NCBI GenBank assembly: GCA_903911145.1
Contig: CAIWCD010000030.1
Span: 124,001 to 188,000, forward strand
DNA length: 64,000 nt
Direction: 5' to 3'
DNA from: an uncultured delta proteobacterium
GTDB taxonomy: Bacteria; Myxococcota; Myxococcia; Myxococcales; 40CM-4-68-19
Part shown: piece after piece, positions 1 through 64,000 of the stretch
Layout of the letters: every line of letters begins with the position of its first letter
Numbering within the stretch: position 1 is the stretch's first letter
The notes under the pieces: model-generated
What the model saw: the letters and a program-made list of their open reading frames with translations, nothing else
The model's database searches: none
Told to the model about the DNA's origin: nothing
Position numbers and translations under genes: made by a program

Positions 1-2967
1 TGCTCGAACAACATCTGCGTCGGCACTGGCGGCTGCTTCGCCAACACCGATTGCAAGACGACGGCGGCGCCGGTCTGCGACGTCAACACGCGCAGCTGTG
101 TGCAGTGCATGGCTTCGAGCGACTGCACCAACGCGGCGGATCCGATCTGCAACGCGAACCACATCTGCGTCACCAGCGCTGGCTGCAGCTCGGATGCGAG
201 CTGCGCTTCTCCGACGCCGCGCTGCGCACCGGGCGGCGCTTGCGTGCAGTGCCTCGCGACCAGCGATTGCGCGCAGGGATTGAACTGCAGCGTCTCGCAC
301 ACCTGCGTGCAGCCGAGCGCGACGACGTGCAACCCAGGCAACGACGCGGGCGTCGACACCGACTGTGCGAGCAGTCCCAGCACGCCCCACTGCGACCCGA
401 GCGCGCCGGGTAGCAACAGCGGCACCTGCGTCGAGTGCGTCACCACTGATCAATGTCCGCCTGCGGATCTCTGCACCGCGCGCCACACCTGCCAACCGCT
501 GCGCTGCGCGACGAACGGTGACTGCCAGAATCCGGCCGCACCCGTCTGCAACAGCGGCGCGAATCCTCCGGGCTGCGTCGCGTGTCTGCAGAACAGCGAC
601 TGCGCGAACGGTGGCACCTGCCGCAGCGATCACACCTGCCAGGCGCCGGTCAGCGTCTGCACCGACGACTCCGGCTGCGCGAGCAACACCGCCGATCCGC
701 ACTGCGCGGTCATCAGCGGCGGGCAGAACAAATGCGTCGCGTGCCGCCTTGCAGGCCAGTGCGGCAATGGCGTGACCTGCCCGAACGATTGCGGAGCAGG
801 GCAGAGCTGCGGGTCGGGCAACGTCTGCCAGAACGTCAGCTGCACAATCGACTCGCAGTGCACCGATCCGAGGCGACCGCATTGTGAGCCGGGGGCGAAC
901 GGCCAGCCCGGCGTCTGCGTTGCGTGCATCAACTCGGCGCAGTGTCCGGCCGGCGATCGCTGCGACAGTTCCAACGCCTGCGTGCCGATCTGCACCAGCG
1001 CAACGCAGGCGCAGGACTGCCCGGTCGGTGAGCCGCGCTGCAAAGTGAGTCCCGCCGGAAACGCGTGCGTGCAGTGCCTCGGCGATGGCGACTGTTCGGG
1101 CGCGACGCCGACCTGCTCGTCGAGCAGCGTCTGCATCGCCACGCCGCCGACCGGCTGTCAGACGAACAGCGATTGCCCCGCCGGCCAACACGTCTGCGAC
1201 ACCTCGCAGAACCCGCACGCCTGCGTGCAGTGCCTCTCGAACGGCGACTGCACCAACGGAGATCTCTGCGCCAGCGCGACCCACACCTGCCAGCCACCGC
1301 CCGAGGGCGGCGAAGGCGAGGCCTGCTTCACCACCGGTTTGTGCAACACAGGCCTGCTCTGCATCGATGAAGGCGGCGCAGCGCCGGTCTGCCGCGCCCA
1401 GTGCGACCCCGCGAACGACACCGTCTGCGCGAACATCTCCGCGAGCGACGTCTGCGAGTGGCTCAACTTCGACGGCAGCGGTGTGCTCATCGGAATCTGC
1501 GAGCCGGGCAACGGACACGGGCAGACCGGCGCGGCCTGCGATCCGTCGCAGATCGATTCGTGCGAATGGAATCTGCTCTGCGCGGCCACGTCGTCGAGCG
1601 GCGGTGTCTGCTCTGCGCTGTGCACGCCCGGGTCGTCGTGCAACAGCGGTACCTGCAACGCGATCGTCGGCGCGCTCGGCACCAGCGGGCAGCCGCTCCA
1701 GATGGGCTACTGCGGCGGCGCGACTTCGAAGTGGGGCACCGCTTGCGTCACCGACACGAGCGCGTCAGGTCCGAACTGCGGCGATGCGCTGGGCGGCGCT
1801 GGGAGCGGCTCGGCGCTCTTCTGCATCCCCGCGACGCTGCCCGCCGAGTTCCCCGCGGTGAACCTCCTCTCCACCTGCCAGTATGGTCCGGCGGCGAGCA
1901 CGGCGCTCGGCGGAACCGACACCAGTTGCAGCGCGCTCTCGGGCAAAGCCTGCCGCACCGGGATCTGCCTCGCGGACGGCTCGCAGACCTGCTTCGCGGG
2001 CTGCCAGTACAACGCGGATTGCACGCGCGACTGCACGGCGGAAGGCGGCTGCGCGACCACCTCGGACTGCTTCGCCGTAAACTTTTCCGAGGGAAGCGCG
2101 AGCGGTGTCATCGGCACCTGCGAGCCGATCTGCCGCGACGATCTCGACTGCCCCGCTGGCAGCTGCCAGCCCGCTCCCGTCATGAGCGGCACGTCGTGGC
2201 AGGCGATCTGCGGGCCCGTCTCGGGCGCAGGCAAGGCGGGCTCGGCGTGCGCAGGCGGCGCGGTCTGCGAGAGCGGCGTCTGCCTGACCGCTTCCACTCT
2301 CGAGGCAATCGAACTCGGCGTGACGGCGAGCGGCGCCACCGCGACCGACGGCTTCTGCCTCGGCGCGTGCCTTCCTTCCGCGAGCGACTGCGCAACCGGG
2401 TCGAGCTGCTCGACCATCGCCGCGCTGCCGCTCTCGCCCACCAGCACCGGCGATCTCGGCGTCGTCGGCAAGGTCAGCCCGGGCATCTGTTTTGGCAGCG
2501 CCTGCGCGACCGACACGGACTGTGCGGGCATATCCGCCGACCCGAATACGCCCCGCGTCTGCGCTCCCTACAAGACGGCGACGCTGGCCTCGGTCGACAC
2601 AGCGAAGAAGTGCACCACAGACGCCAACTGCACCGGCTCGAGCAACTGGGTCGCCACCTGCAACACCAGCGCGAACAATCCCAATCCGGGCAGCGCCTAC
2701 GGCAGCAACGCAGGCATCTTCGGACCGAACGGTGCCTGCCGCGCGGTTCGCTGGTCGCTCGGCTGCCTGCCCAGCCAGGGCGCGAGCAAGAGCGGTGGGG
2801 GCGCGGCCTGCGTCACCGCGAACGATTGCCAGACTGGCCACTGCGTGAACAACGGGACGGTCAGCTACTGCTTCGGCGGCTGCACCTCAGACACGGATTG
2901 CGCCGGTGGGACCACGTGCCAGTCGGGCACCTATCTTGGGTTGTCCGGCAAGCACTGCATGCCGTAG
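1..2967 (+). CDS. Giant cysteine-repeat secreted protein (3' part, start lies upstream)
   Basis: The frame is open from the first base, so the N-terminus is outside the window; 988 residues are visible. The visible part is a run of roughly 35-50-residue modules, each with several cysteines in patterns like C-x-x-C, DC, G-x-x-C and HxC, with acidic and Asn/Ser/Thr-rich linkers. After about residue 430 the modules become longer and less regular. Such disulfide-rich repeat proteins are common in Myxococcota, where they are normally exported and often lipid-anchored; their roles are mostly unknown. No catalytic motif is visible. The gene at 58583-60412 has the same kind of modules and a lipobox, so this one is probably a surface lipoprotein too, but its signal cannot be seen here. 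Confidence 0.85.
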   Translation, partial: CSNNICVGTGGCFANTDCKTTAAPVCDVNTRSCVQCMASSDCTNAADPICNANHICVTSAGCSSDASCASPTPRCAPGGACVQCLATSDCAQGLNCSVSHTCVQPSATTCNPGNDAGVDTDCASSPSTPHCDPSAPGSNSGTCVECVTTDQCPPADLCTARHTCQPLRCATNGDCQNPAAPVCNSGANPPGCVACLQNSDCANGGTCRSDHTCQAPVSVCTDDSGCASNTADPHCAVISGGQNKCVACRLAGQCGNGVTCPNDCGAGQSCGSGNVCQNVSCTIDSQCTDPRRPHCEPGANGQPGVCVACINSAQCPAGDRCDSSNACVPICTSATQAQDCPVGEPRCKVSPAGNACVQCLGDGDCSGATPTCSSSSVCIATPPTGCQTNSDCPAGQHVCDTSQNPHACVQCLSNGDCTNGDLCASATHTCQPPPEGGEGEACFTTGLCNTGLLCIDEGGAAPVCRAQCDPANDTVCANISASDVCEWLNFDGSGVLIGICEPGNGHGQTGAACDPSQIDSCEWNLLCAATSSSGGVCSALCTPGSSCNSGTCNAIVGALGTSGQPLQMGYCGGATSKWGTACVTDTSASGPNCGDALGGAGSGSALFCIPATLPAEFPAVNLLSTCQYGPAASTALGGTDTSCSALSGKACRTGICLADGSQTCFAGCQYNADCTRDCTAEGGCATTSDCFAVNFSEGSASGVIGTCEPICRDDLDCPAGSCQPAPVMSGTSWQAICGPVSGAGKAGSACAGGAVCESGVCLTASTLEAIELGVTASGATATDGFCLGACLPSASDCATGSSCSTIAALPLSPTSTGDLGVVGKVSPGICFGSACATDTDCAGISADPNTPRVCAPYKTATLASVDTAKKCTTDANCTGSSNWVATCNTSANNPNPGSAYGSNAGIFGPNGACRAVRWSLGCLPSQGASKSGGGAACVTANDCQTGHCVNNGTVSYCFGGCTSDTDCAGGTTCQSGTYLGLSGKHCMP

Positions 2968-2986
2968 TCGGTCGGAAGCAAAATGA

Positions 2987-3028
2987 GTTGAGTGCCAATG
3001 ATTGGCATTCAAATCATTGGTACTCAAA
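2987..3028. repeat. Cluster of three copies of a 17-bp AT-rich motif
   Basis: Three copies of the motif RATSRTTKGYRYTCAAA lie in the gap before gpsA. One is on the minus strand at 2987-3003 and two are on the plus strand at 2997-3013 and 3012-3028, spaced 15 bases apart. The first overlaps the second, so the block is also an inverted repeat. The same motif recurs at 9115, 33885, 36433 and 39918. Confidence 0.7.
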
Positions 3029-3060
3029 GCAGTTGATCCTTCACGAGACGGAGAGCGCAC

Positions 3061-4068
3061 ATGCGGGCAGCGGTGATCGGCGGCGGGAGCTGGGGAACGG
3101 CGTTGGCGTCGGTGCTGGGCCACAACGGGCACGACACGCGCGTCTGGTGCTTCGAGAAGGACATCCCGGAGCAGATCAACTCCCGACACGAGAACGAGCG
3201 CTACCTGCCCGGTCTCAAGCTGCCGCTTCCGGTGACAGCGACGAGCGATCTGGAAGAGGCGCTGCGCGGCGCGGAGCTCATCGTCGCGGTCAGTCCCTCG
3301 CACGTGACCCGCACGGTGATGCGCTCGGCGGTGCCTTTTCTGCCGCACAACACGCCGATCGTCTGCGCCAGCAAAGGCATCGAGAACGAGTCGCTGCAGA
3401 CGATGCATGAGGTGCTCGAAGAGGAGCTGCCACCCGAGCTTCATCCCTACTTGTCGTTTCTCTCCGGCCCCTCGTTCGCGAAGGAGACGGTGCAGAAGAT
3501 GCCCACCGCCGTCGTCGTCGCCGCGACGTGGGAGCGCGTCGCCAAGATCGTGCAGCGCGCGTTCAGCAACGACTACTTCCGCTGCTACACCAGCAATGAC
3601 GTCGTTGGTGTCGAGCTCGGCGGCGCGCTCAAGAACGTCTGCGCGATCGGCGCGGGCATCAGCGACGGCATGGGCTTCGGCAACAACAGCCGCGCTCTCC
3701 TCATGACGCGCGGCCTCTCGGAACTCGTACGCCTCGCGATGCGAAAAGGCGCAAACCCGCTCACGCTCTCGGGCCTCGCCGGCATGGGCGATCTGGTGCT
3801 GACCTGCACCGGCGAGCTCTCGCGCAATCGCACGGTCGGCCTCGAACTCGGCCGCGGCAAGACGATCAAGGAAGTGCTCGCCGGAATGACCCAGGTGGCG
3901 GAGGGCGTGCGCACCGCCAAGAGCGTGCACGAACTCGCGCAGAAGCTCGGTCTCGACCTGCCGATCCACGAGGCGATCTACAAGATCCTCTACGAGGGCC
4001 TCGACCCGCGGCTGGCCCTCCAGCAGCTGGCGTCGCGTGAACTCAAGAGCGAGTTCCAGCTCCACTGA
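3061..4068 (+). CDS. gpsA: Glycerol-3-phosphate dehydrogenase [NAD(P)+]
   Basis: Cytoplasmic enzyme that reduces dihydroxyacetone phosphate to sn-glycerol 3-phosphate, the backbone precursor of phospholipids. The 335-residue length is normal. The N-terminal Rossmann loop GGGSWG is at residues 7-12, and a GPSFAKE segment follows in mid-domain. The catalytic lysine sits in GGALKN at about residue 191, and the C-terminal domain has the family's GLAGMGDL and NRTVG stretches. The ATG follows a GGAGAG Shine-Dalgarno stretch. The gene stands alone between the Cys-repeat gene and a convergent phosphoesterase. Its leader carries three copies of the 17-bp repeat described at 2987-3028, which could be an operator, though nothing here proves it. 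Confidence 0.97.
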   Translation: MRAAVIGGGSWGTALASVLGHNGHDTRVWCFEKDIPEQINSRHENERYLPGLKLPLPVTATSDLEEALRGAELIVAVSPSHVTRTVMRSAVPFLPHNTPIVCASKGIENESLQTMHEVLEEELPPELHPYLSFLSGPSFAKETVQKMPTAVVVAATWERVAKIVQRAFSNDYFRCYTSNDVVGVELGGALKNVCAIGAGISDGMGFGNNSRALLMTRGLSELVRLAMRKGANPLTLSGLAGMGDLVLTCTGELSRNRTVGLELGRGKTIKEVLAGMTQVAEGVRTAKSVHELAQKLGLDLPIHEAIYKILYEGLDPRLALQQLASRELKSEFQLH

Positions 4069-4092
4069 GAGCCCTCCGCGCGAGATGTGACA

Positions 4093-4120
4093 CTGTTACA
4101 AAAAATGCAGTTCGTAACAG
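4093..4120. terminator. Small inverted repeat after gpsA, possible terminator
   Basis: CTGTTAC and GTAACAG form a perfect 7-bp inverted repeat around a 14-base A-rich loop, 24 bases after the gpsA stop. There is no clear U tract, so it could equally be a protein-binding palindrome. Confidence 0.3.
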
Positions 4121-4167
4121 ACACTCACTCGCGCGCCGCGACGAATCTTCGCTCTTGTCCGGTCATA

Positions 4168-4292
4168 GGCGAGGCAGCCGGTGGTGCTGGCCGCGCGCAG
4201 TTCAGGAGCGGCCGCAACCCACCCCGCAGCGAGCATGCACGCCAGCCGCGGATGCATGTTTGAGCACGGCCAGCACCACCGGCTGCCTCGCC
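4168..4292. repeat. Long hairpin with perfect 25-bp arms (loop-box family, copy 1)
   Basis: Bases 4168-4192 and 4268-4292 are perfect reverse complements around a 75-base loop, between the convergent gpsA and phosphoesterase genes. The loop contains GCGCGCAG and CGCAGCGAGCA. The hairpins at 24965-25046 and 58489-58543 carry the same two boxes although their arms are unrelated. It may help end transcription of both genes, but the long loop is not that of an ordinary terminator. Confidence 0.75.
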
Positions 4293-4296
4293 GCCC

Positions 4297-5316
4297 TCAC
4301 TGCGGAGGCACACTCCACGGCTCCCCGACCGGATTCCCATCGACGTCGCGCATGACGAACGTGAGCGTCGCATCCTTGTTCTGCAGCACCGTCGCAAACC
4401 CGGGCGGCACCTGGCTTGGGCCTCCGCCGACGCCGACGACTACCGTGCGCCCGTTGTGCGAATCGGCGTCGTGCTCGTACGTGTGCAGATGCGCGGTGAG
4501 CACCAGCGAATATTTATGCCGCAGGATCATCGAGACGATCTGCGGCGAGCCCGTCTTGTCTCCCTCGACGGGATGGTGGCGCGCGACGATGGTGTAGCGC
4601 GCGTTGATGTCCGCATCGGCGAGCACGCGCTCAAGCCACGTCGCCTGCGCGGTATCCCACGAATCGTCCGCGACGAAGACGAAGCGCGCGAGCCCCAGCG
4701 AGGTGTGCACGTCGGTCGCGTACCAGGCGCGCGGGCGAGCGAGCGCCGACATGTACGCGGTGAAGTTCGCGTCGCCGTCGCCGGGAAAGCAGGGCCCGCC
4801 TCGATAGAGATGGCCGCACTCGTGATTTCCCATCGTCATCCAGAACGTGCTCGGGCCTTGCGCAAGGCCGGCCATGTAGTCCGCCATCTGCACGCGCGCC
4901 TCTTCTGCCGAGCCGTTGCAGACGAACATGTGATCGCCGAGGTCGAGCCCGAACTGCACGTGCAGCGCCTTCATCGAGCGGGCGATCTGCGCGATCGTCG
5001 CGGCGGGATAGCGCTCGGTCTCGTCGCACCGGCCCGGCCGCGTGTCTCCCGTGAGTCCGAAGAAGAGCCGCTGCACGGTTCCACCTTCGCGGCCCACGGT
5101 GCCCCACGGCACGACGACCGAGGGTGGACCTGCATCGGGAGCGAGCGGAGGCGGCGGAGGGAAATCTCGCTCGCCCGCGTCCAGAGCGGCCGCGCTGCTC
5201 TCCGCGTGCGCAGGCAACGGCGCGGCGAAGCTCTCGTTGATGCACGCAGGCAGTCCGCACGCGAGTGCCGCAGCAAGAAGAACGCGAGTCGATCGATGGA
5301 GCGTTGCGCGCGGCAT
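4297..5316 (-). CDS. Calcineurin-like metallophosphoesterase lipoprotein
   Basis: 339 residues. The N-terminus has a basic start, a hydrophobic stretch and a lipobox LPAC with C25, so the protein is likely lipid-anchored outside the inner membrane. A proline/alanine-rich linker (about 26-75) leads to a metallophosphoesterase domain. Its metal-ligand motifs can be followed: GDTRPG at 90-95, DLGDH near 125-129, GNHE at 163-166, RHHP near 246-249, and HLH near 276-278. The usual GDxxD second motif is changed to GDH, a tolerated variant. Substrate unknown; relatives hydrolyse phosphomonoesters or diesters. A TAGGGT box ends 9 bases before the ATG (minus strand), suggesting a very short leader. 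Confidence 0.88.
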   Translation of the reverse strand: MPRATLHRSTRVLLAAALACGLPACINESFAAPLPAHAESSAAALDAGERDFPPPPPLAPDAGPPSVVVPWGTVGREGGTVQRLFFGLTGDTRPGRCDETERYPAATIAQIARSMKALHVQFGLDLGDHMFVCNGSAEEARVQMADYMAGLAQGPSTFWMTMGNHECGHLYRGGPCFPGDGDANFTAYMSALARPRAWYATDVHTSLGLARFVFVADDSWDTAQATWLERVLADADINARYTIVARHHPVEGDKTGSPQIVSMILRHKYSLVLTAHLHTYEHDADSHNGRTVVVGVGGGPSQVPPGFATVLQNKDATLTFVMRDVDGNPVGEPWSVPPQ

Positions 5317-5380
5317 GGTGAGCGAACCCTAACTGCTTCGTGATGCGCCAGTGTTGCCGCGCAGTGCGCGTACATGTTCG

Positions 5381-6421
5381 CTAGAACCGCTTCCCCAAAT
5401 CCGGAAATCTCTCGCCGATCGGCTTTTTCTCCTCCTGCAGTTCCCCCGGCGGCGCGTGCTCGTGAAGGATCTCCGGCGTCTCCGCGTGCTCGTCCTTCTC
5501 GATGTGCCCGAGCAGATGCGTCGCGCCCGCGATGATGACGGGCCGGAAGAGCAGGTTGAGCACGGGAGTCGCGAGCAGCGCTGCGGTCGAGAGCGCAAAG
5601 CCGAGCCCCAGCCGCGGACTCGCTTCGAGTTGCGCGCTCTCTTCGCGCCATGGCTTCGAGAGGGAATCGATGGTCGCAGCAGAGAGGAACGGAATCCGGA
5701 GCTTCAGCGGCGACTTCACCTCAAGCCACTTCAGCAGGCGTACAAACCAGGGCCTGCGCAGATGCTCCGACTCGCGCTCGACATCGGCGAGCGTCTGTCC
5801 CGGTTGCAGCACGTTGGCGTCATCGAACGCGTCGAGCACGACCCAGTTGAGCGCCCAGATCGCAAGCAGCGCCTGCCCGAGCCAATCGCCGACGACGGGC
5901 AGGAAGCTCGCGACCCACACGAACGGAAGCGGCAGCGCGGTCAGGATCGTCTGCTGCAGCAGGCGTCGCAGCGATTTCGTGATCGGCATTTCGCGCGGAC
6001 CGAAGACGCCAAAGCCAAGCTGGAAGCGGACGAGCGCTGCGAAGCGGGCGTAGTGGTTCGCGAAGATGATCGACGGGAATGGCGCGAGCAGCGCGAACGC
6101 TTTGTAGAACTCCTTGAGTCGCCCGAGCGCGAGCGAGTGGTGCCACGGCGTCGCGCTGAACGCCGCCCAGAGCGCGCACGCGGCTGCAAGCCAGAGCACG
6201 GGAGAGATGGCCTCGCGAAAGATCTCGGGCGAGCTGAAGACGACGCGCAGTCCCAGCAGCGGCTGCGCGGCACCATAGGCGGCGCGATCGAGATGGTTGC
6301 CTCGAGGAGGCGGCGGCTCGCGCGGACTCGAGTAGCGCCACAGATCGCGCAGCCATCCGCGAATCCGCGACCCGCGCGGCCTCGCGGTGTTTCGCGAACT
6401 CTGCTCGATCGGTTCGTTCAT
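5381..6421 (-). CDS. Multi-pass membrane protein, EI24/CysZ-like
   Basis: 346 residues with a charged N-terminal tail (about 1-55) and several hydrophobic segments: around 80-92, 115-125, a long pair near 160-195, and another near 278-308. The C-terminal tail is rich in His, Glu and Lys. The pattern of hydrophobic hairpins resembles the EI24 domain seen in CysZ and related proteins, but I see no motif that proves it, so function is open. It lies 33 bases downstream of livF on the same strand and may be the last gene of that operon or separately transcribed. Confidence 0.6.
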   Translation of the reverse strand: MNEPIEQSSRNTARPRGSRIRGWLRDLWRYSSPREPPPPRGNHLDRAAYGAAQPLLGLRVVFSSPEIFREAISPVLWLAAACALWAAFSATPWHHSLALGRLKEFYKAFALLAPFPSIIFANHYARFAALVRFQLGFGVFGPREMPITKSLRRLLQQTILTALPLPFVWVASFLPVVGDWLGQALLAIWALNWVVLDAFDDANVLQPGQTLADVERESEHLRRPWFVRLLKWLEVKSPLKLRIPFLSAATIDSLSKPWREESAQLEASPRLGLGFALSTAALLATPVLNLLFRPVIIAGATHLLGHIEKDEHAETPEILHEHAPPGELQEEKKPIGERFPDLGKRF

Positions 6422-6454
6422 GCGCAGAAGCGAGTCATCGCGAAAGCGTTCGCG

Positions 6455-7180
6455 CTACTCACCCAGATAGGCCCGACGGATCTCGGGGCTCTTGAGAAGC
6501 TCGCGCCCCGTCCCGCTCTGCACCACGCTGCCCGTCTCGAGCACATGTGCGTGGTGCGCGATGCCGAGCGCGAGGTGCGCATTCTGCTCGACGAGCAGGA
6601 TGGTCATGCCCGCGCGATTGATGTCTTCGATGATCTGGAAGATCGCCTCGGTGATCTGCGGCGCGAGGCCCAGCGACGGCTCGTCGAGGAGAAGCAGCGT
6701 CGGTCGCGCCATCAGCGCGCGCGCGATCGCGAGCATCTGCTGCTCGCCGCCCGAGAGCGTCCCCGCGAGCTGCTTCGCCCTCTCGCGCAGACGCGGAAAG
6801 AGTCCGAATCCCTTCTCGAGATCTTCGTGGATCGCTGCGGTGTCGCGACGCAGAAACGCGCCGAGGTGGAGATTCTCGAGCACGGTGAGATTGGGAAACA
6901 CGCCGCGTCCCTCGGGCGCATGGCATAGACCCTTCGCGACGAGTTGGTGCGGCTTCTTCCCCGCGAGATCTTCGCCGCGGTAGGTGATCTTCCCGGCGCT
7001 GGGCTTGAGCATCCCGGACACCGCGCGCAGCGTCGTCGTCTTGCCCGCGCCATTTGCGCCGATGAGCGAGACGATCTCTCCCTGCGCGATCGAAAACGAG
7101 GCGCCCCGCAGCGCGTGGATGGCGCCGTAGTGCACGTCGAGGTTCTCGATCTTCAGAAGCGGCGCGCTTGCTTCGCTCAT
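6455..7180 (-). CDS. livF: Branched-chain amino acid ABC transporter, ATP-binding protein LivF
   Basis: 241 residues, the usual LivF length. Walker A GANGAGKT is at 41-48, the ABC signature LSGGEQQ comes in mid-protein, and Walker B LLLLDEP is followed by SLGLAP, which is typical of LivF. It is one of the two nucleotide-binding domains that power uptake of leucine, isoleucine, valine or related substrates. Its ATG overlaps the stop of livMG by 4 bases (ATGA), so translation is coupled. Ligand specificity of such systems varies and cannot be read from the ATPase. Confidence 0.95.
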   Translation of the reverse strand: MSEASAPLLKIENLDVHYGAIHALRGASFSIAQGEIVSLIGANGAGKTTTLRAVSGMLKPSAGKITYRGEDLAGKKPHQLVAKGLCHAPEGRGVFPNLTVLENLHLGAFLRRDTAAIHEDLEKGFGLFPRLRERAKQLAGTLSGGEQQMLAIARALMARPTLLLLDEPSLGLAPQITEAIFQIIEDINRAGMTILLVEQNAHLALGIAHHAHVLETGSVVQSGTGRELLKSPEIRRAYLGE

Positions 7181-9126
7181 CGCGCATCTCCTGACGAATC
7201 GCGCTCGCCCTTGCTGGGCGTGGGCGAGAGCGATTCGTGTGCCGTTTCTTCTGCGTTCTCCGCTTCGATGTCGGCGGCGTGCTCACGCGCATACTTCTCG
7301 CCGAGATAGGCCTCGATCACTTTGCGATCCTTCTGGATCGCGCGCGGCAAGCCCTGCGCGATCGTCACGCCGTGATCGAGCACGAGGATCCGCTCGGAGA
7401 CGCCCATCACGAGTTTCATGTCGTGCTCGATGAGCACGATGGCGACGCCGAACCGATCGCGCAGCTTGCGGATCAGCTCCATCAGCTCCGTCTTCTCTTT
7501 CGTGTTCGTGCCCGCCGCCGGCTCATCGAGCAGCAGCACTTTCGGATTTGTCGCGAGCGCGCGCGCGATCTCCAGGCGGCGCTGCTCTCCATACGGAAGA
7601 TTCTTCGCGAGCACATCGCGGCGCGCCGCGAGGCCCATCACGTCGAGCAGTTGCTCGGCCCGCTCGGCGATGAAGCCCTCTTCGATCCCGGCGAGTCCGC
7701 TCTCTTCGACTGCGGCCAGCATCGATTCGCGCGCGAGGTGGTGGCAGCCGATGCGCACGTTGTCGAACGCGGAGAGCTCGCGGAAGAGGCGGATGTTCTG
7801 GAACGTGCGCGCGACGCCGAGGCTCGCGATCGACGAAGGCTTGAGTCCGTGCGTGTCGCGGCCCGCGACGCGGATCGAGCCTTCCGTCGCCTGGTAGACG
7901 CCCGTGAGCAGATTGAACACCGTCGTCTTGCCCGCGCCGTTGGGCCCAATCAGCGCGACGAGTTCACGCGGATGGATCTGCAGATTGAAGTCGCTCACCG
8001 CCGTGAGTCCGCCGAATCGAATGGTCGCGCCGCGGACATCGAGGAGCAGCTCGCCCGCATCGGGCGCGGCTTTGCGCGCTTCCTCTGATTTCACTCCGCG
8101 CCGCTTGCGCCACCAGTTGCCGATCAGATCCCACGCCTCGGTCGAGCCGAACAGCCCGCGCGGGCGCGAGAGCATCAGCCCGATCAGCGCGAGCGAATAG
8201 AAGACCATGCGCAGATTGACGAGATCGATCTGGACCGCGCCCAGATTGATCGGCGGCAGCGAGCGCAGCGCTTCGGGAAGCAGCGTCAGCACGATCGCGG
8301 CAATCACTGAACCGCTGATCGAGCCCATTCCTCCGAGCACGACCATCGCGACGATCTCGAATGAGCGGACGAACGTGAAGCTCTGCGGCGCGAGATTTCC
8401 CTCGAAGGCGCCGGAGAGCGCGCCCGCAACTCCTGCGAACGCGGCGCTGATGACGAACGCGCGGACCTTGTATCCTGTGGTGTCGACGCCCATCGCTTCG
8501 GCCGCGACTTCGTCTTCGCGCACAGCGAGAAATGCGCGCCCGTGCGTCGAATTGCGCAGACGATTCACGATGAGGATCGTCGCGATCGCCGCGAAGTAGA
8601 TCGCGCCGAAGTCGCTGCGGTGCGGAATCGGCGAGAGCCCGATCGCGCCGCCGAACGCGGGCGTGTTCTCGATGGCGACGCGGATGATCTCGCCGAAGCC
8701 GAGCGTAACGATCGCGAGATAGTCGCCGCGCAGACGCAAGGACGGCTTGCCCACCAGCCATCCTGCGAGAGCCGCAGCGCCCGCGCCGGCGGCGATGCTC
8801 ATGAGGAAGAAGAGCCGATACGGATCATCCGTCGGCCCGTTCATCACCATCACGGCGCTGACGTAGCCGCCCACCGCCATGAAGCCCGCGTGGCCGATCG
8901 AGAACTGGCCGGTGAGCCCGTTCACCAGATTCAGCGAGACGGCGAGGATGATGGCGATGCCGATGTGATTGACGTTCTGGAACGCGTACTCAAACCCCGG
9001 CGCGTTCGCGAGCGTCGCCTGCACGAGCCAGAGGAGCGGAATCGGCACGAGGAAGGGCAGGGCGCTCTTCATCAAGCGGCGTGCAGTCGCGGCAAAGCCG
9101 AGGTCGAGCGCGCGGATGGTTTGCAT
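7177..9126 (-). CDS. livMG: Fused branched-chain amino acid permease LivM and ATPase LivG
   Basis: 649 residues combining two normally separate subunits. Residues about 25-330 are a LivM permease with many membrane spans and the LNLVNGLTGQFSIGHAGF region typical of the family. A charged linker (about 338-360) joins it to a LivG ATPase with Walker A GPNGAGKTT at 394-402, a YGEQRRLEIARAL signature and LLLDEPAAG Walker B. LivG ends with an IEHDM H-loop region. The fusion fixes a 1:1 ratio of permease and ATPase. The start codon lies directly after the livH stop (TGAATG), and the junction contains a 17-bp dispersed motif (9115-9131). Confidence 0.94.
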   Translation of the reverse strand: MQTIRALDLGFAATARRLMKSALPFLVPIPLLWLVQATLANAPGFEYAFQNVNHIGIAIILAVSLNLVNGLTGQFSIGHAGFMAVGGYVSAVMVMNGPTDDPYRLFFLMSIAAGAGAAALAGWLVGKPSLRLRGDYLAIVTLGFGEIIRVAIENTPAFGGAIGLSPIPHRSDFGAIYFAAIATILIVNRLRNSTHGRAFLAVREDEVAAEAMGVDTTGYKVRAFVISAAFAGVAGALSGAFEGNLAPQSFTFVRSFEIVAMVVLGGMGSISGSVIAAIVLTLLPEALRSLPPINLGAVQIDLVNLRMVFYSLALIGLMLSRPRGLFGSTEAWDLIGNWWRKRRGVKSEEARKAAPDAGELLLDVRGATIRFGGLTAVSDFNLQIHPRELVALIGPNGAGKTTVFNLLTGVYQATEGSIRVAGRDTHGLKPSSIASLGVARTFQNIRLFRELSAFDNVRIGCHHLARESMLAAVEESGLAGIEEGFIAERAEQLLDVMGLAARRDVLAKNLPYGEQRRLEIARALATNPKVLLLDEPAAGTNTKEKTELMELIRKLRDRFGVAIVLIEHDMKLVMGVSERILVLDHGVTIAQGLPRAIQKDRKVIEAYLGEKYAREHAADIEAENAEETAHESLSPTPSKGERDSSGDAR

Positions 9127-9131
9127 TCAAA
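9115..9131 (+). repeat. Dispersed 17-bp motif at the livH/livMG junction
   Basis: GATGGTTTGCATTCAAA matches the RATSRTTKGYRYTCAAA motif. On the coding (minus) strand it spans the livH stop and the livMG start codon. Confidence 0.55.
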
Positions 9132-10029
9132 CCTTCTCCGCATCGGAGCGGCCGAGAATGCCGCTGGGCTTGACGAGCAGGATGATGATCAACATCGCGA
9201 ACGCGACCGCATCGCGCCACGATGAACTCCAGTATCCGGCGACGAGCTGCTCCGCGAGACCGAGCAGGAGGCCGCCGAGCATCGCGCCCGGAACATTTCC
9301 GATCCCGCCGAGCACGGCCGCGACGAACGCCTTGAGGCCGGGCATCAGCCCCATCAGTGGATGCACGCTCGGATACTTGCTCGCGTAGAGCAGGCCCGCC
9401 GCGGCCGCGAGCACCGAGCCGAGCACGAACGTAAACGAGATGATGAAGTCGGTGTTGATCCCCATCAGCGACGCGACCTGCGCATTCCACGAGACCGCGC
9501 GCATCGCGGTTCCGATGCGGGTGTGGAAGACGATGCGCTGGAGGATCAGCATCAGCGCGATCGAGACGACGAAGACGATCACGTCGACGTAGCCGAGCGA
9601 GAGCCCGCCGAGGTTGAGGGCCTCGCGCCGAGGCAGAATTCCAAACGGATTGGGAGTGGGGCCGAAGAGATTCTGCCCGCCGTACTCGAGGAGGAAACTG
9701 ACGCCGATGGCGGTGATCAGCGAGTTGATGCGCGGCGCGTTTCGCAGCGGCCGGTAGGCGACGCGCTCGATGATGAAGCCGACGACGCCGCAGATCGCCA
9801 TCGAGAGAATTCCGACGAGGGCGGCGCCCCAGAAGCTCGGATTCTGCGCCTCGCCCGACCATTTCGCCGACGCGTAGTAGCCCATCATCGCGCCGAGCAT
9901 GAAGACATCGCCGTGCGCGAAGTTGATGAGCTTCAAGACGCCGTAGACCATCGTGTAGCCGAGCGCGATGAGCGCGTAGATCGCGCCCAGGCTGAGGCCA
10001 TCGACGATGTGCTGGAGCAGTTCGATCAC
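9127..10029 (-). CDS. livH: Branched-chain amino acid ABC permease LivH
   Basis: 300 residues with eight or so hydrophobic segments in the LivH pattern, including the N-terminal GLSLGAIYALIALGYTMVYG stretch and NFAHGDVFMLGA that mark this family. It pairs with the LivM half of the fused livMG product to form the membrane channel. The start is GTG with only a weak purine-rich AGAGAG stretch upstream. It lies 28 bases downstream of the binding-protein gene. Confidence 0.95.
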   Translation of the reverse strand: MIELLQHIVDGLSLGAIYALIALGYTMVYGVLKLINFAHGDVFMLGAMMGYYASAKWSGEAQNPSFWGAALVGILSMAICGVVGFIIERVAYRPLRNAPRINSLITAIGVSFLLEYGGQNLFGPTPNPFGILPRREALNLGGLSLGYVDVIVFVVSIALMLILQRIVFHTRIGTAMRAVSWNAQVASLMGINTDFIISFTFVLGSVLAAAAGLLYASKYPSVHPLMGLMPGLKAFVAAVLGGIGNVPGAMLGGLLLGLAEQLVAGYWSSSWRDAVAFAMLIIILLVKPSGILGRSDAEKV

Positions 10030-10057
10030 GGCGCGTTCTCTCTCTTGAAAAGAGCGC

Positions 10058-11209
10058 CTACTCGGGCTGGATGCGCGTGACGAACTCGTACTTGCCGCCC
10101 TTGCCGATCTTGAGCACGACGGCCGGCTTGACCGGATTGCGATTGGCGTCGAGCGAGATGTCGCCAGTGACGCCTGCGAAGTTCTTCATCGTGGCGAGCG
10201 CGTCGCGAATGCTCGGCCCGGAGAGATCCGGCGCGCGCGTCATTGCATCCGCGAGCATGCCCGCCGCGTCGTAGGCCTGCGCTGCGAGCGAGTCTGGAAC
10301 GAGCCCGGTGACCTGCTTGTAGTGAGCGACGAATGCCTGGATGCGCGGGCTCGGATCATCGACCGAATAGTGATTCGAGAAGTAGCTCCCCTCGAGCGCC
10401 GCGCCGCCGATCTCGTAGAGCTTCTCGGAGTCCCAGCCGTCGCCGCCGAGCAGCGGAACCGCGAGCCCGAGCTCCTTCGCCTGGCGCGCGATCAGGCCCG
10501 TGTCCGTGTAATAGCCCGGCTCGAAGATCGCTTCGGGACTCTTCGCCTTGATGTTCGTCAGCTGCGCCTTGAAGTCGACGTCGCCCTGCGAAAACGATTC
10601 GGTCGCGACGATCGTGCCACCCATCTTGGTGAACTGCTCGGCGAAGACCTTCGCGAGGCCGACCGAGTAGTCGTTGCGCACGTCCTTGAGGATCGCGACC
10701 TTCGAGAGCTTGAGCGTCTCGTGCGCGAACTTCGCCATCACGAATCCCTGGAACGCGTCGATGAAGCAGGCGCGGAAGATGTAGTCGCCGACCGCAGTCA
10801 CCTTCTCGTTCGTCGACGATGGCGAGATCATCGGGACGTGCGCCATCTGCGCCTTCGGCGCCATCCAGAGCGAGCGCGTCGAGGCCACTTCGCCGAGCAG
10901 CGCCGTCACGTGATCGCTCGCGATCAGGCGGGTCGCGGCCGTCGCGGCCTCTTCGGGCTTGCCCTGATCATCGAGCGTCACCAGCTTGATCTGCCGCCCC
11001 TTGATGCCGCCCTTCGCATTGAGCTCATCGAAGAAGATGCGAAAGCCGCGATCGGACGAGGTCCCGAATGTCGCCTCGGTGCCAGTGGTCGACGCGACGT
11101 GCCCGATGACGATCGGCCCCTTCGCGTCGGCGCCGACGAGACCGGAGCCCTGCTGCTTCTGGCAGGCGACGAGTGCAGCGAGAAGAAGGACGGTCGATCG
11201 CAGGCGCAT
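10058..11209 (-). CDS. livK: Branched-chain amino acid binding lipoprotein (LivK/LivJ type)
   Basis: 383 residues. A short signal ends in the lipobox LVAC with C16, so the mature protein is membrane-anchored rather than free. A type I periplasmic binding fold follows, with early IVIGHVASTTGTEATFG and RGFRIFFDELNAKGGI segments characteristic of leucine/isoleucine/valine or amide binding proteins. It is the first gene of the livK-livH-livMG-livF operon. A ~234-bp palindromic element (11288-11521), oriented in the same direction, ends 78 bases upstream of its start, so its promoter must lie within or near that element. Confidence 0.92.
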   Translation of the reverse strand: MRLRSTVLLLAALVACQKQQGSGLVGADAKGPIVIGHVASTTGTEATFGTSSDRGFRIFFDELNAKGGIKGRQIKLVTLDDQGKPEEAATAATRLIASDHVTALLGEVASTRSLWMAPKAQMAHVPMISPSSTNEKVTAVGDYIFRACFIDAFQGFVMAKFAHETLKLSKVAILKDVRNDYSVGLAKVFAEQFTKMGGTIVATESFSQGDVDFKAQLTNIKAKSPEAIFEPGYYTDTGLIARQAKELGLAVPLLGGDGWDSEKLYEIGGAALEGSYFSNHYSVDDPSPRIQAFVAHYKQVTGLVPDSLAAQAYDAAGMLADAMTRAPDLSGPSIRDALATMKNFAGVTGDISLDANRNPVKPAVVLKIGKGGKYEFVTRIQPE

Positions 11210-11287
11210 TGATTTGCCTCTTCAGCAGGAGCGTGAAAAGCCGGCTTGCTTAGCATTCACGAGGAGGAGTCGCAACGAGCGAGGAGT

Positions 11288-11521
11288 GCGGCGGCCGGGT
11301 GCAGGGGCTTTGCGGGCGACACGCACCTTTACGTCTCGGGGCGCGATCGAGGGAACGCACGAGGTGAGTCAGCGCGGCGGCATGTCTCGAGGAGAGTTCA
11401 TACGCGCGGACGAGCGCGGCTCGGCTCCCGGAGCCGGCCGCTCTCGAGAAGAGGACGCGATCGAGCGAAACCGGGGTCGGGGCGAAATGTCGCCCGCAAA
11501 GCCTCTGCACCCGGCCGCCGC
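11288..11521 (-). repeat. Palindromic element family A, copy A1 (upstream of livK)
   Basis: Arms 11288-11320 and 11489-11521 are 33-bp inverted repeats with a single mismatch. Read on the minus strand, the core begins ATTTCGCCCCGACC and CCGGTTTCGC, and ends near CGCCCCGAGA and AGGTGCGTGT, as in copies A2 and A4. The middle of the core has diverged but still folds as GC-rich hairpins (GGCTCCGGGAGCC). The arms share no sequence with those of other copies except the innermost GGCRAC-like bases. Confidence 0.8.
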
Positions 11522-11619
11522 CGTCACGAGCTGGTTTCGACAAGAGGAGCCGAGCAAAAAATGCATCTCGCTTCCGTCCGGTCTTCTTCGTATGGCCGCA
11601 GGCCGAATCGCACGAGATG

Positions 11620-11860
11620 GCGCGCTGGGCCGCGCGGGGAGCGGGCGGCAACATTTCGCCCCGACCATCACGCTCCGGTTTCGCCTGGCACGCGCATTCG
11701 AGATCAAGCGCCGGCGTCCGGGACGCCGAAGCGCGACCGCCAGCGAGATTCATTTCGCACGACGGATCCGCCGCGCCGCTGGCTTACGCGCGAGCATCTT
11801 CGCCGCGCCCGAGACATCCAGGTGCGTGTTGCCGCCCGCTCCCCGCGCGGCCCAGCGCGC
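11620..11860 (+). repeat. Palindromic element family A, copy A2 (upstream of the response regulator)
   Basis: Arms 11620-11652 and 11828-11860 are perfect 33-bp inverted repeats around a 175-bp core. The core holds GGCGTCCGGGACGCC, a small palindrome, and a GCCAGC/GCTGGC pair that could form an inner stem. It lies 98 bp from copy A1 in the opposite orientation; the spacer between them (11522-11619) shows no gene. It ends 41 bases before the response regulator start. Confidence 0.85.
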
Positions 11861-11889
11861 ACTCCTCCCTCCGCGACCCGATCTCCGGT

Positions 11890-11895
11890 TACACT
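11890..11895 (+). promoter_or_regulatory. Possible -10 box for a leaderless response regulator mRNA
   Basis: TACACT lies 6 bases upstream of the GTG start at 11902. No good -35 is seen. Transcription would begin at or next to the start codon. Confidence 0.3.
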
Positions 11896-11901
11896 CCGTG
11901 C

Positions 11902-13293
11902 GTGCCTCGCATCCTCGTCGTCGACGACAACCCCGAGCTCCTCGCGCTGCTCTCGTCCTCCTTCGCGGACGCGGGCTACAGCGTGCTCACCGCGCAGCGC
12001 GGTCGTTCGGCGCTCGAGCTCGCCAAGCGCGAGAAGCCCGATCTCGCGATCGTCGATGTGCTGCTCCCCGATCTGATGGGCTTCGAAGTGGGTGAGTCGC
12101 TGCAGCGGCTGCACATCCCGGTCGCTTTCATGTCGGGCGTGCACAAGGGCGGCAAGGCGGCCTCCGCGGCGATGCACCGGTACGGCGCGATCGGATATTT
12201 CGAGAAGCCGTTCGATCGCAAAGCGCTGCTCGCGCTGGTGGCCAAGCACGCGCCCATCGCGGCCCCGCCCGCTGCTCCTGCGCAGGCCTGGGATGTCGAC
12301 GTCGCGGAAGGAGTCGTCGGGCCTACGGAGGCGATGAAGCTGACGGGGCACATCGCACTGACCTCGGGGGCGACGCGCGCGAGCATTCAGGGGGCGGCGC
12401 TGGAGCTGCGCGCAGAGCAGCCGCGCCCTGCCGAGATTGCGACCGACGATGGCGACAACGTCGAGATCGAGAGTGAGGTTCCCGTCGTCGCGGAGAGTGC
12501 GTCGCCCGCGATCGCCGTCCCTCCACCTCCTCCGATCGCCGCGCTCGCCGGGCTGTCTGGATTGGGTGCAAATTTCTCGGGGACGATCGACAACAATCTG
12601 CCGCAGCTGCTCGCCGCGTTCCTCGCCACGCAGGAGACGGGCGAGCTCGGGCTCTCTCGAGGGCAGGTGAAGAAGATCATCTATTTCGAGCGCGGCATGC
12701 CCGTCTTCGCGCTCTCCAATCTCGTCGCGGAGCGGCTCGGGCAGTTTCTCGTGCGCGCGGGACGCATCAGCGAGGAGACCTTGCGCGGGGCGGTCGAGGA
12801 GGGCCGCCGGACCAGGCAGCGCACGGGCGATGTGCTCATCCAGACCGGCGCGCTTACGGAGCAGGAGCGCCTCTACTTCGTCGGCCAGCAGATCAAGAGC
12901 ATCCTCTACAGCCTCTTCGCGTGGACCGATGGGCAGTACCAGTTGACGTTTCAGGATCGCGCCCGCGAAGAGTCGATCAAGCTCGACCTCCATCCTGCGA
13001 CGCTGGTGCTGCGCGGGATCAAGAAGCTCTACAAGCCGGAGCGGCTGCAGCGGATCCTTTCGTCGGATGAACGCCCTCTTCCGGGGCCCGACCCGCTTTT
13101 CTCACTCTCGGATGTCGAACTGCAGGGCTGGGAAGCGATGATGATCGCGCGCTGCGATGGCTCGCGCACGGTGCGGGAGTTGGTCGCGCTCACAGGCAAG
13201 CCCGAGTTGGAGGCGCTCGGAACTCTGGTCGCGCTTTACTCGATGCGCATCCTGGAAAAGAATCTCCTTCCTGTGCACGGGCCACAAGGCTAG
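11902..13293 (+). CDS. Response regulator with C-terminal DUF4388 domain
   Basis: 463 residues from a GTG start chosen because the receiver fold begins at once (PRILVVDDN) and the upstream frame runs into repeat A2. Residues 1-120 are a receiver domain with the DD pair at 8-9, phospho-acceptor D52 and a conserved lysine in the EKPF motif. A Pro/Ala/Glu-rich linker follows. From about residue 224 (FSGTIDNNLPQLL) there is a DUF4388-type domain, then helical segments resembling those of type II secretion ATPase N-domains. In Myxococcota such proteins take part in motility, polarity or development signalling, but the output here is unknown. There is no DNA-binding domain. The hybrid kinase follows 51 bases later and is its likely partner. 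Confidence 0.85.
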   Translation: MPRILVVDDNPELLALLSSSFADAGYSVLTAQRGRSALELAKREKPDLAIVDVLLPDLMGFEVGESLQRLHIPVAFMSGVHKGGKAASAAMHRYGAIGYFEKPFDRKALLALVAKHAPIAAPPAAPAQAWDVDVAEGVVGPTEAMKLTGHIALTSGATRASIQGAALELRAEQPRPAEIATDDGDNVEIESEVPVVAESASPAIAVPPPPPIAALAGLSGLGANFSGTIDNNLPQLLAAFLATQETGELGLSRGQVKKIIYFERGMPVFALSNLVAERLGQFLVRAGRISEETLRGAVEEGRRTRQRTGDVLIQTGALTEQERLYFVGQQIKSILYSLFAWTDGQYQLTFQDRAREESIKLDLHPATLVLRGIKKLYKPERLQRILSSDERPLPGPDPLFSLSDVELQGWEAMMIARCDGSRTVRELVALTGKPELEALGTLVALYSMRILEKNLLPVHGPQG

Positions 13294-13344
13294 GACGAAG
13301 CAGACGTCTTGCGCGGTGGCGGGGGGATTTTCTCGCGGAGCGCG

Positions 13345-14910
13345 ATGAGCAGCTTGCAGCCAGAAGAGAAGACCGTTCGCCCCTTGCGCATCCTCCGGAT
13401 CGCGCCGACGGACGGTGACGTCGAGACGCTGACGCGTGAGCTTCTGCGTGCGCAGTTCGCGCCCTCCTGGCTGCGCGTCGAGACACAGACTGCGCTCGAC
13501 GCGGCGCTTGAGCGCGAGACGTGGGATCTCGTGCTCACCGACTGGACGTTGCCGGCTCTCGATGCGGTGGGCGTGTTCGCGGCGCTCGCGGTGCGGGAGC
13601 GGAAGGTCGCGTTCGTCGCCATCGCCAGTGAGCGCGATGCGGAGTCTCTGCTGGAGGCGATGCGGGCTGGCATCCACTACGTGGTGCCCAGAGAGAGCCT
13701 CTTTCTCCTCGGTGCCGTGATCGAGCAGGCCCAGCTTGCGGTGCAGCGAAGTATCGAGCGGCGGCGAATCGAAGAGCAGCTGGTCGTGGCTGACCGCATG
13801 GTGTCGGTCGGGACGCTCGCCGCGGGCGTGGCGCACGAGATCAACAATCCGCTTGCGACCGTGCTCGCGAACCTCGAACTCGCAACGCGCGAGACTGCCG
13901 ATCTGCTGCGTGCGCAGGGAGAACTTCCGCGGCTGCTCGAGCTGCGCGACGAGCTGCGGGATGCCCGCGAGGCGGCCGAGCGCGTGCGTGCGACCGTGCG
14001 CGATCTGAAAACCTTCTCTCGCTCCGACGACGAATCGCTGGGCCCGATCGATCTGCAACGCGTGCTCGATTCCTCGGCGCGCATGGCGTGGAACGAAGTT
14101 CGCCACCGGGCGCGACTGGTGAAGGATTACCAACCGGCGCCCGCGGTCGAGGGAAACGAAGCGCGTCTCGGCCAGGTCTTTCTCAACCTGATCGTCAATG
14201 CGGCGCAGGCGATTCCCGAGGGGAAAGCCGACGAGCATCAGATCTCGCTGGTCATTCGCAGCACGACCGCCGAGGTGATCGTGGAGGTGCACGACAGCGG
14301 CGCGGGCATTCCTCCCGAAGTGCTTACACTCATCTTCGCGCCGTTCTTCACGACCAAGCCGGTCGGCGTCGGCACGGGGCTCGGCCTCTCGATCAGCCAG
14401 CGCATCATCAACAAGCTGGGTGGACGCATCACCGTCGAGAGCGAAGTCGGGAAAGGCACCGTCTTTCGCGTGCACCTGCGTCGGGCGCAGACGGTGGCGC
14501 CGTCCCCGCCAGACGAGTTGGTCAGCAGCGCGCCTCCGCCGCCCCGGCGCGGCAAGCTGCTCGTGATTGAAGACGAACCGTCGCTGCTGCTCGCGATCGA
14601 GCGCACGCTCTCGGGACACCACGACGTCACCACACTTTCGCGCGCCTACGGTGCTCTCGAGCGGATCGTCGCGGGCGCCCGGTACGACGTGATTCTCTGC
14701 GACCTGATGATGCCGGAGATGACCGGCATGGATCTTCACGCCGCGCTGCTCTCGGCCGCGCCAGACCAGGCTTTGCGGATGATCTTCCTCTCCGGCGGGA
14801 CGTTCACTCCGCGAGCGCGCGCGTTCCTCGATCAGGTGCCGAACCTGCGCATCGAGAAGCCGTTCGAGTTGATGGAGTTGCGGACGATTGTGGGCGAGCG
14901 CGTGCGCTGA
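13345..14910 (+). CDS. Hybrid sensor histidine kinase with N- and C-terminal receiver-like domains
   Basis: 521 residues; ATG 13345 is chosen for the GGAG just upstream and because the fold starts there. Residues about 10-130 look like a receiver-like domain (DLVLTDWTLP). Then come HisKA with H164 in GVAHEINNP and a HATPase with NLIVNAAQAIP, DSGAGIP and GTGLGLSIS boxes. A C-terminal receiver follows with acceptor D453 (ILCDLMMPE) and a conserved K in EKPF. No membrane segment is visible, so it is a cytoplasmic phosphorelay protein. It probably acts with the preceding response regulator. The TGA stop lies inside the first arm remnant of repeat copy A3. Confidence 0.92.
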   Translation: MSSLQPEEKTVRPLRILRIAPTDGDVETLTRELLRAQFAPSWLRVETQTALDAALERETWDLVLTDWTLPALDAVGVFAALAVRERKVAFVAIASERDAESLLEAMRAGIHYVVPRESLFLLGAVIEQAQLAVQRSIERRRIEEQLVVADRMVSVGTLAAGVAHEINNPLATVLANLELATRETADLLRAQGELPRLLELRDELRDAREAAERVRATVRDLKTFSRSDDESLGPIDLQRVLDSSARMAWNEVRHRARLVKDYQPAPAVEGNEARLGQVFLNLIVNAAQAIPEGKADEHQISLVIRSTTAEVIVEVHDSGAGIPPEVLTLIFAPFFTTKPVGVGTGLGLSISQRIINKLGGRITVESEVGKGTVFRVHLRRAQTVAPSPPDELVSSAPPPPRRGKLLVIEDEPSLLLAIERTLSGHHDVTTLSRAYGALERIVAGARYDVILCDLMMPEMTGMDLHAALLSAAPDQALRMIFLSGGTFTPRARAFLDQVPNLRIEKPFELMELRTIVGERVR

Positions 14911-15105
14911 GGCGGGCGCGGCGAAGACGCTCACGCGTAAGCCAGCGCGGCGGAAGATGCCTCGCGCGAAATCAATCTCGCTGGCGGTCGCGCTTCGGCG
15001 TCCCGGACGCCGGCGCTGTGGAGAAGCCTTGCGCGTGCTCAGCGAAACAGCATCGTGATGGTTGGGGCGAAACGTTGCCGGCCGCTCCCCGCCACGCCCC
15101 GCCTC
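14909..15105 (-). repeat. Palindromic element family A, copy A3 (truncated)
   Basis: Read on the minus strand, the copy starts with a full arm (15074-15105) and the conserved ...GGCAAC-GTTTCGCCCC opening. It runs through GGCGTCCSGGACGCC and the GCGCTGGCTTACGCGTGAGCG end box, but lacks the final AGATATCCAGGTGCGTGTTGCC and most of the second arm. Only the outermost 8 bases of that arm (14909-14916, GAGGCGGG) remain complementary to the first, overlapping the kinase stop codon. This fits an internal deletion. Confidence 0.7.
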
Positions 15106-15388
15106 GACGCTCGCAACCGATGTTCGTTCTCGCGCACGTGTGCATTCGATTCCCACGCGTACGAGCCGGACTGGGCGCGAACAGCGACGAGGGGTTCGAT
15201 GAGATCTTCGAGGCCCGAGGCCGCAGACCGTCAGTCGCGAGGAGATGGCGCGCATTCCGTATCAACATGGCGTCACGCGCGACTGGTCGACGTCGCCGGC
15301 GCTGCCTCCGGATGGCAGCTGTCAAGAGCAGCAGCAGATGCTCGTTCCGCCGAGGGCGCTCGAGCCGTCTGGACAGCGAGCGTCGGTG
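15106..15388. other. Intergenic stretch with no clear gene
   Basis: Between repeat A3 and the broken ORF at 15389. Short open frames cross it in all plus-strand frames, one with an ATG at 15245, but none has a spaced ribosome-binding site or a recognisable motif. No promoter or terminator stands out. Confidence 0.4.
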
Positions 15389-15755
15389 ATGGACACTCCG
15401 GCCGGCCCTCCTCCCGCGGGAACCAAGGCGTCGTTTCCCAATCCAACGCACACCGACCTGATCGATCTGCCGCTCGCACTCCTGCGCCACTCGGCCAACG
15501 CGCAGAGCTATCTCAATCAGCCCCAGCGATGAGGCGCTCGGCGGTCTGCAGCCCGAATCGCGCGAGACGCTCGAGCCCGCGCTGGTGGCGGCCTACGTGA
15601 CTTCGACCAACTGCGAGCTGCTGGCTCACGAGCCGGACCTGCGCGCGAGGAGCGCGCTCGAGCTGACGCTGCGACGCTGGACGGACAAGAGCGAGCGCAT
15701 CGAGAGAGCCTGCAAGAAAGCGCTCGAGAAGATCACGGCGCTCGAGAAGAAGTAG
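15389..15755 (+). pseudogene. Small unrecognised ORF broken by a +1 shift in a CCCC run
   Basis: From ATG 15389 the frame encodes about 45 residues and meets a stop at 15530. Removing one C from the CCCC run at 15521-15524 instead continues into a frame open to the TAG at 15753-15755, giving a protein of about 122 residues. The joined product has a Pro-rich start, then ALLRHSANAQ, ALGGLQPESRETLEPALVAAY and a basic, helical Lys/Glu-rich tail. I do not recognise the family; a faint likeness to carboxymuconolactone decarboxylase-type proteins is too weak to name. It is flanked by repeats A3 and A4. It may be a decayed gene or an intact gene with a base-calling error. Confidence 0.4.
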
Positions 15756-15852
15756 CCGCCGCGCTCGCGCCGCTTCTTGATCGGTCCCATTCCGTCGAGC
15801 ACGGACACGCCGAAAAATCCCGCCGCTCGCGCGATGCGAAATCCCCCGAGTA

Positions 15853-16092
15853 GCCCGGGGCGGCGTTGAGCGGTCCGGGCAACATTTCGCCCCGACCATC
15901 ACGATCCGGTTTCGCCTACGCCGCGCACTGCTCTCAACAAGCGCTGGCGTCCGGGACGACGAAGCGCGACCGCCAGCGCAGAATCCTCTCGCACGACGGA
16001 TCTGCCGCCGCGCTGGCTTACGCGTGAGCGTCTTCGCCGCGCCCGAGATATCCAGGTGCGTGTTGCCCGGACCGCTCAACGCCGCCCCGGGC
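15853..16092 (+). repeat. Palindromic element family A, copy A4 (upstream of nuoE)
   Basis: Arms 15853-15883 and 16062-16092 are perfect 31-bp inverted repeats around a 178-bp core. The core is very close to that of A2: ATTTCGCCCCGACCATCACG near the start, GGCGTCCGGGACG and GCGACCGCCAGCG in the middle, and CTGGCTTACGCGTGAGCGTC and TATCCAGGTGCGTG near the end. The arms are unrelated to those of A2. The element ends 54 bp before a consensus -35 box for nuoE. Confidence 0.85.
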
Positions 16093-16146
16093 CCACCCGA
16101 ATTCGCACCCGCGCCCCGCCGAGATTTTCCGATCGCGCGCCCGTCC

Positions 16147-16175
16147 TTGACACCCCCCCGTGATCGCACTAATCG
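16147..16175 (+). promoter_or_regulatory. Sigma-70-like promoter of the nuo cluster, probably leaderless
   Basis: TTGACA at 16147-16152 is followed by ACTAAT at 16168-16173 (15-bp spacing) or TAATCG at 16170-16175 (17-bp spacing). The start codon is at 16186, so the mRNA leader would be only a few bases long. Confidence 0.5.
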
Positions 16176-16185
16176 TCCGCGCCCG

Positions 16186-16773
16186 ATGATCCCCTTGACG
16201 CGTCCTGCCGGTCCGGTTCCGTCGCCGTTCAACGCAGATCAGCAAGCCCGTTTCGATGCTGGTTTCGCCAAGGCGATTGCCAAATACCCCGCGGACAAGA
16301 AGCGCGCTGCGCTCTTGGCCGTCCTCCACCTCGCGCAGGAACAGCTCGGTTGGCTGCCCGAAGCGGCGATGGCCTACGTCGGGTTTCTCCTCGACGTTCC
16401 GGCCGTGCGGGTGCGGGAGGTGGCGACCTTCTACACGATGTATCGGCTCAAGCCGGTCGGCTGCCACCACCTCGAGATCTGCAACTCGGTCTCCTGCTGG
16501 TCGAAGGGCTCCGAGGCGCTCCTCAAGCACGCAAAGGAGAAGCTCGGCGTCCACGCAGGCGAGGTCACGCCCGACGGGAAGTTCTCCTTCGGTGAGGTCG
16601 CGTGCCTTGCGGGCTGCGGCTACGCGCCGTCGATGGTTGTCAACAACTACGCGTACGCGGAAGACATGACTCCCGAGAAGTTCGACGCGCTCATCGAGAA
16701 GCTGAAGAACGAGCCCGGTCAGAACATCGCCGACTTCCCGAAGAACCACGACACGGGGCGCGCCCATGGCTAA
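16186..16773 (+). CDS. nuoE: NADH-quinone oxidoreductase subunit E (24-kDa, 2Fe-2S)
   Basis: 195 residues. The four cysteines that hold the N1a 2Fe-2S cluster are present as C99-x4-C104 and C140-x3-C144. The thioredoxin-like fold of the family is recognisable from EVATFYTMYRLKPVGCH. ATG 16186 is chosen because earlier in-frame starts lie in repeat A4 and a promoter lies just before it. With NuoF it forms the NADH-dehydrogenase module of complex I in the cytoplasmic arm. It is the first gene of a nuoEF-JKLMN cluster and overlaps nuoF by 8 bases. Confidence 0.95.
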   Translation: MIPLTRPAGPVPSPFNADQQARFDAGFAKAIAKYPADKKRAALLAVLHLAQEQLGWLPEAAMAYVGFLLDVPAVRVREVATFYTMYRLKPVGCHHLEICNSVSCWSKGSEALLKHAKEKLGVHAGEVTPDGKFSFGEVACLAGCGYAPSMVVNNYAYAEDMTPEKFDALIEKLKNEPGQNIADFPKNHDTGRAHG

Positions 16774-18061
16774 TCTCCCGACGCCGCCCATGCCGTTGCC
16801 GCAGACCTCGCCCGTGAAGATCCTCACGCGCGACTGGCATCTGCCCGAGTGTTGGACGCTCGAGAACTATCTCAAAGGCGGCGGCTACCAGGCGCTGCCG
16901 AAGGCGCTGAAGATGGCGCCGCAGGCGATCGTCGACGAGGTCGTGAAGGGGAATCTGCGCGGCCGTGGTGGCGCCGGATTTCCCACCGGCATGAAGTGGA
17001 ACTTCGTCCGCAAGGAGACGTCGTTCCCGAAGTACCTGGTCGTCAATGCCGACGAGGGCGAGCCCGGCACGTTCAAGGATCGCGCGATCCTCGAGTGGGC
17101 GCCGCACATGTTCGTCGAGGGCCTGATCATCGGCTGCTTCGCAATCGACTGCCACGTCACCTACGTCTACTGCCGCGGCGAGTTCCGCGACGGTCCCGTC
17201 GCTCGTCTGCAGACGGCGATCGACGAGGCCTACGCGAAGGGCTGGCTCGGCAAGAACATCCTCGGCTCCGGCTTCGATCTCGAGATGCACGTCGTCCGCG
17301 GCGCGGGCGCATACATCTGCGGTGAAGAGACGGCGCTGCTCGAATCGCTCGAGGGCAAGAAGGGCTATCCGCGCCTCAAGCCTCCGTTCCCGGCCAACGC
17401 GGGCGGCGGACTCTTCAAGCAGCCCACGGCCGTCAACAACGTCGAGACGCTGGCGAACATGCCGGCGATCATCGAGAAGGGCGGCGACTGGTTCTCCTCT
17501 GTCGGTTGCCCGAAGAACGGCGGCACGCGCCTCTTCGCTGTCAGTGGCCACTCGAAGAAGACGGGCGTGTTCGAAGCGCCGATGGGCACGACATTCACGG
17601 CGCTGCTCAATGACTACTGCGGCGGAATGCGCGACGGCTCGACGCTCAAGGCGATCATTCCGGGCGGCTCCTCGTCGGCAATCATGACGGCCGAAGAGGC
17701 CGAGTGGATGAGCGACTTCGACACGCTCAAGACGAAGAAGACGATGGCCGGCTCCGGCGCGGTGGTCTTCCTCGATCAGAGCGTGAACATGGCCCACGCG
17801 CTCGCCAACGTGACCCGCTTCTACGCGACCGAATCGTGCGGACAGTGCACGCCCTGCCGCGAAGGAACCGCGTGGCTGTCGCGCCTGCTCGACAAGCTCT
17901 GCCGCGGCGAAGGCGAGAAGAAGGACGTCGACAACATCCACCAGATCGCGCGCCAGATGGAGCAGAAGACCATCTGTGCTCTCGCAGACGGCGCCGCGAT
18001 GCCGGTGAAGAGCTACATCGAAAAATTCCGCGGCGACTTCGACGCGCTGGTCAAGGGGTAG
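16766..18061 (+). CDS. nuoF: NADH-quinone oxidoreductase subunit F (51-kDa, FMN and 4Fe-4S)
   Basis: 431 residues. It carries the NADH/FMN site region GRGGAGFPTGMKW and the N3 4Fe-4S ligands C358, C361, C364 (CGQCTPC) with the fourth, C404, in TICALADG. It accepts electrons from NADH and passes them to NuoE and NuoG. NuoG, the next subunit in the electron path and in the usual gene order, is not in the window: nuoJ follows after 4 bases. Confidence 0.97.
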   Translation: MANLPTPPMPLPQTSPVKILTRDWHLPECWTLENYLKGGGYQALPKALKMAPQAIVDEVVKGNLRGRGGAGFPTGMKWNFVRKETSFPKYLVVNADEGEPGTFKDRAILEWAPHMFVEGLIIGCFAIDCHVTYVYCRGEFRDGPVARLQTAIDEAYAKGWLGKNILGSGFDLEMHVVRGAGAYICGEETALLESLEGKKGYPRLKPPFPANAGGGLFKQPTAVNNVETLANMPAIIEKGGDWFSSVGCPKNGGTRLFAVSGHSKKTGVFEAPMGTTFTALLNDYCGGMRDGSTLKAIIPGGSSSAIMTAEEAEWMSDFDTLKTKKTMAGSGAVVFLDQSVNMAHALANVTRFYATESCGQCTPCREGTAWLSRLLDKLCRGEGEKKDVDNIHQIARQMEQKTICALADGAAMPVKSYIEKFRGDFDALVKG

Positions 18062-18065
18062 CTCA

Positions 18066-18608
18066 ATGGCCGAGACCATCCTCTTCTACATCTTCGCGAT
18101 CGGCGTGCTCTTCGCGGGCGCGCAGGTCGTGCTCCGGCGCAATCCCGTGCACGGCGCGCTGTCGCTCGTCGCCTGCTTCTTCTTCCTCGCCGGCACCTAT
18201 GTGCTGCTCGCCGCGCACCTGATCGCGATCCTCCAGATCATGGTCTACGCGGGCGCGGTGATGGTGCTCTTCGTCTTCGTCATCATGCTCCTGAACTTGA
18301 AGGACGAAGAGCTCGGGACGCCTCGGCGCACGATCTGGAAGGGCATCGGGCTCGTTTCGGTTGTCGGCGCGACTGGCGCTGTCGCCTGGCGCGGGCTCGG
18401 CTCGGCGTACGATTCCGTTCTCGCGCACGGCGCCGCCACGCAGCTCACGGACATGGCGAAGCACACGCTGCCCGGCGCGCCGTTCGGTTCGCTCAAGGCG
18501 GTCGCGCACGCGGTCTATCTGAACTCGGTGCTCCCCTTCGAGCTCACCTCGCTGCTGCTGCTGGTCGCAGTGGTCGGCGCGGTCGTGGTCGCCAAGGGAA
18601 AGATCTGA
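18066..18608 (+). CDS. nuoJ: NADH-quinone oxidoreductase subunit J
   Basis: 180 residues with five hydrophobic segments (about 2-20, 28-50, 55-75, 90-110 and a C-terminal one at 155-178). The [20 protein letters not shown] region with the pi-bulge helix typical of NuoJ is present. It is part of the membrane arm next to the quinone-binding subunit NuoH. The gene begins 4 bases after nuoF, taking the place where nuoG, nuoH and nuoI normally lie. Confidence 0.93.
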
Positions 18609-18621
18609 AAGGAAGGACGCG

Positions 18622-18945
18622 ATGGTCGGACCGCTTCACTATCTCGTGCTCGCAGCCGCGCTCTTCGCGCTCGGTGCGGTCGGCGTTGTCATCCGCCGCA
18701 ACGCGATCATCGTGCTCATGTCGATCGAGCTGATGCTCAACGCCGTCAACCTCACGTTCCTGACCTTCTCGCGCTTCCCTCTGGTGGTGAAGGGCAACGA
18801 CGCCCCGATCGCGGGACACGCGGCGGTCTTCTACGTGATTGCCGTCGCCGCGGCTGAGGCCGCCGTCGGACTCGCCATCGTCATCGCCGTCTTCCGCAGC
18901 AGGCTCACCGTCAACGTCGACGAGATCGATTCGCTGAAGAACTAG
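18622..18945 (+). CDS. nuoK: NADH-quinone oxidoreductase subunit K
   Basis: 107 residues with three hydrophobic helices, the usual NuoK size. The two membrane glutamates important for proton transfer in the family are visible in [13 protein letters not shown] (helix 2) and [10 protein letters not shown] (helix 3). A strong AAGGAAGG ribosome-binding site precedes the ATG. It is co-transcribed with nuoJ and nuoL. Confidence 0.96.
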
Positions 18946-18979
18946 CGCTCGCGACACCAAGCTTCACAAGGATTGACCG

Positions 18980-20938
18980 ATGCTGGAAGTGAACTGGCTG
19001 CACCTCATCCCGCTCTTGCCTCTCTGCGGCGCCGCCATCTGCGGCCTCGTCGGGAACAAGCTGCCCAAGAGCTGGCTCTACGCCGTCGCGCTCGGAAGCG
19101 TCTTCACCGCCTTCATGATCGGCCTCTCCGCGTTCGGTCTCGTCAGCTCCGAGACTGGCGCGAGCGCGCTGCATGAGCGCGTCTTCGAGTGGTTCACCGC
19201 GGGCAAGCTGCACGTCGATCTCGGCCTCACGATCGATCGCGTCAGCGGTACGCTCGTGCTCGTCATTACGGGCGTCGGCTTCCTGATCCACCTCTACAGC
19301 GTCAGCTACATGGATGAGGACGCGGCCTACTGGCGCTACTTCGCGTACCTCAACCTCTTCGTCGCCGCGATGCTCCTGCTCGTGCTCGGCGACAACCTGG
19401 TCGCGATGTTCGTGGGCTGGGAAGGCGTCGGTCTCTGCTCGTATCTCTTGATCGGCTTCTGGTTCGAGGACGACGCGAAAGCCTCCGCGGGACGCAAGGC
19501 ATTCATCGTCAACCGCATCGGCGACTTCGGCTTCCTCCTCGGCATCTTCGTCATCTTCTCGCAGTTGGGCAGCGTCTCGTTCGCCGACATCCACGGCGCG
19601 ACGTTCGCAGCCGTGCCTGCAGCGCTCGCGGCGCTCTTCCTCTTCATCGGCGCGACGGGCAAGAGCGCGCAGCTGCCGCTCTACATCTGGCTCCCCGACG
19701 CGATGGCCGGCCCGACTCCCGTCTCCGCGCTCATCCACGCCGCCACGATGGTCACCGCCGGCGTCTACATGATCGCGCGCCTCTCGCACCTCTATATGCA
19801 GGCGCCCGGTGTGCTCGCGGTCGTCGCCATCATCGGCGCGCTCACGGCCGCCTGGGCCGCGCTGATCGCCACGTCGCAGAGCGACATCAAGAAGGTCCTC
19901 GCCTACTCGACGGTGTCGCAGCTCGGCTACATGTTCATCGGCGTCGGCGTCGGCTCGTTCGTGGCCGGCACGCAGCATCTGCTCACGCACGCGTTCTTCA
20001 AGGCCTGCCTCTTCCTCGGCTCGGGCGCGGTGATCCACGGCCTGCACGGCGAGCAGGACATGCGCAAGATGGGCGGGCTGAAGAAGTACATGCCGCACAC
20101 GCGCTGGACGTTCCTCATCGCGACCGCGGCGATCACCGGCACGATTCCGCTCTCGGGCTTCTTCTCGAAGGACGAGATCCTCGGCAAGGCGCTGCAGACC
20201 AGCATCTTCAACTCGCTGCGCATGTGGCCGGGCGGTCCGTTCATGACCCAGCTCGGTCTCGTCATCTATCTGCTCGGAAGCGCGACGGCGCTGCTCACCG
20301 CGATCTACATGTGGCGCTGCTACTACCTCACGTTCGAGGGCGACTACCGAGGTGGCCCCGACGTGCATCCGCACGAGTCGCACTGGTTCATGACGCTGCC
20401 GCTCTGGATCCTCGCGCTGCTCTCGGTCGTCGGGCTCGTGCTCGGACTGCCGGAGCCGATCGGCGAGAAGCTGCACCTCGACTGGGCGAGCTGGGAGCAT
20501 TTCTCCCTCGGCGTATTCGCCAACCCGCCGATCTCGAACAACCACGAGAGCATCCCTGAGTGGCTCACCTACGGGATTGCGCTCTTGATCGGAGTCGTCG
20601 GATGGCGCCTTGCGGTCTACTGGTTCGGCTCGGGCTCCGAAGAGCGCTCGAACAAGCTGGTGGCGGCTTTCCCGCGCGTGCACAGCGCGTTCGAGCACAA
20701 GCTCTACGTCGATGAGTTCTACAACGCGGTGATCGTGCGGCCGCTCTGGACGGGCGCGCGCGTGCTCTGGCGCGTCGTCGACGTCTGGATCATCGATGGA
20801 CTCTTCATCAACGGAACAGCGCAGTCGGTCGCCTTCATCGGCTCTATCGCGCGGCGCTTCCAGAACGGTGACGTCCAGCGGTACGCGGCCATGACCGCGC
20901 TGGGCCTCGCTTTCCTCGTCTACGTCTTCTTGCGATAG
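18980..20938 (+). CDS. nuoL: NADH-quinone oxidoreductase subunit L
   Basis: 652 residues with about sixteen membrane helices. The antiporter-like core includes GWEGVGLCSYLLIGFW with the key glutamate, the broken helix region PLYIWLPDAMAGPTPVSALIHAATMV, and the lysine-bearing AYSTVSQLGYM. The C-terminal part contains the lateral helix region, ending YAAMTALGLAFLVYVFL. NuoL is the distal proton-pumping subunit. Its gene lies 34 bases after nuoK and 8 bases before nuoM. Confidence 0.97.
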   Translation: MLEVNWLHLIPLLPLCGAAICGLVGNKLPKSWLYAVALGSVFTAFMIGLSAFGLVSSETGASALHERVFEWFTAGKLHVDLGLTIDRVSGTLVLVITGVGFLIHLYSVSYMDEDAAYWRYFAYLNLFVAAMLLLVLGDNLVAMFVGWEGVGLCSYLLIGFWFEDDAKASAGRKAFIVNRIGDFGFLLGIFVIFSQLGSVSFADIHGATFAAVPAALAALFLFIGATGKSAQLPLYIWLPDAMAGPTPVSALIHAATMVTAGVYMIARLSHLYMQAPGVLAVVAIIGALTAAWAALIATSQSDIKKVLAYSTVSQLGYMFIGVGVGSFVAGTQHLLTHAFFKACLFLGSGAVIHGLHGEQDMRKMGGLKKYMPHTRWTFLIATAAITGTIPLSGFFSKDEILGKALQTSIFNSLRMWPGGPFMTQLGLVIYLLGSATALLTAIYMWRCYYLTFEGDYRGGPDVHPHESHWFMTLPLWILALLSVVGLVLGLPEPIGEKLHLDWASWEHFSLGVFANPPISNNHESIPEWLTYGIALLIGVVGWRLAVYWFGSGSEERSNKLVAAFPRVHSAFEHKLYVDEFYNAVIVRPLWTGARVLWRVVDVWIIDGLFINGTAQSVAFIGSIARRFQNGDVQRYAAMTALGLAFLVYVFLR

Positions 20939-20946
20939 AGCCCGAC

Positions 20947-22632
20947 ATGTCCTGGATCGATTCGCACCTGCTCTCCATCGTCGTCTTCCTGCCGCTGCTC
21001 GGTGCGCTCGTCGCCGCGCTCCTGCCGCGCAGCGAGGGTTCTCAGCACAAGGGCATCGCGCTCTTCACCACGCTGACGACGTTCGCGCTCTCGCTCATGC
21101 TCTGGACGGGCTTCAAGCCTGGTTCAGGCTGGCAGTTCGAGCAGAAGGCCGACTGGGCGCCCAGCTTGGGCTTCAGCTACCACGTCGGTCTCGACGGTGT
21201 GGCGCTGCTGCTCTTCATGCTGACGACGTTCCTGGGACCGATCGTCATTCTCTCGGCGTGGCGCTTCACGAAGGAGCGGGAGAAGGAATTCTTCCTCGCG
21301 CTGCTCGTGCTGCAGACCGCGATGATGGGCACGCTCGCTGCGCTCGACCTCGTCCTCTTCTACGTCTTCTGGGAGGCGATGCTCATCCCGATGTATCTGC
21401 TCATCGGCATCTGGGGCTCCGAGAAACGGATCTACGCGGCGGTGAAGTTCTTCCTCTTCACGTTCGTCGGCTCGGTGCTGATGCTGCTGGCGATCTTCTA
21501 CGTCTGGAGCCAGAGCGGAGTCGGTGCCGCGCGCACGTTCGATGTGCCCACGCTGCTCGCGCAGGCGAACTTCACGCCGCAAGTTCAGTTCTGGCTCTTC
21601 CTCGCGTTCGCGCTCGCGTTTGCGATCAAGGTTCCGGTGTGGCCGCTGCACACGTGGCTGCCCGACGCGCACACGGAAGCGCCCGCCGCCGGCTCGGTGA
21701 TTCTGGCCGGCGTGATGCTGAAGCTCGGTACGTTCGGCTTCATCCGCTACGCGATGCCGCTCTTCCCTCAGGCCGCGCACGCTGCCGCGCCGTTCATCGC
21801 CGCGCTCGGCGTGGTCGGAATCATCTACGGCTCGCTGATGTGCATGGCGCAGACGGATCTCAAGCGGCTGATCGCGTACAGCTCGGTCGCGCACCTGGGC
21901 TTCGTCATGCTGGGCCTCGCGGCGCTTACGCCCGAGGCGACGAGTGGAGCTGTGCTTCAGATGGTGAACCACGGCATCTCCACCGGCGCGCTCTTCCTCA
22001 CCATCGGCTACCTCTATGAGCGCACCCACACGCGCGAGCTTTCGGCATACGGGGGCCTCGCGAAGATCGCGCCGCGCTTCGCGATCTTCTTCCTCGTCAT
22101 CACGCTCTCCTCGATCGGCCTGCCGGGCACCAATGGCTTCGTCGGCGAGTTCCTCATCCTCATCGGAACGTTCACGGCCAACCTCGGTGTCTCTGTGCTC
22201 GGTGGCATCTCAAACGCGACGCTGCTCTCCGCGCTCGCTGCGACCGGAGTCATTCTCGGCGCGGTCTACATGCTGACGATGTACCAGCGTGTCTTCCTCG
22301 GCCCGGTGGTGCACGAGAAGAATCGCGGCATCGCTGATCTCAACGCGCGCGAGATCGCCAGCTTGCTGCCTCTGCTCGCCGCGATCGTGATCCTCGGCGT
22401 CTACCCGATGCCGCTGCTCGACGCGGTGAAGGCTCCGGTCGATGAGGTGATCCAGCGGGTGACGGCTCCGGCCCAGGCTCCGCGCGGTCACGAGACGCAT
22501 CCACAGTTTCAGCGTCACCCCAGCGACGGGTCTCCCCGCCTGGGTGCTCCCGACGCCCAGCAGCCGCGCGTGATGCCGCGGGTCCTCGTTCCCAATCGCG
22601 CACCGCAGGCCGAACAGCCTGCGCAGCAGTGA
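20947..22632 (+). CDS. nuoM: NADH-quinone oxidoreductase subunit M
   Basis: 561 residues. The second antiporter-like subunit, with FYVFWEAMLIPMYLLIGIWG (membrane glutamate), a broken helix at PLHTWLPDAHTEAPAAGSVILAG, and LIAYSSVAHLGFVMLG. About fourteen membrane helices fill residues 5-500. The last 50-60 residues form an odd Pro/Gln/Arg/Ala-rich tail that extends beyond the usual NuoM end and would lie in solution. Its role is unknown. The gene is tightly spaced between nuoL and nuoN. Confidence 0.96.
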   Translation: MSWIDSHLLSIVVFLPLLGALVAALLPRSEGSQHKGIALFTTLTTFALSLMLWTGFKPGSGWQFEQKADWAPSLGFSYHVGLDGVALLLFMLTTFLGPIVILSAWRFTKEREKEFFLALLVLQTAMMGTLAALDLVLFYVFWEAMLIPMYLLIGIWGSEKRIYAAVKFFLFTFVGSVLMLLAIFYVWSQSGVGAARTFDVPTLLAQANFTPQVQFWLFLAFALAFAIKVPVWPLHTWLPDAHTEAPAAGSVILAGVMLKLGTFGFIRYAMPLFPQAAHAAAPFIAALGVVGIIYGSLMCMAQTDLKRLIAYSSVAHLGFVMLGLAALTPEATSGAVLQMVNHGISTGALFLTIGYLYERTHTRELSAYGGLAKIAPRFAIFFLVITLSSIGLPGTNGFVGEFLILIGTFTANLGVSVLGGISNATLLSALAATGVILGAVYMLTMYQRVFLGPVVHEKNRGIADLNAREIASLLPLLAAIVILGVYPMPLLDAVKAPVDEVIQRVTAPAQAPRGHETHPQFQRHPSDGSPRLGAPDAQQPRVMPRVLVPNRAPQAEQPAQQ

Positions 22633-22642
22633 GTCCACGCCG

Positions 22643-24145
22643 ATGAACTTCAATCCCAACGATCTCGTCGGCATTCTCCCCGCGGTCATCCTCACGCTGG
22701 GTGGCTGCGCGCTCATGACCACCGAGGTCTTCCTGCGCAAGGACGGACCGGACCGGCGCTACCAGCCGTTCCTCGCGGCGGTCTTCGGCCTCATCGCGCT
22801 CTACGTTTCGCTCTCGCAGCTGGGCGATCCGAGCGCGACGCTCTTCGCGGGCGCCGCCGTGGCGGATGGCATCGGCCGCTCGATCTCCGCAGTCGTCAGC
22901 GGCACGCTGGTGCTCTCGGTGCTGCTCGCGGCGGGATATCTGGAGACGCTCTCGGCTTCACGCGGCGAGTTCTACGCGCTCGCGCTCTTCTCCGCGGCGG
23001 GCATGTGCCTGCTCTCGCAGGCCACCGATCTGATCGTCGTCTTCATCGCGCTCGAGGTGATGTCGCTCGCGGTCTACAGCCTCACCGCATGGCTGCGAAA
23101 GGGAACCAAGCCTGCCGAAGCGGCGTTCAAGTATTTCGTTCTCGGCTCGTTCGCATCGGCGATCTTCCTCTACGGCGCAGCGCTCGCGTTCGGTGCAGCC
23201 GGCTCGACGCGCATCGCCGATCTCGCGCTCGCCGTGCGCAACGCCAACGCGGGCAGCTCGATGCTCGTCTACGCGGCGGGTGCGCTGCTCACGGTCGGCT
23301 TCGCGTTCAAGGTCGCCGCGTTTCCGTTCCACATGTGGGTCCCCGATGTCTACGACGGCGCGCCCGCGCCGGTGACGGGCTTCATGGCGGCGGGCGTGAA
23401 GGCCGCAGCATTCGCGACGCTCGCGCGCATTCTCATCGGCGGCTTCGGTGATGTCGGCGCGTCGATGGGCCCGCACGGCTGGCAGTCGCTCATCGTGCTG
23501 CTCGCAGGCGCCACGATGCTCGTGGGCAACGTGCTCGCGGTTCCGCAGCGCAGCGTGAAGCGGATGCTCGCGTATTCAAGCATCGCGCACGCGGGCTATC
23601 TGCTCGTCTCGATCGCGGCGATGGCCGGCAGCGAGCCGCGCCAGGATGCAGTGTTCGGACTTGTCTTCTATCTCGCGTCGTACGCGGCGACGGTGATCGG
23701 CGCGTTCGGCATCGTCGCGCTGATCGAGCGCAAGCTCGCGCCCACTGGCGCTTCGGACGATCTGACGACGTGGGGCGGCCTCGCGCAGAAGCATCCGCTG
23801 CTCGCCGCCGCGATGAGTCTCTTCATGCTCTCGCTCGCGGGAGTTCCCCCGACTGCGGGCTTCATGGGCAAGTTGGGAATCTTCCGCGCGGCCATCGAAG
23901 CAGGGTTGGTTCCGCTTGCGATCTTCGGCGTGCTCACCAGCGCGGCGGGCCTCTATTACTACCTGCGCGTCGTCGTCTACATCTACATGGTCCCCTCGAC
24001 GAAGCCCGAGCCGGTGGTCGGTGGTCGCATGCTCACTGCGGGCGTCGCGCTCGCGGCCTGCGCGGTGCTGGTGATCTGGATGGGCGTGCAGCCAGGTGCT
24101 TTCGCGACGTTGACGCAGAGCTCGCTGGCGGGATTCGGCAAGTAG
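22643..24145 (+). CDS. nuoN: NADH-quinone oxidoreductase subunit N
   Basis: 500 residues, about fourteen membrane helices, third antiporter-like subunit. Family marks include FIALEVMSLAVYSLTAW, the lysine-containing KYFVLGSFASA, PFHMWVPDVYDGAPAPVTGFMA and AYSSIAHAGYLL. It is the last gene of the nuo cluster. The Smr gene converges on it, with a 39-base gap that contains a GC-rich inverted repeat. Confidence 0.96.
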   Translation: MNFNPNDLVGILPAVILTLGGCALMTTEVFLRKDGPDRRYQPFLAAVFGLIALYVSLSQLGDPSATLFAGAAVADGIGRSISAVVSGTLVLSVLLAAGYLETLSASRGEFYALALFSAAGMCLLSQATDLIVVFIALEVMSLAVYSLTAWLRKGTKPAEAAFKYFVLGSFASAIFLYGAALAFGAAGSTRIADLALAVRNANAGSSMLVYAAGALLTVGFAFKVAAFPFHMWVPDVYDGAPAPVTGFMAAGVKAAAFATLARILIGGFGDVGASMGPHGWQSLIVLLAGATMLVGNVLAVPQRSVKRMLAYSSIAHAGYLLVSIAAMAGSEPRQDAVFGLVFYLASYAATVIGAFGIVALIERKLAPTGASDDLTTWGGLAQKHPLLAAAMSLFMLSLAGVPPTAGFMGKLGIFRAAIEAGLVPLAIFGVLTSAAGLYYYLRVVVYIYMVPSTKPEPVVGGRMLTAGVALAACAVLVIWMGVQPGAFATLTQSSLAGFGK

Positions 24146-24150
24146 CAGTC

Positions 24151-24171
24151 GCGGCGTTGGCTCAGCGCCGC
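24151..24171. terminator. Inverted repeat between convergent nuoN and Smr gene
   Basis: GCGGCG and CGCCGC pair around a 9-base loop in the 39-base gap between two converging genes. There is no U tract; terminator function is a guess from position. Confidence 0.3.
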
Positions 24172-24184
24172 GCGAGCGGCCTGT

Positions 24185-24907
24185 CTACGTCTTGCGCAGA
24201 AGCAGATAGAGCGCGCCCGCGCCGCCGTCGTGCTGGCGCGCGGTGGCAAACGCAAGCACGCTCTCTGCGAATCGATCTCCCGACAGCCAGCGCCGCAAGG
24301 CCTCTTTCAGCACCGGCACCTGATCCTTCGAGTGCAATCCGCGACCGTGCACGACCAGCACGCACCGCTTGCCGGCCGTGCGCGCACGCTGGATGAACGC
24401 AAGCAACGCGCTCTTCGCCTCGTCGACACGCAGCCCGTGCAGATCGAGATGCTCCTGCACCGCGTACTCGCCTTTGCGCAGCTTCTTGAGCACGCGCGGA
24501 TCGAGACCGCGCACCGCGCCCTCGAGAAACTCGTCGCTGTCAGAAAGATCAAATGGTGAGCTCGGCTCCGCGTGGGTGCGCGAGAGATGCCGTCCGGCGC
24601 CGAGATGATCGACCAGACCGCGCAGCTGATCGTACGCGGCGAGATCGGGATCGAGCGGCTCCTGCGCACGCGCCACCGGCTCCGGCGAAGGCTTGATGCG
24701 CGCACTTCGATCGACGAGAGGATCCGCGCCGTCGATCGCGAGCGACCAGAGATCGTCGTCGGAAAGCGAGCCAGTCCGCGCCGCCGATCGCGCAAGCCTC
24801 TCCGCTTCAAGATCGCGCGCGACCTTGCTGGGCGCGGCCACGGGAATCTTCGGCTTCTCGAGCTTCACCTTCGAGAAGGGATTGTTGAACGGCTTTTTCT
24901 TGGCCAC
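24185..24907 (-). CDS. Smr-domain protein
   Basis: 240 residues from a GTG start with a GGAG 8 bases upstream. The N-terminal half (1-140) is Lys/Pro- and Asp-rich and probably unstructured. The C-terminal Smr (MutS2-related) domain shows LDLHGL near 153, HGRGLHS near 190, and TARQHDGGAGALYLLLR at the end. Smr domains bind or cut branched DNA or RNA; free-standing versions such as SmrB act on collided ribosomes. No other nuclease motif is present. The exact role here is open. Confidence 0.9.
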   Translation of the reverse strand: MAKKKPFNNPFSKVKLEKPKIPVAAPSKVARDLEAERLARSAARTGSLSDDDLWSLAIDGADPLVDRSARIKPSPEPVARAQEPLDPDLAAYDQLRGLVDHLGAGRHLSRTHAEPSSPFDLSDSDEFLEGAVRGLDPRVLKKLRKGEYAVQEHLDLHGLRVDEAKSALLAFIQRARTAGKRCVLVVHGRGLHSKDQVPVLKEALRRWLSGDRFAESVLAFATARQHDGGAGALYLLLRKT

Positions 24908-24964
24908 TTGCGTCTCCGATCGCGCACCATACGCGAGACACCACGACGTGCATTTGTTCCCCAG

Positions 24965-25046
24965 CCCGATCGGCTTTTACGCGCGCAGCCGCGCAGCGCA
25001 CTCCCTTGGGGAGTGCCGAGCAGCGAGCACGAAAAAGTCGATCGGG
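24965..25046. repeat. Hairpin of the loop-box family, copy 2, with a nested hairpin
   Basis: Near-complementary arms starting CCCGATCG (24965-24979) and ending CGATCGGG (25031-25046) enclose GCGCGCAG, CGCAGCG and AGCACG boxes shared with the copies at 4168 and 58489. A perfect 8-bp hairpin GCACTCCC-TTG-GGGAGTGC is inserted in the loop and is flanked by repeated CAGCG. Confidence 0.65.
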
Positions 25047-25075
25047 TCCAGCGCCGATCCGGTCCAGCGCCGACC
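25045..25075. repeat. Two tandem copies of a 15-bp sequence
   Basis: GGTCCAGCGCCGATC and GGTCCAGCGCCGACC follow one another at 16-bp spacing, just beyond the hairpin and the end of the NtrC-like gene. Confidence 0.6.
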
Positions 25076-25076
25076 G

Positions 25077-26501
<1,425 letters not shown>

Positions 26502-26503
26502 GG

Positions 26504-29239
26504 CTACTCCTCGACCGGAAGGAAGAGTTCGAACTCTGTGCCGCTCTCTTCGCCTTCGCGCAAGGAGATGGTGCCGCCGTGGCTCTCGAGGATGCGCTTG
26601 ACGACGGCGAGCCCGAGGCCTGTGCCCGTTGCTTTCGTGGTGAAGAACGGGTGGAAGATTCTCGGCCGCACCTGCTCGGGGATCCCGGGTCCGCTGTCGC
26701 GGATTCGAACGCGCGCTCCGCTTCCCTCGCCGGTCACTCGCTCGGCCACGACGTCGAGCATGCCCTCCTTCGGCATCGCCTGGAACGCGTTGATGAAGAG
26801 GTTCACCAGCGCTTGTCGCAAGAGGCGCGGATCGGCGCGGACGGTGAGATCGGTCGGGATCCGCATTTCGATGCGCGTGCCCGCGTCGCTTCCTGATTTC
26901 AAATCGATCCCTGGCAGAGTCGTTCGCGCCGACATGAGCGCGTCGGCCACCAGCGCGGCGAGCGGCACCGGTTGCAGCGCGGGCTGGTACGGGCGGGAGT
27001 AGTCGAGCAGATCACCGACCATCCGATTCAGCCGCTCTGCTTCCTCCGCGATGATGCCCAGAAGAAGACCAACGTTGCCTTCCTGCTTGAGCAGCCGCCG
27101 CAGCGACGCGAGCGCATTGAAGACGACGCCGAGCGGGTTGCGGACTTCGTGTGCGATCGAAGCCGAGAGCTCGCCGAGCGCCGCGAGCCGCTCGCGATCG
27201 ACGCGCTCGACCTGTGCGCGCTCGAGTTCGCTGTAGCTGCTGCGGAGATCTTCGATGAGGCGCGCGGCGATCATCGCCATCGCGATCTGCCCGGCCACGG
27301 CTGTTGCGCGCTCGATCTCTGCGTTCGAAAAGACGCGGCCGCGACGCTTGTCGCTGAGCACAACTGCGCCGATCAGTTCGCCACGTGCCAGAAGCGGAAT
27401 CGCCAGCACAGTCTGCGCCTCGAGCAGCTTCGCCAGATCGCGCGCGACTTGAGTCGACGTCGGAGCGTTGCGAACCTGCACGGCCTTTCGCTCATGCACC
27501 GCACTGGCTGCCGCCGAGGGTTGCGCGAGCGAAAGAGTCCTGCCCGCGAGCTCCGGAAACTCGCGCGGGGCGGTGTGGACGCGAAGCTCTCCCTTGTCCG
27601 GATCGAGCAGATAGATCAGCGCATGCGAAGCATCGACCAGCCGTCGCAGCGTCTCCGCAGAGTCGGAGAGCAGCGGCTCGAGCTCGAGCGAACCCGCGAG
27701 CGAGCGCGCCGCTTCGTTGAGCAGCGTCATCTCCTCGGCGCGGCGCTGCTGTTCGGCATAGAGCGCCGCGCTCTCCAGCGAGGCGGCGAGCAGTTGCGCG
27801 GCGTGGACGGCGAGGCGAGTGTCCTGCGCGTCGAAATTGCGCTCGACGCTGCGTTCGAAAAGCACCAGCACTCCGCGGATCTTGTTGTGTGACGCGAGCG
27901 GAACCGCCAGCGTCGAGCGACAGCCGAACTGCGCCGCCAGCTCCTGATCGATGCGCGGATCCCCCGACGAAGCGTGGCTCGACTGCGCCTTTCCGGTGCG
28001 AAACGCGAGCGCGCTCATCGACGGTGTGTCGAGCGGAAGGCGAACGTCGGCGGGAACCAGCGTGAGCGCATCCTCGCGCGCCGCGCAGGCGAGCGAGCCG
28101 ATCTGCTCGTCGGGCACGAAGATGTATGCGGCGCTGCAACGCAGAATTCGAGCAGCGACGCGCGCGCCGATGTCGAGGATCTCGCGCTGATCGAGGGTGC
28201 CTGCGACGGTCTGCCCGAGCTCGAGCAGGAGCGAGAGTTCGGTGACACGCCGCACGGACTGCTGAAAGAGAATCGTATTCTGCAGAGAGATGGCGAGCTG
28301 CGCGCTGACTGTGCCCAGCAGGCGCACCTCGTCCGCTGCAAGCGGCGCGCTGTTCCCGCACGCGATCAGGACACCCTGAAGCTCCTCGCCGGCGCGCAGT
28401 GGAAAGGCGACCGAGTCGTTCATCGTCTGAAGCGTGAACGCGTGCGGCTCATCACCCGCCGCGGCCCGGCTCCAGGGGCTCGCTTCACGCGGACCCTCGC
28501 GGCGGACGCGCTCGACCCACGTCCGAGGCATGCCCACGTGCGCGGAGAGGAGGAGATGCGCGCCTTCGCGACGGAAGAGCGCAATGCCCCTGATCGAGAG
28601 CGACTGCGCGAGCCACTCGAGCGCCGAGTCGAGCGCGCGCTCGGAGCCGAGGTCCGCGGACGCTCGGGCGACATGGTTGACCGCGGTCAGCTCGCGGTTG
28701 CTGCGTGCGAGCTCGTCGAGTCTCCGCGCCGTCTCGAGCGCTGTGCCCAGTTGCCGCGCGAAGAGGCCGAAGGCCGGTGCGATTGCGCGATCGAACTCGA
28801 CGCCGGCGGCGAGCACCGCGAACTCAACGCTTCCCGCGACGGTGATCGTGGCGCCGACGCCGACCACCTCCGGCTCGAGGTCGATCTCCTCGACGGGTAT
28901 GTTGACGGAGTCAGCGACCATCGCCCGCAGCCGCTCGATGAGCACGCCATGTTGGCTGCGGCGGATCGCGTGCCAGAACGGCGCCGCCGTCACGCGCAAC
29001 GGCTGGCCGGTGCGCTTCTCGAGCGACGCGGCGATCTCGCGCAGCCGTCCGGCACCCATGAAGAGGGTCAGCAGCTCGCCGTGGACCTCGCCGAAGACGA
29101 CGCTCAACCCCAGCCCGGCGAGGTGATTCCGCGCGCTGCGGAAGATCGCCTCCGGCGTGCGCTCGGACTGCGCGGCGAGCGCTGCGTCGGCGAATCCGGC
29201 GATGAGCTGCTCGGTTCGATCGCGCAGAGGATCGATCAT
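26504..29239 (-). CDS. Multi-GAF sensor histidine kinase
   Basis: 911 residues from ATG 29239, chosen because it follows the astD stop by 2 bases and has CTGGAG upstream; longer readings run back into astD. The N-terminal 650 residues hold several GAF-like sensor segments (for example around 210-380, 400-560 and 570-680) and no membrane helix, so the signal is cytoplasmic. HisKA has H697 in IAHEVRNPLG. The HATPase has NLFINAFQAMP, DSGPGIPE and GTGLGLAVV boxes. It should phosphorylate the NtrC-like regulator encoded just downstream. GAF ligands cannot be predicted from the sequence. Confidence 0.9.
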   Translation of the reverse strand: MIDPLRDRTEQLIAGFADAALAAQSERTPEAIFRSARNHLAGLGLSVVFGEVHGELLTLFMGAGRLREIAASLEKRTGQPLRVTAAPFWHAIRRSQHGVLIERLRAMVADSVNIPVEEIDLEPEVVGVGATITVAGSVEFAVLAAGVEFDRAIAPAFGLFARQLGTALETARRLDELARSNRELTAVNHVARASADLGSERALDSALEWLAQSLSIRGIALFRREGAHLLLSAHVGMPRTWVERVRREGPREASPWSRAAAGDEPHAFTLQTMNDSVAFPLRAGEELQGVLIACGNSAPLAADEVRLLGTVSAQLAISLQNTILFQQSVRRVTELSLLLELGQTVAGTLDQREILDIGARVAARILRCSAAYIFVPDEQIGSLACAAREDALTLVPADVRLPLDTPSMSALAFRTGKAQSSHASSGDPRIDQELAAQFGCRSTLAVPLASHNKIRGVLVLFERSVERNFDAQDTRLAVHAAQLLAASLESAALYAEQQRRAEEMTLLNEAARSLAGSLELEPLLSDSAETLRRLVDASHALIYLLDPDKGELRVHTAPREFPELAGRTLSLAQPSAAASAVHERKAVQVRNAPTSTQVARDLAKLLEAQTVLAIPLLARGELIGAVVLSDKRRGRVFSNAEIERATAVAGQIAMAMIAARLIEDLRSSYSELERAQVERVDRERLAALGELSASIAHEVRNPLGVVFNALASLRRLLKQEGNVGLLLGIIAEEAERLNRMVGDLLDYSRPYQPALQPVPLAALVADALMSARTTLPGIDLKSGSDAGTRIEMRIPTDLTVRADPRLLRQALVNLFINAFQAMPKEGMLDVVAERVTGEGSGARVRIRDSGPGIPEQVRPRIFHPFFTTKATGTGLGLAVVKRILESHGGTISLREGEESGTEFELFLPVEE

Positions 29240-29241
29240 CG

Positions 29242-30756
29242 TCAGATGCTCCAGGCCACGCCAGGAGCGAGTTTGCGCTTGTCGAGCAGCGGCTCGCCGC
29301 GCATCACCGCGACGGGCGACGTGCAGTAGAGAGTCGAGAAGAGCGCGGCGGGTCGATGGTTGCCGCTGCGCTTGAGGCCGCCGAACGGGAGACGTCCCGA
29401 GGCTCCCACGGTCGGCGCGTTCTGGTTGACGAGGCCGCACTCGAGCGCAGCGAGGCAGCGGGAGAAGCGCGCGGCATCGCTGGTGTGCACGCTCGCAGCG
29501 AGGCCGTAATCGGTGGCGTTGGCGAGCGCGATCGCCTCTTCGTCGGTCGCGGCCGCGTAGACGCTCAAGCTTGGACCGAACAGCTCTTCGCGCTCGAAGG
29601 GCGTGCCGCGTGGCGTGTGCACTCGATGCAGCGCCGGACTGCGATAGGCCCCGACGAGCCCGCGCGGAGAGACGGTGCGCGACGCGAGCAGCTCCTCGAT
29701 GTCGCTCGCGCTGCTCTGCGCGGCAGCGATGCCGACATCGAACGTGCGCGCGGCTTTGTCCGACGCGAGCGGGCCCATGAAGACGTTGTCGTCGCTCGGG
29801 TGGCCGATGACGAGATTGCTGGCGAGTCGAGCGAGCTTCGCTGCGAACACATCTGCTCTCGACGCAGGACCCTGCACGATGCAGCGGCTCGCAGCGGTGC
29901 AGCGCTGGCCCGCGGAGACGTAGGCGGAGAAGAGAATGTCGTAGAGCGCCTTGTCTTCATCGGCGTCGTCGAGAACGAGAGCCGCGTTCTTGCCGCCCAT
30001 CTCGAGCGCGAGCAGCTTCGACTGCCCGCGCGTGGCCTCCTCGATCCGCTGGCCGACCGCCCAGCTTCCGGTGAAGAGCACGGCGTTCACGCCTTCGTGC
30101 GCCGCGAGAGCTGCGCCCACGCTGCCCGGGCCCTGCACGAGATTGAAGACGCCCGGCGGCACGCCCGCCTCGTGAAGGATGCGCGCGTAGAGCTCGGCGA
30201 CCCGCGGCGCGACCTCGCTCGGCTTGAAGACCACGCTGTTCCCCGTGGCGAGCGCGGGCAGGATGTGGCCGTTGGGAAGATGCACTGGGAAGTTGAATGG
30301 CCCGAGCACCGCGAGCACGCCCAGCGGGCGATAGCGGCATTCGAGGGGCGCGGCGGTGTCTGACACTGGAGCGTTCGGTCCCTGCGCGCTCGGGACAAAT
30401 CCGCGCACCCACGCGAGTCCCTCGTCGACCGTGACGGCCGCCTTGTTCACGACGGCCGAGACTTCGGTGCGCGCCTCCCAGAGCGGCTTTCCGATGTCGA
30501 GTGCGATCGCCTGCGCAAGCTCCTCAGCGCGAGCGGAGCAGGCCGCGCCGATCGCGCGAATCACGGAGATCCGCTCCTGGAGCGGTCGAGCGGCCCACGC
30601 GGGCTGTGCGGCTCGCGCGGCTTCGACGGCCCGTGCGACCTGCGCTGCGCTCCACGCGACGGGCGTAAGCTGCATCGACGCGTCTGCAGGAGAGCGGTTC
30701 TCGAGCAGGCCCTCGGGATTTGCGGGCTCCTCGAATCGTCCAGCGATCAGATCCAC
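29242..30756 (-). CDS. astD: Succinylglutamate-semialdehyde dehydrogenase
   Basis: 504 residues from a GTG start. An aldehyde dehydrogenase with the general-base glutamate in LALEMGGKNAAL and catalytic C286 in SAGQRCTAAS. The closest named relatives by overall pattern (FNFPVHLPNGHILPALATGNSVVFKPSE, GLVNQNAPT) are AstD enzymes. AstD oxidises N-succinylglutamate semialdehyde in the arginine succinyltransferase pathway. Placement directly after astA (3-base gap) supports this over a general aldehyde dehydrogenase. astB and astC are not nearby. Confidence 0.88.
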   Translation of the reverse strand: MDLIAGRFEEPANPEGLLENRSPADASMQLTPVAWSAAQVARAVEAARAAQPAWAARPLQERISVIRAIGAACSARAEELAQAIALDIGKPLWEARTEVSAVVNKAAVTVDEGLAWVRGFVPSAQGPNAPVSDTAAPLECRYRPLGVLAVLGPFNFPVHLPNGHILPALATGNSVVFKPSEVAPRVAELYARILHEAGVPPGVFNLVQGPGSVGAALAAHEGVNAVLFTGSWAVGQRIEEATRGQSKLLALEMGGKNAALVLDDADEDKALYDILFSAYVSAGQRCTAASRCIVQGPASRADVFAAKLARLASNLVIGHPSDDNVFMGPLASDKAARTFDVGIAAAQSSASDIEELLASRTVSPRGLVGAYRSPALHRVHTPRGTPFEREELFGPSLSVYAAATDEEAIALANATDYGLAASVHTSDAARFSRCLAALECGLVNQNAPTVGASGRLPFGGLKRSGNHRPAALFSTLYCTSPVAVMRGEPLLDKRKLAPGVAWSI

Positions 30757-30759
30757 GTG

Positions 30760-31806
30760 CTAGCTCTCGAACGGAATCGTGTGCAGCCGATCGCCCGCGT
30801 GCGCAGAGAGCGACTCGCGCGCACTCTTGGTGATCTGCACTGAGTTGTCGGCGAAGCGGCAGAGCGCACGCACAGCGCGGAAGCGGTTGCGTCCTGTGCT
30901 TCTCTCGAGCGCGATGAGGCAATCCTCGATCTCGCCCTTGCTCGGCTCCGCGTCGTCGGGAAGCGCCGTGGGCGAGAGCTTCCCGCGCCGGTAGCGGCGG
31001 ATCGGCTCGATCTGCGAAGTCGCGGCCGACCAGTGCGGACCGCCGTCGAAGGGATCGATCCGCTCGTCGAAGCGAAAGCCGATCTGCTCGAGCATCGAAC
31101 GCGCGCCTTCGCTCTCGGGGCCGACCACGCCGATCGCGTCCTGGACCTTCTGGCTGAAGAGCGTCGCGTAGATCTCACCCGGCGGAAAGAGCTGCTGGAT
31201 GAACTCCTTGTTCAGGCGCGAGAGGCGATCGGCCTCCTGGTACGAGAGCCCGGTGAACTTGCGGCCAAGCGCTTCCCAGAGTGGCGAGCGGCCATCTTCC
31301 TCGAGACGCGGCAGGAGCTCGACGAGCACGCGCTCGCAGAATCGTGCGCGGTGGATCGCGATGTAGAGCAGCCGCACATAGGAGAGCTGCTTGCCTGGCT
31401 TCTTCTGCCCGCGAAAATCGGGATGCACGACGAGCCCGCCGATCTCGGTGGGGCCGTCGAAGTTGTAGCCAATCTGCAGCACGCGATGCTTGAAGTGGCG
31501 ATCGACGTTCTGCGAGTAGTGCTCCTTCTCGTAGACGTCGAGGAAGACGTGCGGTGCATCGCGCGTTCCGTGCTGCGCGATGATCAGCGATGAGCCGATC
31601 ACGCGGCCGGTCTTCGCGTCCTCGAGCACGAAGAGATATTCGCGCTTGAAGGGATCGCGGATGCGCGCGTCGAACGAGCGCACCGAGCGATCGATCACCT
31701 CGAGAAGAGTCTTCTCCTCGTCGGGCAGATTGACGGTGTCGAGGAGCGCCGCGAGCTTCTTCAAGCCGGGCAGGTCTGCGCGCTGGACATCGCGGATCAC
31801 GAACAC
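30760..31806 (-). CDS. astA: Arginine N-succinyltransferase
   Basis: 348 residues from a GTG start one base after the M20 peptidase stop. The family signature is clear: RDVQRADLPGLKKLA at the start, LSYVRLLYIAIHR, LPRLEEDGRSPLWEALG and VGPESEGARSMLEQIGF with the ERIDPFDGGPHW segment. It transfers succinyl from succinyl-CoA to arginine, the first step of the AST route that yields glutamate and ammonia from arginine. Cytoplasmic. Confidence 0.93.
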   Translation of the reverse strand: MFVIRDVQRADLPGLKKLAALLDTVNLPDEEKTLLEVIDRSVRSFDARIRDPFKREYLFVLEDAKTGRVIGSSLIIAQHGTRDAPHVFLDVYEKEHYSQNVDRHFKHRVLQIGYNFDGPTEIGGLVVHPDFRGQKKPGKQLSYVRLLYIAIHRARFCERVLVELLPRLEEDGRSPLWEALGRKFTGLSYQEADRLSRLNKEFIQQLFPPGEIYATLFSQKVQDAIGVVGPESEGARSMLEQIGFRFDERIDPFDGGPHWSAATSQIEPIRRYRRGKLSPTALPDDAEPSKGEIEDCLIALERSTGRNRFRAVRALCRFADNSVQITKSARESLSAHAGDRLHTIPFES

Positions 31807-31807
31807 G

Positions 31808-33337
31808 TCAGCTCCTCACGCCGCAGAGATCTTCGAGCAGCGCGACATAGAGATCGATCGCCTGCTCGAGCTGTGCAACTTCGATTCGTTCATTTGCGCA
31901 GTGGGCGTTGCCCGTGCTGCGCCCGGGTCCAATCACGATCGCCTCGCAGCCGACGCGCGCGAACACACCCGCCTCCGTGCTGGTGGGCTTGGCGCGTGGC
32001 GTACCATCGAGGCCGAGGCGCGAGAGCGTGCGGGAGACTTTGCTGACGAGTGGCGCGTCGTCGGCGAGAGACATTCCGCCGGCATTGCGCACGACCCTCA
32101 CCTCGACGCCCAGCGCGCGATCGATCTGCTGCACGCAGCGCGAAGCTTCGGCGGCGAACAAGGAGAGCAGCGTTTCGGGATCATGCTCGGGCAGGAGGCG
32201 CGCATCGAGCGTGGCCTGCACGATCGCGCGATCGTCTGCAGACGCGCTCTTGAGCACATTGAGTCCGCCCACTGCACCCGCGGGGTCGAATCGTGGGTCG
32301 CTCGTCGGTGCGAGCGAGTTCACGAGCTCAAGCCAGCGCTCCTCGAGCGCTTTGGTGGCGAGCAGCGCCCGCGAAAGATCGGGCTGCACACGCGTCGTCG
32401 CGATCGCGCGCGATGGCTCTGGGAGCGGGCGGGCGTGCGCTGCGTCCATCTCGACGGTGAGCGTGCAGAGAGCTGGGACTGTGTTCGCCGAGGCTCCTCC
32501 GCTCGCGCCGATCACCTTCGCTCCGCTCGCCTTCGCCCACGCGAGTGCGCGCAGGATCGCGTTGTCCCCGAGCATCGGCGTGCTCGAGTGGGCCGCTTTG
32601 CCAATGAAGTCGATCTCGGCAAAGCGCGCTCTCTCGCCCGTGTGCGGGGCGCTGCCGATCGCTTGCGTCGCGGAATCGGTGATGGTGCAGACAACCACCG
32701 CGTAGCCTTTGTGGGCGCGGATGAGCGCGAGTTCGCACGGCTCGCCGCAGAGCACTTCGCGCACCTGCATCGACTTGAAGAGCGCGCTCTCGGCGAACCG
32801 ACGCGCACCGCGAAGTCCGACCTCTTCGGCTCCCGTCGCGCTGAGCCAGAACGGGCGCGCAAGCTTGCGGCCGCGTAGCTTCTCTGCCGCCGCAATCTTG
32901 CAGAGCGCGTCGAGCTTCACGTCGGCGACGCCGAGGCCGAAGAGGACGCCATCCTTCAGCGTGAGCGCGCGCGGATCTCCGCCGGTTTCAGTCCATCGAG
33001 CAGGCGGTCCGGGCGGCACCGTGTCGGTGTGCGTGACGAAGAGAACGCCGCCGCGTGCGGACTCAGGGACCTCGCCGCGATCAAGCTGGGCGCGGCCTTC
33101 CGCACTGCTCCAGGCGCAATCGCCGTCGAGGCCTCCTGGCCCTGCGAGAAGATTCGCGTGCACTGCTTCCGGCGCGCCGTCGATCGATTCGCGCCACTCC
33201 ATGCGCCGCGTGGGCAGCCCTGCGCGCGCGTAGAGGGGTTCGAGCACCTCGAGCGCGGCGAGGTTGCCGACCGCCGAGACGCTGTCAGCGCGGATGAGCG
33301 CGCGTGCGCTCTCGAGAAACCAGTCGGGGAGTTCCAT
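31808..33337 (-). CDS. M20-family metallopeptidase/deacylase
   Basis: 509 residues. Metal-site motifs of the ArgE/DapE/carboxypeptidase G2 family are visible: H103 and D105 in VTHTDTV, D139 in GLGVADVKLD, the acid pair E171-E172 in SATGAEEVG, and a later GKAAHSSTP in the lid domain. It opens an operon with astA and astD. The classical desuccinylase AstE belongs to a different (M14) family, so this enzyme might do the final desuccinylation or another N-acyl cleavage here. It could also be an unrelated peptidase. A promoter-like pair lies just upstream. Confidence 0.85.
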   Translation of the reverse strand: MELPDWFLESARALIRADSVSAVGNLAALEVLEPLYARAGLPTRRMEWRESIDGAPEAVHANLLAGPGGLDGDCAWSSAEGRAQLDRGEVPESARGGVLFVTHTDTVPPGPPARWTETGGDPRALTLKDGVLFGLGVADVKLDALCKIAAAEKLRGRKLARPFWLSATGAEEVGLRGARRFAESALFKSMQVREVLCGEPCELALIRAHKGYAVVVCTITDSATQAIGSAPHTGERARFAEIDFIGKAAHSSTPMLGDNAILRALAWAKASGAKVIGASGGASANTVPALCTLTVEMDAAHARPLPEPSRAIATTRVQPDLSRALLATKALEERWLELVNSLAPTSDPRFDPAGAVGGLNVLKSASADDRAIVQATLDARLLPEHDPETLLSLFAAEASRCVQQIDRALGVEVRVVRNAGGMSLADDAPLVSKVSRTLSRLGLDGTPRAKPTSTEAGVFARVGCEAIVIGPGRSTGNAHCANERIEVAQLEQAIDLYVALLEDLCGVRS

Positions 33338-33347
33338 GCGCGGCGAA

Positions 33348-33377
33348 GTTAGACAATGCAGTCGACGCCAGCGTCAA
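33348..33377 (-). promoter_or_regulatory. Promoter of the M20-astA-astD-kinase-regulator operon
   Basis: On the minus strand TTGACG (33372-33377) and TCTAAC (33348-33353) are 18 bases apart. The -10 ends 10 bases before the ATG, so the leader would be very short. No -24/-12 sigma-54 site is evident. Confidence 0.45.
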
Positions 33378-33439
33378 CACGCGGCCCTGCAACATTTCAC
33401 TCTTGCGCATCGTGGCTTCCGCGCGCGACGGTGGCGCGC

Positions 33440-33889
33440 ATGCGAGCGGTGGTTCAGCGGGTCAGCGAAGCGAGCGTCTCCGTCGAGGGGCGCGAGGTGG
33501 GCCGCATCGGCGCGGGCCTCTGCGTGCTGGTCGGCGTCGCGGAAGAGGACAGCGAAGCGGACGCGCGCTGGCTCTGCGACAAGGTGCTCGAACTGCGAAT
33601 CTTCGAGGACGACGCGGGCAAGATGAACCGCTCGCTCCTCGACACGAAAGGAGCGCTGCTCGCGATCTCGCAGTTCACTCTGCTCGGAGATGCGCGCAGC
33701 GGGCGTCGTCCGGCGTTCACCGCCGCAGCCCGACCGGAACTCGCGCAGCCGCTCTACGCAAAGTTCTGCACGCTCGCCCGCGAACGGGGAGTCACCGTCG
33801 CCGAGGGGATCTTCCGCGCGACGATGAAGGTCTCGCTCGTCAACGAAGGCCCGGTGACGCTGCTGCTCGACTCGAAGAAACTGTTTTGA
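33440..33889 (+). CDS. dtd: D-aminoacyl-tRNA deacylase
   Basis: 149 residues, normal for Dtd. It starts MRAVVQRV as in the family, and has the two catalytic-pocket motifs SQFTLLGD (mid-protein) and a GPVT motif near the end (NEGPVTLLL instead of the commoner NDGPVT). It removes D-amino acids, and glycine mischarged on tRNA-Ala, from tRNAs in the cytoplasm. A GTG 9 bases earlier is an alternative start. It is followed by a HIT-family gene 26 bases later. Confidence 0.95.
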
Positions 33890-33901
33890 ACACCAATCAT
33901 C
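33885..33901 (-). repeat. Dispersed 17-bp motif between dtd and the HIT gene
   Basis: The minus-strand sequence GATGATTGGTGTTCAAA matches RATSRTTKGYRYTCAAA. It spans the dtd stop codon and ends 15 bases before the HIT start. Confidence 0.6.
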
Positions 33902-33915
33902 TGGAGAGCGCGCGC

Positions 33916-34266
33916 ATGGCTGAGACCAATTGCATCTTCTGCAAGATCGCGAACGGCGAGATCCCGGCCAAGCGCCTCGGCGAGAGCGCGCAGGCAATCG
34001 CGTTCGCCGATCTCAACCCGCAGGCGCCGACGCATCTGCTGATCATTCCGAAGCAGCACCTCGCGTCTCTGGCGCACGCGGCTGACGCGGACAGCGCGCT
34101 GTTGGGTGAGTTGCTGACATTCGCCAAAACGACCGCGGCCGCTCTGGGCGTGGCTGAGCGCGGCTATCGCCTCGTCATCAACACCGGACACGACGGCGGG
34201 CAGACCGTGCATCACCTGCACGTGCACCTGCTCGCGGGTCGCCAGATGAGCTGGCCGCCGGGATAG
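33916..34266 (+). CDS. HIT-family nucleotide hydrolase (Hint-like)
   Basis: 116 residues; ATG 33916 begins the fold (CIFCKIANGEIPA). The histidine triad HHLHVH appears near residues 97-102 and the C-terminal PPG matches Hint/HinT proteins. Members hydrolyse aminoacyl or lysyl AMP and other nucleoside phosphoramidates. A CxxC pair at the start may bind zinc, as in some Hint proteins. The pairing with dtd, another enzyme that cleans up aminoacylation by-products, makes sense but could be chance. Confidence 0.94.
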   Translation: MAETNCIFCKIANGEIPAKRLGESAQAIAFADLNPQAPTHLLIIPKQHLASLAHAADADSALLGELLTFAKTTAAALGVAERGYRLVINTGHDGGQTVHHLHVHLLAGRQMSWPPG

Positions 34267-34306
34267 TCGTTCGGCTGCGCGCGAGGCGAGCGAGCAGGGC
34301 GATCCG

Positions 34307-34705
34307 CTAGTGCTGCGTGATGCTGATGGCGGCAGTGGCCGTGCTGCCATCGCTCATTGCGACGTTGTCGATGCTCCCTGTGCCAACCTGCGCGCCCTGC
34401 AGCGTGACTGTTGCGTTGATCTTGATCTTCGCGTGCTCGCTGCCTGTCTCGACGAGCGTGACGGTGTACGGAAAATTCGTGCCCGCCTGAAGCGTGAATC
34501 CCTTGGTGATGATCAGCTGGTTGTTCGCGTCATCGTAGACATCGAGCCGCAGGCCGTCGGCGTCAGTCGGGATGCGGAACGAATTTCCCGGCGCGGTGCT
34601 GATGGTCAGCAGCACCGCCGGGTACTGGCCTTTGCAGGAGGAGAGGGTGAGCGCCGCGAGCAGCAGAGCCGCGCCCAGCAAGGGAATGCGCATTGAGCGG
34701 TTCAT
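34307..34705 (-). CDS. Small lipoprotein of unknown function
   Basis: 132 residues. A signal with the lipobox LSSC near residue 24 marks it as a lipoprotein. The mature part (about 108 residues) is rich in Thr, Val, Ile and Asp and looks all-beta, perhaps an Ig-like sandwich. No family is recognised. Its ATG overlaps the stop of the preceding gene (ATGA), so the two are co-translated and the products may work together at the envelope. Confidence 0.75.
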   Translation of the reverse strand: MNRSMRIPLLGAALLLAALTLSSCKGQYPAVLLTISTAPGNSFRIPTDADGLRLDVYDDANNQLIITKGFTLQAGTNFPYTVTLVETGSEHAKIKINATVTLQGAQVGTGSIDNVAMSDGSTATAAISITQH

Positions 34706-35700
34706 GGCATGTTCACCAGGCCGAGAGATCCGGAACCGCTGGTCGGCGTCGGTTCAGGGCGGTGATACGTGCCAGCGACAATGCCGATGACGACGCCCGC
34801 GACGATCGCGCCGCCGACCGGTCCGATGATCTCCCAGCGCTGGTACCAGGGCGTCGGCGGTCGAGGTGGCGGAGGCGGATGCGCGGCGACACCGCCCTCG
34901 TCGAGCGTCGCGAGGATCATGTCGGCCCCGCCCACGCCCGCGCCTTCAGCGCGCGTCTGCGAGATCTGCACGCGGATGGGAAGACGGATGCTCCCGTTTG
35001 AATCGAGCAGCCGACCATCAGGTCCGACCGCCTCGATGTAGTAGCGCAGCACATGGTCGCCATCGGCGGGAACGCCGCCAACGCCCGGACGCAGATAGTT
35101 CTCGAACGCGCCACCCGCGGGCTCGAGCTGCACACGAACGAACTCCTCGGGATCGACAAGCGTCGCGAGCTGCGCGAGATCGTTTCCGTCGTTCTCCGGC
35201 TCGGTGCGGTAGCGCACGAAGAGCGACGTGCCGTCGGGCGCACCAGAAAGCCGGGCGCGGATGCGGATGGGCTGTCCCGTGCGCACGGTGACGAGTCGAT
35301 CGTGGAGCACGATCGTGCGCGACTTGCGCACCTCCTGCGCGAGCTCCTTCGCGGGCAGCGACGCAGAGGCGAGCGACGTCCCTTGCGGGTCGATGTGCCA
35401 GAGGAGGAAGAGCGTGTTGGCGGCGTCCTGCTTGTGCTCCTCCGTCGCGCCGAGCCCGAGCAGCGCCGTCGCGCGCAGCGCATAGATGTCGGCGAGGTGG
35501 CGATTGGTGTTGCCGGGCAGCTGCTCCGCGGTGAGCAGTTCGGGCAGCGCCTCCTCGAAGCGGGCCTTGCCCACCAGCGAGCGGGCCTCCTCGAGATTCT
35601 GGTTCGTGCCGCGGTACTGCATCTCGGCCGCCCGCGTTGGCAGTGCGGCGAGCGCGAGGAGCGATGCGAACATCGCGGTGCAAAGGGGTCGTCTGATCAT
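34702..35700 (-). CDS. Exported repeat protein with C-terminal membrane anchor
   Basis: 332 residues from ATG 35700, which gives a normal signal peptide ending ALPTRAAE. Residues 25-120 look like two or three TPR-like helical pairs (EEARSLVGKARFEEALPELL, ATALLGLGATEEHKQDAANTLF). A beta-rich middle (about 130-260) follows, then a Pro-rich stretch and one hydrophobic helix near 290-312 before a short Pro/Ser/Gly tail. Such TPR-plus-beta proteins are frequent in Myxococcota and remain uncharacterised. Coupled to the downstream lipoprotein gene. Confidence 0.75.
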   Translation of the reverse strand: MIRRPLCTAMFASLLALAALPTRAAEMQYRGTNQNLEEARSLVGKARFEEALPELLTAEQLPGNTNRHLADIYALRATALLGLGATEEHKQDAANTLFLLWHIDPQGTSLASASLPAKELAQEVRKSRTIVLHDRLVTVRTGQPIRIRARLSGAPDGTSLFVRYRTEPENDGNDLAQLATLVDPEEFVRVQLEPAGGAFENYLRPGVGGVPADGDHVLRYYIEAVGPDGRLLDSNGSIRLPIRVQISQTRAEGAGVGGADMILATLDEGGVAAHPPPPPRPPTPWYQRWEIIGPVGGAIVAGVVIGIVAGTYHRPEPTPTSGSGSLGLVNMP

Positions 35701-35775
35701 GGCGCGCGCACAGTGCCTGAAACGCTCAGCGCCGCGCAATTGTCTCGAACGGATTCTGCGCGTGACAACTTCGCG

Positions 35776-35985
35776 TCAGCGCCCCGTCTTGATCTTCGTG
35801 CTCGCGCTCGTGCCCTCGTAGAACTCGCGCGTCTTCTCGCGACGGACTGTGCGGCCGAGCGCCTTCTCGAGCGCGTCCGTCTCGGTCATGCAGGAGGCGC
35901 CTTTGAGTCCGTGCGTGACCATCTCGATGGTCCCGTCGGGCTTGATGAGCATCTCGATCTCGATCTTCTCGGCCATCTGAATCAT
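35776..35985 (-). CDS. DUF2997 protein
   Basis: 69 residues, or 66 from the internal ATG at 35976. The pattern EIEMLIKPDGTIEMVTHGLKGASC followed by an ETDALEKALG stretch fits DUF2997, small proteins that often sit beside DUF1257 and Ycf46-like ATPases. A single conserved cysteine (GASC) is present. It is the last gene of the Ycf46 module, 58 bases after the DUF1257 gene. Function unknown. Confidence 0.8.
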   Translation of the reverse strand: MIQMAEKIEIEMLIKPDGTIEMVTHGLKGASCMTETDALEKALGRTVRREKTREFYEGTSASTKIKTGR

Positions 35986-36043
35986 CCTCTCGAATCGCGC
36001 GAAGCCGCGCCCAGCCTCGTTTCTGCGCGCCGCGTGGCCCGCT

Positions 36044-36424
36044 TCACTTCCAGCGCGAGGCCACGAGCTTCACGCTGCCGTCGCGCTGCTTCTCTTCCTT
36101 GACGAGCTGGTAGCCCTTCTGGCGCAGCTCCTCGATCGCGCGCGAGGTGGCGTAGCGCTGCGCGATGCGCCCGGCGAGAGCCTTCCCCTTCGTGCCGTGG
36201 CAATCCTTGGCGATGAACTTCGCGGCCTGCGTCTTCGCATCGAGCTGCACGCCCACGGTCGCGCCGTGCTCATCGTGCACCACCAGATCGACCGTGTGTT
36301 TCGCGCCGTCTTCGGTCGTGAGCGTCTGCCGGCTCGCCGCGTATTCGAGACCGCAGTCGACCACCGCCTGCACCAGCGCGGCCATTCCCACCACGACGAT
36401 TTCGATGCCAGCGGATTGCGACAT
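36044..36424 (-). CDS. DUF1257 (Ycf35-like) protein
   Basis: 126 residues. An alpha/beta protein with DCGLEYAASRQTL, VDLVVHDEHGATVGVQLD and a C-terminal YATSRAIEELRQKGYQLVKEE. This order matches DUF1257, the family of the plastid reading frame ycf35. Its biochemical role is unknown. It lies between the zinc-ribbon gene and the DUF2997 gene. The gap before it carries a copy of the 17-bp dispersed motif that ends 8 bases before its ATG. Confidence 0.78.
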   Translation of the reverse strand: MSQSAGIEIVVVGMAALVQAVVDCGLEYAASRQTLTTEDGAKHTVDLVVHDEHGATVGVQLDAKTQAAKFIAKDCHGTKGKALAGRIAQRYATSRAIEELRQKGYQLVKEEKQRDGSVKLVASRWK

Positions 36425-36432
36425 GGAGATCC

Positions 36433-36449
36433 TTTGAGCACCAACGATT
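36433..36449 (-). repeat. Dispersed 17-bp motif upstream of the DUF1257 gene
   Basis: The minus-strand sequence AATCGTTGGTGCTCAAA matches RATSRTTKGYRYTCAAA. It lies in the 33-base gap between the zinc-ribbon gene and DUF1257, 8 bases before the start codon. Confidence 0.6.
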
Positions 36450-36457
36450 CGCGTCGT

Positions 36458-37225
36458 CTACCAGCGGGGGCCCCGGTCGAACAGTCCGCGGCGACGGCGG
36501 CCCATCGGCACGAAGAGGAAGAGCAACGCGAAGAAGCCGAACTGGACGAGGTTGTTTCGCTCGTCGCGCGGTGTGTTGATGGTGAGGTAGCCAAGCCACG
36601 TCGCGAGCACGAGCAGTGTGCATGCGGTGACAAAGCGCCAGAGCGGACTCGGGATGCGATCGAGAAGCCGCATCCCGAGCGGGCGCGTGCTCGCGCTCCC
36701 GGCGTCGCCTTTTCCCGCGTCCATCCACGACAGGCGCGTGCCTTCGCGCTCGCGGACCTCTTTCGCGAGCGCTTCGCCGAGCGCGCGTTGTGCCGCTTCC
36801 GCCGACGGTGCGCGGGGTTCGCTCTCCTGTAGCTTCGCGCGTGCTTCGCTCTCGCTCTGATCGATGCGGGCCTGCTCTCGGCGCGCTTGCCAGAGCTGCT
36901 CATTGAACGCGCGCTGCATCGGCGTCGTGAGATCCTCGCTGCAGGTCGTGCAGCGAACCGCGTTGCGCTGGTTGTCCGTCTCGCATTGGCCGCAGCGGGT
37001 GAAGGGCTGCTCTTCGTCGGCGCGATCGTCGAGCGCGATCCCGCTCGTGAGTTGCTCACGGCGCTGGCGCTGCATCTCCTCGACCGGCGACGACGCGTCT
37101 GCGGATTCGGCGTGCGCAGCAGTCGGCGCCTGATTCGCGAATCTGCCACTTGCAGGCCGCACGCTTGGCTGCGTCGCGGGCCGGGCACCTTCGAGATTCA
37201 AGAAGCGGTTGAGCCGTCCTGCCAT
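36458..37225 (-). CDS. Zinc-ribbon membrane protein of the Ycf46 module (paralog 2)
   Basis: 255 residues. A zinc ribbon with C78, C81, C92 and C95 (C-x2-C-x10-C-x2-C) follows a disordered N-terminus. A charged, coiled-coil-like stretch (about 100-165) leads to two hydrophobic helices near 195-215 and 225-242, with a basic end. It is a paralog of the next upstream gene: both share EQPF-x-RC before the ribbon, the same cysteine spacing, and an AFN-x2-LW-x3-R segment after it. A GGGAG ribosome-binding site precedes the ATG. Function unknown. Confidence 0.8.
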   Translation of the reverse strand: MAGRLNRFLNLEGARPATQPSVRPASGRFANQAPTAAHAESADASSPVEEMQRQRREQLTSGIALDDRADEEQPFTRCGQCETDNQRNAVRCTTCSEDLTTPMQRAFNEQLWQARREQARIDQSESEARAKLQESEPRAPSAEAAQRALGEALAKEVREREGTRLSWMDAGKGDAGSASTRPLGMRLLDRIPSPLWRFVTACTLLVLATWLGYLTINTPRDERNNLVQFGFFALLFLFVPMGRRRRGLFDRGPRW

Positions 37226-37246
37226 TGCGGTTCACTCCCTGCACTC

Positions 37247-37906
37247 TCAGTGCCACCACCACCACCGAAACCACCACCAGCCGTCCCGCTTCCTCCGTGA
37301 TGGCGTGAGGAGGGTGGTCCCGATGAGGGTACCCCATACGATGAACGGGTTGCGCACCGGTCGCTGCATCTCCCGGACGCCCACCACGACCAGCACGGTC
37401 ATCGTGATCAGCCACAGCGAGAAGCCAACAGCGCCGCCGGGGAAGCGGCCGACCAGCCGCAGCAGAGTGGAGCGCTGGTCGAGCGCGGGACCGACGGGGC
37501 CAACGCCCGGCCGGCCCGCGTACTCGGGCGCCGCGCCGCGCTCGTCGGTGCGCGACCTCTCGTCGGCGCGACGTTGCTCGGCATCGGCGTGCCGGCCTTG
37601 CTCGGCCATGCTTTCTGCCTTGCGGCGGTTCCAGAGCGCGCGGTTGAACGCTTGCTGCCCAGGCGTGTCGAGAGCGGACCGGCAGTTGCGACACGCGCGG
37701 GCGGACAACGCGTTGTCGGATTCGCACTTCGCGCAGCGGCGGAACGGCTGCTCATCGCTCGGGTGAAGGTCGAGCTCGAGTTCGGGCTCGGCCGGCTCTC
37801 GAAACTGGGCGTGCGCTTGCGGCACAATCTCTGCGCGGGCGGGCGAGTCTCCCTCGCGCCGGTCCGTGCCGAGATGAAGAAACCGATCGCGGTGATCGTT
37901 CGTCAT
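37247..37906 (-). CDS. Zinc-ribbon membrane protein of the Ycf46 module (paralog 1)
   Basis: 219 residues. The zinc ribbon uses C58, C61, C72 and C75 with the same spacing as the paralog downstream. After a Gln/Arg/Glu-rich stretch come two hydrophobic helices near 160-178 and 185-200. The protein then ends in a striking tail, RRKRDGWWWFRWWWWH, with seven tryptophans in ten residues. It starts 3 bases after the ATPase stop. Likely a small membrane partner or adaptor of the AAA+ protein; this is inferred from gene order only. Confidence 0.8.
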   Translation of the reverse strand: MTNDHRDRFLHLGTDRREGDSPARAEIVPQAHAQFREPAEPELELDLHPSDEQPFRRCAKCESDNALSARACRNCRSALDTPGQQAFNRALWNRRKAESMAEQGRHADAEQRRADERSRTDERGAAPEYAGRPGVGPVGPALDQRSTLLRLVGRFPGGAVGFSLWLITMTVLVVVGVREMQRPVRNPFIVWGTLIGTTLLTPSRRKRDGWWWFRWWWWH

Positions 37907-37909
37907 CGA

Positions 37910-39514
37910 TCAACCGAAGCGGGTCTGCAGAGGAGCCGAAGCGCGCTCGCCCGCGCCAGATGCGGGCCGCGTGCGTGTCTTCGCCCATTCGCGCAGCCGG
38001 GCGATCTCCTCGGACATCGTGCTCGAGAGCGGGAACGTCTCGCGCACCGCGAGCGAGAGATGCTCGCTCTGCAGCTCGGTGCGACCGTGAAATGCGAGGT
38101 GCAGCCCCGAGATGATCGCCTGCTCGAGCTCGGCGCCGGAGAAGCCGTCGGTCTGCTGCGCGAGAGCCGCGAGATCAAACTGCGCGGGATCGCGCTCGCG
38201 CCGCTGGAGATGGATGCGGAGGATCTCCTCTCGCTCGGCCGCGCCCGGCAGGTCGATGAAGAAGATCTCGTCGAAGCGTCCTTTGCGCAGAAGTTCCGGC
38301 GGAAGGAAGTCGATGCGGTTCGCGGTCGCGACGACGAAGACGGGCGCGGTCTTCTCCTGCAGCCAGGTCAGCAGCGCGCCAAACACGCGCTGGGTCACGC
38401 CCGAGTCATTCGCGCCCGAGCCGCCCGCACCAGAGAGGCCTTTCTCGATCTCGTCGACCCAGAGCACCGCGGGCGAGACGCTCTCGGCGACACGGATGGC
38501 GCGCCGCAGATTCTCCTCGGACGAGCCGACGAGCCCCGAGAAGATTCGGCCCATGTCGAGGCGCAACAGCGGCATCTTCCACGCCGCCGCGATCGACTTC
38601 GCGGTGAGGCTCTTTCCGCAGCCCTGCACGCCGAGCAGGAGGAGACCCTTCGGCGACGGCAGACCGAACTTGCGCGCGGGCTCGCCAAACGCTTCGGCGC
38701 GCGCGGCGAGCCAGGACTTCATGTTCTCGAGGCCACCGACGCCGCCAAGATCATTCTCGGCCGGGTAATACTCGAGTAACCCACTCTTGCGGATCACCTG
38801 CCGCTTCTCGTCGAGCACCAGCTGGATGTCGTCGGCGTCGAGGCGTCCATCGTTCGCGATCGCCTTCGCAAACGCGTTCTCCGCTTCGCTCAAGGTCAAG
38901 CCCTGTGCGGCTTTGATCAACTGCTCCGCAGATTCGCGCGAGAGATCGACGACCGCCTTCTGCCCCTGCCGCACCAGCGCGACGATCTCGCGCAGCAGCT
39001 GGTAGAGCTCGCGAAATGTCGGCAGCGGCACATCGAGGACCGAGATCTCCTTCTCGAGTTCGACGGGAATGTTGAGCACGGGCGAGAGCAGAATCACGGT
39101 CGTGAAGGTCGACTTGAGATCCTGCGAGAGCTCGCGCAGCGCACGCACCACGCCCGGGTCATTCAAGAAGGGATGGAAATCCTTCAGCACGACCAGCGAC
39201 GGCTCCTGCAGCTTGCCGATCTGCGCGAGCGCCTCGAGCGGATCCTTTGCGCCATCGGTGAGCGAGCCCAGGCGCGCGCCGCCGACGCGCTTAAGTCCGC
39301 GCGTGATCGACCAGCTCATCAGCGCCTTGCCGTGCGCGTTCGCGAGGTCGTGGAGGATGGCATCGAGGCGCGACTCCTCCCACGACACCAGCGAGATGAG
39401 CGGGTAGCGGGCGCGGATGAGGATGTCGAGATCGTGGACGAAGCGCGGCTGCTGCACGTTGCTCTGCGGGTCGCTCTCGCTGCTCGCGCGTGCGTCGGTT
39501 GAATCCTGGGCCAT
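37910..39514 (-). CDS. Ycf46-like AAA+ ATPase
   Basis: 534 residues. The N-terminal part (about 25-260) has a degenerate P-loop-like fold typical of Ycf46 proteins. A full AAA+ domain follows with Walker A GVQGCGKS near 300, Walker [11 protein letters not shown], sensor-1 VVATANR and the arginine-finger region LLRKGRFDE. No protease or membrane domain is attached. Ycf46 relatives occur in cyanobacteria, plastids and scattered bacteria with unknown substrates. It leads a run with two zinc-ribbon membrane proteins, DUF1257 and DUF2997. The ATG is 11 bases from the end of the threonine aldolase gene. Confidence 0.9.
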
Positions 39515-39525
39515 GGCGCGAAACC

Positions 39526-40581
39526 CTACAGTGTCGCCGTTGCGCGCGCGATGCGAGCCGCCGCTTCATCGATCTGCGCACGCGCCACATCGAGGTGCGT
39601 GACGAGCCGCACGCGTCGTTCTCCGGTGGTGATGCAGAGCACGCCCTCCTTGCGCGCGGCCTCCTTGAACGCCGCTGAGCCGCCAGCGCGCTCGACGTTG
39701 ACGAAGACCATGTTGGTCTCGATCTGCGCGGGCTCGACCGAGAGTCCCGGCACGCGCGCGAGTTGCTCCGCGAGTCGTTTCGCGTTCGCGTGATCGTCGG
39801 CAATGCGCGGCAGATTGTGCGCGAGCGCATAGAGGCCCGCGGCCGCGAGCACACCGGTCTGGCGCATTCCTCCGCCGAGCCGCTTGCGCAGGCGGCGCAA
39901 GGTCGGGATGCGAATGCTTTGAGTACAAACGATCGAGCCGGCCGGCGTGCCGAGGCCCTTGCTCAAGCAGACCGAGACGGTGTCGGCGACGGCGGCGATG
40001 CGAGCCAGGGGCACGCCGCTCGCGGCCTGCGCGTTCCAGATGCGCGCGCCGTCGAGGTGCACCAGAAGGCCGGCGCTGTGCGCGAGCGCCGCGACGGATT
40101 CGAGCTGCTCGATCGGCCAGACGCTGCCGCCGCCGCGGTTGTGCGTGTTCTCCATCGACAGCAAGCGCTGGCGCGGCGCGAGCACATCGTCGTGATGTCC
40201 CGGTGGTCGCAAGAGCGCGCGCACTTCGTCAGTCGTGAAGATCCCGCGGCCACTCCTGCTGTCGATGCCGATGCTCTGCGCGCCCCAGAGTGCACTCACC
40301 GCGCCACCCTCGAAGTTCACGATGTGCGCGCCGCGATCGCAGAGCAGCTCATCTCCGGGGCCGCAGATGGAGCCGATCGCGATCTGGTTCGCCATTGTGC
40401 CGGTGGGCACGAAGATCGCGGCCTCCTTGCCGAGCAGCGACGCGACCTTCTCCTCGAGTTCACGCACGGTCGGATCGTCGCCGAAGACATCGTCGCCGAC
40501 GACCGCAGCCGCCATCGCCGCGCGCATTCCAGCCGAGGGTCTGGTCACGGTGTCGCTGCGCAGATCGAAGAGTTCGCTCAT
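39526..40581 (-). CDS. ltaE: Low-specificity L-threonine aldolase
   Basis: 351 residues from ATG 40581. PLP enzyme that splits threonine or allo-threonine to glycine and acetaldehyde. The N-terminus FDLRSDTVTRPS, the region ENTHNRGGGSV, the aspartate in VHLDGARIWNA and the PLP lysine K208 in CLSKGLGTPAGS are all present, as is RKRLGGGMRQTG. Between the PLP lysine and that last motif the coding sequence contains the 17-bp dispersed motif, giving IVCTQSIRIP where relatives usually have a GS-x-x-F-type stretch. The gene may be co-transcribed with the Ycf46 module. Confidence 0.93.
   Translation of the reverse strand: MSELFDLRSDTVTRPSAGMRAAMAAAVVGDDVFGDDPTVRELEEKVASLLGKEAAIFVPTGTMANQIAIGSICGPGDELLCDRGAHIVNFEGGAVSALWGAQSIGIDSRSGRGIFTTDEVRALLRPPGHHDDVLAPRQRLLSMENTHNRGGGSVWPIEQLESVAALAHSAGLLVHLDGARIWNAQAASGVPLARIAAVADTVSVCLSKGLGTPAGSIVCTQSIRIPTLRRLRKRLGGGMRQTGVLAAAGLYALAHNLPRIADDHANAKRLAEQLARVPGLSVEPAQIETNMVFVNVERAGGSAAFKEAARKEGVLCITTGERRVRLVTHLDVARAQIDEAAARIARATATL
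39918..39934 (-). repeat. Dispersed 17-bp motif inside ltaE
   Basis: The minus-strand (coding) sequence GATCGTTTGTACTCAAA matches RATSRTTKGYRYTCAAA. It is the only copy wholly inside a coding region. Confidence 0.5.
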
Positions 40582-40630
40582 GTGCGGAACTATCGCTCGG
40601 AATGACGGCGCGGTTGGTAGAAGAGCAGGC

Positions 40631-41305
40631 ATGGCGCGCGAGACGAAGGAGCAGAAGCGTGAGCGGGCGGCGCGGATCATCGACGCGCTTGAGGTCGCGA
40701 TCCCCGAGGCGAAGATCGCGCTCGACTATGGCAACGAGCTTGAGCTGCTCATCGCCGTGATGCTCTCGGCGCAGGCGACCGACGTGCTCGTCAACAAGGT
40801 CACGCCCGCGCTCTTCGCGCGCTATCGCACGGCGGCTGACTATGCGGCAGCGAGCGAAGAGGCGCTGCGCGAAGCGATCCGGCGGATCGGGCTGTTTCGC
40901 AACAAGGCGAAGAATCTGAAGGCCGCGATGGAGCTGATCGTACGCGAGCACGGTGGAGCGATCCCGCGCACGCGCGAAGCGCTGCAGACGTTGCCTGGCG
41001 TGGGCTGGAAGACCGCCGGCGTCGTTGCGCACCACGCGTTTGGCGCGCACGCATTTCCTGTCGACACGCACATCGGCCGCATCGCACGCAGACTGGCGCT
41101 GACGCGCGAAGAGGATCCGGACAAGGTCGAGCGCGATCTCTGCGCGCTGCTTCCGCCGGAACGCTGGGGCCGCGCACACCAGCTCGTCATCTGGCACGGA
41201 CGGCGCACTTGCATCGCGCAGCGTCCGCAGTGCGATGCGTGTCCGATCGCGGCCGACTGTCTGCGCGTCGGAGTGAAAGCGAAGCGCGTGAGCAAGCAGC
41301 GGTGA
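40631..41305 (+). CDS. nth: Endonuclease III (DNA glycosylase/AP lyase)
   Basis: 224 residues from ATG 40631. The helix-hairpin-helix LPGVGWKTAGVV contains catalytic K127, and the catalytic aspartate D145 lies in FPVDTHIGRI, 18 residues later as in E. coli Nth. The C-terminal 4Fe-4S cluster has the expected C-x6-C-x2-C-x5-C spacing. It removes oxidised pyrimidines from DNA in base-excision repair. It is divergent from ltaE (49-base gap) and convergent with the HD-domain gene. Confidence 0.97.
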   Translation: MARETKEQKRERAARIIDALEVAIPEAKIALDYGNELELLIAVMLSAQATDVLVNKVTPALFARYRTAADYAAASEEALREAIRRIGLFRNKAKNLKAAMELIVREHGGAIPRTREALQTLPGVGWKTAGVVAHHAFGAHAFPVDTHIGRIARRLALTREEDPDKVERDLCALLPPERWGRAHQLVIWHGRRTCIAQRPQCDACPIAADCLRVGVKAKRVSKQR

Positions 41306-41306
41306 C

Positions 41307-41322
41307 GAAGCGGGTCCGCTTC
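41307..41322. terminator. Palindrome between convergent nth and HD gene
   Basis: GAAGCGG-GT-CCGCTTC is a perfect 16-base palindrome in the 16-base gap between two converging stop codons. It could act as a compact bidirectional terminator, though no U tract follows. Confidence 0.35.
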
Positions 41323-42389
41323 TACTTTCGCTCCCCCCGCTGCCACGCTGCGAGATCGCTGCCGTCCTGTGCCAGCGCGGCGAAGCGCTCCCATCCGCCC
41401 GGTGTCTGGCTCGCGTACCAGCTCCATGCCGCTCCGGTGATGGCGTAGTCGGAGTCGGCCGAGTTGTTCACGAACGCTTCGATCGGCAAGCGCGGTGAGG
41501 TCGGCTCGACAGGCGGGCAGGGGATCGCCTGCTCGTTGCCGACCGCGATGATCCCCGCGGCCCGCAGGCTGTTGCAGACCTCGCCGATCCGCTCTTTGGT
41601 CGGCGGCGCGTGCGCTGCGGCAATGACGAGGATGAGCGGTGCAGGCAGGTGGCGCAGGATCGCCGCGGCCACGCCGAGCGGATGGTGCAGCGCCGTTCCC
41701 GCGAGCTGCGGCTCACGATGCGGACAGTCTCCGCTCGCATCCCACGGCAGCGTCGCGGCCTTCATCGTGTCGTGCCAGAGCGCGGCTGCGGTGAGCCACT
41801 CGTCGTTCAGGGCGACGCCGTAGACGCTTTCGTAGACCTTCGCGAGGGCGCGCGCGTGCGCGAGGTTCGCCCACTCGTGCACCGCGAGACCACCTGGGTA
41901 TCCGTGATGTCCGCCTTCGCACGGGCCGCCCGGCGCAGCTGCAAACGAGCCGACACCCGTGGGGGGCAGCGCGAGCAGCGACTCGGGCGCGAGCAGTCCA
42001 GCCGCGTGCAGCATCGACTCCGCCTCGGCGTGATGGCCATACGCGAAGGCCTCGGGAGGAAGCCACGGTGCCTGCAGTTGCGCCTCGACCGCGGCGCGCA
42101 GCGGTCCATCCTTGAGCTCGGCTGCGGCGTGGCGGACCTCGTGCATCGCGCGCTTGGCGAACCCGAGCTTGCCGGCGATTTCGAGTGCGTGCGCTTGTGG
42201 TGTCAGCTCGGGCGCGGCCTTCGCTGGTGTCATCGGCGTGGAGCCAGCCTGCGTCGGCATCGCGGCGCCGGGCACGGATTTCGCCGTCGCGGATGCGCTC
42301 GCCGAATCTGCCGCGACCGCGCTGGGCGCGGGTGAGAGCATCGCGACCAGCGAGACGACGATTCCAGTCACGAGCGATCGATGGCGCAT
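41322..42389 (-). CDS. Secreted HD-domain protein
   Basis: 355 residues. A signal peptide (hydrophobic about 7-22, cut near AVAAD) is followed by a Ser/Thr/Pro/Ala-rich linker. The HD-type metal phosphohydrolase core shows HHGYPGGLAVHEW, the HD pair in AALWHDTMK, and a later HHPLG. HD-domain hydrolases usually act on nucleotides in the cytoplasm, so an exported one is unusual. Its substrate is unknown. A good GAGGTG ribosome-binding site precedes the ATG. The gene is monocistronic. Confidence 0.78.
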   Translation of the reverse strand: MRHRSLVTGIVVSLVAMLSPAPSAVAADSASASATAKSVPGAAMPTQAGSTPMTPAKAAPELTPQAHALEIAGKLGFAKRAMHEVRHAAAELKDGPLRAAVEAQLQAPWLPPEAFAYGHHAEAESMLHAAGLLAPESLLALPPTGVGSFAAAPGGPCEGGHHGYPGGLAVHEWANLAHARALAKVYESVYGVALNDEWLTAAALWHDTMKAATLPWDASGDCPHREPQLAGTALHHPLGVAAAILRHLPAPLILVIAAAHAPPTKERIGEVCNSLRAAGIIAVGNEQAIPCPPVEPTSPRLPIEAFVNNSADSDYAITGAAWSWYASQTPGGWERFAALAQDGSDLAAWQRGERK

Positions 42390-42529
42390 CTGTCACCTCG
42401 TTTGAGCAGGGGGCTGCGGCGCGCGGCTCACGTGCGATGCAGCCACGGCTTCTTCCCACGGATCGAGGGCGGGAAAAAACGCGCGGTTGTTTTCTTGCGA
42501 CTCGCGCGGGGCGGTTCAACATCGCGCGC

Positions 42530-42697
42530 ATGAATTCAATCAATCGCCGCGATTCGATCGAGCAGTCTCTCAGCTTGAGCCAGGAGCTCGACCTCGATAC
42601 CTGCGCGTCGCTGACCGAGGCCGCGGGTCTTCTCTCTGAAGCCGAGGCGGTGTTTCGCGAACTCGCCGAGCCGGGCAGGGCGCCGGGCTGGAACTAG
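42530..42697 (+). CDS. Small acidic protein of unknown function
   Basis: 55 residues, ATG 42530 to TAG 42697, ending 2 bases before the YciI gene. It is Ser/Leu/Glu-rich with an amphipathic helical look and no cysteine motif. There is no strong ribosome-binding site, but the close spacing to the next gene suggests that it is translated. Not recognised; it could also be a leader ORF for the YciI gene. Confidence 0.45.
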   Translation: MNSINRRDSIEQSLSLSQELDLDTCASLTEAAGLLSEAEAVFRELAEPGRAPGWN

Positions 42698-42699
42698 AG

Positions 42700-43011
42700 A
42701 TGTCGCGCTACGCGCTGGTGCTCTACGCGTATCGGGCTCCGCTCGAACGCATGCTGGAGACGACCGAGCGGCATCGCGCGTATCTGCGCGGACTGCACAC
42801 CCGCGGCTTGCTGGTGGCGAGCGGGCCTCTTGATCCGCGCACGGGCGGCGCCCTGATCTTTCGTGTTCGCGACGACGAGGAGCTGCGCACTCTTCTCGCG
42901 GCAGATCCGTTTGCCGAAGAGTCCCTCGTCGACGCGACGATTCATTTCTGGATGCCGAACATCGGGGTCGCCCTGCTCGACGCGCTCGCTCCCGCGCCCA
43001 CGGCGGATTGA
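42700..43011 (+). CDS. YciI-like protein
   Basis: 103 residues. The ferredoxin-like YciI fold is indicated by the start YALVLYAYRAP, the HRAYLRGLHTRGLLVASGPL stretch with the conserved histidine and serine-glycine, and DPFAEESLVDATIHFW. Relatives are small dehydrochlorinase-like or signalling-associated proteins of mostly unknown role. It converges on the LysR gene; the stop codons are separated by a single base. Confidence 0.88.
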   Translation: MSRYALVLYAYRAPLERMLETTERHRAYLRGLHTRGLLVASGPLDPRTGGALIFRVRDDEELRTLLAADPFAEESLVDATIHFWMPNIGVALLDALAPAPTAD

Positions 43012-43012
43012 A

Positions 43013-43948
43013 TCAATCGGCGCGCAGAGCGTTCGCGCGGGCTGGGTGGCGCGAAGGCTGCGTCCTGGCCTCGGGCTTCGATTCCATCGCATCGAGGAAT
43101 GCGCGGACCGACGCGGATGCGCGCAGCTGGCTTCGATAGATCGCCCACGCGGTGATGAGCGGCGAACTCCACTCGGGCAGTACGCGACGCAACCGTCGCG
43201 CGCGCAGATCGTCTTCAACGAGCCAGAGCGGCAGGAACGCGATGCCGACGCCGGAACGCGCGGCCTCGTGCAGCACTGACGGGGCGGTGGCGGCGAGTGT
43301 CCCGCTGATCTCCACGCTGCGCTGCTCGTCCTCGCGCGAGAGCTCCCAGGTGCGCACCGGGCCCGCCGCACCCAGCTGTACAAGGCAGGCGTGGCGGGCG
43401 AGAGCGCTCACCGTCTGCGGTCCTGCGTGCGCGCGCAGATACGCGGGTGATGCAACTGCGACGCGGGCAAAGCGAAACAGTGGCGTCGCGATCAGCGAGC
43501 TGCTGTCGGGCGGAGCTCGACCTGCGCGCACCACCAGATCGACGCCCTCGGCGGTCAGATCGGCCAGCCGATCCTCGAGACGCACCTCGAGACGCAATCC
43601 GGGGTGCTGCTGCAGCAGCACCCCAAGTCTGGGCACCACCAGCGACTGCCCGAGCGTGACCGGCACGCTGATGGTCAGCGAGCCGCGCAGCCGCCCCGCG
43701 CGCGCTCCCTCCCGAGCCGACTCAAGTTCACGTAGCGCGCGCACCGCGTGCTCGTAGAGCGCCTGGCCATCGGGCGTGATCGAGAGATGGCGCGTGGTCC
43801 GCCGCGCCAGCTCGACTCCGAGATCCCGCTCGAGTGCGCGCAGCTGCCGGCTGACGCTCGCGAGGCTCTGCCGCGTCAGTCGCGCAGCCGCCGTGAGACT
43901 GCCTGCTTCCACGATGCGCACGTACGTCGCCAGCTCGAGCAGCTCCAT
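43013..43948 (-). CDS. LysR-type transcriptional regulator
   Basis: 311 residues from ATG 43948. The N-terminal winged helix-turn-helix has the classical LysR pattern (TYVRIVEAGSLTAAARLTRQSLASVSRQLRALERDLG). The C-terminal effector domain starts near 90 and includes GIAFLPLWLVEDDL. It is divergent from the SDR gene across 138 bases. A perfect palindrome of LysR type lies 20 bases upstream of this start. It likely represses itself and controls the SDR gene, with an unknown small-molecule effector. Confidence 0.93.
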   Translation of the reverse strand: MELLELATYVRIVEAGSLTAAARLTRQSLASVSRQLRALERDLGVELARRTTRHLSITPDGQALYEHAVRALRELESAREGARAGRLRGSLTISVPVTLGQSLVVPRLGVLLQQHPGLRLEVRLEDRLADLTAEGVDLVVRAGRAPPDSSSLIATPLFRFARVAVASPAYLRAHAGPQTVSALARHACLVQLGAAGPVRTWELSREDEQRSVEISGTLAATAPSVLHEAARSGVGIAFLPLWLVEDDLRARRLRRVLPEWSSPLITAWAIYRSQLRASASVRAFLDAMESKPEARTQPSRHPARANALRAD

Positions 43949-43968
43949 GAGCGCGACGCTGATCGATT

Positions 43969-43985
43969 CTTGCAGAAACTGCAAG
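43969..43985. promoter_or_regulatory. Predicted LysR operator between lysR and SDR gene
   Basis: CTTGCAG-AAA-CTGCAAG is a perfect 7-3-7 inverted repeat with the T-N11-A core (TGCAGAAACTGCA) expected of LysR-type sites. It sits in the divergent gap, 20 bases before the lysR start. Confidence 0.65.
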
Positions 43986-44086
43986 AGTCACTCGCTTGCT
44001 GCCCCTCTACCGTCTCGCCGCGCCGCGCATCATGTTGGGGACACACCAGCGCGCCTTGAAGCGGCGCAAGACAACGGAGCCACACC

Positions 44087-44809
44087 ATGAAGGTCGCCAC
44101 CTCGCACATCCTCGTCACCGGAGCCAATCGCGGCATTGGCAAATCGCTCGTTGAAGTTGCCCTCGAATTTGGCGCGGCACGCGTCTATGCGACCGCGCGC
44201 GACGAGGAGAGTCTGCATGGATTGCAGAGCAGGTTCGGTGACCGCCTGGTACCGCTGGTGATCGATCTCACCAAGCCCGACTCCATCGTCAAAGCCGCGA
44301 CGCGCGTTGAGAAGCTCGACCTGCTCATCAACAACGCAGGCGTTCTCTCCTCGGCCGGGCTCGTCTCCGGGCGCATCGAAGAGATCGAGCGCGACATGCA
44401 GACGAACTACTTCGGGACGCTTGCGGTGACGCGCGCGTTCCTGCCTGCGATCGAGCGAAGCCGGGGTTCGATTGCCAACCTGCTCAGCGTGGTGGCGCTC
44501 GCGAGCATGCCCGGACTCGGCGCATATTCGGCATCCAAGGCCGCCGCGCTCTCGCTCACGCAGGCGCTGCGAGGGGAGCTCATCAAGAGAGGCGTGCACG
44601 TGCACGCGGTGTTCCCTGGTCCGGTCGACACCGATATGGCACGCGAGATCACCCTGCCCAAGACCGCTCCAGACGTGGTCGCGCGCGCGATCTACGCGGC
44701 GATTGGGCGCGGCGAGGAAGACATCTTCCCCGATGCGATGGCGCAGCAGGTGGGCGGCCAGTGGCTCAAGGCACCCAAGGAGATCGAGAGGATGTTTGGC
44801 GCGATGTAG
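44087..44809 (+). CDS. Short-chain dehydrogenase/reductase
   Basis: 240 residues. The nucleotide-binding TGANRGIG is at residues 11-18, NNAG in mid-protein, and the catalytic pair Y147 and K151 in YSASK. It is an NAD(P)-dependent classical SDR; substrate unknown. GGAG lies 8 bases before the ATG. Its gene is divergent from the LysR gene and probably under its control, as is common for SDR/LysR pairs that handle reactive or xenobiotic carbonyls. Confidence 0.94.
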   Translation: MKVATSHILVTGANRGIGKSLVEVALEFGAARVYATARDEESLHGLQSRFGDRLVPLVIDLTKPDSIVKAATRVEKLDLLINNAGVLSSAGLVSGRIEEIERDMQTNYFGTLAVTRAFLPAIERSRGSIANLLSVVALASMPGLGAYSASKAAALSLTQALRGELIKRGVHVHAVFPGPVDTDMAREITLPKTAPDVVARAIYAAIGRGEEDIFPDAMAQQVGGQWLKAPKEIERMFGAM

Positions 44810-44811
44810 CG

Positions 44812-44823
44812 CGCCACGTGGCG
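44812..44823. terminator. Perfect palindrome between convergent SDR and BatE-like genes
   Basis: CGCCACGTGGCG fills most of the 15-base gap between two converging stop codons. With no loop bases it is at best a weak hairpin. Confidence 0.25.
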
Positions 44824-44824
44824 T

Positions 44825-45622
44825 CTATCGGTCGGTCCAGCGCGGCGGCACGACGTGCTCGACCGCGCCCAGAGCGACCCAGCCGACGAGTCCGTTCTGC
44901 AACCGGATGCGCGCGAAGCCTGCCTGCTCCTCCTCGATGCGCACGAGCGTTCCTTCGTGCACTTCAAAGCTGCTCGCTGCACGGGCCTGCGGACCTTCGC
45001 GCGCGGGGGCGGATTCGGCGATGACCACGGCGCGCTGCAGGGCGACCTTGTGGGCCGCAGCAGAGGCGGCCGTGACGAGCCCGCAGAGCAGCGCGAGCGA
45101 AATGGCGATCCAGCTGCTCGTGACGATCGCGGGATGTGCAGAGAGCGTCGGCGAGAACAGGCGCACGCCCACGAGCGCGCAGGCGATGCTCCACGCGACG
45201 AGCAGGATCAGCGCGGCCGCGGTTCCGGGCAGTGGCGCGAAGAAGCGGAAGAGTGCATCGGGGCCGCTCTCCTCCTGATCTCCCTCGAGGCGATCGACGT
45301 TGCTGTGCCTCAGTTCGGTGAGATCGGCGCGCGCATCGTCGTCGCCCGGCGCGAGGAAGAGCGCGCGCTCCAGATGCAGCGCAGCTGCGCCCCGCTTGTT
45401 CTGGCGAGACAATGCCGCGCCGAGATTGGTCTCCAGTTCGACGCTCGCAACACCCTCTTCGAGCAGCGCCTGGTAGGCGGCCGTTGCACGCGCCAGATCG
45501 CCGGCGAGGAAGGCCGCGTTGGCATCGTCGAAGAGCCGATCGCTCAGGACCGCGTCTGGCGCGGCCCGCAACGCTGTCGCGCAAAGCACGATGCCGATCA
45601 CGATGAGCCGTTTCGTGCGCAT
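44825..45622 (-). CDS. batE: BatE-like TPR protein with SH3-like tail
   Basis: 265 residues from ATG 45622, which overlaps the batD stop (TGATG). A signal-like N-terminus precedes TPR units at about 25-105 (ANAAFLAGDLARATAAYQALL, RGAAALHLERALFLAPGDDDA). Two membrane helices at about 133-160 and 165-190 follow, then a bacterial SH3-like domain (HEGTLVRIEEEQAGFARIRLQNGLVGWV). This layout matches BatE of the aerotolerance (Bat) operon. It is the last gene of the MoxR-Bat operon. Confidence 0.85.
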   Translation of the reverse strand: MRTKRLIVIGIVLCATALRAAPDAVLSDRLFDDANAAFLAGDLARATAAYQALLEEGVASVELETNLGAALSRQNKRGAAALHLERALFLAPGDDDARADLTELRHSNVDRLEGDQEESGPDALFRFFAPLPGTAAALILLVAWSIACALVGVRLFSPTLSAHPAIVTSSWIAISLALLCGLVTAASAAAHKVALQRAVVIAESAPAREGPQARAASSFEVHEGTLVRIEEEQAGFARIRLQNGLVGWVALGAVEHVVPPRWTDR

Positions 45623-47526
45623 CAAGCGGCCTCCTCTTTCGCGCCATCGAGTGCGGCGAGCACCGCATCTGCGCGCTGCAGGACCGCTTCCTGTGCCGCC
45701 GCGCTCGAGGCTCCGGGCGCGAAGCGGGCCTGATCGCACGCATCGAGCAGCGAGATGAGCTTGTCGATCGTCACCTGCGAATGTCCTCGAGCCGCGAGCT
45801 CGAGAGAGAGCTCATCGCGCGTCAGTCCTGCCACCGAGATGGACTGCTTGTCGCCGAGATATCCGGAGAGAGCGCGTGCGATCTCCGCGTAGAACTCGAT
45901 GCCCTTGCCGTCGCCGCTCTTCTGCCGTGCGAGCAGTTGCTCGGCTCCACGCAAACGCCGCCGGGCCGCGCTGGCAGCCAACTTCACGCGCTGCTGCCCT
46001 GGATCCGACGAGAGGGTCCGCTGCGCGCGAACAGCGCCGAGCCCGAGCAGCAGCAGCGCCGGAGGCAGCACCAGCGCGGGCCAGAACCAGGGTTGCGTCC
46101 ACGGCGGCGCGCCGATCGACGCAGGGCGCAGCTTCAGACGAATCGGTCGCAGGCCTCCTGCGGCGAGGAGATTCTGCGCCTGCTGCGGGGAGCCGCCCTG
46201 CGCGCCAGTGCCGGGACTGACAGCGAGATGGATCGGCTGCGTGCGCAGAGTCCGATATTCGTGCGCGGTCGGATCGAACAGCTCCATTGCCAGCGCGGGA
46301 ATTTCAAGCTCGCCCGTCCGCTCCGGCACCAGCAACTGCTCGACCGTGCGCGTTCCGCCAGCCTGCCCGTGGTCGATCGCAGCCTTGTCCGTCGTGGTTG
46401 CGTCGTACGCGCGCAGTCCACTGATCGCGGGCAGTTTCGGCAGCTGCAGATCCCGCAGGTTGCCGCGTCCAGTCGCGACGAGATGCAGCGTGACCGGCTG
46501 CCCTACGGTGGCCGAGAGCGGCTCGGCAGTCGCACTCAACGACCAGCTGCCGACATTGCCCGGATCGAAGCCCGCCGGCGCACCAGGAGGCAGCGGCTGC
46601 ACCTCGAGCGGAATCGATTGCGAGGACCGCTTCACCGCAGAGCGCGAGAAGAGCATTCCCATCCCGGAGACCACTTCGACCTCAGCCGGATCGACCGTCG
46701 TCTTTCCCGCGCGCAGCGGAAAGAGCGCGCGCTTGCGCAGCAGGAAGAGCTGCATCTGCACGCCATCGATCACGCGCGCCTCGCCCACCAGCTGCGTCGG
46801 CGCCTCGACTTCTTCGGTCCAGAAGCCGTCCATCTTCGGCAGCTCGAGCTTGTCGATGCTGCTGACGCTCCCGCGCGCGAGCAGCCAGAGCGAGTAGGTG
46901 ACCTGTTGGCCGACGAACGGATGATCGTTGTCGACGCTCGCCTTGAGCGTGTAGTCGCCCGCCTTCGCTGCGTGCACGCCCGCGAACGGATCGAGCGTGT
47001 GATTGGCAAACGGATCGAGCGCAGCGAACGGATCGATCTGCTGCTGCTGCTGCGCCTGGCCTTGTCTGCGCGGAGGCGCCGCCTGTCCGGCCGGAAGCAC
47101 GCGCACGGTGATCGGCTGCGCATTGATCGTCCCGCCGCGGATGTTCACGCGCGCAGCTTCAATCGTGAGGTTCCCCGCGCGATGCGGCGAGAGCGTCAGG
47201 CTCGTCACCGTCGTGCGCTTGAAGCTCGGCGCGCCGTTGTTGATCGCGAAGCTCACCTGCTCGGAGGTCGAGCGGCCCACCACATCGAAGTCGCGAAACT
47301 GCGGCACTTGCAGATCGCCCGCGTCGTTCTTGCTCGCGACCGTCAGCGTCAGATCAAGCCGCACCGTTTCATCGAGGCCGATCTCGTTGCGATCGACCGA
47401 GGCGGTGAACTGGGCCGCGTCGTCCGCGCGCGCCGCTGCGGAAACGAGCAGGACCGCACAGAGCGCGGACGGGAGCCACTTCGAGATCTTCCGCGTGCGG
47501 CCACGTTGGCAATCCAATGCGCTCAC
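45622..47526 (-). CDS. batD: BatD-like protein
   Basis: 634 residues from GTG 47526, which overlaps the stop of the BatC gene (GTGA). A signal peptide ends near SAAARA. The large extracytoplasmic part (about 30-470) is beta-rich with repeated Ig-like segments, starting ASVDRNEIGLDETVRLDLTL as in BatD. A Gln-rich linker lies near 155-165. One membrane helix (PALVLPPALLLLGLGAV, near 480) is followed by a cytoplasmic helical domain. BatD proteins are thought to work with the VWA proteins BatA and BatB at the membrane. Confidence 0.9.
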   Translation of the reverse strand: MSALDCQRGRTRKISKWLPSALCAVLLVSAAARADDAAQFTASVDRNEIGLDETVRLDLTLTVASKNDAGDLQVPQFRDFDVVGRSTSEQVSFAINNGAPSFKRTTVTSLTLSPHRAGNLTIEAARVNIRGGTINAQPITVRVLPAGQAAPPRRQGQAQQQQQIDPFAALDPFANHTLDPFAGVHAAKAGDYTLKASVDNDHPFVGQQVTYSLWLLARGSVSSIDKLELPKMDGFWTEEVEAPTQLVGEARVIDGVQMQLFLLRKRALFPLRAGKTTVDPAEVEVVSGMGMLFSRSAVKRSSQSIPLEVQPLPPGAPAGFDPGNVGSWSLSATAEPLSATVGQPVTLHLVATGRGNLRDLQLPKLPAISGLRAYDATTTDKAAIDHGQAGGTRTVEQLLVPERTGELEIPALAMELFDPTAHEYRTLRTQPIHLAVSPGTGAQGGSPQQAQNLLAAGGLRPIRLKLRPASIGAPPWTQPWFWPALVLPPALLLLGLGAVRAQRTLSSDPGQQRVKLAASAARRRLRGAEQLLARQKSGDGKGIEFYAEIARALSGYLGDKQSISVAGLTRDELSLELAARGHSQVTIDKLISLLDACDQARFAPGASSAAAQEAVLQRADAVLAALDGAKEEAA

Positions 47527-48536
47527 CAATCCTTCTCCGCCGTGCCGCGCGCGGGATGCTGCTCCGCCTTCTTCCCGAAGCGCCACATCTGCAGATTCTT
47601 CTCGCCTGCGCGCGCCGCATCGAGCAGCCGCTGCGCTTCGCTGCGCCCCATCGAGGCCTGCTGCTGCTTCTCCTCGGGCTTCTGCTCCTTCTTCTCGTCC
47701 TTCTTCTCTTCACCCGCCTGCGCCTGCTGCTCCTTCTTCTCGTCGGGCTTCTGCTCTTTCTTCTCGTCCGACTTCGCCTGCTGCTGCTCCTTCTTCTGCT
47801 CGTCGCCATCCTTCTTGTCCTGCTGCTGATCCTTCTTCTGCTGCTCGTCTTTCTTCTCGTCTGATTTCGATTGCTGCTTCTGCTGATCCTTGTCGTCCTT
47901 CGGATCCTTCTTCTTGTCCTTGTCGTTCTGCCCCTGCTGCTGCTGTTGCTTCTGCTTCTCGTGCTCCTGCAGAAGCAGCTCGAGGTTCACCTTCGAATCG
48001 ACATCGCTCGAATCGAGCGAGAGCGCATTGGCGTAGGCCTTGATCGCCTCATCCGTCTTGCCTTGCGCCTCGAGCGCGACGCCCGCGTTGTAGGCGGCCT
48101 TCGCGCGCAGCTGTGGGTCTTGCGCCTCGCGAGCAGACTGGGCCTGCTCGAGCGCTTTCGGAGCCTGCTCGGGAGTTCCTTTCAACATCGCGGCGCTGCG
48201 GTTGTAGGCGAGCGTTGCCGCCGCGTCGCCACCAGCGGGAAGATTTGGCTCCGCCTCGTCGTAGTGCTTGAGCGCGCCCTCGACATCTCCATTGAGCGTC
48301 GCATCATTCCCCGCCGCTGCATGCGGCTCGTCCTTCTCCCAGAGGCGATGCACAGCGCCGCTGACTGCATCGCTCGCCCGCGCCCAGATTGAGCGCGGCT
48401 TTACTTCCGCGGGGCGCACTGCGACCACAGGCTCGCGGTTCGCGCGCTCCGCAGAAGACGGCGCGTCGGTCTTCGGCGGCGTGTAGGGAAGAGCCTGGGC
48501 CAGGCAGAGCGCGGCCGAGATGATGATCGCGATCAT
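47523..48536 (-). CDS. batC: BatC-like TPR protein with long Lys/Gln/Glu-rich tail
   Basis: 337 residues. A hydrophobic start, then two to three TPR units at about 85-185 (AAYNAGVALEAQGKTDEAIKAYANAL). Residues about 195-300 are a highly charged low-complexity stretch made of Lys, Gln, Glu and Asp. The C-terminal 30 residues (RSEAQRLLDAARAGEKNLQMWRFG) are conserved in BatC proteins. It overlaps the BatB gene and the BatD gene by 4 bases each. Confidence 0.88.
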   Translation of the reverse strand: MIAIIISAALCLAQALPYTPPKTDAPSSAERANREPVVAVRPAEVKPRSIWARASDAVSGAVHRLWEKDEPHAAAGNDATLNGDVEGALKHYDEAEPNLPAGGDAAATLAYNRSAAMLKGTPEQAPKALEQAQSAREAQDPQLRAKAAYNAGVALEAQGKTDEAIKAYANALSLDSSDVDSKVNLELLLQEHEKQKQQQQQGQNDKDKKKDPKDDKDQQKQQSKSDEKKDEQQKKDQQQDKKDGDEQKKEQQQAKSDEKKEQKPDEKKEQQAQAGEEKKDEKKEQKPEEKQQQASMGRSEAQRLLDAARAGEKNLQMWRFGKKAEQHPARGTAEKDW

Positions 48537-49594
48537 GCGCGCCTCCTGCGAAACTTGCCGTCGCCGAGCGCTGCGGCGAACGCGAGCAGAGCGAACGCCG
48601 GCCCCGCGAACCAGGCGTAGCGCTCGCCATACTGAATCGAAAGACGCGACTCGAGCTCTCCGCGCTGCATCCGATCGAGCTCGTCAACGAGTTGCATCAG
48701 CCCGAGATCACCGCCGCCGCGCGAGAGCAGAAGCCCTCCTCCGTGCGAGGCGAGTTCGCGCATCGACGCCGGATTGGCCGCCGTGAGCACGGTCTGGCCG
48801 CTGCCATCCTTCTTGTATCCAGTGACGTTTCCGCGCGCGTCGACCACCGGGATCGGCTCGCCCGCGGTTTCACCGACGGCCACCGTGTAGACGTGGATGC
48901 CGGCCTCCGCGAGCTCACCGGCCACCTTGTCGGCCTCGCCCTCGTGATCCTCGCCGTCGGAGAGCAGCACGACCGCCTTGCCCGCGCCCGTACGCGCGCC
49001 GCCTTCGAGCACACGCTTGCTCTCTCTGAGCGCCTCGGCGAGAGCGGTTCCCTGCTGCGGCATCGCGCTGGGATCGACCGCACGCAGAAAGAGCTTGGTC
49101 GCGGCGTAGTCAGTGGTGAGCGGGCTCTGCACGAACGCCTCGCCCGCGAAGACGACCAGCCCGACGCGATCTCCCTTGAGATGATCGAGCAGCGCGCTGA
49201 CCTCGAGCTTGGAGCGCTCGAGACGAGAGGGCTTCACGTCGCGAGCGAGCATGCTCATCGAGGCGTCGAGCGCGATCACCAGATCGACGCCGCTGCGCTT
49301 GATCACTTCCGTCTTCTCGCCGCACTGCGGACCCGACGCGGCAATGCAGAGGAGCATCGCGCCCAGGCCCAGCGCGGTCCCGCGCACCGTGCCCTGCGCC
49401 GTTCCCGCATCGCGAAGCAGCTGCGTCCGGCGCGATGCGGGTACCAGCGAGAGGAATTTTCGCTGCCGGGCGATCGTCCGCCAGACGAAGAGTGCGCCGG
49501 CGATGAGCGCGAGCGGCGACGCGTAGAGAAAGAGCGGCTCGAGCACGCGCACTCGCACGCCGAAGAGCAGGCCTTGAATTCCTGCCGCGATCAC
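48533..49594 (-). CDS. batB: BatB-like VWA membrane protein
   Basis: 353 residues from a GTG start that overlaps the BatA stop. Membrane helices lie near 20-38, 72-88 and at the C-terminus. The von Willebrand factor A domain has an intact MIDAS motif DASMS at 110-114, a threonine in the second ligand loop and DGEDHEGE as the third. BatA/BatB pairs occur beside MoxR ATPases in many bacteria and are linked to envelope stress and aerotolerance. Confidence 0.92.
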   Translation of the reverse strand: MIAAGIQGLLFGVRVRVLEPLFLYASPLALIAGALFVWRTIARQRKFLSLVPASRRTQLLRDAGTAQGTVRGTALGLGAMLLCIAASGPQCGEKTEVIKRSGVDLVIALDASMSMLARDVKPSRLERSKLEVSALLDHLKGDRVGLVVFAGEAFVQSPLTTDYAATKLFLRAVDPSAMPQQGTALAEALRESKRVLEGGARTGAGKAVVLLSDGEDHEGEADKVAGELAEAGIHVYTVAVGETAGEPIPVVDARGNVTGYKKDGSGQTVLTAANPASMRELASHGGGLLLSRGGGDLGLMQLVDELDRMQRGELESRLSIQYGERYAWFAGPAFALLAFAAALGDGKFRRRRA

Positions 49595-50598
49595 GGCGCC
49601 CCCAGCATGCGCGTCATGCGCAGGATGAGTCCGGCGAGCAGGAGCAGCGCGGCCGGCCCGAGGAATCTCGCGTAGAGCTCATCGAAGCGCGCGCTCGCGC
49701 CGGCCTCGTAGATCTTGCTCTTCTCGAGCTGGTCGAGCACCGCGCCGAGGCCCTGCTCGAGCGACTTCCGATCGGTCGCGGAGTGATAGACGCCGTCCGT
49801 GACCTTCGCGATCTGCTGCAGCAGATCGGGGTTCACGTCGATCTCGACCTGCTCGTAGACAGTTCGGCCGAAGAGATCGTTGCCCATCGGATAGGGCACG
49901 CGTCCGCCCTTGCCGATGAGGATCGGGAAGATCTTGATGCCCATCTCCTTCGCGACCTGCGCGGCCTGAAGCGGCGAGATGTTGCCGGCGTTGTTGTCGC
50001 CGTCGGTGAGCAGGATGATCACGCGGCTCTTCGCATCGCTCTCCCGCAGGCGATTGACCGCCGTCGCGAGCGCATTTCCGATCGCGGTGCCGTCGGTGAT
50101 GACGCCCGTGCGCACCTGCTCGAGCAAATCTTGAAGGACGCGATAGTCGAGCGTCAGCGGGCACTGCGTGTAGGCCTCGGAGGCGAACACGACGAGGCCG
50201 ATGCGATCGTTCTGGCGCGAGTTGATGAACTCCTTGAGCACCTCTTTCGCCTGCGTGATGCGATCCTTCGGTTTGAAATCGGCGGCGAGCATCGAGGTGG
50301 AGAGGTCGAAGGCGACGACGATGTCGATGCCCTCGACGGAGAGATCGCGACGCTGCGCGCTCTGCGTGCGAGGCCCTGCGAGCGCGATGGCAGTGAGCGT
50401 GAGGGCGAGCAGACTGAGTGCTCCTGGCAGCCACCAGAGCCGCGCAGCGAGCGAAGGACGCGCGAGCATCAGCGGCGCGAGAGACGGCGCGACGAGCGCG
50501 GGCCCCTGATCGCGGCGACGCAACAGCAGCCACGCGAGAGGCGGGATCGCGAGCAGGCAGAGCAGGGCGAGCGGATGCGCGAAGGAGAAGTTGCTCAT
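49591..50598 (-). CDS. batA: BatA-like VWA membrane protein
   Basis: 335 residues. The start FAHPLALLCLLAIPPLAWLL and a second helix near 58-75 anchor a VWA domain with MIDAS DLSTS at 98-102 and DGDNNAGN as a later ligand loop. A C-terminal helix (FLGPAALLLLAGLIL) completes the BatA layout. It overlaps the preceding 387-residue gene and the BatB gene by 4 bases each, so the operon is translationally coupled. Confidence 0.93.
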   Translation of the reverse strand: MSNFSFAHPLALLCLLAIPPLAWLLLRRRDQGPALVAPSLAPLMLARPSLAARLWWLPGALSLLALTLTAIALAGPRTQSAQRRDLSVEGIDIVVAFDLSTSMLAADFKPKDRITQAKEVLKEFINSRQNDRIGLVVFASEAYTQCPLTLDYRVLQDLLEQVRTGVITDGTAIGNALATAVNRLRESDAKSRVIILLTDGDNNAGNISPLQAAQVAKEMGIKIFPILIGKGGRVPYPMGNDLFGRTVYEQVEIDVNPDLLQQIAKVTDGVYHSATDRKSLEQGLGAVLDQLEKSKIYEAGASARFDELYARFLGPAALLLLAGLILRMTRMLGAP

Positions 50599-51758
50599 CG
50601 CACGCCCTTCGAATCGCTCGCGACCGCGCCTGGAGCGGCCGTGCTGCTCGAGGCTGCGCGATTGGCCGCCGCGAGAAGATCGGCGTTGCGCACCGCCTCA
50701 AGCTTGCGGCGCGCCTGCTCGACGAGTTCGCCCGCCGCATCGAGCGCCGCGTTGCATTCGTCGGCGCTGGCCGGGAGCTTGGCGAACTTGACCATCTCCT
50801 CCCACTGCACGCGTGCTGCGAACTGCGGAACGTCGAATCCCAGATCCCCTCGCGCACGCAGCGCGCGCACCAGTTCGTCGCTCGTCAGATCGATCGCGTT
50901 GAACGAGAACTGCTTGCCGAGATAGATGCGGACGATCTCGGAGAGCTCGAAGACCGCCGCGCGTCCGCCTTCGGGATCAAGCCAGGGCGCGCGATTGCGC
51001 AGTTCGCGCAGGCGGCGATGGGCCTCGTTCTCGGCGCTCTCTTGCGGAGGCGGCGGCGCGACAACTTCGGCGGCCCGCTTGCGCAGCTTGCGCGAGATGA
51101 AGATCGCCGCCGCGATCGCTGCGATCGCCAGCAGCAGCCAGAGCCAGAGATAGCTGCGCACCTTGATCGGCTCGGGCGGCTTCGGCCCGTGGTGCGCATG
51201 CTCGTCGTTCGGCGCGCCCTCTTTCGCGACGAGGCTCTCGACAGCGAGGCTCTGCTCGGGAAGCCGCAGCCGGCGCGGTCCGGAAGGCCCCTGCACCTCG
51301 AGCGTGAGTTCGGGAACGGTCGGCTTCATCGATGCGACATCGACAAGCGGAATCGTCAGAATCGTGCGTGCATTTCCCGCCAGCGCGTTCGCGGGCTCAG
51401 CTGGAATCTGCGTGCGCGCGACCTGCGTCTCCCCGCGGATCTCGAGCGATCCCTTCGCGAGCTGCGCCGCAAGATCGAGCGGCAGCGCGTAGGTGTCGGC
51501 CGGATCGTGCACGACCTCGATCGTCAGCGAGAAGGGCTGGCCGAGCGTGACCTCCGCCTGATCGAGCGTTGCGTGCAGCTGGAGCGGATGCGCGTCGGGC
51601 GTCTCTTTCGCATCCTTCGCAGGCTGCGCGTCTGCGGCTGCTTCCTGCGTGGCGTCAGGCGCGGGCGCGGCATTGACGGGCGCATCGCCCGGTGCACCCG
51701 TTGGCGCGAGCGGCGCCGCAAAGACGAGCGCGAGCAGAGAGAGCAGAGCGGCGATCAC
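50595..51758 (-). CDS. Exported DUF4381/BatD-like membrane protein
   Basis: 387 residues from a GTG start that overlaps the DUF58 stop. A signal peptide is followed by an Ala/Pro/Asp-rich linker (to about 55), then a beta-rich domain (LHATLDQAEVTLGQPFSLTIEVVHD) like a single BatD repeat. One membrane helix follows near 205-222 (YLWLWLLLAIAAIAAAIFI). The cytoplasmic C-terminal domain (YLGKQFSFNAIDLTSDELVRALR) resembles the DUF4381 helical part. It lies where Bat operons often carry such a gene, between DUF58 and BatA. Confidence 0.78.
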   Translation of the reverse strand: MIAALLSLLALVFAAPLAPTGAPGDAPVNAAPAPDATQEAAADAQPAKDAKETPDAHPLQLHATLDQAEVTLGQPFSLTIEVVHDPADTYALPLDLAAQLAKGSLEIRGETQVARTQIPAEPANALAGNARTILTIPLVDVASMKPTVPELTLEVQGPSGPRRLRLPEQSLAVESLVAKEGAPNDEHAHHGPKPPEPIKVRSYLWLWLLLAIAAIAAAIFISRKLRKRAAEVVAPPPPQESAENEAHRRLRELRNRAPWLDPEGGRAAVFELSEIVRIYLGKQFSFNAIDLTSDELVRALRARGDLGFDVPQFAARVQWEEMVKFAKLPASADECNAALDAAGELVEQARRKLEAVRNADLLAAANRAASSSTAAPGAVASDSKGVR

Positions 51759-52663
51759 GCGGAGCGCCTCCGTGCGCGGGCGCGAAACAGCGCGGCAAGC
51801 GGCGCGACGTAATCGTCACCGGGATGCACGCGGACCGCGTCCAGCTTGAGTTTGCGGAAGAGCTTGTCGCGGCGCTCGCGCATATCGCGCGCCGCATTCG
51901 CGTAGGCATCGCGCGTCTTGCGATCCGAAAAATCGACCAGCACCGTCGTGCCCGATTCGGAATCGACGACGGGCCAGAGGCCCGTGAGCGTGCTGCCGGG
52001 AAGCGCATCCTCGAGCGGATCGCTCAGCACCACCGGCACCAGATCGTGTCGGCGCGATGCAACCGCGAGCGCATTCTCCGTCTCGGCCCAGGCGCTCTCT
52101 CTGACGAGAAAATCAGAGAGGAGAAAGACGACGGCGCGCTTTCTCTGCGCACGCGTGAGGTGACGAACCGCACCCGCGAGATCGGTGCCGCGCCCCTTCG
52201 GCTCAAAGGCGAGCGTGTCGGTGATGAGCCGTAGCCCATGCTTGCGCCCGCGCCGCGGCGGCACATAGCGCTCGGTGCGATCGGTGAAGAGCAGCAGGCC
52301 CGCGCGATCACCATTCTCGAGCGCTGAGAAGACGAGCAGTCCCGCGATCTCGGCCGCGACTTCACTCTTCGCCTGCGCCGCAATGCCCGCTTCCTGCGAC
52401 GCCGAGCGATCGACCGCGATCAGCGCAGTCAGCTCTCGCTCCTCGGCGAACACCTTGACGAACGGCGCATCCATGCGGGCCGTGACGTTCCAGTCGATCG
52501 AGCGGATCTCGTCTCCGGGCTGGTACGGCCGCACCTCGGAGAACGCCATGCCGCGGCCCTTGAAGACGGAGTGGTATCCGCCAGCGAGCGTGTCCTGCAC
52601 CGCGCGTCGAGTGGAGATCTCGATGCGGCGGATTTTTCGGATGAGGTCTGCGGGAGCGGGCAT
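51755..52663 (-). CDS. DUF58 protein
   Basis: 302 residues. The DUF58 signature is clear: GRGMAFSEVRPYQPGDEIRSIDWNVTAR around 36-63, with a VWA-like fold after it containing DRSASQ. It begins 10 bases after the MoxR gene. MoxR-DUF58-VWA sets are thought to work as an AAA+ chaperone with VWA and DUF58 partners that prepare or insert cofactors or fold envelope proteins; the target here is unknown. Confidence 0.94.
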   Translation of the reverse strand: MPAPADLIRKIRRIEISTRRAVQDTLAGGYHSVFKGRGMAFSEVRPYQPGDEIRSIDWNVTARMDAPFVKVFAEERELTALIAVDRSASQEAGIAAQAKSEVAAEIAGLLVFSALENGDRAGLLLFTDRTERYVPPRRGRKHGLRLITDTLAFEPKGRGTDLAGAVRHLTRAQRKRAVVFLLSDFLVRESAWAETENALAVASRRHDLVPVVLSDPLEDALPGSTLTGLWPVVDSESGTTVLVDFSDRKTRDAYANAARDMRERRDKLFRKLKLDAVRVHPGDDYVAPLAALFRARARRRSA

Positions 52664-52673
52664 GGCTTGCGCT

Positions 52674-53678
52674 CTACGGGACTTCGATCTTCTCGAGGAT
52701 CTTCGCGATCACCTTCTCGCTCGTGAATCCCTCGGCCTCCGCCTCGTAGGTCATGCTGATGCGGTGGCGTAACACGTCGTAGGCGACGGCCTTGACGTCC
52801 TCGGGCGTGACGTAGCCGCGGTGCTTGAGGAACGCGTGCGCTCGCGCGGCGAGGTTGATGTAGATGGTCGCGCGCGGCGAGGCACCGTACTCGATGAAGC
52901 CGCGCAGCTCCTTGATGCCGGCCTTCTCCGGATCGCGCGTCGCGAGCACCACGTCGACCATGTAGTCCTTCGCCTCGGGCGCGATGTGGATCGACGCGAC
53001 GACATCGCGCACGCGCGCGAGCTGCTCGGCGTTGATCACGGGCGTCACGCGCGGCACATCCTTGCCCGCCATGCGGTCCATGATCTGCCGCTCCTCTTCA
53101 CGCGTCGGATAGGTCACCTTCACCTTGAGCATGAAGCGATCGACCTGCGCTTCGGGGAGCGGATACGTGCCCTCCTGCTCGATCGGATTCTCGGTCGCGA
53201 GCACGAGGAACGGCCGGGGCAGCTGGAAGGTCGTGTCGCCGATGGTGACCTGTTTCTCCTGCATCGACTCGAGCAGCGCGCTCTGCACCTTGGCCGGCGC
53301 GCGGTTGATCTCGTCGGCGAGGATCACGTTCGCAAAGAGCGGACCCTGCTTGATGGAGAAGCTCTGCGTCTGCGGCTGGTAGATCTGCGTGCCGATCAAG
53401 TCGGCGGGCAGCAGGTCGGGCGTGAACTGGATGCGCTTGAAGGCCAGCTCGAGACAGTCCGCGAGCGTCTTCACCGTGAGCGTCTTGGCGAGGCCGGGCA
53501 CGCCCTCGAGCAGCACGTGGCCGCCCGTGATGAGGCCGATCAGCAGCCGCTCGATCATCGTGCGCTGGCCGACGACGACCTGCGACATCTGCTGAAAGAG
53601 AGAATCGACGAAGGCCGATTCGCGCTGGATGCGCTCGTGAAGCTCTTTGATGTCCGGTGCGGGCGCTGTGATGTCCAA
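52674..53678 (-). CDS. MoxR-family AAA+ ATPase
   Basis: 334 residues from TTG 53678, preferred because GAGGAAA lies 5 bases upstream; an in-frame GTG at 53717 has no such site. Walker A is GVPGLAKT, Walker B ILADEINR, and the MoxR-typical LLESMQEKQVTIG and ATENPIEQEGTYPLPEAQ regions are intact. It heads an eight-gene operon, MoxR-DUF58-DUF4381-BatA-BatB-BatC-BatD-BatE, read to 44825. It diverges from the Ser/Thr kinase gene. Confidence 0.95.
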   Translation of the reverse strand: MDITAPAPDIKELHERIQRESAFVDSLFQQMSQVVVGQRTMIERLLIGLITGGHVLLEGVPGLAKTLTVKTLADCLELAFKRIQFTPDLLPADLIGTQIYQPQTQSFSIKQGPLFANVILADEINRAPAKVQSALLESMQEKQVTIGDTTFQLPRPFLVLATENPIEQEGTYPLPEAQVDRFMLKVKVTYPTREEERQIMDRMAGKDVPRVTPVINAEQLARVRDVVASIHIAPEAKDYMVDVVLATRDPEKAGIKELRGFIEYGASPRATIYINLAARAHAFLKHRGYVTPEDVKAVAYDVLRHRISMTYEAEAEGFTSEKVIAKILEKIEVP

Positions 53679-53805
53679 GGTGTTTCCTCGAGGAGAAAGA
53701 GCCTTCGCGGCGCCCACCGTTCAGGGCGCGCGCGGGGCGGCAAGCTACAGCAAAACAGGCGAGCGGGCAGGCGCATTCCGCGGCTTCGTTTCCGGCCCAG
53801 CGCTC

Positions 53806-53835
53806 TTGCTCAGCGCGCGGCTCTCTCGCTACTGT
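53806..53835 (+). promoter_or_regulatory. Possible promoter of the Ser/Thr kinase gene
   Basis: TTGCTC (53806-53811) and TACTGT (53830-53835) are 18 bases apart. The likely TTG start lies 9 bases beyond the -10, again implying little or no leader. Confidence 0.3.
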
Positions 53836-53844
53836 CCGCGCACC

Positions 53845-55377
53845 TTGCCCGCGACCACTCCCTGCCCGAATGAGCTGGCGCTCGTCGCCTACGCGCAGGG
53901 CCTCTCGAACAACGAAGCAGTCGCGACGCACGTGAGCGGCTGCGCGACCTGCCAGGCGAACGCGAGCGTGGCGAAGGTTCGCCTCCTCGATGCGACGACG
54001 ATGAAGGTCGCGCGAGTCGGCGGAGAAGAGACGCCGCGGGCGTTCAGCGATGACGACGCGGAGGTCACCGCGAAGAGCCAGCGCAAGCCGGAAGGCGCGG
54101 TCGTGCAGATCGATCGCTACGTCATCCAGGGCTTGCTGGGCGCGGGCGGGATGGGCTTGGTGTATCTCGCACACGATCCCAAGCTCGACCGTCGCATCGC
54201 GCTCAAGCTGGTCAAGCCCGAGCGCGCGTACGGTGCCGACGCGGAGCTGCTGCGCCAGAGAATTCTGCGCGAAGCGCAGGCGATGGCGCGCCTGTCCCAT
54301 CCCGCGGTGATTCAGGTCTACGACGCGGGCGAAGTGGGCGAGCAGGTCTTCGTCGCGATGGAGCTGGTCGAGGGCGGCAGGACGCTCGCGGATTGGCTCG
54401 CCGAAAAGCGGCGTGGCTGGCGTGAGGTGCTCGATCGCTTTCTCGCCGCGGGGCGAGGCCTCGAAGCGGCGCACGAGGCGGGGATTGTCCACCGCGATTT
54501 CAAGCCGCACAACGTGCTCGTCGGGAACGACGGCCAGGTGCGCGTGACCGATTTCGGGCTCGCGCGACTCGGCGACAAACGCGTCGAAGCCGCTCCCAGC
54601 GCGGGCGCGCGCGATCGCGGTGCGTCGCCGAGCGCCGATGGAGTTCCGCAGAATCGAGGCGCGCAAGATACGCTCTCTCCGTCGCGCGCGAAGCTGAGCG
54701 ACACGACGATCATCGAATCGGAGGCCCTCACGCGCGCCGGTTCGGTGATGGGCACGCCGGGCTACATGGCACCCGAGCAGATGACCGGCGACGCGGTCGA
54801 CGCGCGCTCGGATCTCTTCTCGTTCTGCGTCGCGCTCCACGAAGCGCTCTACGGCGTGCGCCCCTTCGAGGGAGATTCGCTGCAAGCGCTGCACGACGCA
54901 GTGGTGGCGCAGGAGATCCGCTTCACCAGCGCACCAGTTCCCGAGTGGGTGAAGCGCGCGGTTCTCTCGGGACTCAAGGCCGATCCGCAAGACCGTCCCG
55001 CGTCGATGAAGGCGCTGCTCGCCCGCCTCTCGCGCGATCCGGCGCGCGCGGCGTCTCTGGGGCGCGGGTGTTACTTCGGTAATACTGCTCGCAACGAGCG
55101 GGTTTCTTCTCGTGCGCAGCGCGCGTCGCGCGGGCGAGTGCCGCGGCGCCGAGCAGAAGCTCGCGGGGATCTGGGACGGCGCGCAGAGAGAAAAAATCCG
55201 CAGCGCGATCGCGGCCACGAAATTGCCCTACGCGGACGCGGCGTGGAACAGCGTCTCGAAGTCGTTCGATCGGTACACTGCCGAGTGGGTCGCGATGCGC
55301 ACCGACGCGTGCGAGGCCACTGTCGTGCGGCGCGAGCAGGCGCCCGATCTGCTCGAGCTACGCATGGCGTGCCTTGA
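53845..55377 (+). CDS. Ser/Thr protein kinase, N-terminal part of a frameshifted gene
   Basis: About 405 residues of true kinase, then an out-of-frame tail. The start is uncertain: TTG 53845 begins a putative zinc-finger anti-sigma-like segment (HVSGCATC near 34-41). The kinase domain runs from about 90 to 390 with GAGGMG, IALKLVK, HRDFKPHN, DFGLAR and GTPGYMAPEQ; the D and N residues needed for activity are intact. An insert of about 45 Ser/Ala-rich residues lies between DFG and APE. Just after it the frame is broken at the GGGG run 55059-55062. Deleting one G would join it to the TPR part downstream through a membrane helix. Confidence 0.85.
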   Translation: MPATTPCPNELALVAYAQGLSNNEAVATHVSGCATCQANASVAKVRLLDATTMKVARVGGEETPRAFSDDDAEVTAKSQRKPEGAVVQIDRYVIQGLLGAGGMGLVYLAHDPKLDRRIALKLVKPERAYGADAELLRQRILREAQAMARLSHPAVIQVYDAGEVGEQVFVAMELVEGGRTLADWLAEKRRGWREVLDRFLAAGRGLEAAHEAGIVHRDFKPHNVLVGNDGQVRVTDFGLARLGDKRVEAAPSAGARDRGASPSADGVPQNRGAQDTLSPSRAKLSDTTIIESEALTRAGSVMGTPGYMAPEQMTGDAVDARSDLFSFCVALHEALYGVRPFEGDSLQALHDAVVAQEIRFTSAPVPEWVKRAVLSGLKADPQDRPASMKALLARLSRDPARAASLGRGCYFGNTARNERVSSRAQRASRGRVPRRRAEARGDLGRRAERKNPQRDRGHEIALRGRGVEQRLEVVRSVHCRVGRDAHRRVRGHCRAARAGARSARATHGVP

Positions 55378-57097
55378 TGATCGACTGCGCGAGCTCGGCG
55401 CTGCATCGCGGCTGCTCGCGACTGCCGATGCCCAAGTCGTGACGCATGCCTCGTCGGTCGCCGCGGGTATCGCGCCGCTCGCCGCCTGCGCGGACGCACA
55501 CGCGCTTCGCGAGCCGACTGCACCGAAACGGGAGCAGCTCGCGCAGATCAATCGGATCAGCGACCGGCTGGCTGCTGCGCAGGTGGCCGGCAGAGCGGGC
55601 CGTCTCAAGCCCGCGCTCGCGGAGCTGCGCACTCTCCTGGCAGAGACACGAAAGCTGGACTACGCGCCGCTGGAGTCGACCATCCTGTTGACCGCTGCGC
55701 ACTACGAAGGCCAGAACGAGAACGAGCCGGCGGCGGAGCAGCTGTACATCGAGGCTGCGGCCGCTGGTCTGCGCGGCAGACAGGATCGACTGGTCGCACT
55801 TCCTTGGATCGCGTTGGCGGAGCAATTCGTTCGAGCCGAGCGTCACGACTCCGCCTCACTCGCACTGTTGCAGGCCAAGGCGGCGTCGAGTCGTGTCAGC
55901 GAAGATCTCGACGTCCAGATTCAACTGGGAGAGCTCCTCTCGATGGTGGAGCGATACGGCGGCGATCCGAACGAGGCGCTTCGGATCGCTGAGCGGACAC
56001 TGGCTCTGGCGCAGAGAGCGCCGGACCACATTCGCGGGATGGTGGAGGCGCTCGGAGAACTGGAGTTGGCGCAGGAAGTGACGGGCCACCACCAGCTCGC
56101 GACAGAAACTCAGCGACGGGCCCTGGGGCTGGTTCGACAGGAGTACGGCGCGGAGCATCCCGCTACGGCGTACCGGGAGCAGCGCCTCGCTGGTGGGGAG
56201 ATCCAGATTCGTCGTTCCGCCGAGGCGCAGATGCACCTCCTCCACGCGATCGGGATCTTCAAGCAGGCCTACGGTGAGGACAGCATTTCGGTGTCGGAGG
56301 GCTACATCGATCTGGGATACAGTGCCCTCAATGTCGACCCTGCGCGGGCGCTATCGTGGTTCAACCTCGCAGCGTCGCTGATGGCGCGCCGATCGCCCAA
56401 TACACGTACGGCTCAACTGGACGACTATCTTGGCTCCGCGCTCCAAGCGCTCGGGCGACTCGACGAAGCGCGGGATTATCTCGAGCAGGGACTTGCGCTG
56501 GCTGCGCGCCTCGACCCGGCACCGACGAACCCGCAGGCGCTCCAGCTTGCCATCGACCTCGGCTCCGTTCTGGTCGACCTGGGCAGCACGCAGAAGGCGC
56601 GTCCTCTTCTCGAGCGAGCGCTGGCGGAGGAAGAGAACAATCGAGGAACGTACATCGCTGATGCCCTCTTTCAGCTCGGTCGACTCGAGTCGGCGGAGGG
56701 CCACGTTGGTCAAGCGCGGCGATTGATGGAGCGGTCGATTCCTCTCTCTCGCGACGACGGTACGGACACGATCGACTCGATCGATCGCGAGCTGTCTCTC
56801 GCCGAGGTCGAGCTCTTCGAAGCCCCCGCGCAAGCGCTCGCACGCGTGGAGCGAATCGCCGCAATCCCTCTCCCAGAGCCGGAGATCGACGATCTGGTCG
56901 ATCGCGATCGCGCGCACTTCCTGCTCGCGAAGGCCCGCGTCGCCGCGAAGGATCCTGCGCACGATCTCGCCTCCGCGTTGCAGCTCGCGCACTCTGCGCG
57001 CGAGGGATACGCGAAGCGCGGCGCGCGATTCGGCAAGCAGCTCGCGGAGGTCGAGCGCTGGCTCGCCCTGAACGCAACGGGAGCGAAGACGCGCTGA
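55061..57097 (+). CDS. TPR-rich C-terminal part of the frameshifted Ser/Thr kinase
   Basis: This frame has no proper start of its own; read from 55061 it begins with a membrane helix (GVTSVILLATSGFLLV) that would follow the kinase if one G of GGGG (55059-55062) were absent. Then come several helical repeats from about residue 140 to 600, TPR-like (LAELRTLLAETRKLDYAPLE, LGSALQALGRLDEARDYLEQGLALA, LGSTQKARPLLERALAEEENN). In Myxococcota the order kinase-membrane helix-TPR is common and this part would lie outside the cytoplasm. If the shift is real, only the kinase without its sensor would be made. Confidence 0.8.
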   Translation, partial: GAGVTSVILLATSGFLLVRSARRAGECRGAEQKLAGIWDGAQREKIRSAIAATKLPYADAAWNSVSKSFDRYTAEWVAMRTDACEATVVRREQAPDLLELRMACLDDRLRELGAASRLLATADAQVVTHASSVAAGIAPLAACADAHALREPTAPKREQLAQINRISDRLAAAQVAGRAGRLKPALAELRTLLAETRKLDYAPLESTILLTAAHYEGQNENEPAAEQLYIEAAAAGLRGRQDRLVALPWIALAEQFVRAERHDSASLALLQAKAASSRVSEDLDVQIQLGELLSMVERYGGDPNEALRIAERTLALAQRAPDHIRGMVEALGELELAQEVTGHHQLATETQRRALGLVRQEYGAEHPATAYREQRLAGGEIQIRRSAEAQMHLLHAIGIFKQAYGEDSISVSEGYIDLGYSALNVDPARALSWFNLAASLMARRSPNTRTAQLDDYLGSALQALGRLDEARDYLEQGLALAARLDPAPTNPQALQLAIDLGSVLVDLGSTQKARPLLERALAEEENNRGTYIADALFQLGRLESAEGHVGQARRLMERSIPLSRDDGTDTIDSIDRELSLAEVELFEAPAQALARVERIAAIPLPEPEIDDLVDRDRAHFLLAKARVAAKDPAHDLASALQLAHSAREGYAKRGARFGKQLAEVERWLALNATGAKTR

Positions 57098-57135
57098 GCC
57101 ACACTGGGCGCTGGCGGGAGCGATTCCCTGCGCGG

Positions 57136-58401
57136 CTAATCCTCCGCAGTCATCTCGCGCGGCGCAGGCTCGGCCGCCACTTCCGCGGGCACCGAGCCAT
57201 CCTCGGGGAAGATCCGATCGAGCGCGGCCTTCACGTCGGCCACAGTGCAGAGCGTGGGCGCGAGCTTGCGGAACGCGAGCCCTCCGCGGCGGCCGCGCGT
57301 GTACCAGAGCAGATGCTTGCGCAGCTCGCGGATCGCGGCCAACTCGGCGGTCTGCTCGTTGAGCTCCTCGTGCACGTGCCCGCCGTTCTCGCGGAACGCA
57401 CGGCGCGGCGGCGCATCGGCGGCACGCTCGATCTTGTAGAGGCCGCGCTTGTCGGCCACCGCGAGATCGACGTGGCGCAGGATCATCGCGCGCCACTCGG
57501 TGAGCGTCACTTCCGGCGGCGTCTCGCCGCGCTCGAGCGCGAGCAGCTCACGAAAAATCCACGGGTGGCCGCAAGCGCCGCGCGCGATGCGAGCCGCGTC
57601 CGCGCCCGTCTCGCGCAGCATCCGCATCGCCGCCTGCGCCGTGAAGAGATCGCCCGAACCCCAGACGGAAATTCCGACCGCGCGCTTCGTCTTCGCGATC
57701 AGATCCCAGTCGGCGCGCCCACGATAGAGCTGCGCGCGCGTGCGCGGATGCAGACCCACGCCGACCGCGCCACCCTGCTCGCAGGCCTTCGCGATCTCGG
57801 GCGCGTTCTTGTGCTCTTCGTCCCAGCCCGCGCGAATCTTCACCGTGACGGGCAGAGGAGAAACCGCCTCGACCAGCTTGCGCACCATCTGCTCGACGAG
57901 CCGCGGATCCTTGAGCATCGCAGCGCCCGCGCCGTTGCAGCAGACCTTCTTCACCGGGCAGCCCATGTTGATATCGACCGCATCGACGGGGCCATACTTC
58001 TCGACCGCCACGCGCGCGCCCGCGGCGAGAATCTCGGGAATGTGGCCGAACACCTGGATGCCGAACGGCCGCTCGTCAGCGGGCCGCTCCAGATACGAGA
58101 GCGTCTGATCGCCGCCGTGCACGAGACCGAAGCTGGAGATCATCTCCGTGTGCGCCATCGACGCGCCCATCTCGCGGCAGAGCATACGAAACGGCCAATC
58201 GGAGACGCCCGCGAGCGGTGCGAGAAAATATCGATTCTTGAGCTTCAGCGGCCCCAGATTCACCGTCTGGATCGGCTTGCCATCCGCACCCGTGCTCGCG
58301 CTGCCGGACGCATCCGGCCCGTGCTGGGCGCGGCCCTCCGCATCTTTCGCGAAGGCCCGCGACGCAAACGGAGCCTCATTCTCGAGCGCCTGGACAGACA
58401 T
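57136..58401 (-). CDS. dusB: tRNA-dihydrouridine synthase (DusB-like)
   Basis: 421 residues from ATG 58401. FMN-dependent reduction of uridines in tRNA. The substrate/FMN barrel shows LAPLAGVSDWPFR near the start and the catalytic cysteine in INMGCPVKK, followed by GAGAAML, KIRAGWDEEH, HPRTRAQLYRG and GSGDLFT. The ARIARGACGHPWIF segment completes the family pattern. An extra N-terminal Ala/Gly-rich stretch of about 45 residues and an acidic tail are unusual. It is convergent with the kinase-TPR gene and divergent from the Cys-repeat lipoprotein. Confidence 0.93.
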   Translation of the reverse strand: MSVQALENEAPFASRAFAKDAEGRAQHGPDASGSASTGADGKPIQTVNLGPLKLKNRYFLAPLAGVSDWPFRMLCREMGASMAHTEMISSFGLVHGGDQTLSYLERPADERPFGIQVFGHIPEILAAGARVAVEKYGPVDAVDINMGCPVKKVCCNGAGAAMLKDPRLVEQMVRKLVEAVSPLPVTVKIRAGWDEEHKNAPEIAKACEQGGAVGVGLHPRTRAQLYRGRADWDLIAKTKRAVGISVWGSGDLFTAQAAMRMLRETGADAARIARGACGHPWIFRELLALERGETPPEVTLTEWRAMILRHVDLAVADKRGLYKIERAADAPPRRAFRENGGHVHEELNEQTAELAAIRELRKHLLWYTRGRRGGLAFRKLAPTLCTVADVKAALDRIFPEDGSVPAEVAAEPAPREMTAED

Positions 58402-58410
58402 GCCGCGCGC

Positions 58411-58438
58411 ATTACACCCGCAGCAGCACGCGGCGCAA
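58411..58438 (-). promoter_or_regulatory. Promoter of dusB
   Basis: On the minus strand TTGCGC (58433-58438) and TGTAAT (58411-58416) are 16 bases apart. The -10 ends 9 bases before the ATG, so the transcript would be almost leaderless. Confidence 0.45.
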
Positions 58439-58488
58439 TCCTGCTCCACCAAACATCTCGCCCGACGCGAAGACACAGGCCGGCGGAG

Positions 58489-58543
58489 CCCGATCTCTTT
58501 TTTCGCGCGGAGCCGCGCAGCGAGCACGAAAAAAGAGATCGGG
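58489..58543. repeat. Hairpin of the loop-box family, copy 3
   Basis: CCCGATCTCTTTTTTCG (58489-58505) and its perfect complement at 58527-58543 enclose a 21-base loop with the GCGCGGAG-like and CGCAGCGAGCA boxes found in the hairpins at 4168 and 24965. It lies between two divergent genes, so it is not a terminator for either. Confidence 0.8.
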
Positions 58544-58582
58544 TCAGCGGCCGGATAGTCACCTCGAGTAGAGTCGCCCTTC

Positions 58583-60412
58583 ATGCGCACACTCACTCGT
58601 CGACCCGTCGCCGCGCTGTCCGCCCTCCTCGCATTCGCCGCCGCGCTCTCGGCCTGCAGCAGCGCGTCCCCAACGCTCCCCGACGGCGGCCCGATTCCTC
58701 CCGGCGACACGCTCTGCACCAAGAGCAGCCAGTGCCCGGTCGGCCAGGGCTGCATCGGAAATCTCTGCACGCCGCTCCCCTGCGGAGGCTGCGACTCCGA
58801 CAAGGTCTGCTCGAGCGTGAGCAACACCTGCGTGCCCGCGCAGGGTGCGCCATGCCCCACGGTGGGCGGCTGCCCGCAAGGCTACGAGTGCAACTCGAAC
58901 AACGTCTGCGCCGCGCCGTGCACCATCGACACCGATTGCGCGGCAGGCCTCGTCTGCAACTCGAACACGGGCACCTGCGCGCAGTGCGTGTTCGACAGCA
59001 ACTGCAACACCGTCGCCGGCCATCCGCGCTGCGCGCCCTCGGGAAATTGCGTCGCCTGCCTGCAGCCGATCGACTGCACCACCGCTCTGGGCGCCGGCCA
59101 CTTCTGCGATCTCGGCACCAACACCTGCAAGGCCGGCTGTGAGTCGAACAGCGACTGCAATCTCGCCAACGGCGAGCGCTGCGCGGGCGCGACGACAACG
59201 ACGCCGGGCAAGTGCGTCCAGTGCACGCTCGCGACCGAGGCAACCGATTGCGTCAGCATCGGCGCGCCCGCTTGCGACTCGACGAACCACTGCGTTGAGT
59301 GCACCGCCGACAAGTACTGCGGGCCGGCCACACCGCGCTGCGACGCGATCGCCGTCTCGGACGCGGGCGTGACGACGGGCACCAACACCTGCGTGCAGTG
59401 CCTGCCCTCGAACAACGCGAACGGCTCCGACTGCGGCTACGTCTTCAGCACCGGGCCGAAGGATCCGCACGACGAGCTGGTCTGCGATCCGATCGCCAAG
59501 CGCTGCACCAGCGGCTGCACGAGCGACAAGAACTGCGGCTGCCCGGTCGATCCTGCGACCGGCAAGGAGACCAACTGCCTGCGCGAGTTCAAGCAGGAGC
59601 ACTGCGATCCGAACCGCACGACCAGCGCTGACGTCGGCGACGCCGGAACGCTCGGGGCCTGCGTCGAGTGCATCACCAACGCGCAGTGCTTCTGCAAGAT
59701 CGACGGCAACGGCGGTCAGGCAGATCCGAGCACCGGCACCGCGTGCTCGAGCTGGCTCAACGCCGGCGCGTTCAACGGCGCGCGCTGCCTCTCCGATGTC
59801 TGCGTGCAGGGCTGCGACACCAACGCAGACTGCCCGGCGAACCGGCTCTGCTCGCTCTCCGGACCGACCGCGCACCAGTGCGTCGAGTGCAGCTGCGCGA
59901 ACGAGACGATCAACGATTCGCCCGGCGGCACCTGCACGGCGAACTCGAAGAGCTGCGGCTGGTGCGAGAACCCGATCGTCAACGGCCAGCTCGGCGGATG
60001 CGGGCCGGTGGCCGACGAGAACGACGGCGGCTCGACCGCCAACGCACCTGCGAAGGTCTGCGATGCAAAGACGCTGACGTGTCGTCTCAAGCGGCAGAAC
60101 GAGGCCTGCTCGAAGAGCGTCGAGTGCGGCGATCCGCAGGACCCGACCATCGGACAGTGCATTCCCGGCATCGGCTTCTGCGTCGACTACACGGGCACGG
60201 GCACGAAGGAGTACTGCGCGGCCGATCATGCGAGCGGGCGCTGCGGGATCCCCTGCGTGAATCTGAGCAGCACCAACGATGCGTGCATCAGCGCCTCGGG
60301 AGATTGCCCGTCGGGCTCGATCTGCTCGCAGTCGACGGCGATCGATCAGCCGCTTCATGGAATCAACACCAGCGGCCACTACTGCGCCTCTGCTTCCTGC
60401 AATCATCAATGA
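58583..60412 (+). CDS. Cysteine-repeat surface lipoprotein
   Basis: 609 residues. A signal with lipobox LSAC (C25) is followed by a Ser/Pro linker, then by repeated Cys-rich modules (for example TDCAAGLVCNSNTGTC and NSDCNLANGERC) through to the end. Its modules resemble those of the protein at 1-2967. It is the first of three overlapping genes; its stop overlaps the start of the multiheme cytochrome gene (ATGA). A possible -10 TAGAGT (58569-58574) lies 8 bases before the ATG. It may be an outer-surface partner of the cytochrome, but this is only inferred from the operon. Confidence 0.85.
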   Translation: MRTLTRRPVAALSALLAFAAALSACSSASPTLPDGGPIPPGDTLCTKSSQCPVGQGCIGNLCTPLPCGGCDSDKVCSSVSNTCVPAQGAPCPTVGGCPQGYECNSNNVCAAPCTIDTDCAAGLVCNSNTGTCAQCVFDSNCNTVAGHPRCAPSGNCVACLQPIDCTTALGAGHFCDLGTNTCKAGCESNSDCNLANGERCAGATTTTPGKCVQCTLATEATDCVSIGAPACDSTNHCVECTADKYCGPATPRCDAIAVSDAGVTTGTNTCVQCLPSNNANGSDCGYVFSTGPKDPHDELVCDPIAKRCTSGCTSDKNCGCPVDPATGKETNCLREFKQEHCDPNRTTSADVGDAGTLGACVECITNAQCFCKIDGNGGQADPSTGTACSSWLNAGAFNGARCLSDVCVQGCDTNADCPANRLCSLSGPTAHQCVECSCANETINDSPGGTCTANSKSCGWCENPIVNGQLGGCGPVADENDGGSTANAPAKVCDAKTLTCRLKRQNEACSKSVECGDPQDPTIGQCIPGIGFCVDYTGTGTKEYCAADHASGRCGIPCVNLSSTNDACISASGDCPSGSICSQSTAIDQPLHGINTSGHYCASASCNHQ

Positions 60413-62400
60413 TCAGGGCGCGGGTTCTGCTGGTCTGTGCGGCGCTGTCTCTCTGTGGGGCAGCGTCGTCGCTGTCGTGCCGCGGTGTCTCCGATCGAAT
60501 CCCGCCGCCGCCGATCGACTCGACTCCCGCCGAGGTGCCCGGTGCTGCCGAGCGCGCCCAGCTTGGCTCCGCGCACATGCGGCCCTCGATGCCTCCGGCG
60601 GAAAAGAGCGATGCGCTGCTGACTCCAGAGGGCGACGCGGTGAGCGCCGCAGTGAATGCGGCGAAGGCGCGTCTGGCCGATGCGGGAGCCGCGGACACGC
60701 ACGTCGATGCGGGCGCAGTCGTGAGCGATGCGGAGGATGATGTCGCGACGCTGGTTCTCTCCTCGAGCGTGGCGGGAGAGTTGGTCCCGTGCGGATGCTC
60801 GCCCGATCAGCACGGAGGCCTGCCGCGCGCGGCCGGGCTGCTTGCGCAGTGGCGCCACGACTCGCCCGCGCTCGTCTATTTCGATGCGGGCGATCTGCTC
60901 TTCAGCAGCGCGGGCGCGCCCGTGGGTCCAAGCGTCGCGCAGACGATCTCCAAGGCGCGAACGTTGGCGCAGGGAGCGGCGCTGCTCGGCGCGGCCGCGC
61001 GGGTCGTGGCCGAGCGCGATCTCTCCGCGGGTGCACCCTTCGTCGCAGAGACGGCAGGCGGGATCCCGCTGCTCGATTCGGGCAGCGACCTGGCGGGCGC
61101 GCGCGAGACGTTGCTCGTCAAGGCCGGGCCGTCCGGAGTGCCGATCGGGCTCTTCGCGGGCGGGCTCGGACCGGCTCCGGAGAAATCGATCTCGACGCGC
61201 GCGACCGCGCTGCGCAAGGCCGGGGCGCGATTCGTTGTGCTGCTCCTGCACCCGCGCGGAGATCGCGCGCTTGCCGATGCGCAGGCGATTCTTCCCGCGG
61301 CCCGCGCGGCCGGCGTCGATCTGGTGGTGCTCGCGCATCGCGACGATCCCTCGCTCGATCCCAACGTCTCGATGCCGGGCGCGCCGCCGCTGATCGCGCT
61401 CGAGGGGCATGGCCAGTCGCTCCTGCGCATCGATCTGCATTTCCCGCATGACCTCGCGATCGGCGCGCCTGTCTGGATGCCGAAGAGCGCGGCGGAGAAG
61501 GAGAGCGAGCTGCGGACGCTTCAGCAGCGCAAGCAGATGTTGCAGGAGCGGATGAGCAGCGCGGAACCTGATCTCTCGCCGCAGCTCGAGGCGAAGATCC
61601 TCGAACTCGACACGCGCGCGCGCACCATCGAGAGCGCGGTCGAGCACGCACCGCCGGGCTCGGTCGTGCTGCAGGCGCAGTTCGTCGCGCTCTCTCGCGA
61701 GGTGCCGGAGGACGCCGCCGCGAAGGCGCTGATCGCGGCCTATGACAAGTCGGTTGCCGAGGAGAATCTCGCTGCGGCGACGAAACTTCCTGCCGATTGC
61801 CCGCGGCCCAAAGCAGGGGAGCCCGCGTTCGTTGGCGTGTCAGCGAAGAGCGCCGGGGCGAAGAGCTGCGAGGCCTGCCACGCGGACGAGGTGGCGTTCT
61901 GGGCACGCACGCGCCACGCACGCGCCTACGAAACATTGGTTGCAAAAGGCAAGCAATTCTCCTTCGACTGCATCCCCTGCCACACCACGGGATGGCAGCA
62001 GCCGGGAGGGGTCTGCCGCATCGATCGCACCGCGATTGGCGGACCGGGCGTTGCGACGCCGGCCGATCGGGTCGGGCCTGATGCGGACGAGCCGCTGCCC
62101 GCGCGCATCGCGCTCGGCCGCCAGGGCGTGCAGTGCGAGGACTGCCACGGGCCTGCCAGCGCGCACGCGAAGACCGGCGCAGATCTCGAAGAGGACACGC
62201 CGGAGTCTTCCTGCCGCCGCTGCCACGATCCGCAGAACTCGACCCACTTCGACTTCAAGCGCTACCTGCCGTGGATTCTCGGGCCCGGTCACGGCGAGCC
62301 GCTCACAGCCGGCGCCAAGCCGCGCACGCGAGGGGAAATTCGCGCGCACGACAAACTCGGTCCGAATGCGGCGCTGCGGCGCGCGCTGGAGGGAAAATGA
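60409..62400 (+). CDS. Tetraheme cytochrome c fused to a UshA-like domain
   Basis: 663 residues; the ATG overlaps the stop of the upstream gene. A signal with a lipobox-like LSC near residue 24 marks export. Residues about 105-370 resemble the metallophosphatase-like (UshA-type) domain found with multiheme cytochromes, starting LVPCGCSPDQHGGLPRAAGLL and with YFDAGDLLFSS. A coiled-coil segment (about 365-420) joins it to a cytochrome domain with four heme-binding sites: CEACH 487-491, CIPCH 521-525, CEDCH 576-580 and CRRCH 602-606. Relatives take part in extracellular or respiratory electron transfer. The ligand histidines of the phosphatase domain are largely missing, so it may be structural. 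Confidence 0.85.
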   Translation: MIRARVLLVCAALSLCGAASSLSCRGVSDRIPPPPIDSTPAEVPGAAERAQLGSAHMRPSMPPAEKSDALLTPEGDAVSAAVNAAKARLADAGAADTHVDAGAVVSDAEDDVATLVLSSSVAGELVPCGCSPDQHGGLPRAAGLLAQWRHDSPALVYFDAGDLLFSSAGAPVGPSVAQTISKARTLAQGAALLGAAARVVAERDLSAGAPFVAETAGGIPLLDSGSDLAGARETLLVKAGPSGVPIGLFAGGLGPAPEKSISTRATALRKAGARFVVLLLHPRGDRALADAQAILPAARAAGVDLVVLAHRDDPSLDPNVSMPGAPPLIALEGHGQSLLRIDLHFPHDLAIGAPVWMPKSAAEKESELRTLQQRKQMLQERMSSAEPDLSPQLEAKILELDTRARTIESAVEHAPPGSVVLQAQFVALSREVPEDAAAKALIAAYDKSVAEENLAAATKLPADCPRPKAGEPAFVGVSAKSAGAKSCEACHADEVAFWARTRHARAYETLVAKGKQFSFDCIPCHTTGWQQPGGVCRIDRTAIGGPGVATPADRVGPDADEPLPARIALGRQGVQCEDCHGPASAHAKTGADLEEDTPESSCRRCHDPQNSTHFDFKRYLPWILGPGHGEPLTAGAKPRTRGEIRAHDKLGPNAALRRALEGK

Positions 62401-63305
62401 TTCGCGCGCTCGCTGAACGCATCGCCTGGAAGAGCGTCCCCGATCTGCGCACGTCGCTGCTCGACAAGCTCTCGCACGCAGCGATGCTCGCGCAGGGTTT
62501 CGAGCAGTGGACGTCGCAGCTCGCCGGTCATCGGATCCAGCGGTACGCGCAAAGTGGCCAGGGGCGCGGTCCGGCGGTGCTGCTCGTCCACGGACTCAAC
62601 GGGTCTGCGGCCTCGATGGCGTCGCTCATTCGCGGGCTCGCGCCCATCGCTCCTCGCATCGCGCTGCTCGATCTGCCCGGCCACGGACTCTCTCCGCGGC
62701 CATCTCAAGGACCGGTTTCGGTGGTCGAGCACGCGGCCGTGCTGCTCGCGGCGATCGAGGAGCTCGCGAAAGAGACGGGAGGGAAGGTTGCGCTCGTCGG
62801 AAACTCGATGGGCGGCGCGCTCTCGCTCTCTGTGGCGCAGCTGCGGCCCGAGCTGATCGCGGGCGTCGTCGGCCTCAATCCCGCGGGCGCCTCCGTCGCC
62901 GACAGCGCGGTGGCCAAGCTTCCGCGCAGCTTCCCCGACGCCAATGCGGGCGCGCGCACGATGGCGCGGCTGCTCTTCAAGAAGCCGCCGACGCTCTTCT
63001 GGCTGGTCGCCCGCGACATCGCCCGCGGCTGGGAGCGCGACATCGTCCAGCGCGTTCTCACCGACGTGCGCGAGGGCCACCACCGCGGCTTGTCGAGCGG
63101 CGATCGCCTCGCGCTGCGGGTTCCTCTCTATGTGCTCTGGGGCGTCGAGGATCAGCTGCTCCCTCTCGCGAGCGTCGACGAATTTCGCCAGATCCCGGGC
63201 GCGCGCGTCGAGCTGATCGAAGGGTGCGGACACATGCCTCAGCTCGAGATGCCCGCGTTCACCAGCGCGCGCGTTGCGAGCTTCATCTCCTCGCTCACTC
63301 CTTGA
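62397..63305 (+). CDS. Alpha/beta-hydrolase
   Basis: 302 residues; the ATG overlaps the cytochrome stop (ATGA). The nucleophile elbow is GNSMGG, an oxyanion region HGLNGSAAS follows VLLVHG, and the acid/base residues are seen in LWGVEDQLLP and GCGHMPQLE. No signal peptide is evident. It is the third gene of the operon with the Cys-repeat lipoprotein and the cytochrome. Substrate unknown; the family includes esterases, lipases and C-C hydrolases. Confidence 0.92.
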   Translation: MIRALAERIAWKSVPDLRTSLLDKLSHAAMLAQGFEQWTSQLAGHRIQRYAQSGQGRGPAVLLVHGLNGSAASMASLIRGLAPIAPRIALLDLPGHGLSPRPSQGPVSVVEHAAVLLAAIEELAKETGGKVALVGNSMGGALSLSVAQLRPELIAGVVGLNPAGASVADSAVAKLPRSFPDANAGARTMARLLFKKPPTLFWLVARDIARGWERDIVQRVLTDVREGHHRGLSSGDRLALRVPLYVLWGVEDQLLPLASVDEFRQIPGARVELIEGCGHMPQLEMPAFTSARVASFISSLTP

Positions 63306-63347
63306 GCGATCGCGCTCGGCCGCACGGGGAGCGGTCGGGCGATGTTT

Positions 63348-63376
63348 TTGACATGGGTGATCGCGGTGCATAGATT
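63348..63376 (+). promoter_or_regulatory. Sigma-70-type promoter upstream of the mltD-like gene
   Basis: TTGACA (63348-63353) and TAGATT (63371-63376) are 17 bases apart. The gene starts 34 bases after the -10, giving a normal leader that contains a GGAGG ribosome-binding site (63402-63406). Confidence 0.7.
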
Positions 63377-63410
63377 CAAGGGTCGCCCTTCGTCATGCCG
63401 TGGAGGCACC

Positions 63411-64000
63411 GTGTTGCAACGCCCAGCTGTTCTCGCCTGTGCACTCGGTGCGTTGCTCTTTGCGGCGCGAGCCTCTGCCGCTCCTGCTGCGATGCCGCCC
63501 GACGAGCCGGTCGAGGAGCCCGCGCCGGTGCTGCTGCACAATCCTGCGGAGCCGGAGAGCGCACAGAATCCGGACGACGCGGAGGCACAGGAACATCTCG
63601 ACAAGAGCGCCGCCGAGCTCGATGCCGTGCGCCGCGCCGAAGAGAAGGCAGGACTGCTCCCGACCGCACCTGGCCTGGGTCCGCGCGATGGTCTGGGGAT
63701 TGGCCTCGGTCCGTGGAATCCGCTCATGCGCGACATCGAGTCGGCGATGGGCGTCTCGGTCGATGGCGCTCCCGCGGCCGATCCGATCCCGTCTGCAGGC
63801 GCGGCCGTTTCGCTGCCGGAACTCGCTGGCATCTCGGCCGAGGAGCTGCGCGCGAAGTACGACATTCCCGTCGAGCTGAACGAAGCTGTCGTCGCGTACA
63901 TCCGTTTCTTCCAGACCGACGCGCGCGAGCATTTCGCGCATTGGCTCGCGCGCAGCACGCGCTGGACGCCGTTGATGCGGAAGATCCTCGAGAAGGACGC
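63411..64000 (+). CDS. mltD: MltD-like lytic murein transglycosylase (5' part)
   Basis: The gene starts at GTG 63411, with GGAGG 4 bases before it, and runs off the window end after 196 codons. A signal peptide (LACALGALLFAARASA, cut before APA) is followed by an acidic Pro-rich linker. The last 50 visible residues, YDIPVELNEAVVAYIRFFQT and then HFAHWLARSTRW-x-PLMRKIL, match the region that leads into the SLT domain of MltD-type peptidoglycan transglycosylases. The catalytic glutamate and any LysM domains lie beyond the window. Confidence 0.85.
   Translation, partial: MLQRPAVLACALGALLFAARASAAPAAMPPDEPVEEPAPVLLHNPAEPESAQNPDDAEAQEHLDKSAAELDAVRRAEEKAGLLPTAPGLGPRDGLGIGLGPWNPLMRDIESAMGVSVDGAPAADPIPSAGAAVSLPELAGISAEELRAKYDIPVELNEAVVAYIRFFQTDAREHFAHWLARSTRWTPLMRKILEKD

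Follow-up and report, generated by a model that had tools for sequence, protein, structure and literature searches.

A tetraheme, Cys-form relative of the UshA-like (seleno)proteins in a recurring but accessory myxococcal gene row

UshA-like proteins with a PCGC or PCGU motif entered the lists of selenoprotein families in 2008. Three studies (PMC2398784, PMC9312934, PMC13188914) tabulate them under COG0737 as selenoproteins of the CxU kind; the first counted 76 selenoproteins in marine samples, alongside 92 homologues with Cys, and the last names the corresponding NCBIfam model, NF041198. A reported function or biochemical study of any PCGC/PCGU member was not found in the literature. Here, we describe a relative of this family, gene B, which is encoded in a window of 64,000 nt from an uncultured myxococcal genome.

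B lies in a row with a Cys-rich lipoprotein gene (A) and an alpha/beta hydrolase gene (C) (Table 1). The overlapping three-gene operon proposed in the first-pass annotation is real in that the ORFs share 4 bases (ATGA) at both the A/B and the B/C junction, but the row does not stop at three genes and continues into an mltD-like gene (D) at the window end. The product of D combines an SLT domain (E 1.2e-24) with LysM repeats (E 4.7e-27), as in MltD. Upstream of A, a divergent dihydrouridine synthase (Dus) gene is separated from the row by an intergenic region with an inverted repeat. In a test for a repeated element, its arm had no second exact copy in the genome. An Rfam search of positions 57000–64000 at E 1 returned no matches.

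Table 1. Features of the gene row, with positions in the window
Feature	Position	Strand	Description
Inverted repeat	58489..58543	.	20-nt arms, 95% complementary; divergent Dus/A intergenic region, upstream of A
Gene A	58583..60412	+	Cys-rich repeat lipoprotein, 609 aa, 77 Cys, canonical lipobox LSAC
Gene B	60409..62400	+	Cys-form relative of UshA-like (seleno)protein family with c554-like tetraheme domain, 663 aa; probable lipoprotein
UshA/SoxB-fold part of B	60709..61788	+	residues 101-460; without catalytic metal ligands; AlphaFold model mostly of high confidence
PCGC motif	60787..60798	+	B residues 127-130; Cys version of PCGU; 52/52 in the order, PCG[C/U] 62/62 across phyla
Heme site 1	61867..61881	+	CEACH, B residues 487-491
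Heme site 2	61969..61983	+	CIPCH, B residues 521-525; aligns with second heme motif of cytochrome c554
Heme site 3	62134..62148	+	CEDCH, B residues 576-580
Heme site 4	62212..62226	+	CRRCH, B residues 602-606
Gene C	62397..63305	+	alpha/beta hydrolase, 302 aa, no evident signal peptide
Gene D	63411..64000	+	mltD-like lytic transglycosylase (SLT + LysM); to ~65240 past the window; start codon uncertain

B matched NF041198 with an E-value of 6.5e-63 and 213.1 bits, below the curated equivalog cut-off of 275 bits, which was passed in none of 145 genomes of the order. On these scores we file B as a divergent relative of NF041198 and not as a member by NCBI's rule. The motif expected by the model, PCGU or PCGC followed by GG, is present in its Cys version, with GG at residues 136-137; the codon at 60796-60798 is TGC and does not encode selenocysteine. 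SelB scored above the cut-off in genomes G007 and G009 and in the Sec-bearing genomes tested, and no SelB did so in the window genome, G008, G037 or G143; the result for the window genome and G008 fits the Cys form of B. Judged by sequence comparison, B is not a new fusion: its family of (seleno)proteins is already described, with a tetraheme architecture that occurs in many phyla, and B represents the Cys (PCGC) form.

Among 52 homologues of the order, P127, C128, G129, C130, G136, G161, A183 and D204 were invariant, as were H503, H586, H628 and the heme-binding residues, the latter with the exception of one homologue without a full motif. Across many phyla, PCG[C/U], GG, G161, H503, H586 and all heme motifs were invariant in 62 homologues, a set picked for four hemes and the motif, which makes the invariance of those two features partly a matter of selection. 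Position 204 was acidic (Asp or Glu) in 61 of the 62, and the last motif position was Cys in 47 and Sec (TGA) in 15. In the survey that preceded this selection, 67 of 80 loci combined the motif with two or more hemes (50 Cys, 17 Sec). Such an interchange of Cys and Sec at one position is usual for redox thiol/selenol centres.

The AlphaFold model of B had high confidence over most of the N-terminal domain; its poor quality in the heme domain is expected of a model that contains no hemes. A Foldseek search of the PDB with this model returned E. coli 5'-nucleotidase, SoxB and NadN (1oie/4uwq; best E 5e-9); phmmer with B alone gave one weak PDB match, and a profile was needed. In the profile alignment to YfkN, GNHE aligned with ERD of B and GHQH with AHRD, neither of which is a counterpart of the motif, and order-wide counts found the former metal-ligand columns to be without metal-ligand residues. 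B thus lacks the dinuclear metal ligands and the catalytic His of UshA-type 5'-nucleotidases, and the description of a UshA-like domain without much of its metal site, fused to four hemes, was borne out. Loss of the nucleotidase metal site is family-wide.

The heme domain matched Pfam Cytochrome_C554 (PF13435) at E 5e-10, its 40.6 bits exceeding the gathering cut-off of 20.8, and aligned with cytochrome c554 over the first three hemes (profile, E 2e-14). In cytochrome c554, the second heme is five-coordinate. For the four hemes of B, three candidate distal His were invariant in the order and two in the 62 homologues. Together with the c554 precedent, the three invariant His make heme 2 of B a candidate open-coordination heme. 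The PDB entry 'MccSep' (multiheme cytochrome c selenoprotein) matched the B profile weakly (E 0.44), and no paper on it was found in the literature. Most order homologues of B have a lipobox in their leaders; that of B itself, SLSC, is less canonical, and B is probably exported and lipid-anchored.

B-like matches were present in 128 of 142 genomes of the order, weaker matches included, and B-like proteins were found across the phylum, being near-universal in one family (f6). Named records with homologues include Myxococcus, Sorangium, Nannocystis, Desulfobulbaceae, Scalindua and Planctomycetes, among others. A record titled Comamonas sp. KCTC 72670 holds a homologue of clear myxococcal type and is possibly a mislabelled assembly. 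Many genomes of the order also encode UshA-like paralogues without hemes, in which one in-frame TGA probably specifies selenocysteine; these lie beside a TPR protein like YbgF/CpoB.

The neighbours of B differ in how regularly they occur. A gene for MltD lies within 2.5 kb downstream of B on the same strand at 39 of 53 order loci. In the window's family, 11 genomes bear B, and C follows it in 10 of them; G037, from another family, has C as well, and G009 lacks it. A precedes B in five genomes from two families (the window genome, G008, G007, G009 and G037). All three genes stand together in the window genome, G008, G007 and G037, four genomes from two families; the finding that would have spoken against the trio, relatives in which the three are never together, was not made. 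The A-B-C arrangement recurs in diverged genomes and is not due to chance. The majority of B relatives lack both A and C. The trio is therefore conserved but accessory: A and C come and go independently, as lineage-specific additions around a core of B, while B and usually mltD stay.

No Pfam or NCBIfam family scored above its cut-off in A, the closest relatives of which are those adjoining B. In a search of 40 genomes with A, every match below E 1e-25 lay at a B locus (the homologue in G007 was found by regional comparison rather than by this search), and the window genome held no paralogue at E 0.001. Since the A-B linkage is kept across homologues that are 32-50% identical, the comparison suggests that A and B work together. 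A second Cys-rich repeat protein runs into the window from before its start (1-2967, plus strand; at least 988 aa, 126 Cys) and is about 25% identical to A. As a class, Cys-rich repeat proteins are not rare in the window genome; a tally of such frames in sampled regions gives a rough background only, its base-composition filter having missed A itself. Gene C encodes an Abhydrolase_1 domain (E 2e-26). No signal peptide was visible in C or its homologues, for which reason we predict C to be cytoplasmic.

In the cross-phylum loci, we sampled 29 close same-strand genes downstream of B homologues. Four were of DsbA type and four had a thioredoxin_7 domain within large HEAT-repeat proteins; three, directly downstream, were RlpA-type (DPBB_1) lytic transglycosylases, a second kind besides MltD. 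The 25 most frequent families in 140 distant control genes included none of thioredoxin type, a comparison in which families of two or fewer members may be hidden. The thioredoxin-fold positives come from about two lineages and few independent events, so this association is a lead and not proof.

Starting from the observed genes, motif conservation, Cys/Sec exchange, fold, heme sites and linkage, we propose as the best explanation of the whole that B couples an envelope thiol/selenol redox centre to its c554-like tetraheme module, a tentative reading with a probability of roughly 0.4. The UshA-type domain has given up the nucleotidase metal site and carries the invariant CxC (CxU in the selenoprotein relatives) instead, which we infer to be a redox-active thiol/selenol centre in the former metal pocket. 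Its counterpart in a two-electron exchange would be a substrate in the periplasm or at the surface, probably a thiol or disulfide on a partner protein; the tetraheme module would pass the electrons singly to or from soluble cytochromes. In this lineage, A may be a substrate or docking partner of B. C would be an accessory of esterase type in the cytoplasm, and mltD a neighbour concerned with the cell wall. In favour of this reading are the conserved PCG[C/U], GG and acidic position 204, the lost metal ligands, the invariant heme sites, the UshA/SoxB fold with its c554 match, the lipobox leaders of most order homologues, the thioredoxin-fold neighbours in other phyla and the A-B linkage in five genomes. 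Against it, no thioredoxin-fold gene adjoins B at the window locus, the steady neighbour in the order is mltD and not a thiol enzyme, and the heme-domain model is of low confidence; that the Cys-rich class is not rare in the genome, with another member in the window itself, counts against A as partner. In a narrower version, B would be a thiol oxidoreductase linked to the respiratory chain, its phosphoesterase fold converted to a CxC/CxU active site that is wired to hemes, and in this lineage it would act on the disulfides of A as its dedicated Cys-rich lipoprotein; this version seems to us improbable as it stands.

The CxC could also bind metal rather than cycle. B might then be an enzyme of metal or sulfur compounds. 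CxC/CxU would hold a new metal in the former UshA/SoxB pocket, and the hemes would serve to oxidise or reduce a small molecule, namely a sulfur, selenium or metalloid species. SoxB is indeed among the nearest folds, the motif sits just before the conserved GG, near the place of the first metal ligands in UshA, and some small-molecule reductases likewise carry c554-like domains (matches to octaheme proteins and c554). However, we noticed none for sulfur, selenium or metalloid chemistry among the genes that recur beside B in the order, and the neighbourhoods vary between phyla, which leaves this explanation on the unlikely side. The frequent mltD, the RlpA-type genes directly downstream at three further loci (L127, L137, L153) and the YbgF/CpoB-like neighbour of the heme-less Sec paralogues would instead suit a part in peptidoglycan upkeep, with the redox state of B sensing or tuning lytic transglycosylases. 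We know of no mechanism that links heme redox to these enzymes, the linkage may reflect shared expression alone, and neither partner was seen outside Myxococcota in the sample; we regard such a role as hardly probable.

The first-pass annotation had likened the fusion to modules linked to extracellular electron transfer. In such a system, B would relay electrons to outside acceptors and A would serve as a surface scaffold. Four hemes, lipobox leaders and an adjoining surface-type Cys-rich lipoprotein are compatible with this, as are a 57-heme lipoprotein and 20- and 10-heme frames on another contig of the same genome. Yet a search for an MtrB/PioB-type outer-membrane porin, the one porin type covered, found no match in the window genome, no conduit gene adjoins B, and the 57-heme locus is unlinked to it. 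Moreover, the homologues are near-universal in f6 and present in Myxococcus, Sorangium and Nannocystis, which are aerobes. On these grounds, the likeness went unsupported; extracellular electron transfer is the least supported reading, very unlikely in our estimate, and we set it aside as the main role of B. The other contig (C10, outside the window) carries at 12711-20129 an ORF of 2472 aa, its leader of lipobox type, in which 57 CxxCH motifs stand in apparent tandem repeats. With the 20-heme and 10-heme frames nearby on the opposite strand, it makes up a giant multiheme cytochrome locus. Given this separate locus, the genome as such may still be capable of extracellular electron transfer.

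The conserved combination of hemes with CxC/CxU, in which Cys and Sec interchange, yields a testable hypothesis for the PCGC/PCGU family when taken with the loss of the metal ligands, the invariant acidic position and the repeated thioredoxin-fold or cell-wall neighbours: that of a cytochrome-linked thiol/selenol enzyme in the cell envelope. The test is practical, as homologues are present in myxobacteria that are amenable to genetics.

Overall, the locus is a divergent variant of a described, uncharacterised family with a lineage-specific neighbourhood, and not a categorically new system. Of the earlier suggestion that an unusual trio forms a new surface redox system, the fusion and the degenerate metal site stand, but the wider claim was overstated, given the described family to which B is related, the many relatives without A and C, and a C predicted to be cytoplasmic. 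Other Cys-rich repeat lipoproteins of myxobacteria are a likeness for gene A only: the repeat style is shared with the protein at 1-2967, whereas the nearest relatives of A sit beside B, and its own genome yielded no paralogue at E 0.001. UshA/YfkN-type 5'-nucleotidases and SoxB share the fold of the N-terminal domain of B but keep the metal-ligand and catalytic His positions that B does not. The cytochrome c554 family (PF13435; Nitrosomonas c554, 1bvb) aligns in its first three heme motifs; c554 stands alone, whereas in B the module is the C-terminal part of a UshA-type protein. With NF041198, B shares the PCG-x motif followed by GG and a model match that extends through the cytochrome part (B residues 297-617 to model positions 221-519), and homologues across phyla likewise have four hemes. 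B differs from it in Cys replacing Sec at the motif, in a long N-terminal linker and in two extra Cys (464 and 536), which are kept in the order but not beyond and are features of the order rather than of the whole family.
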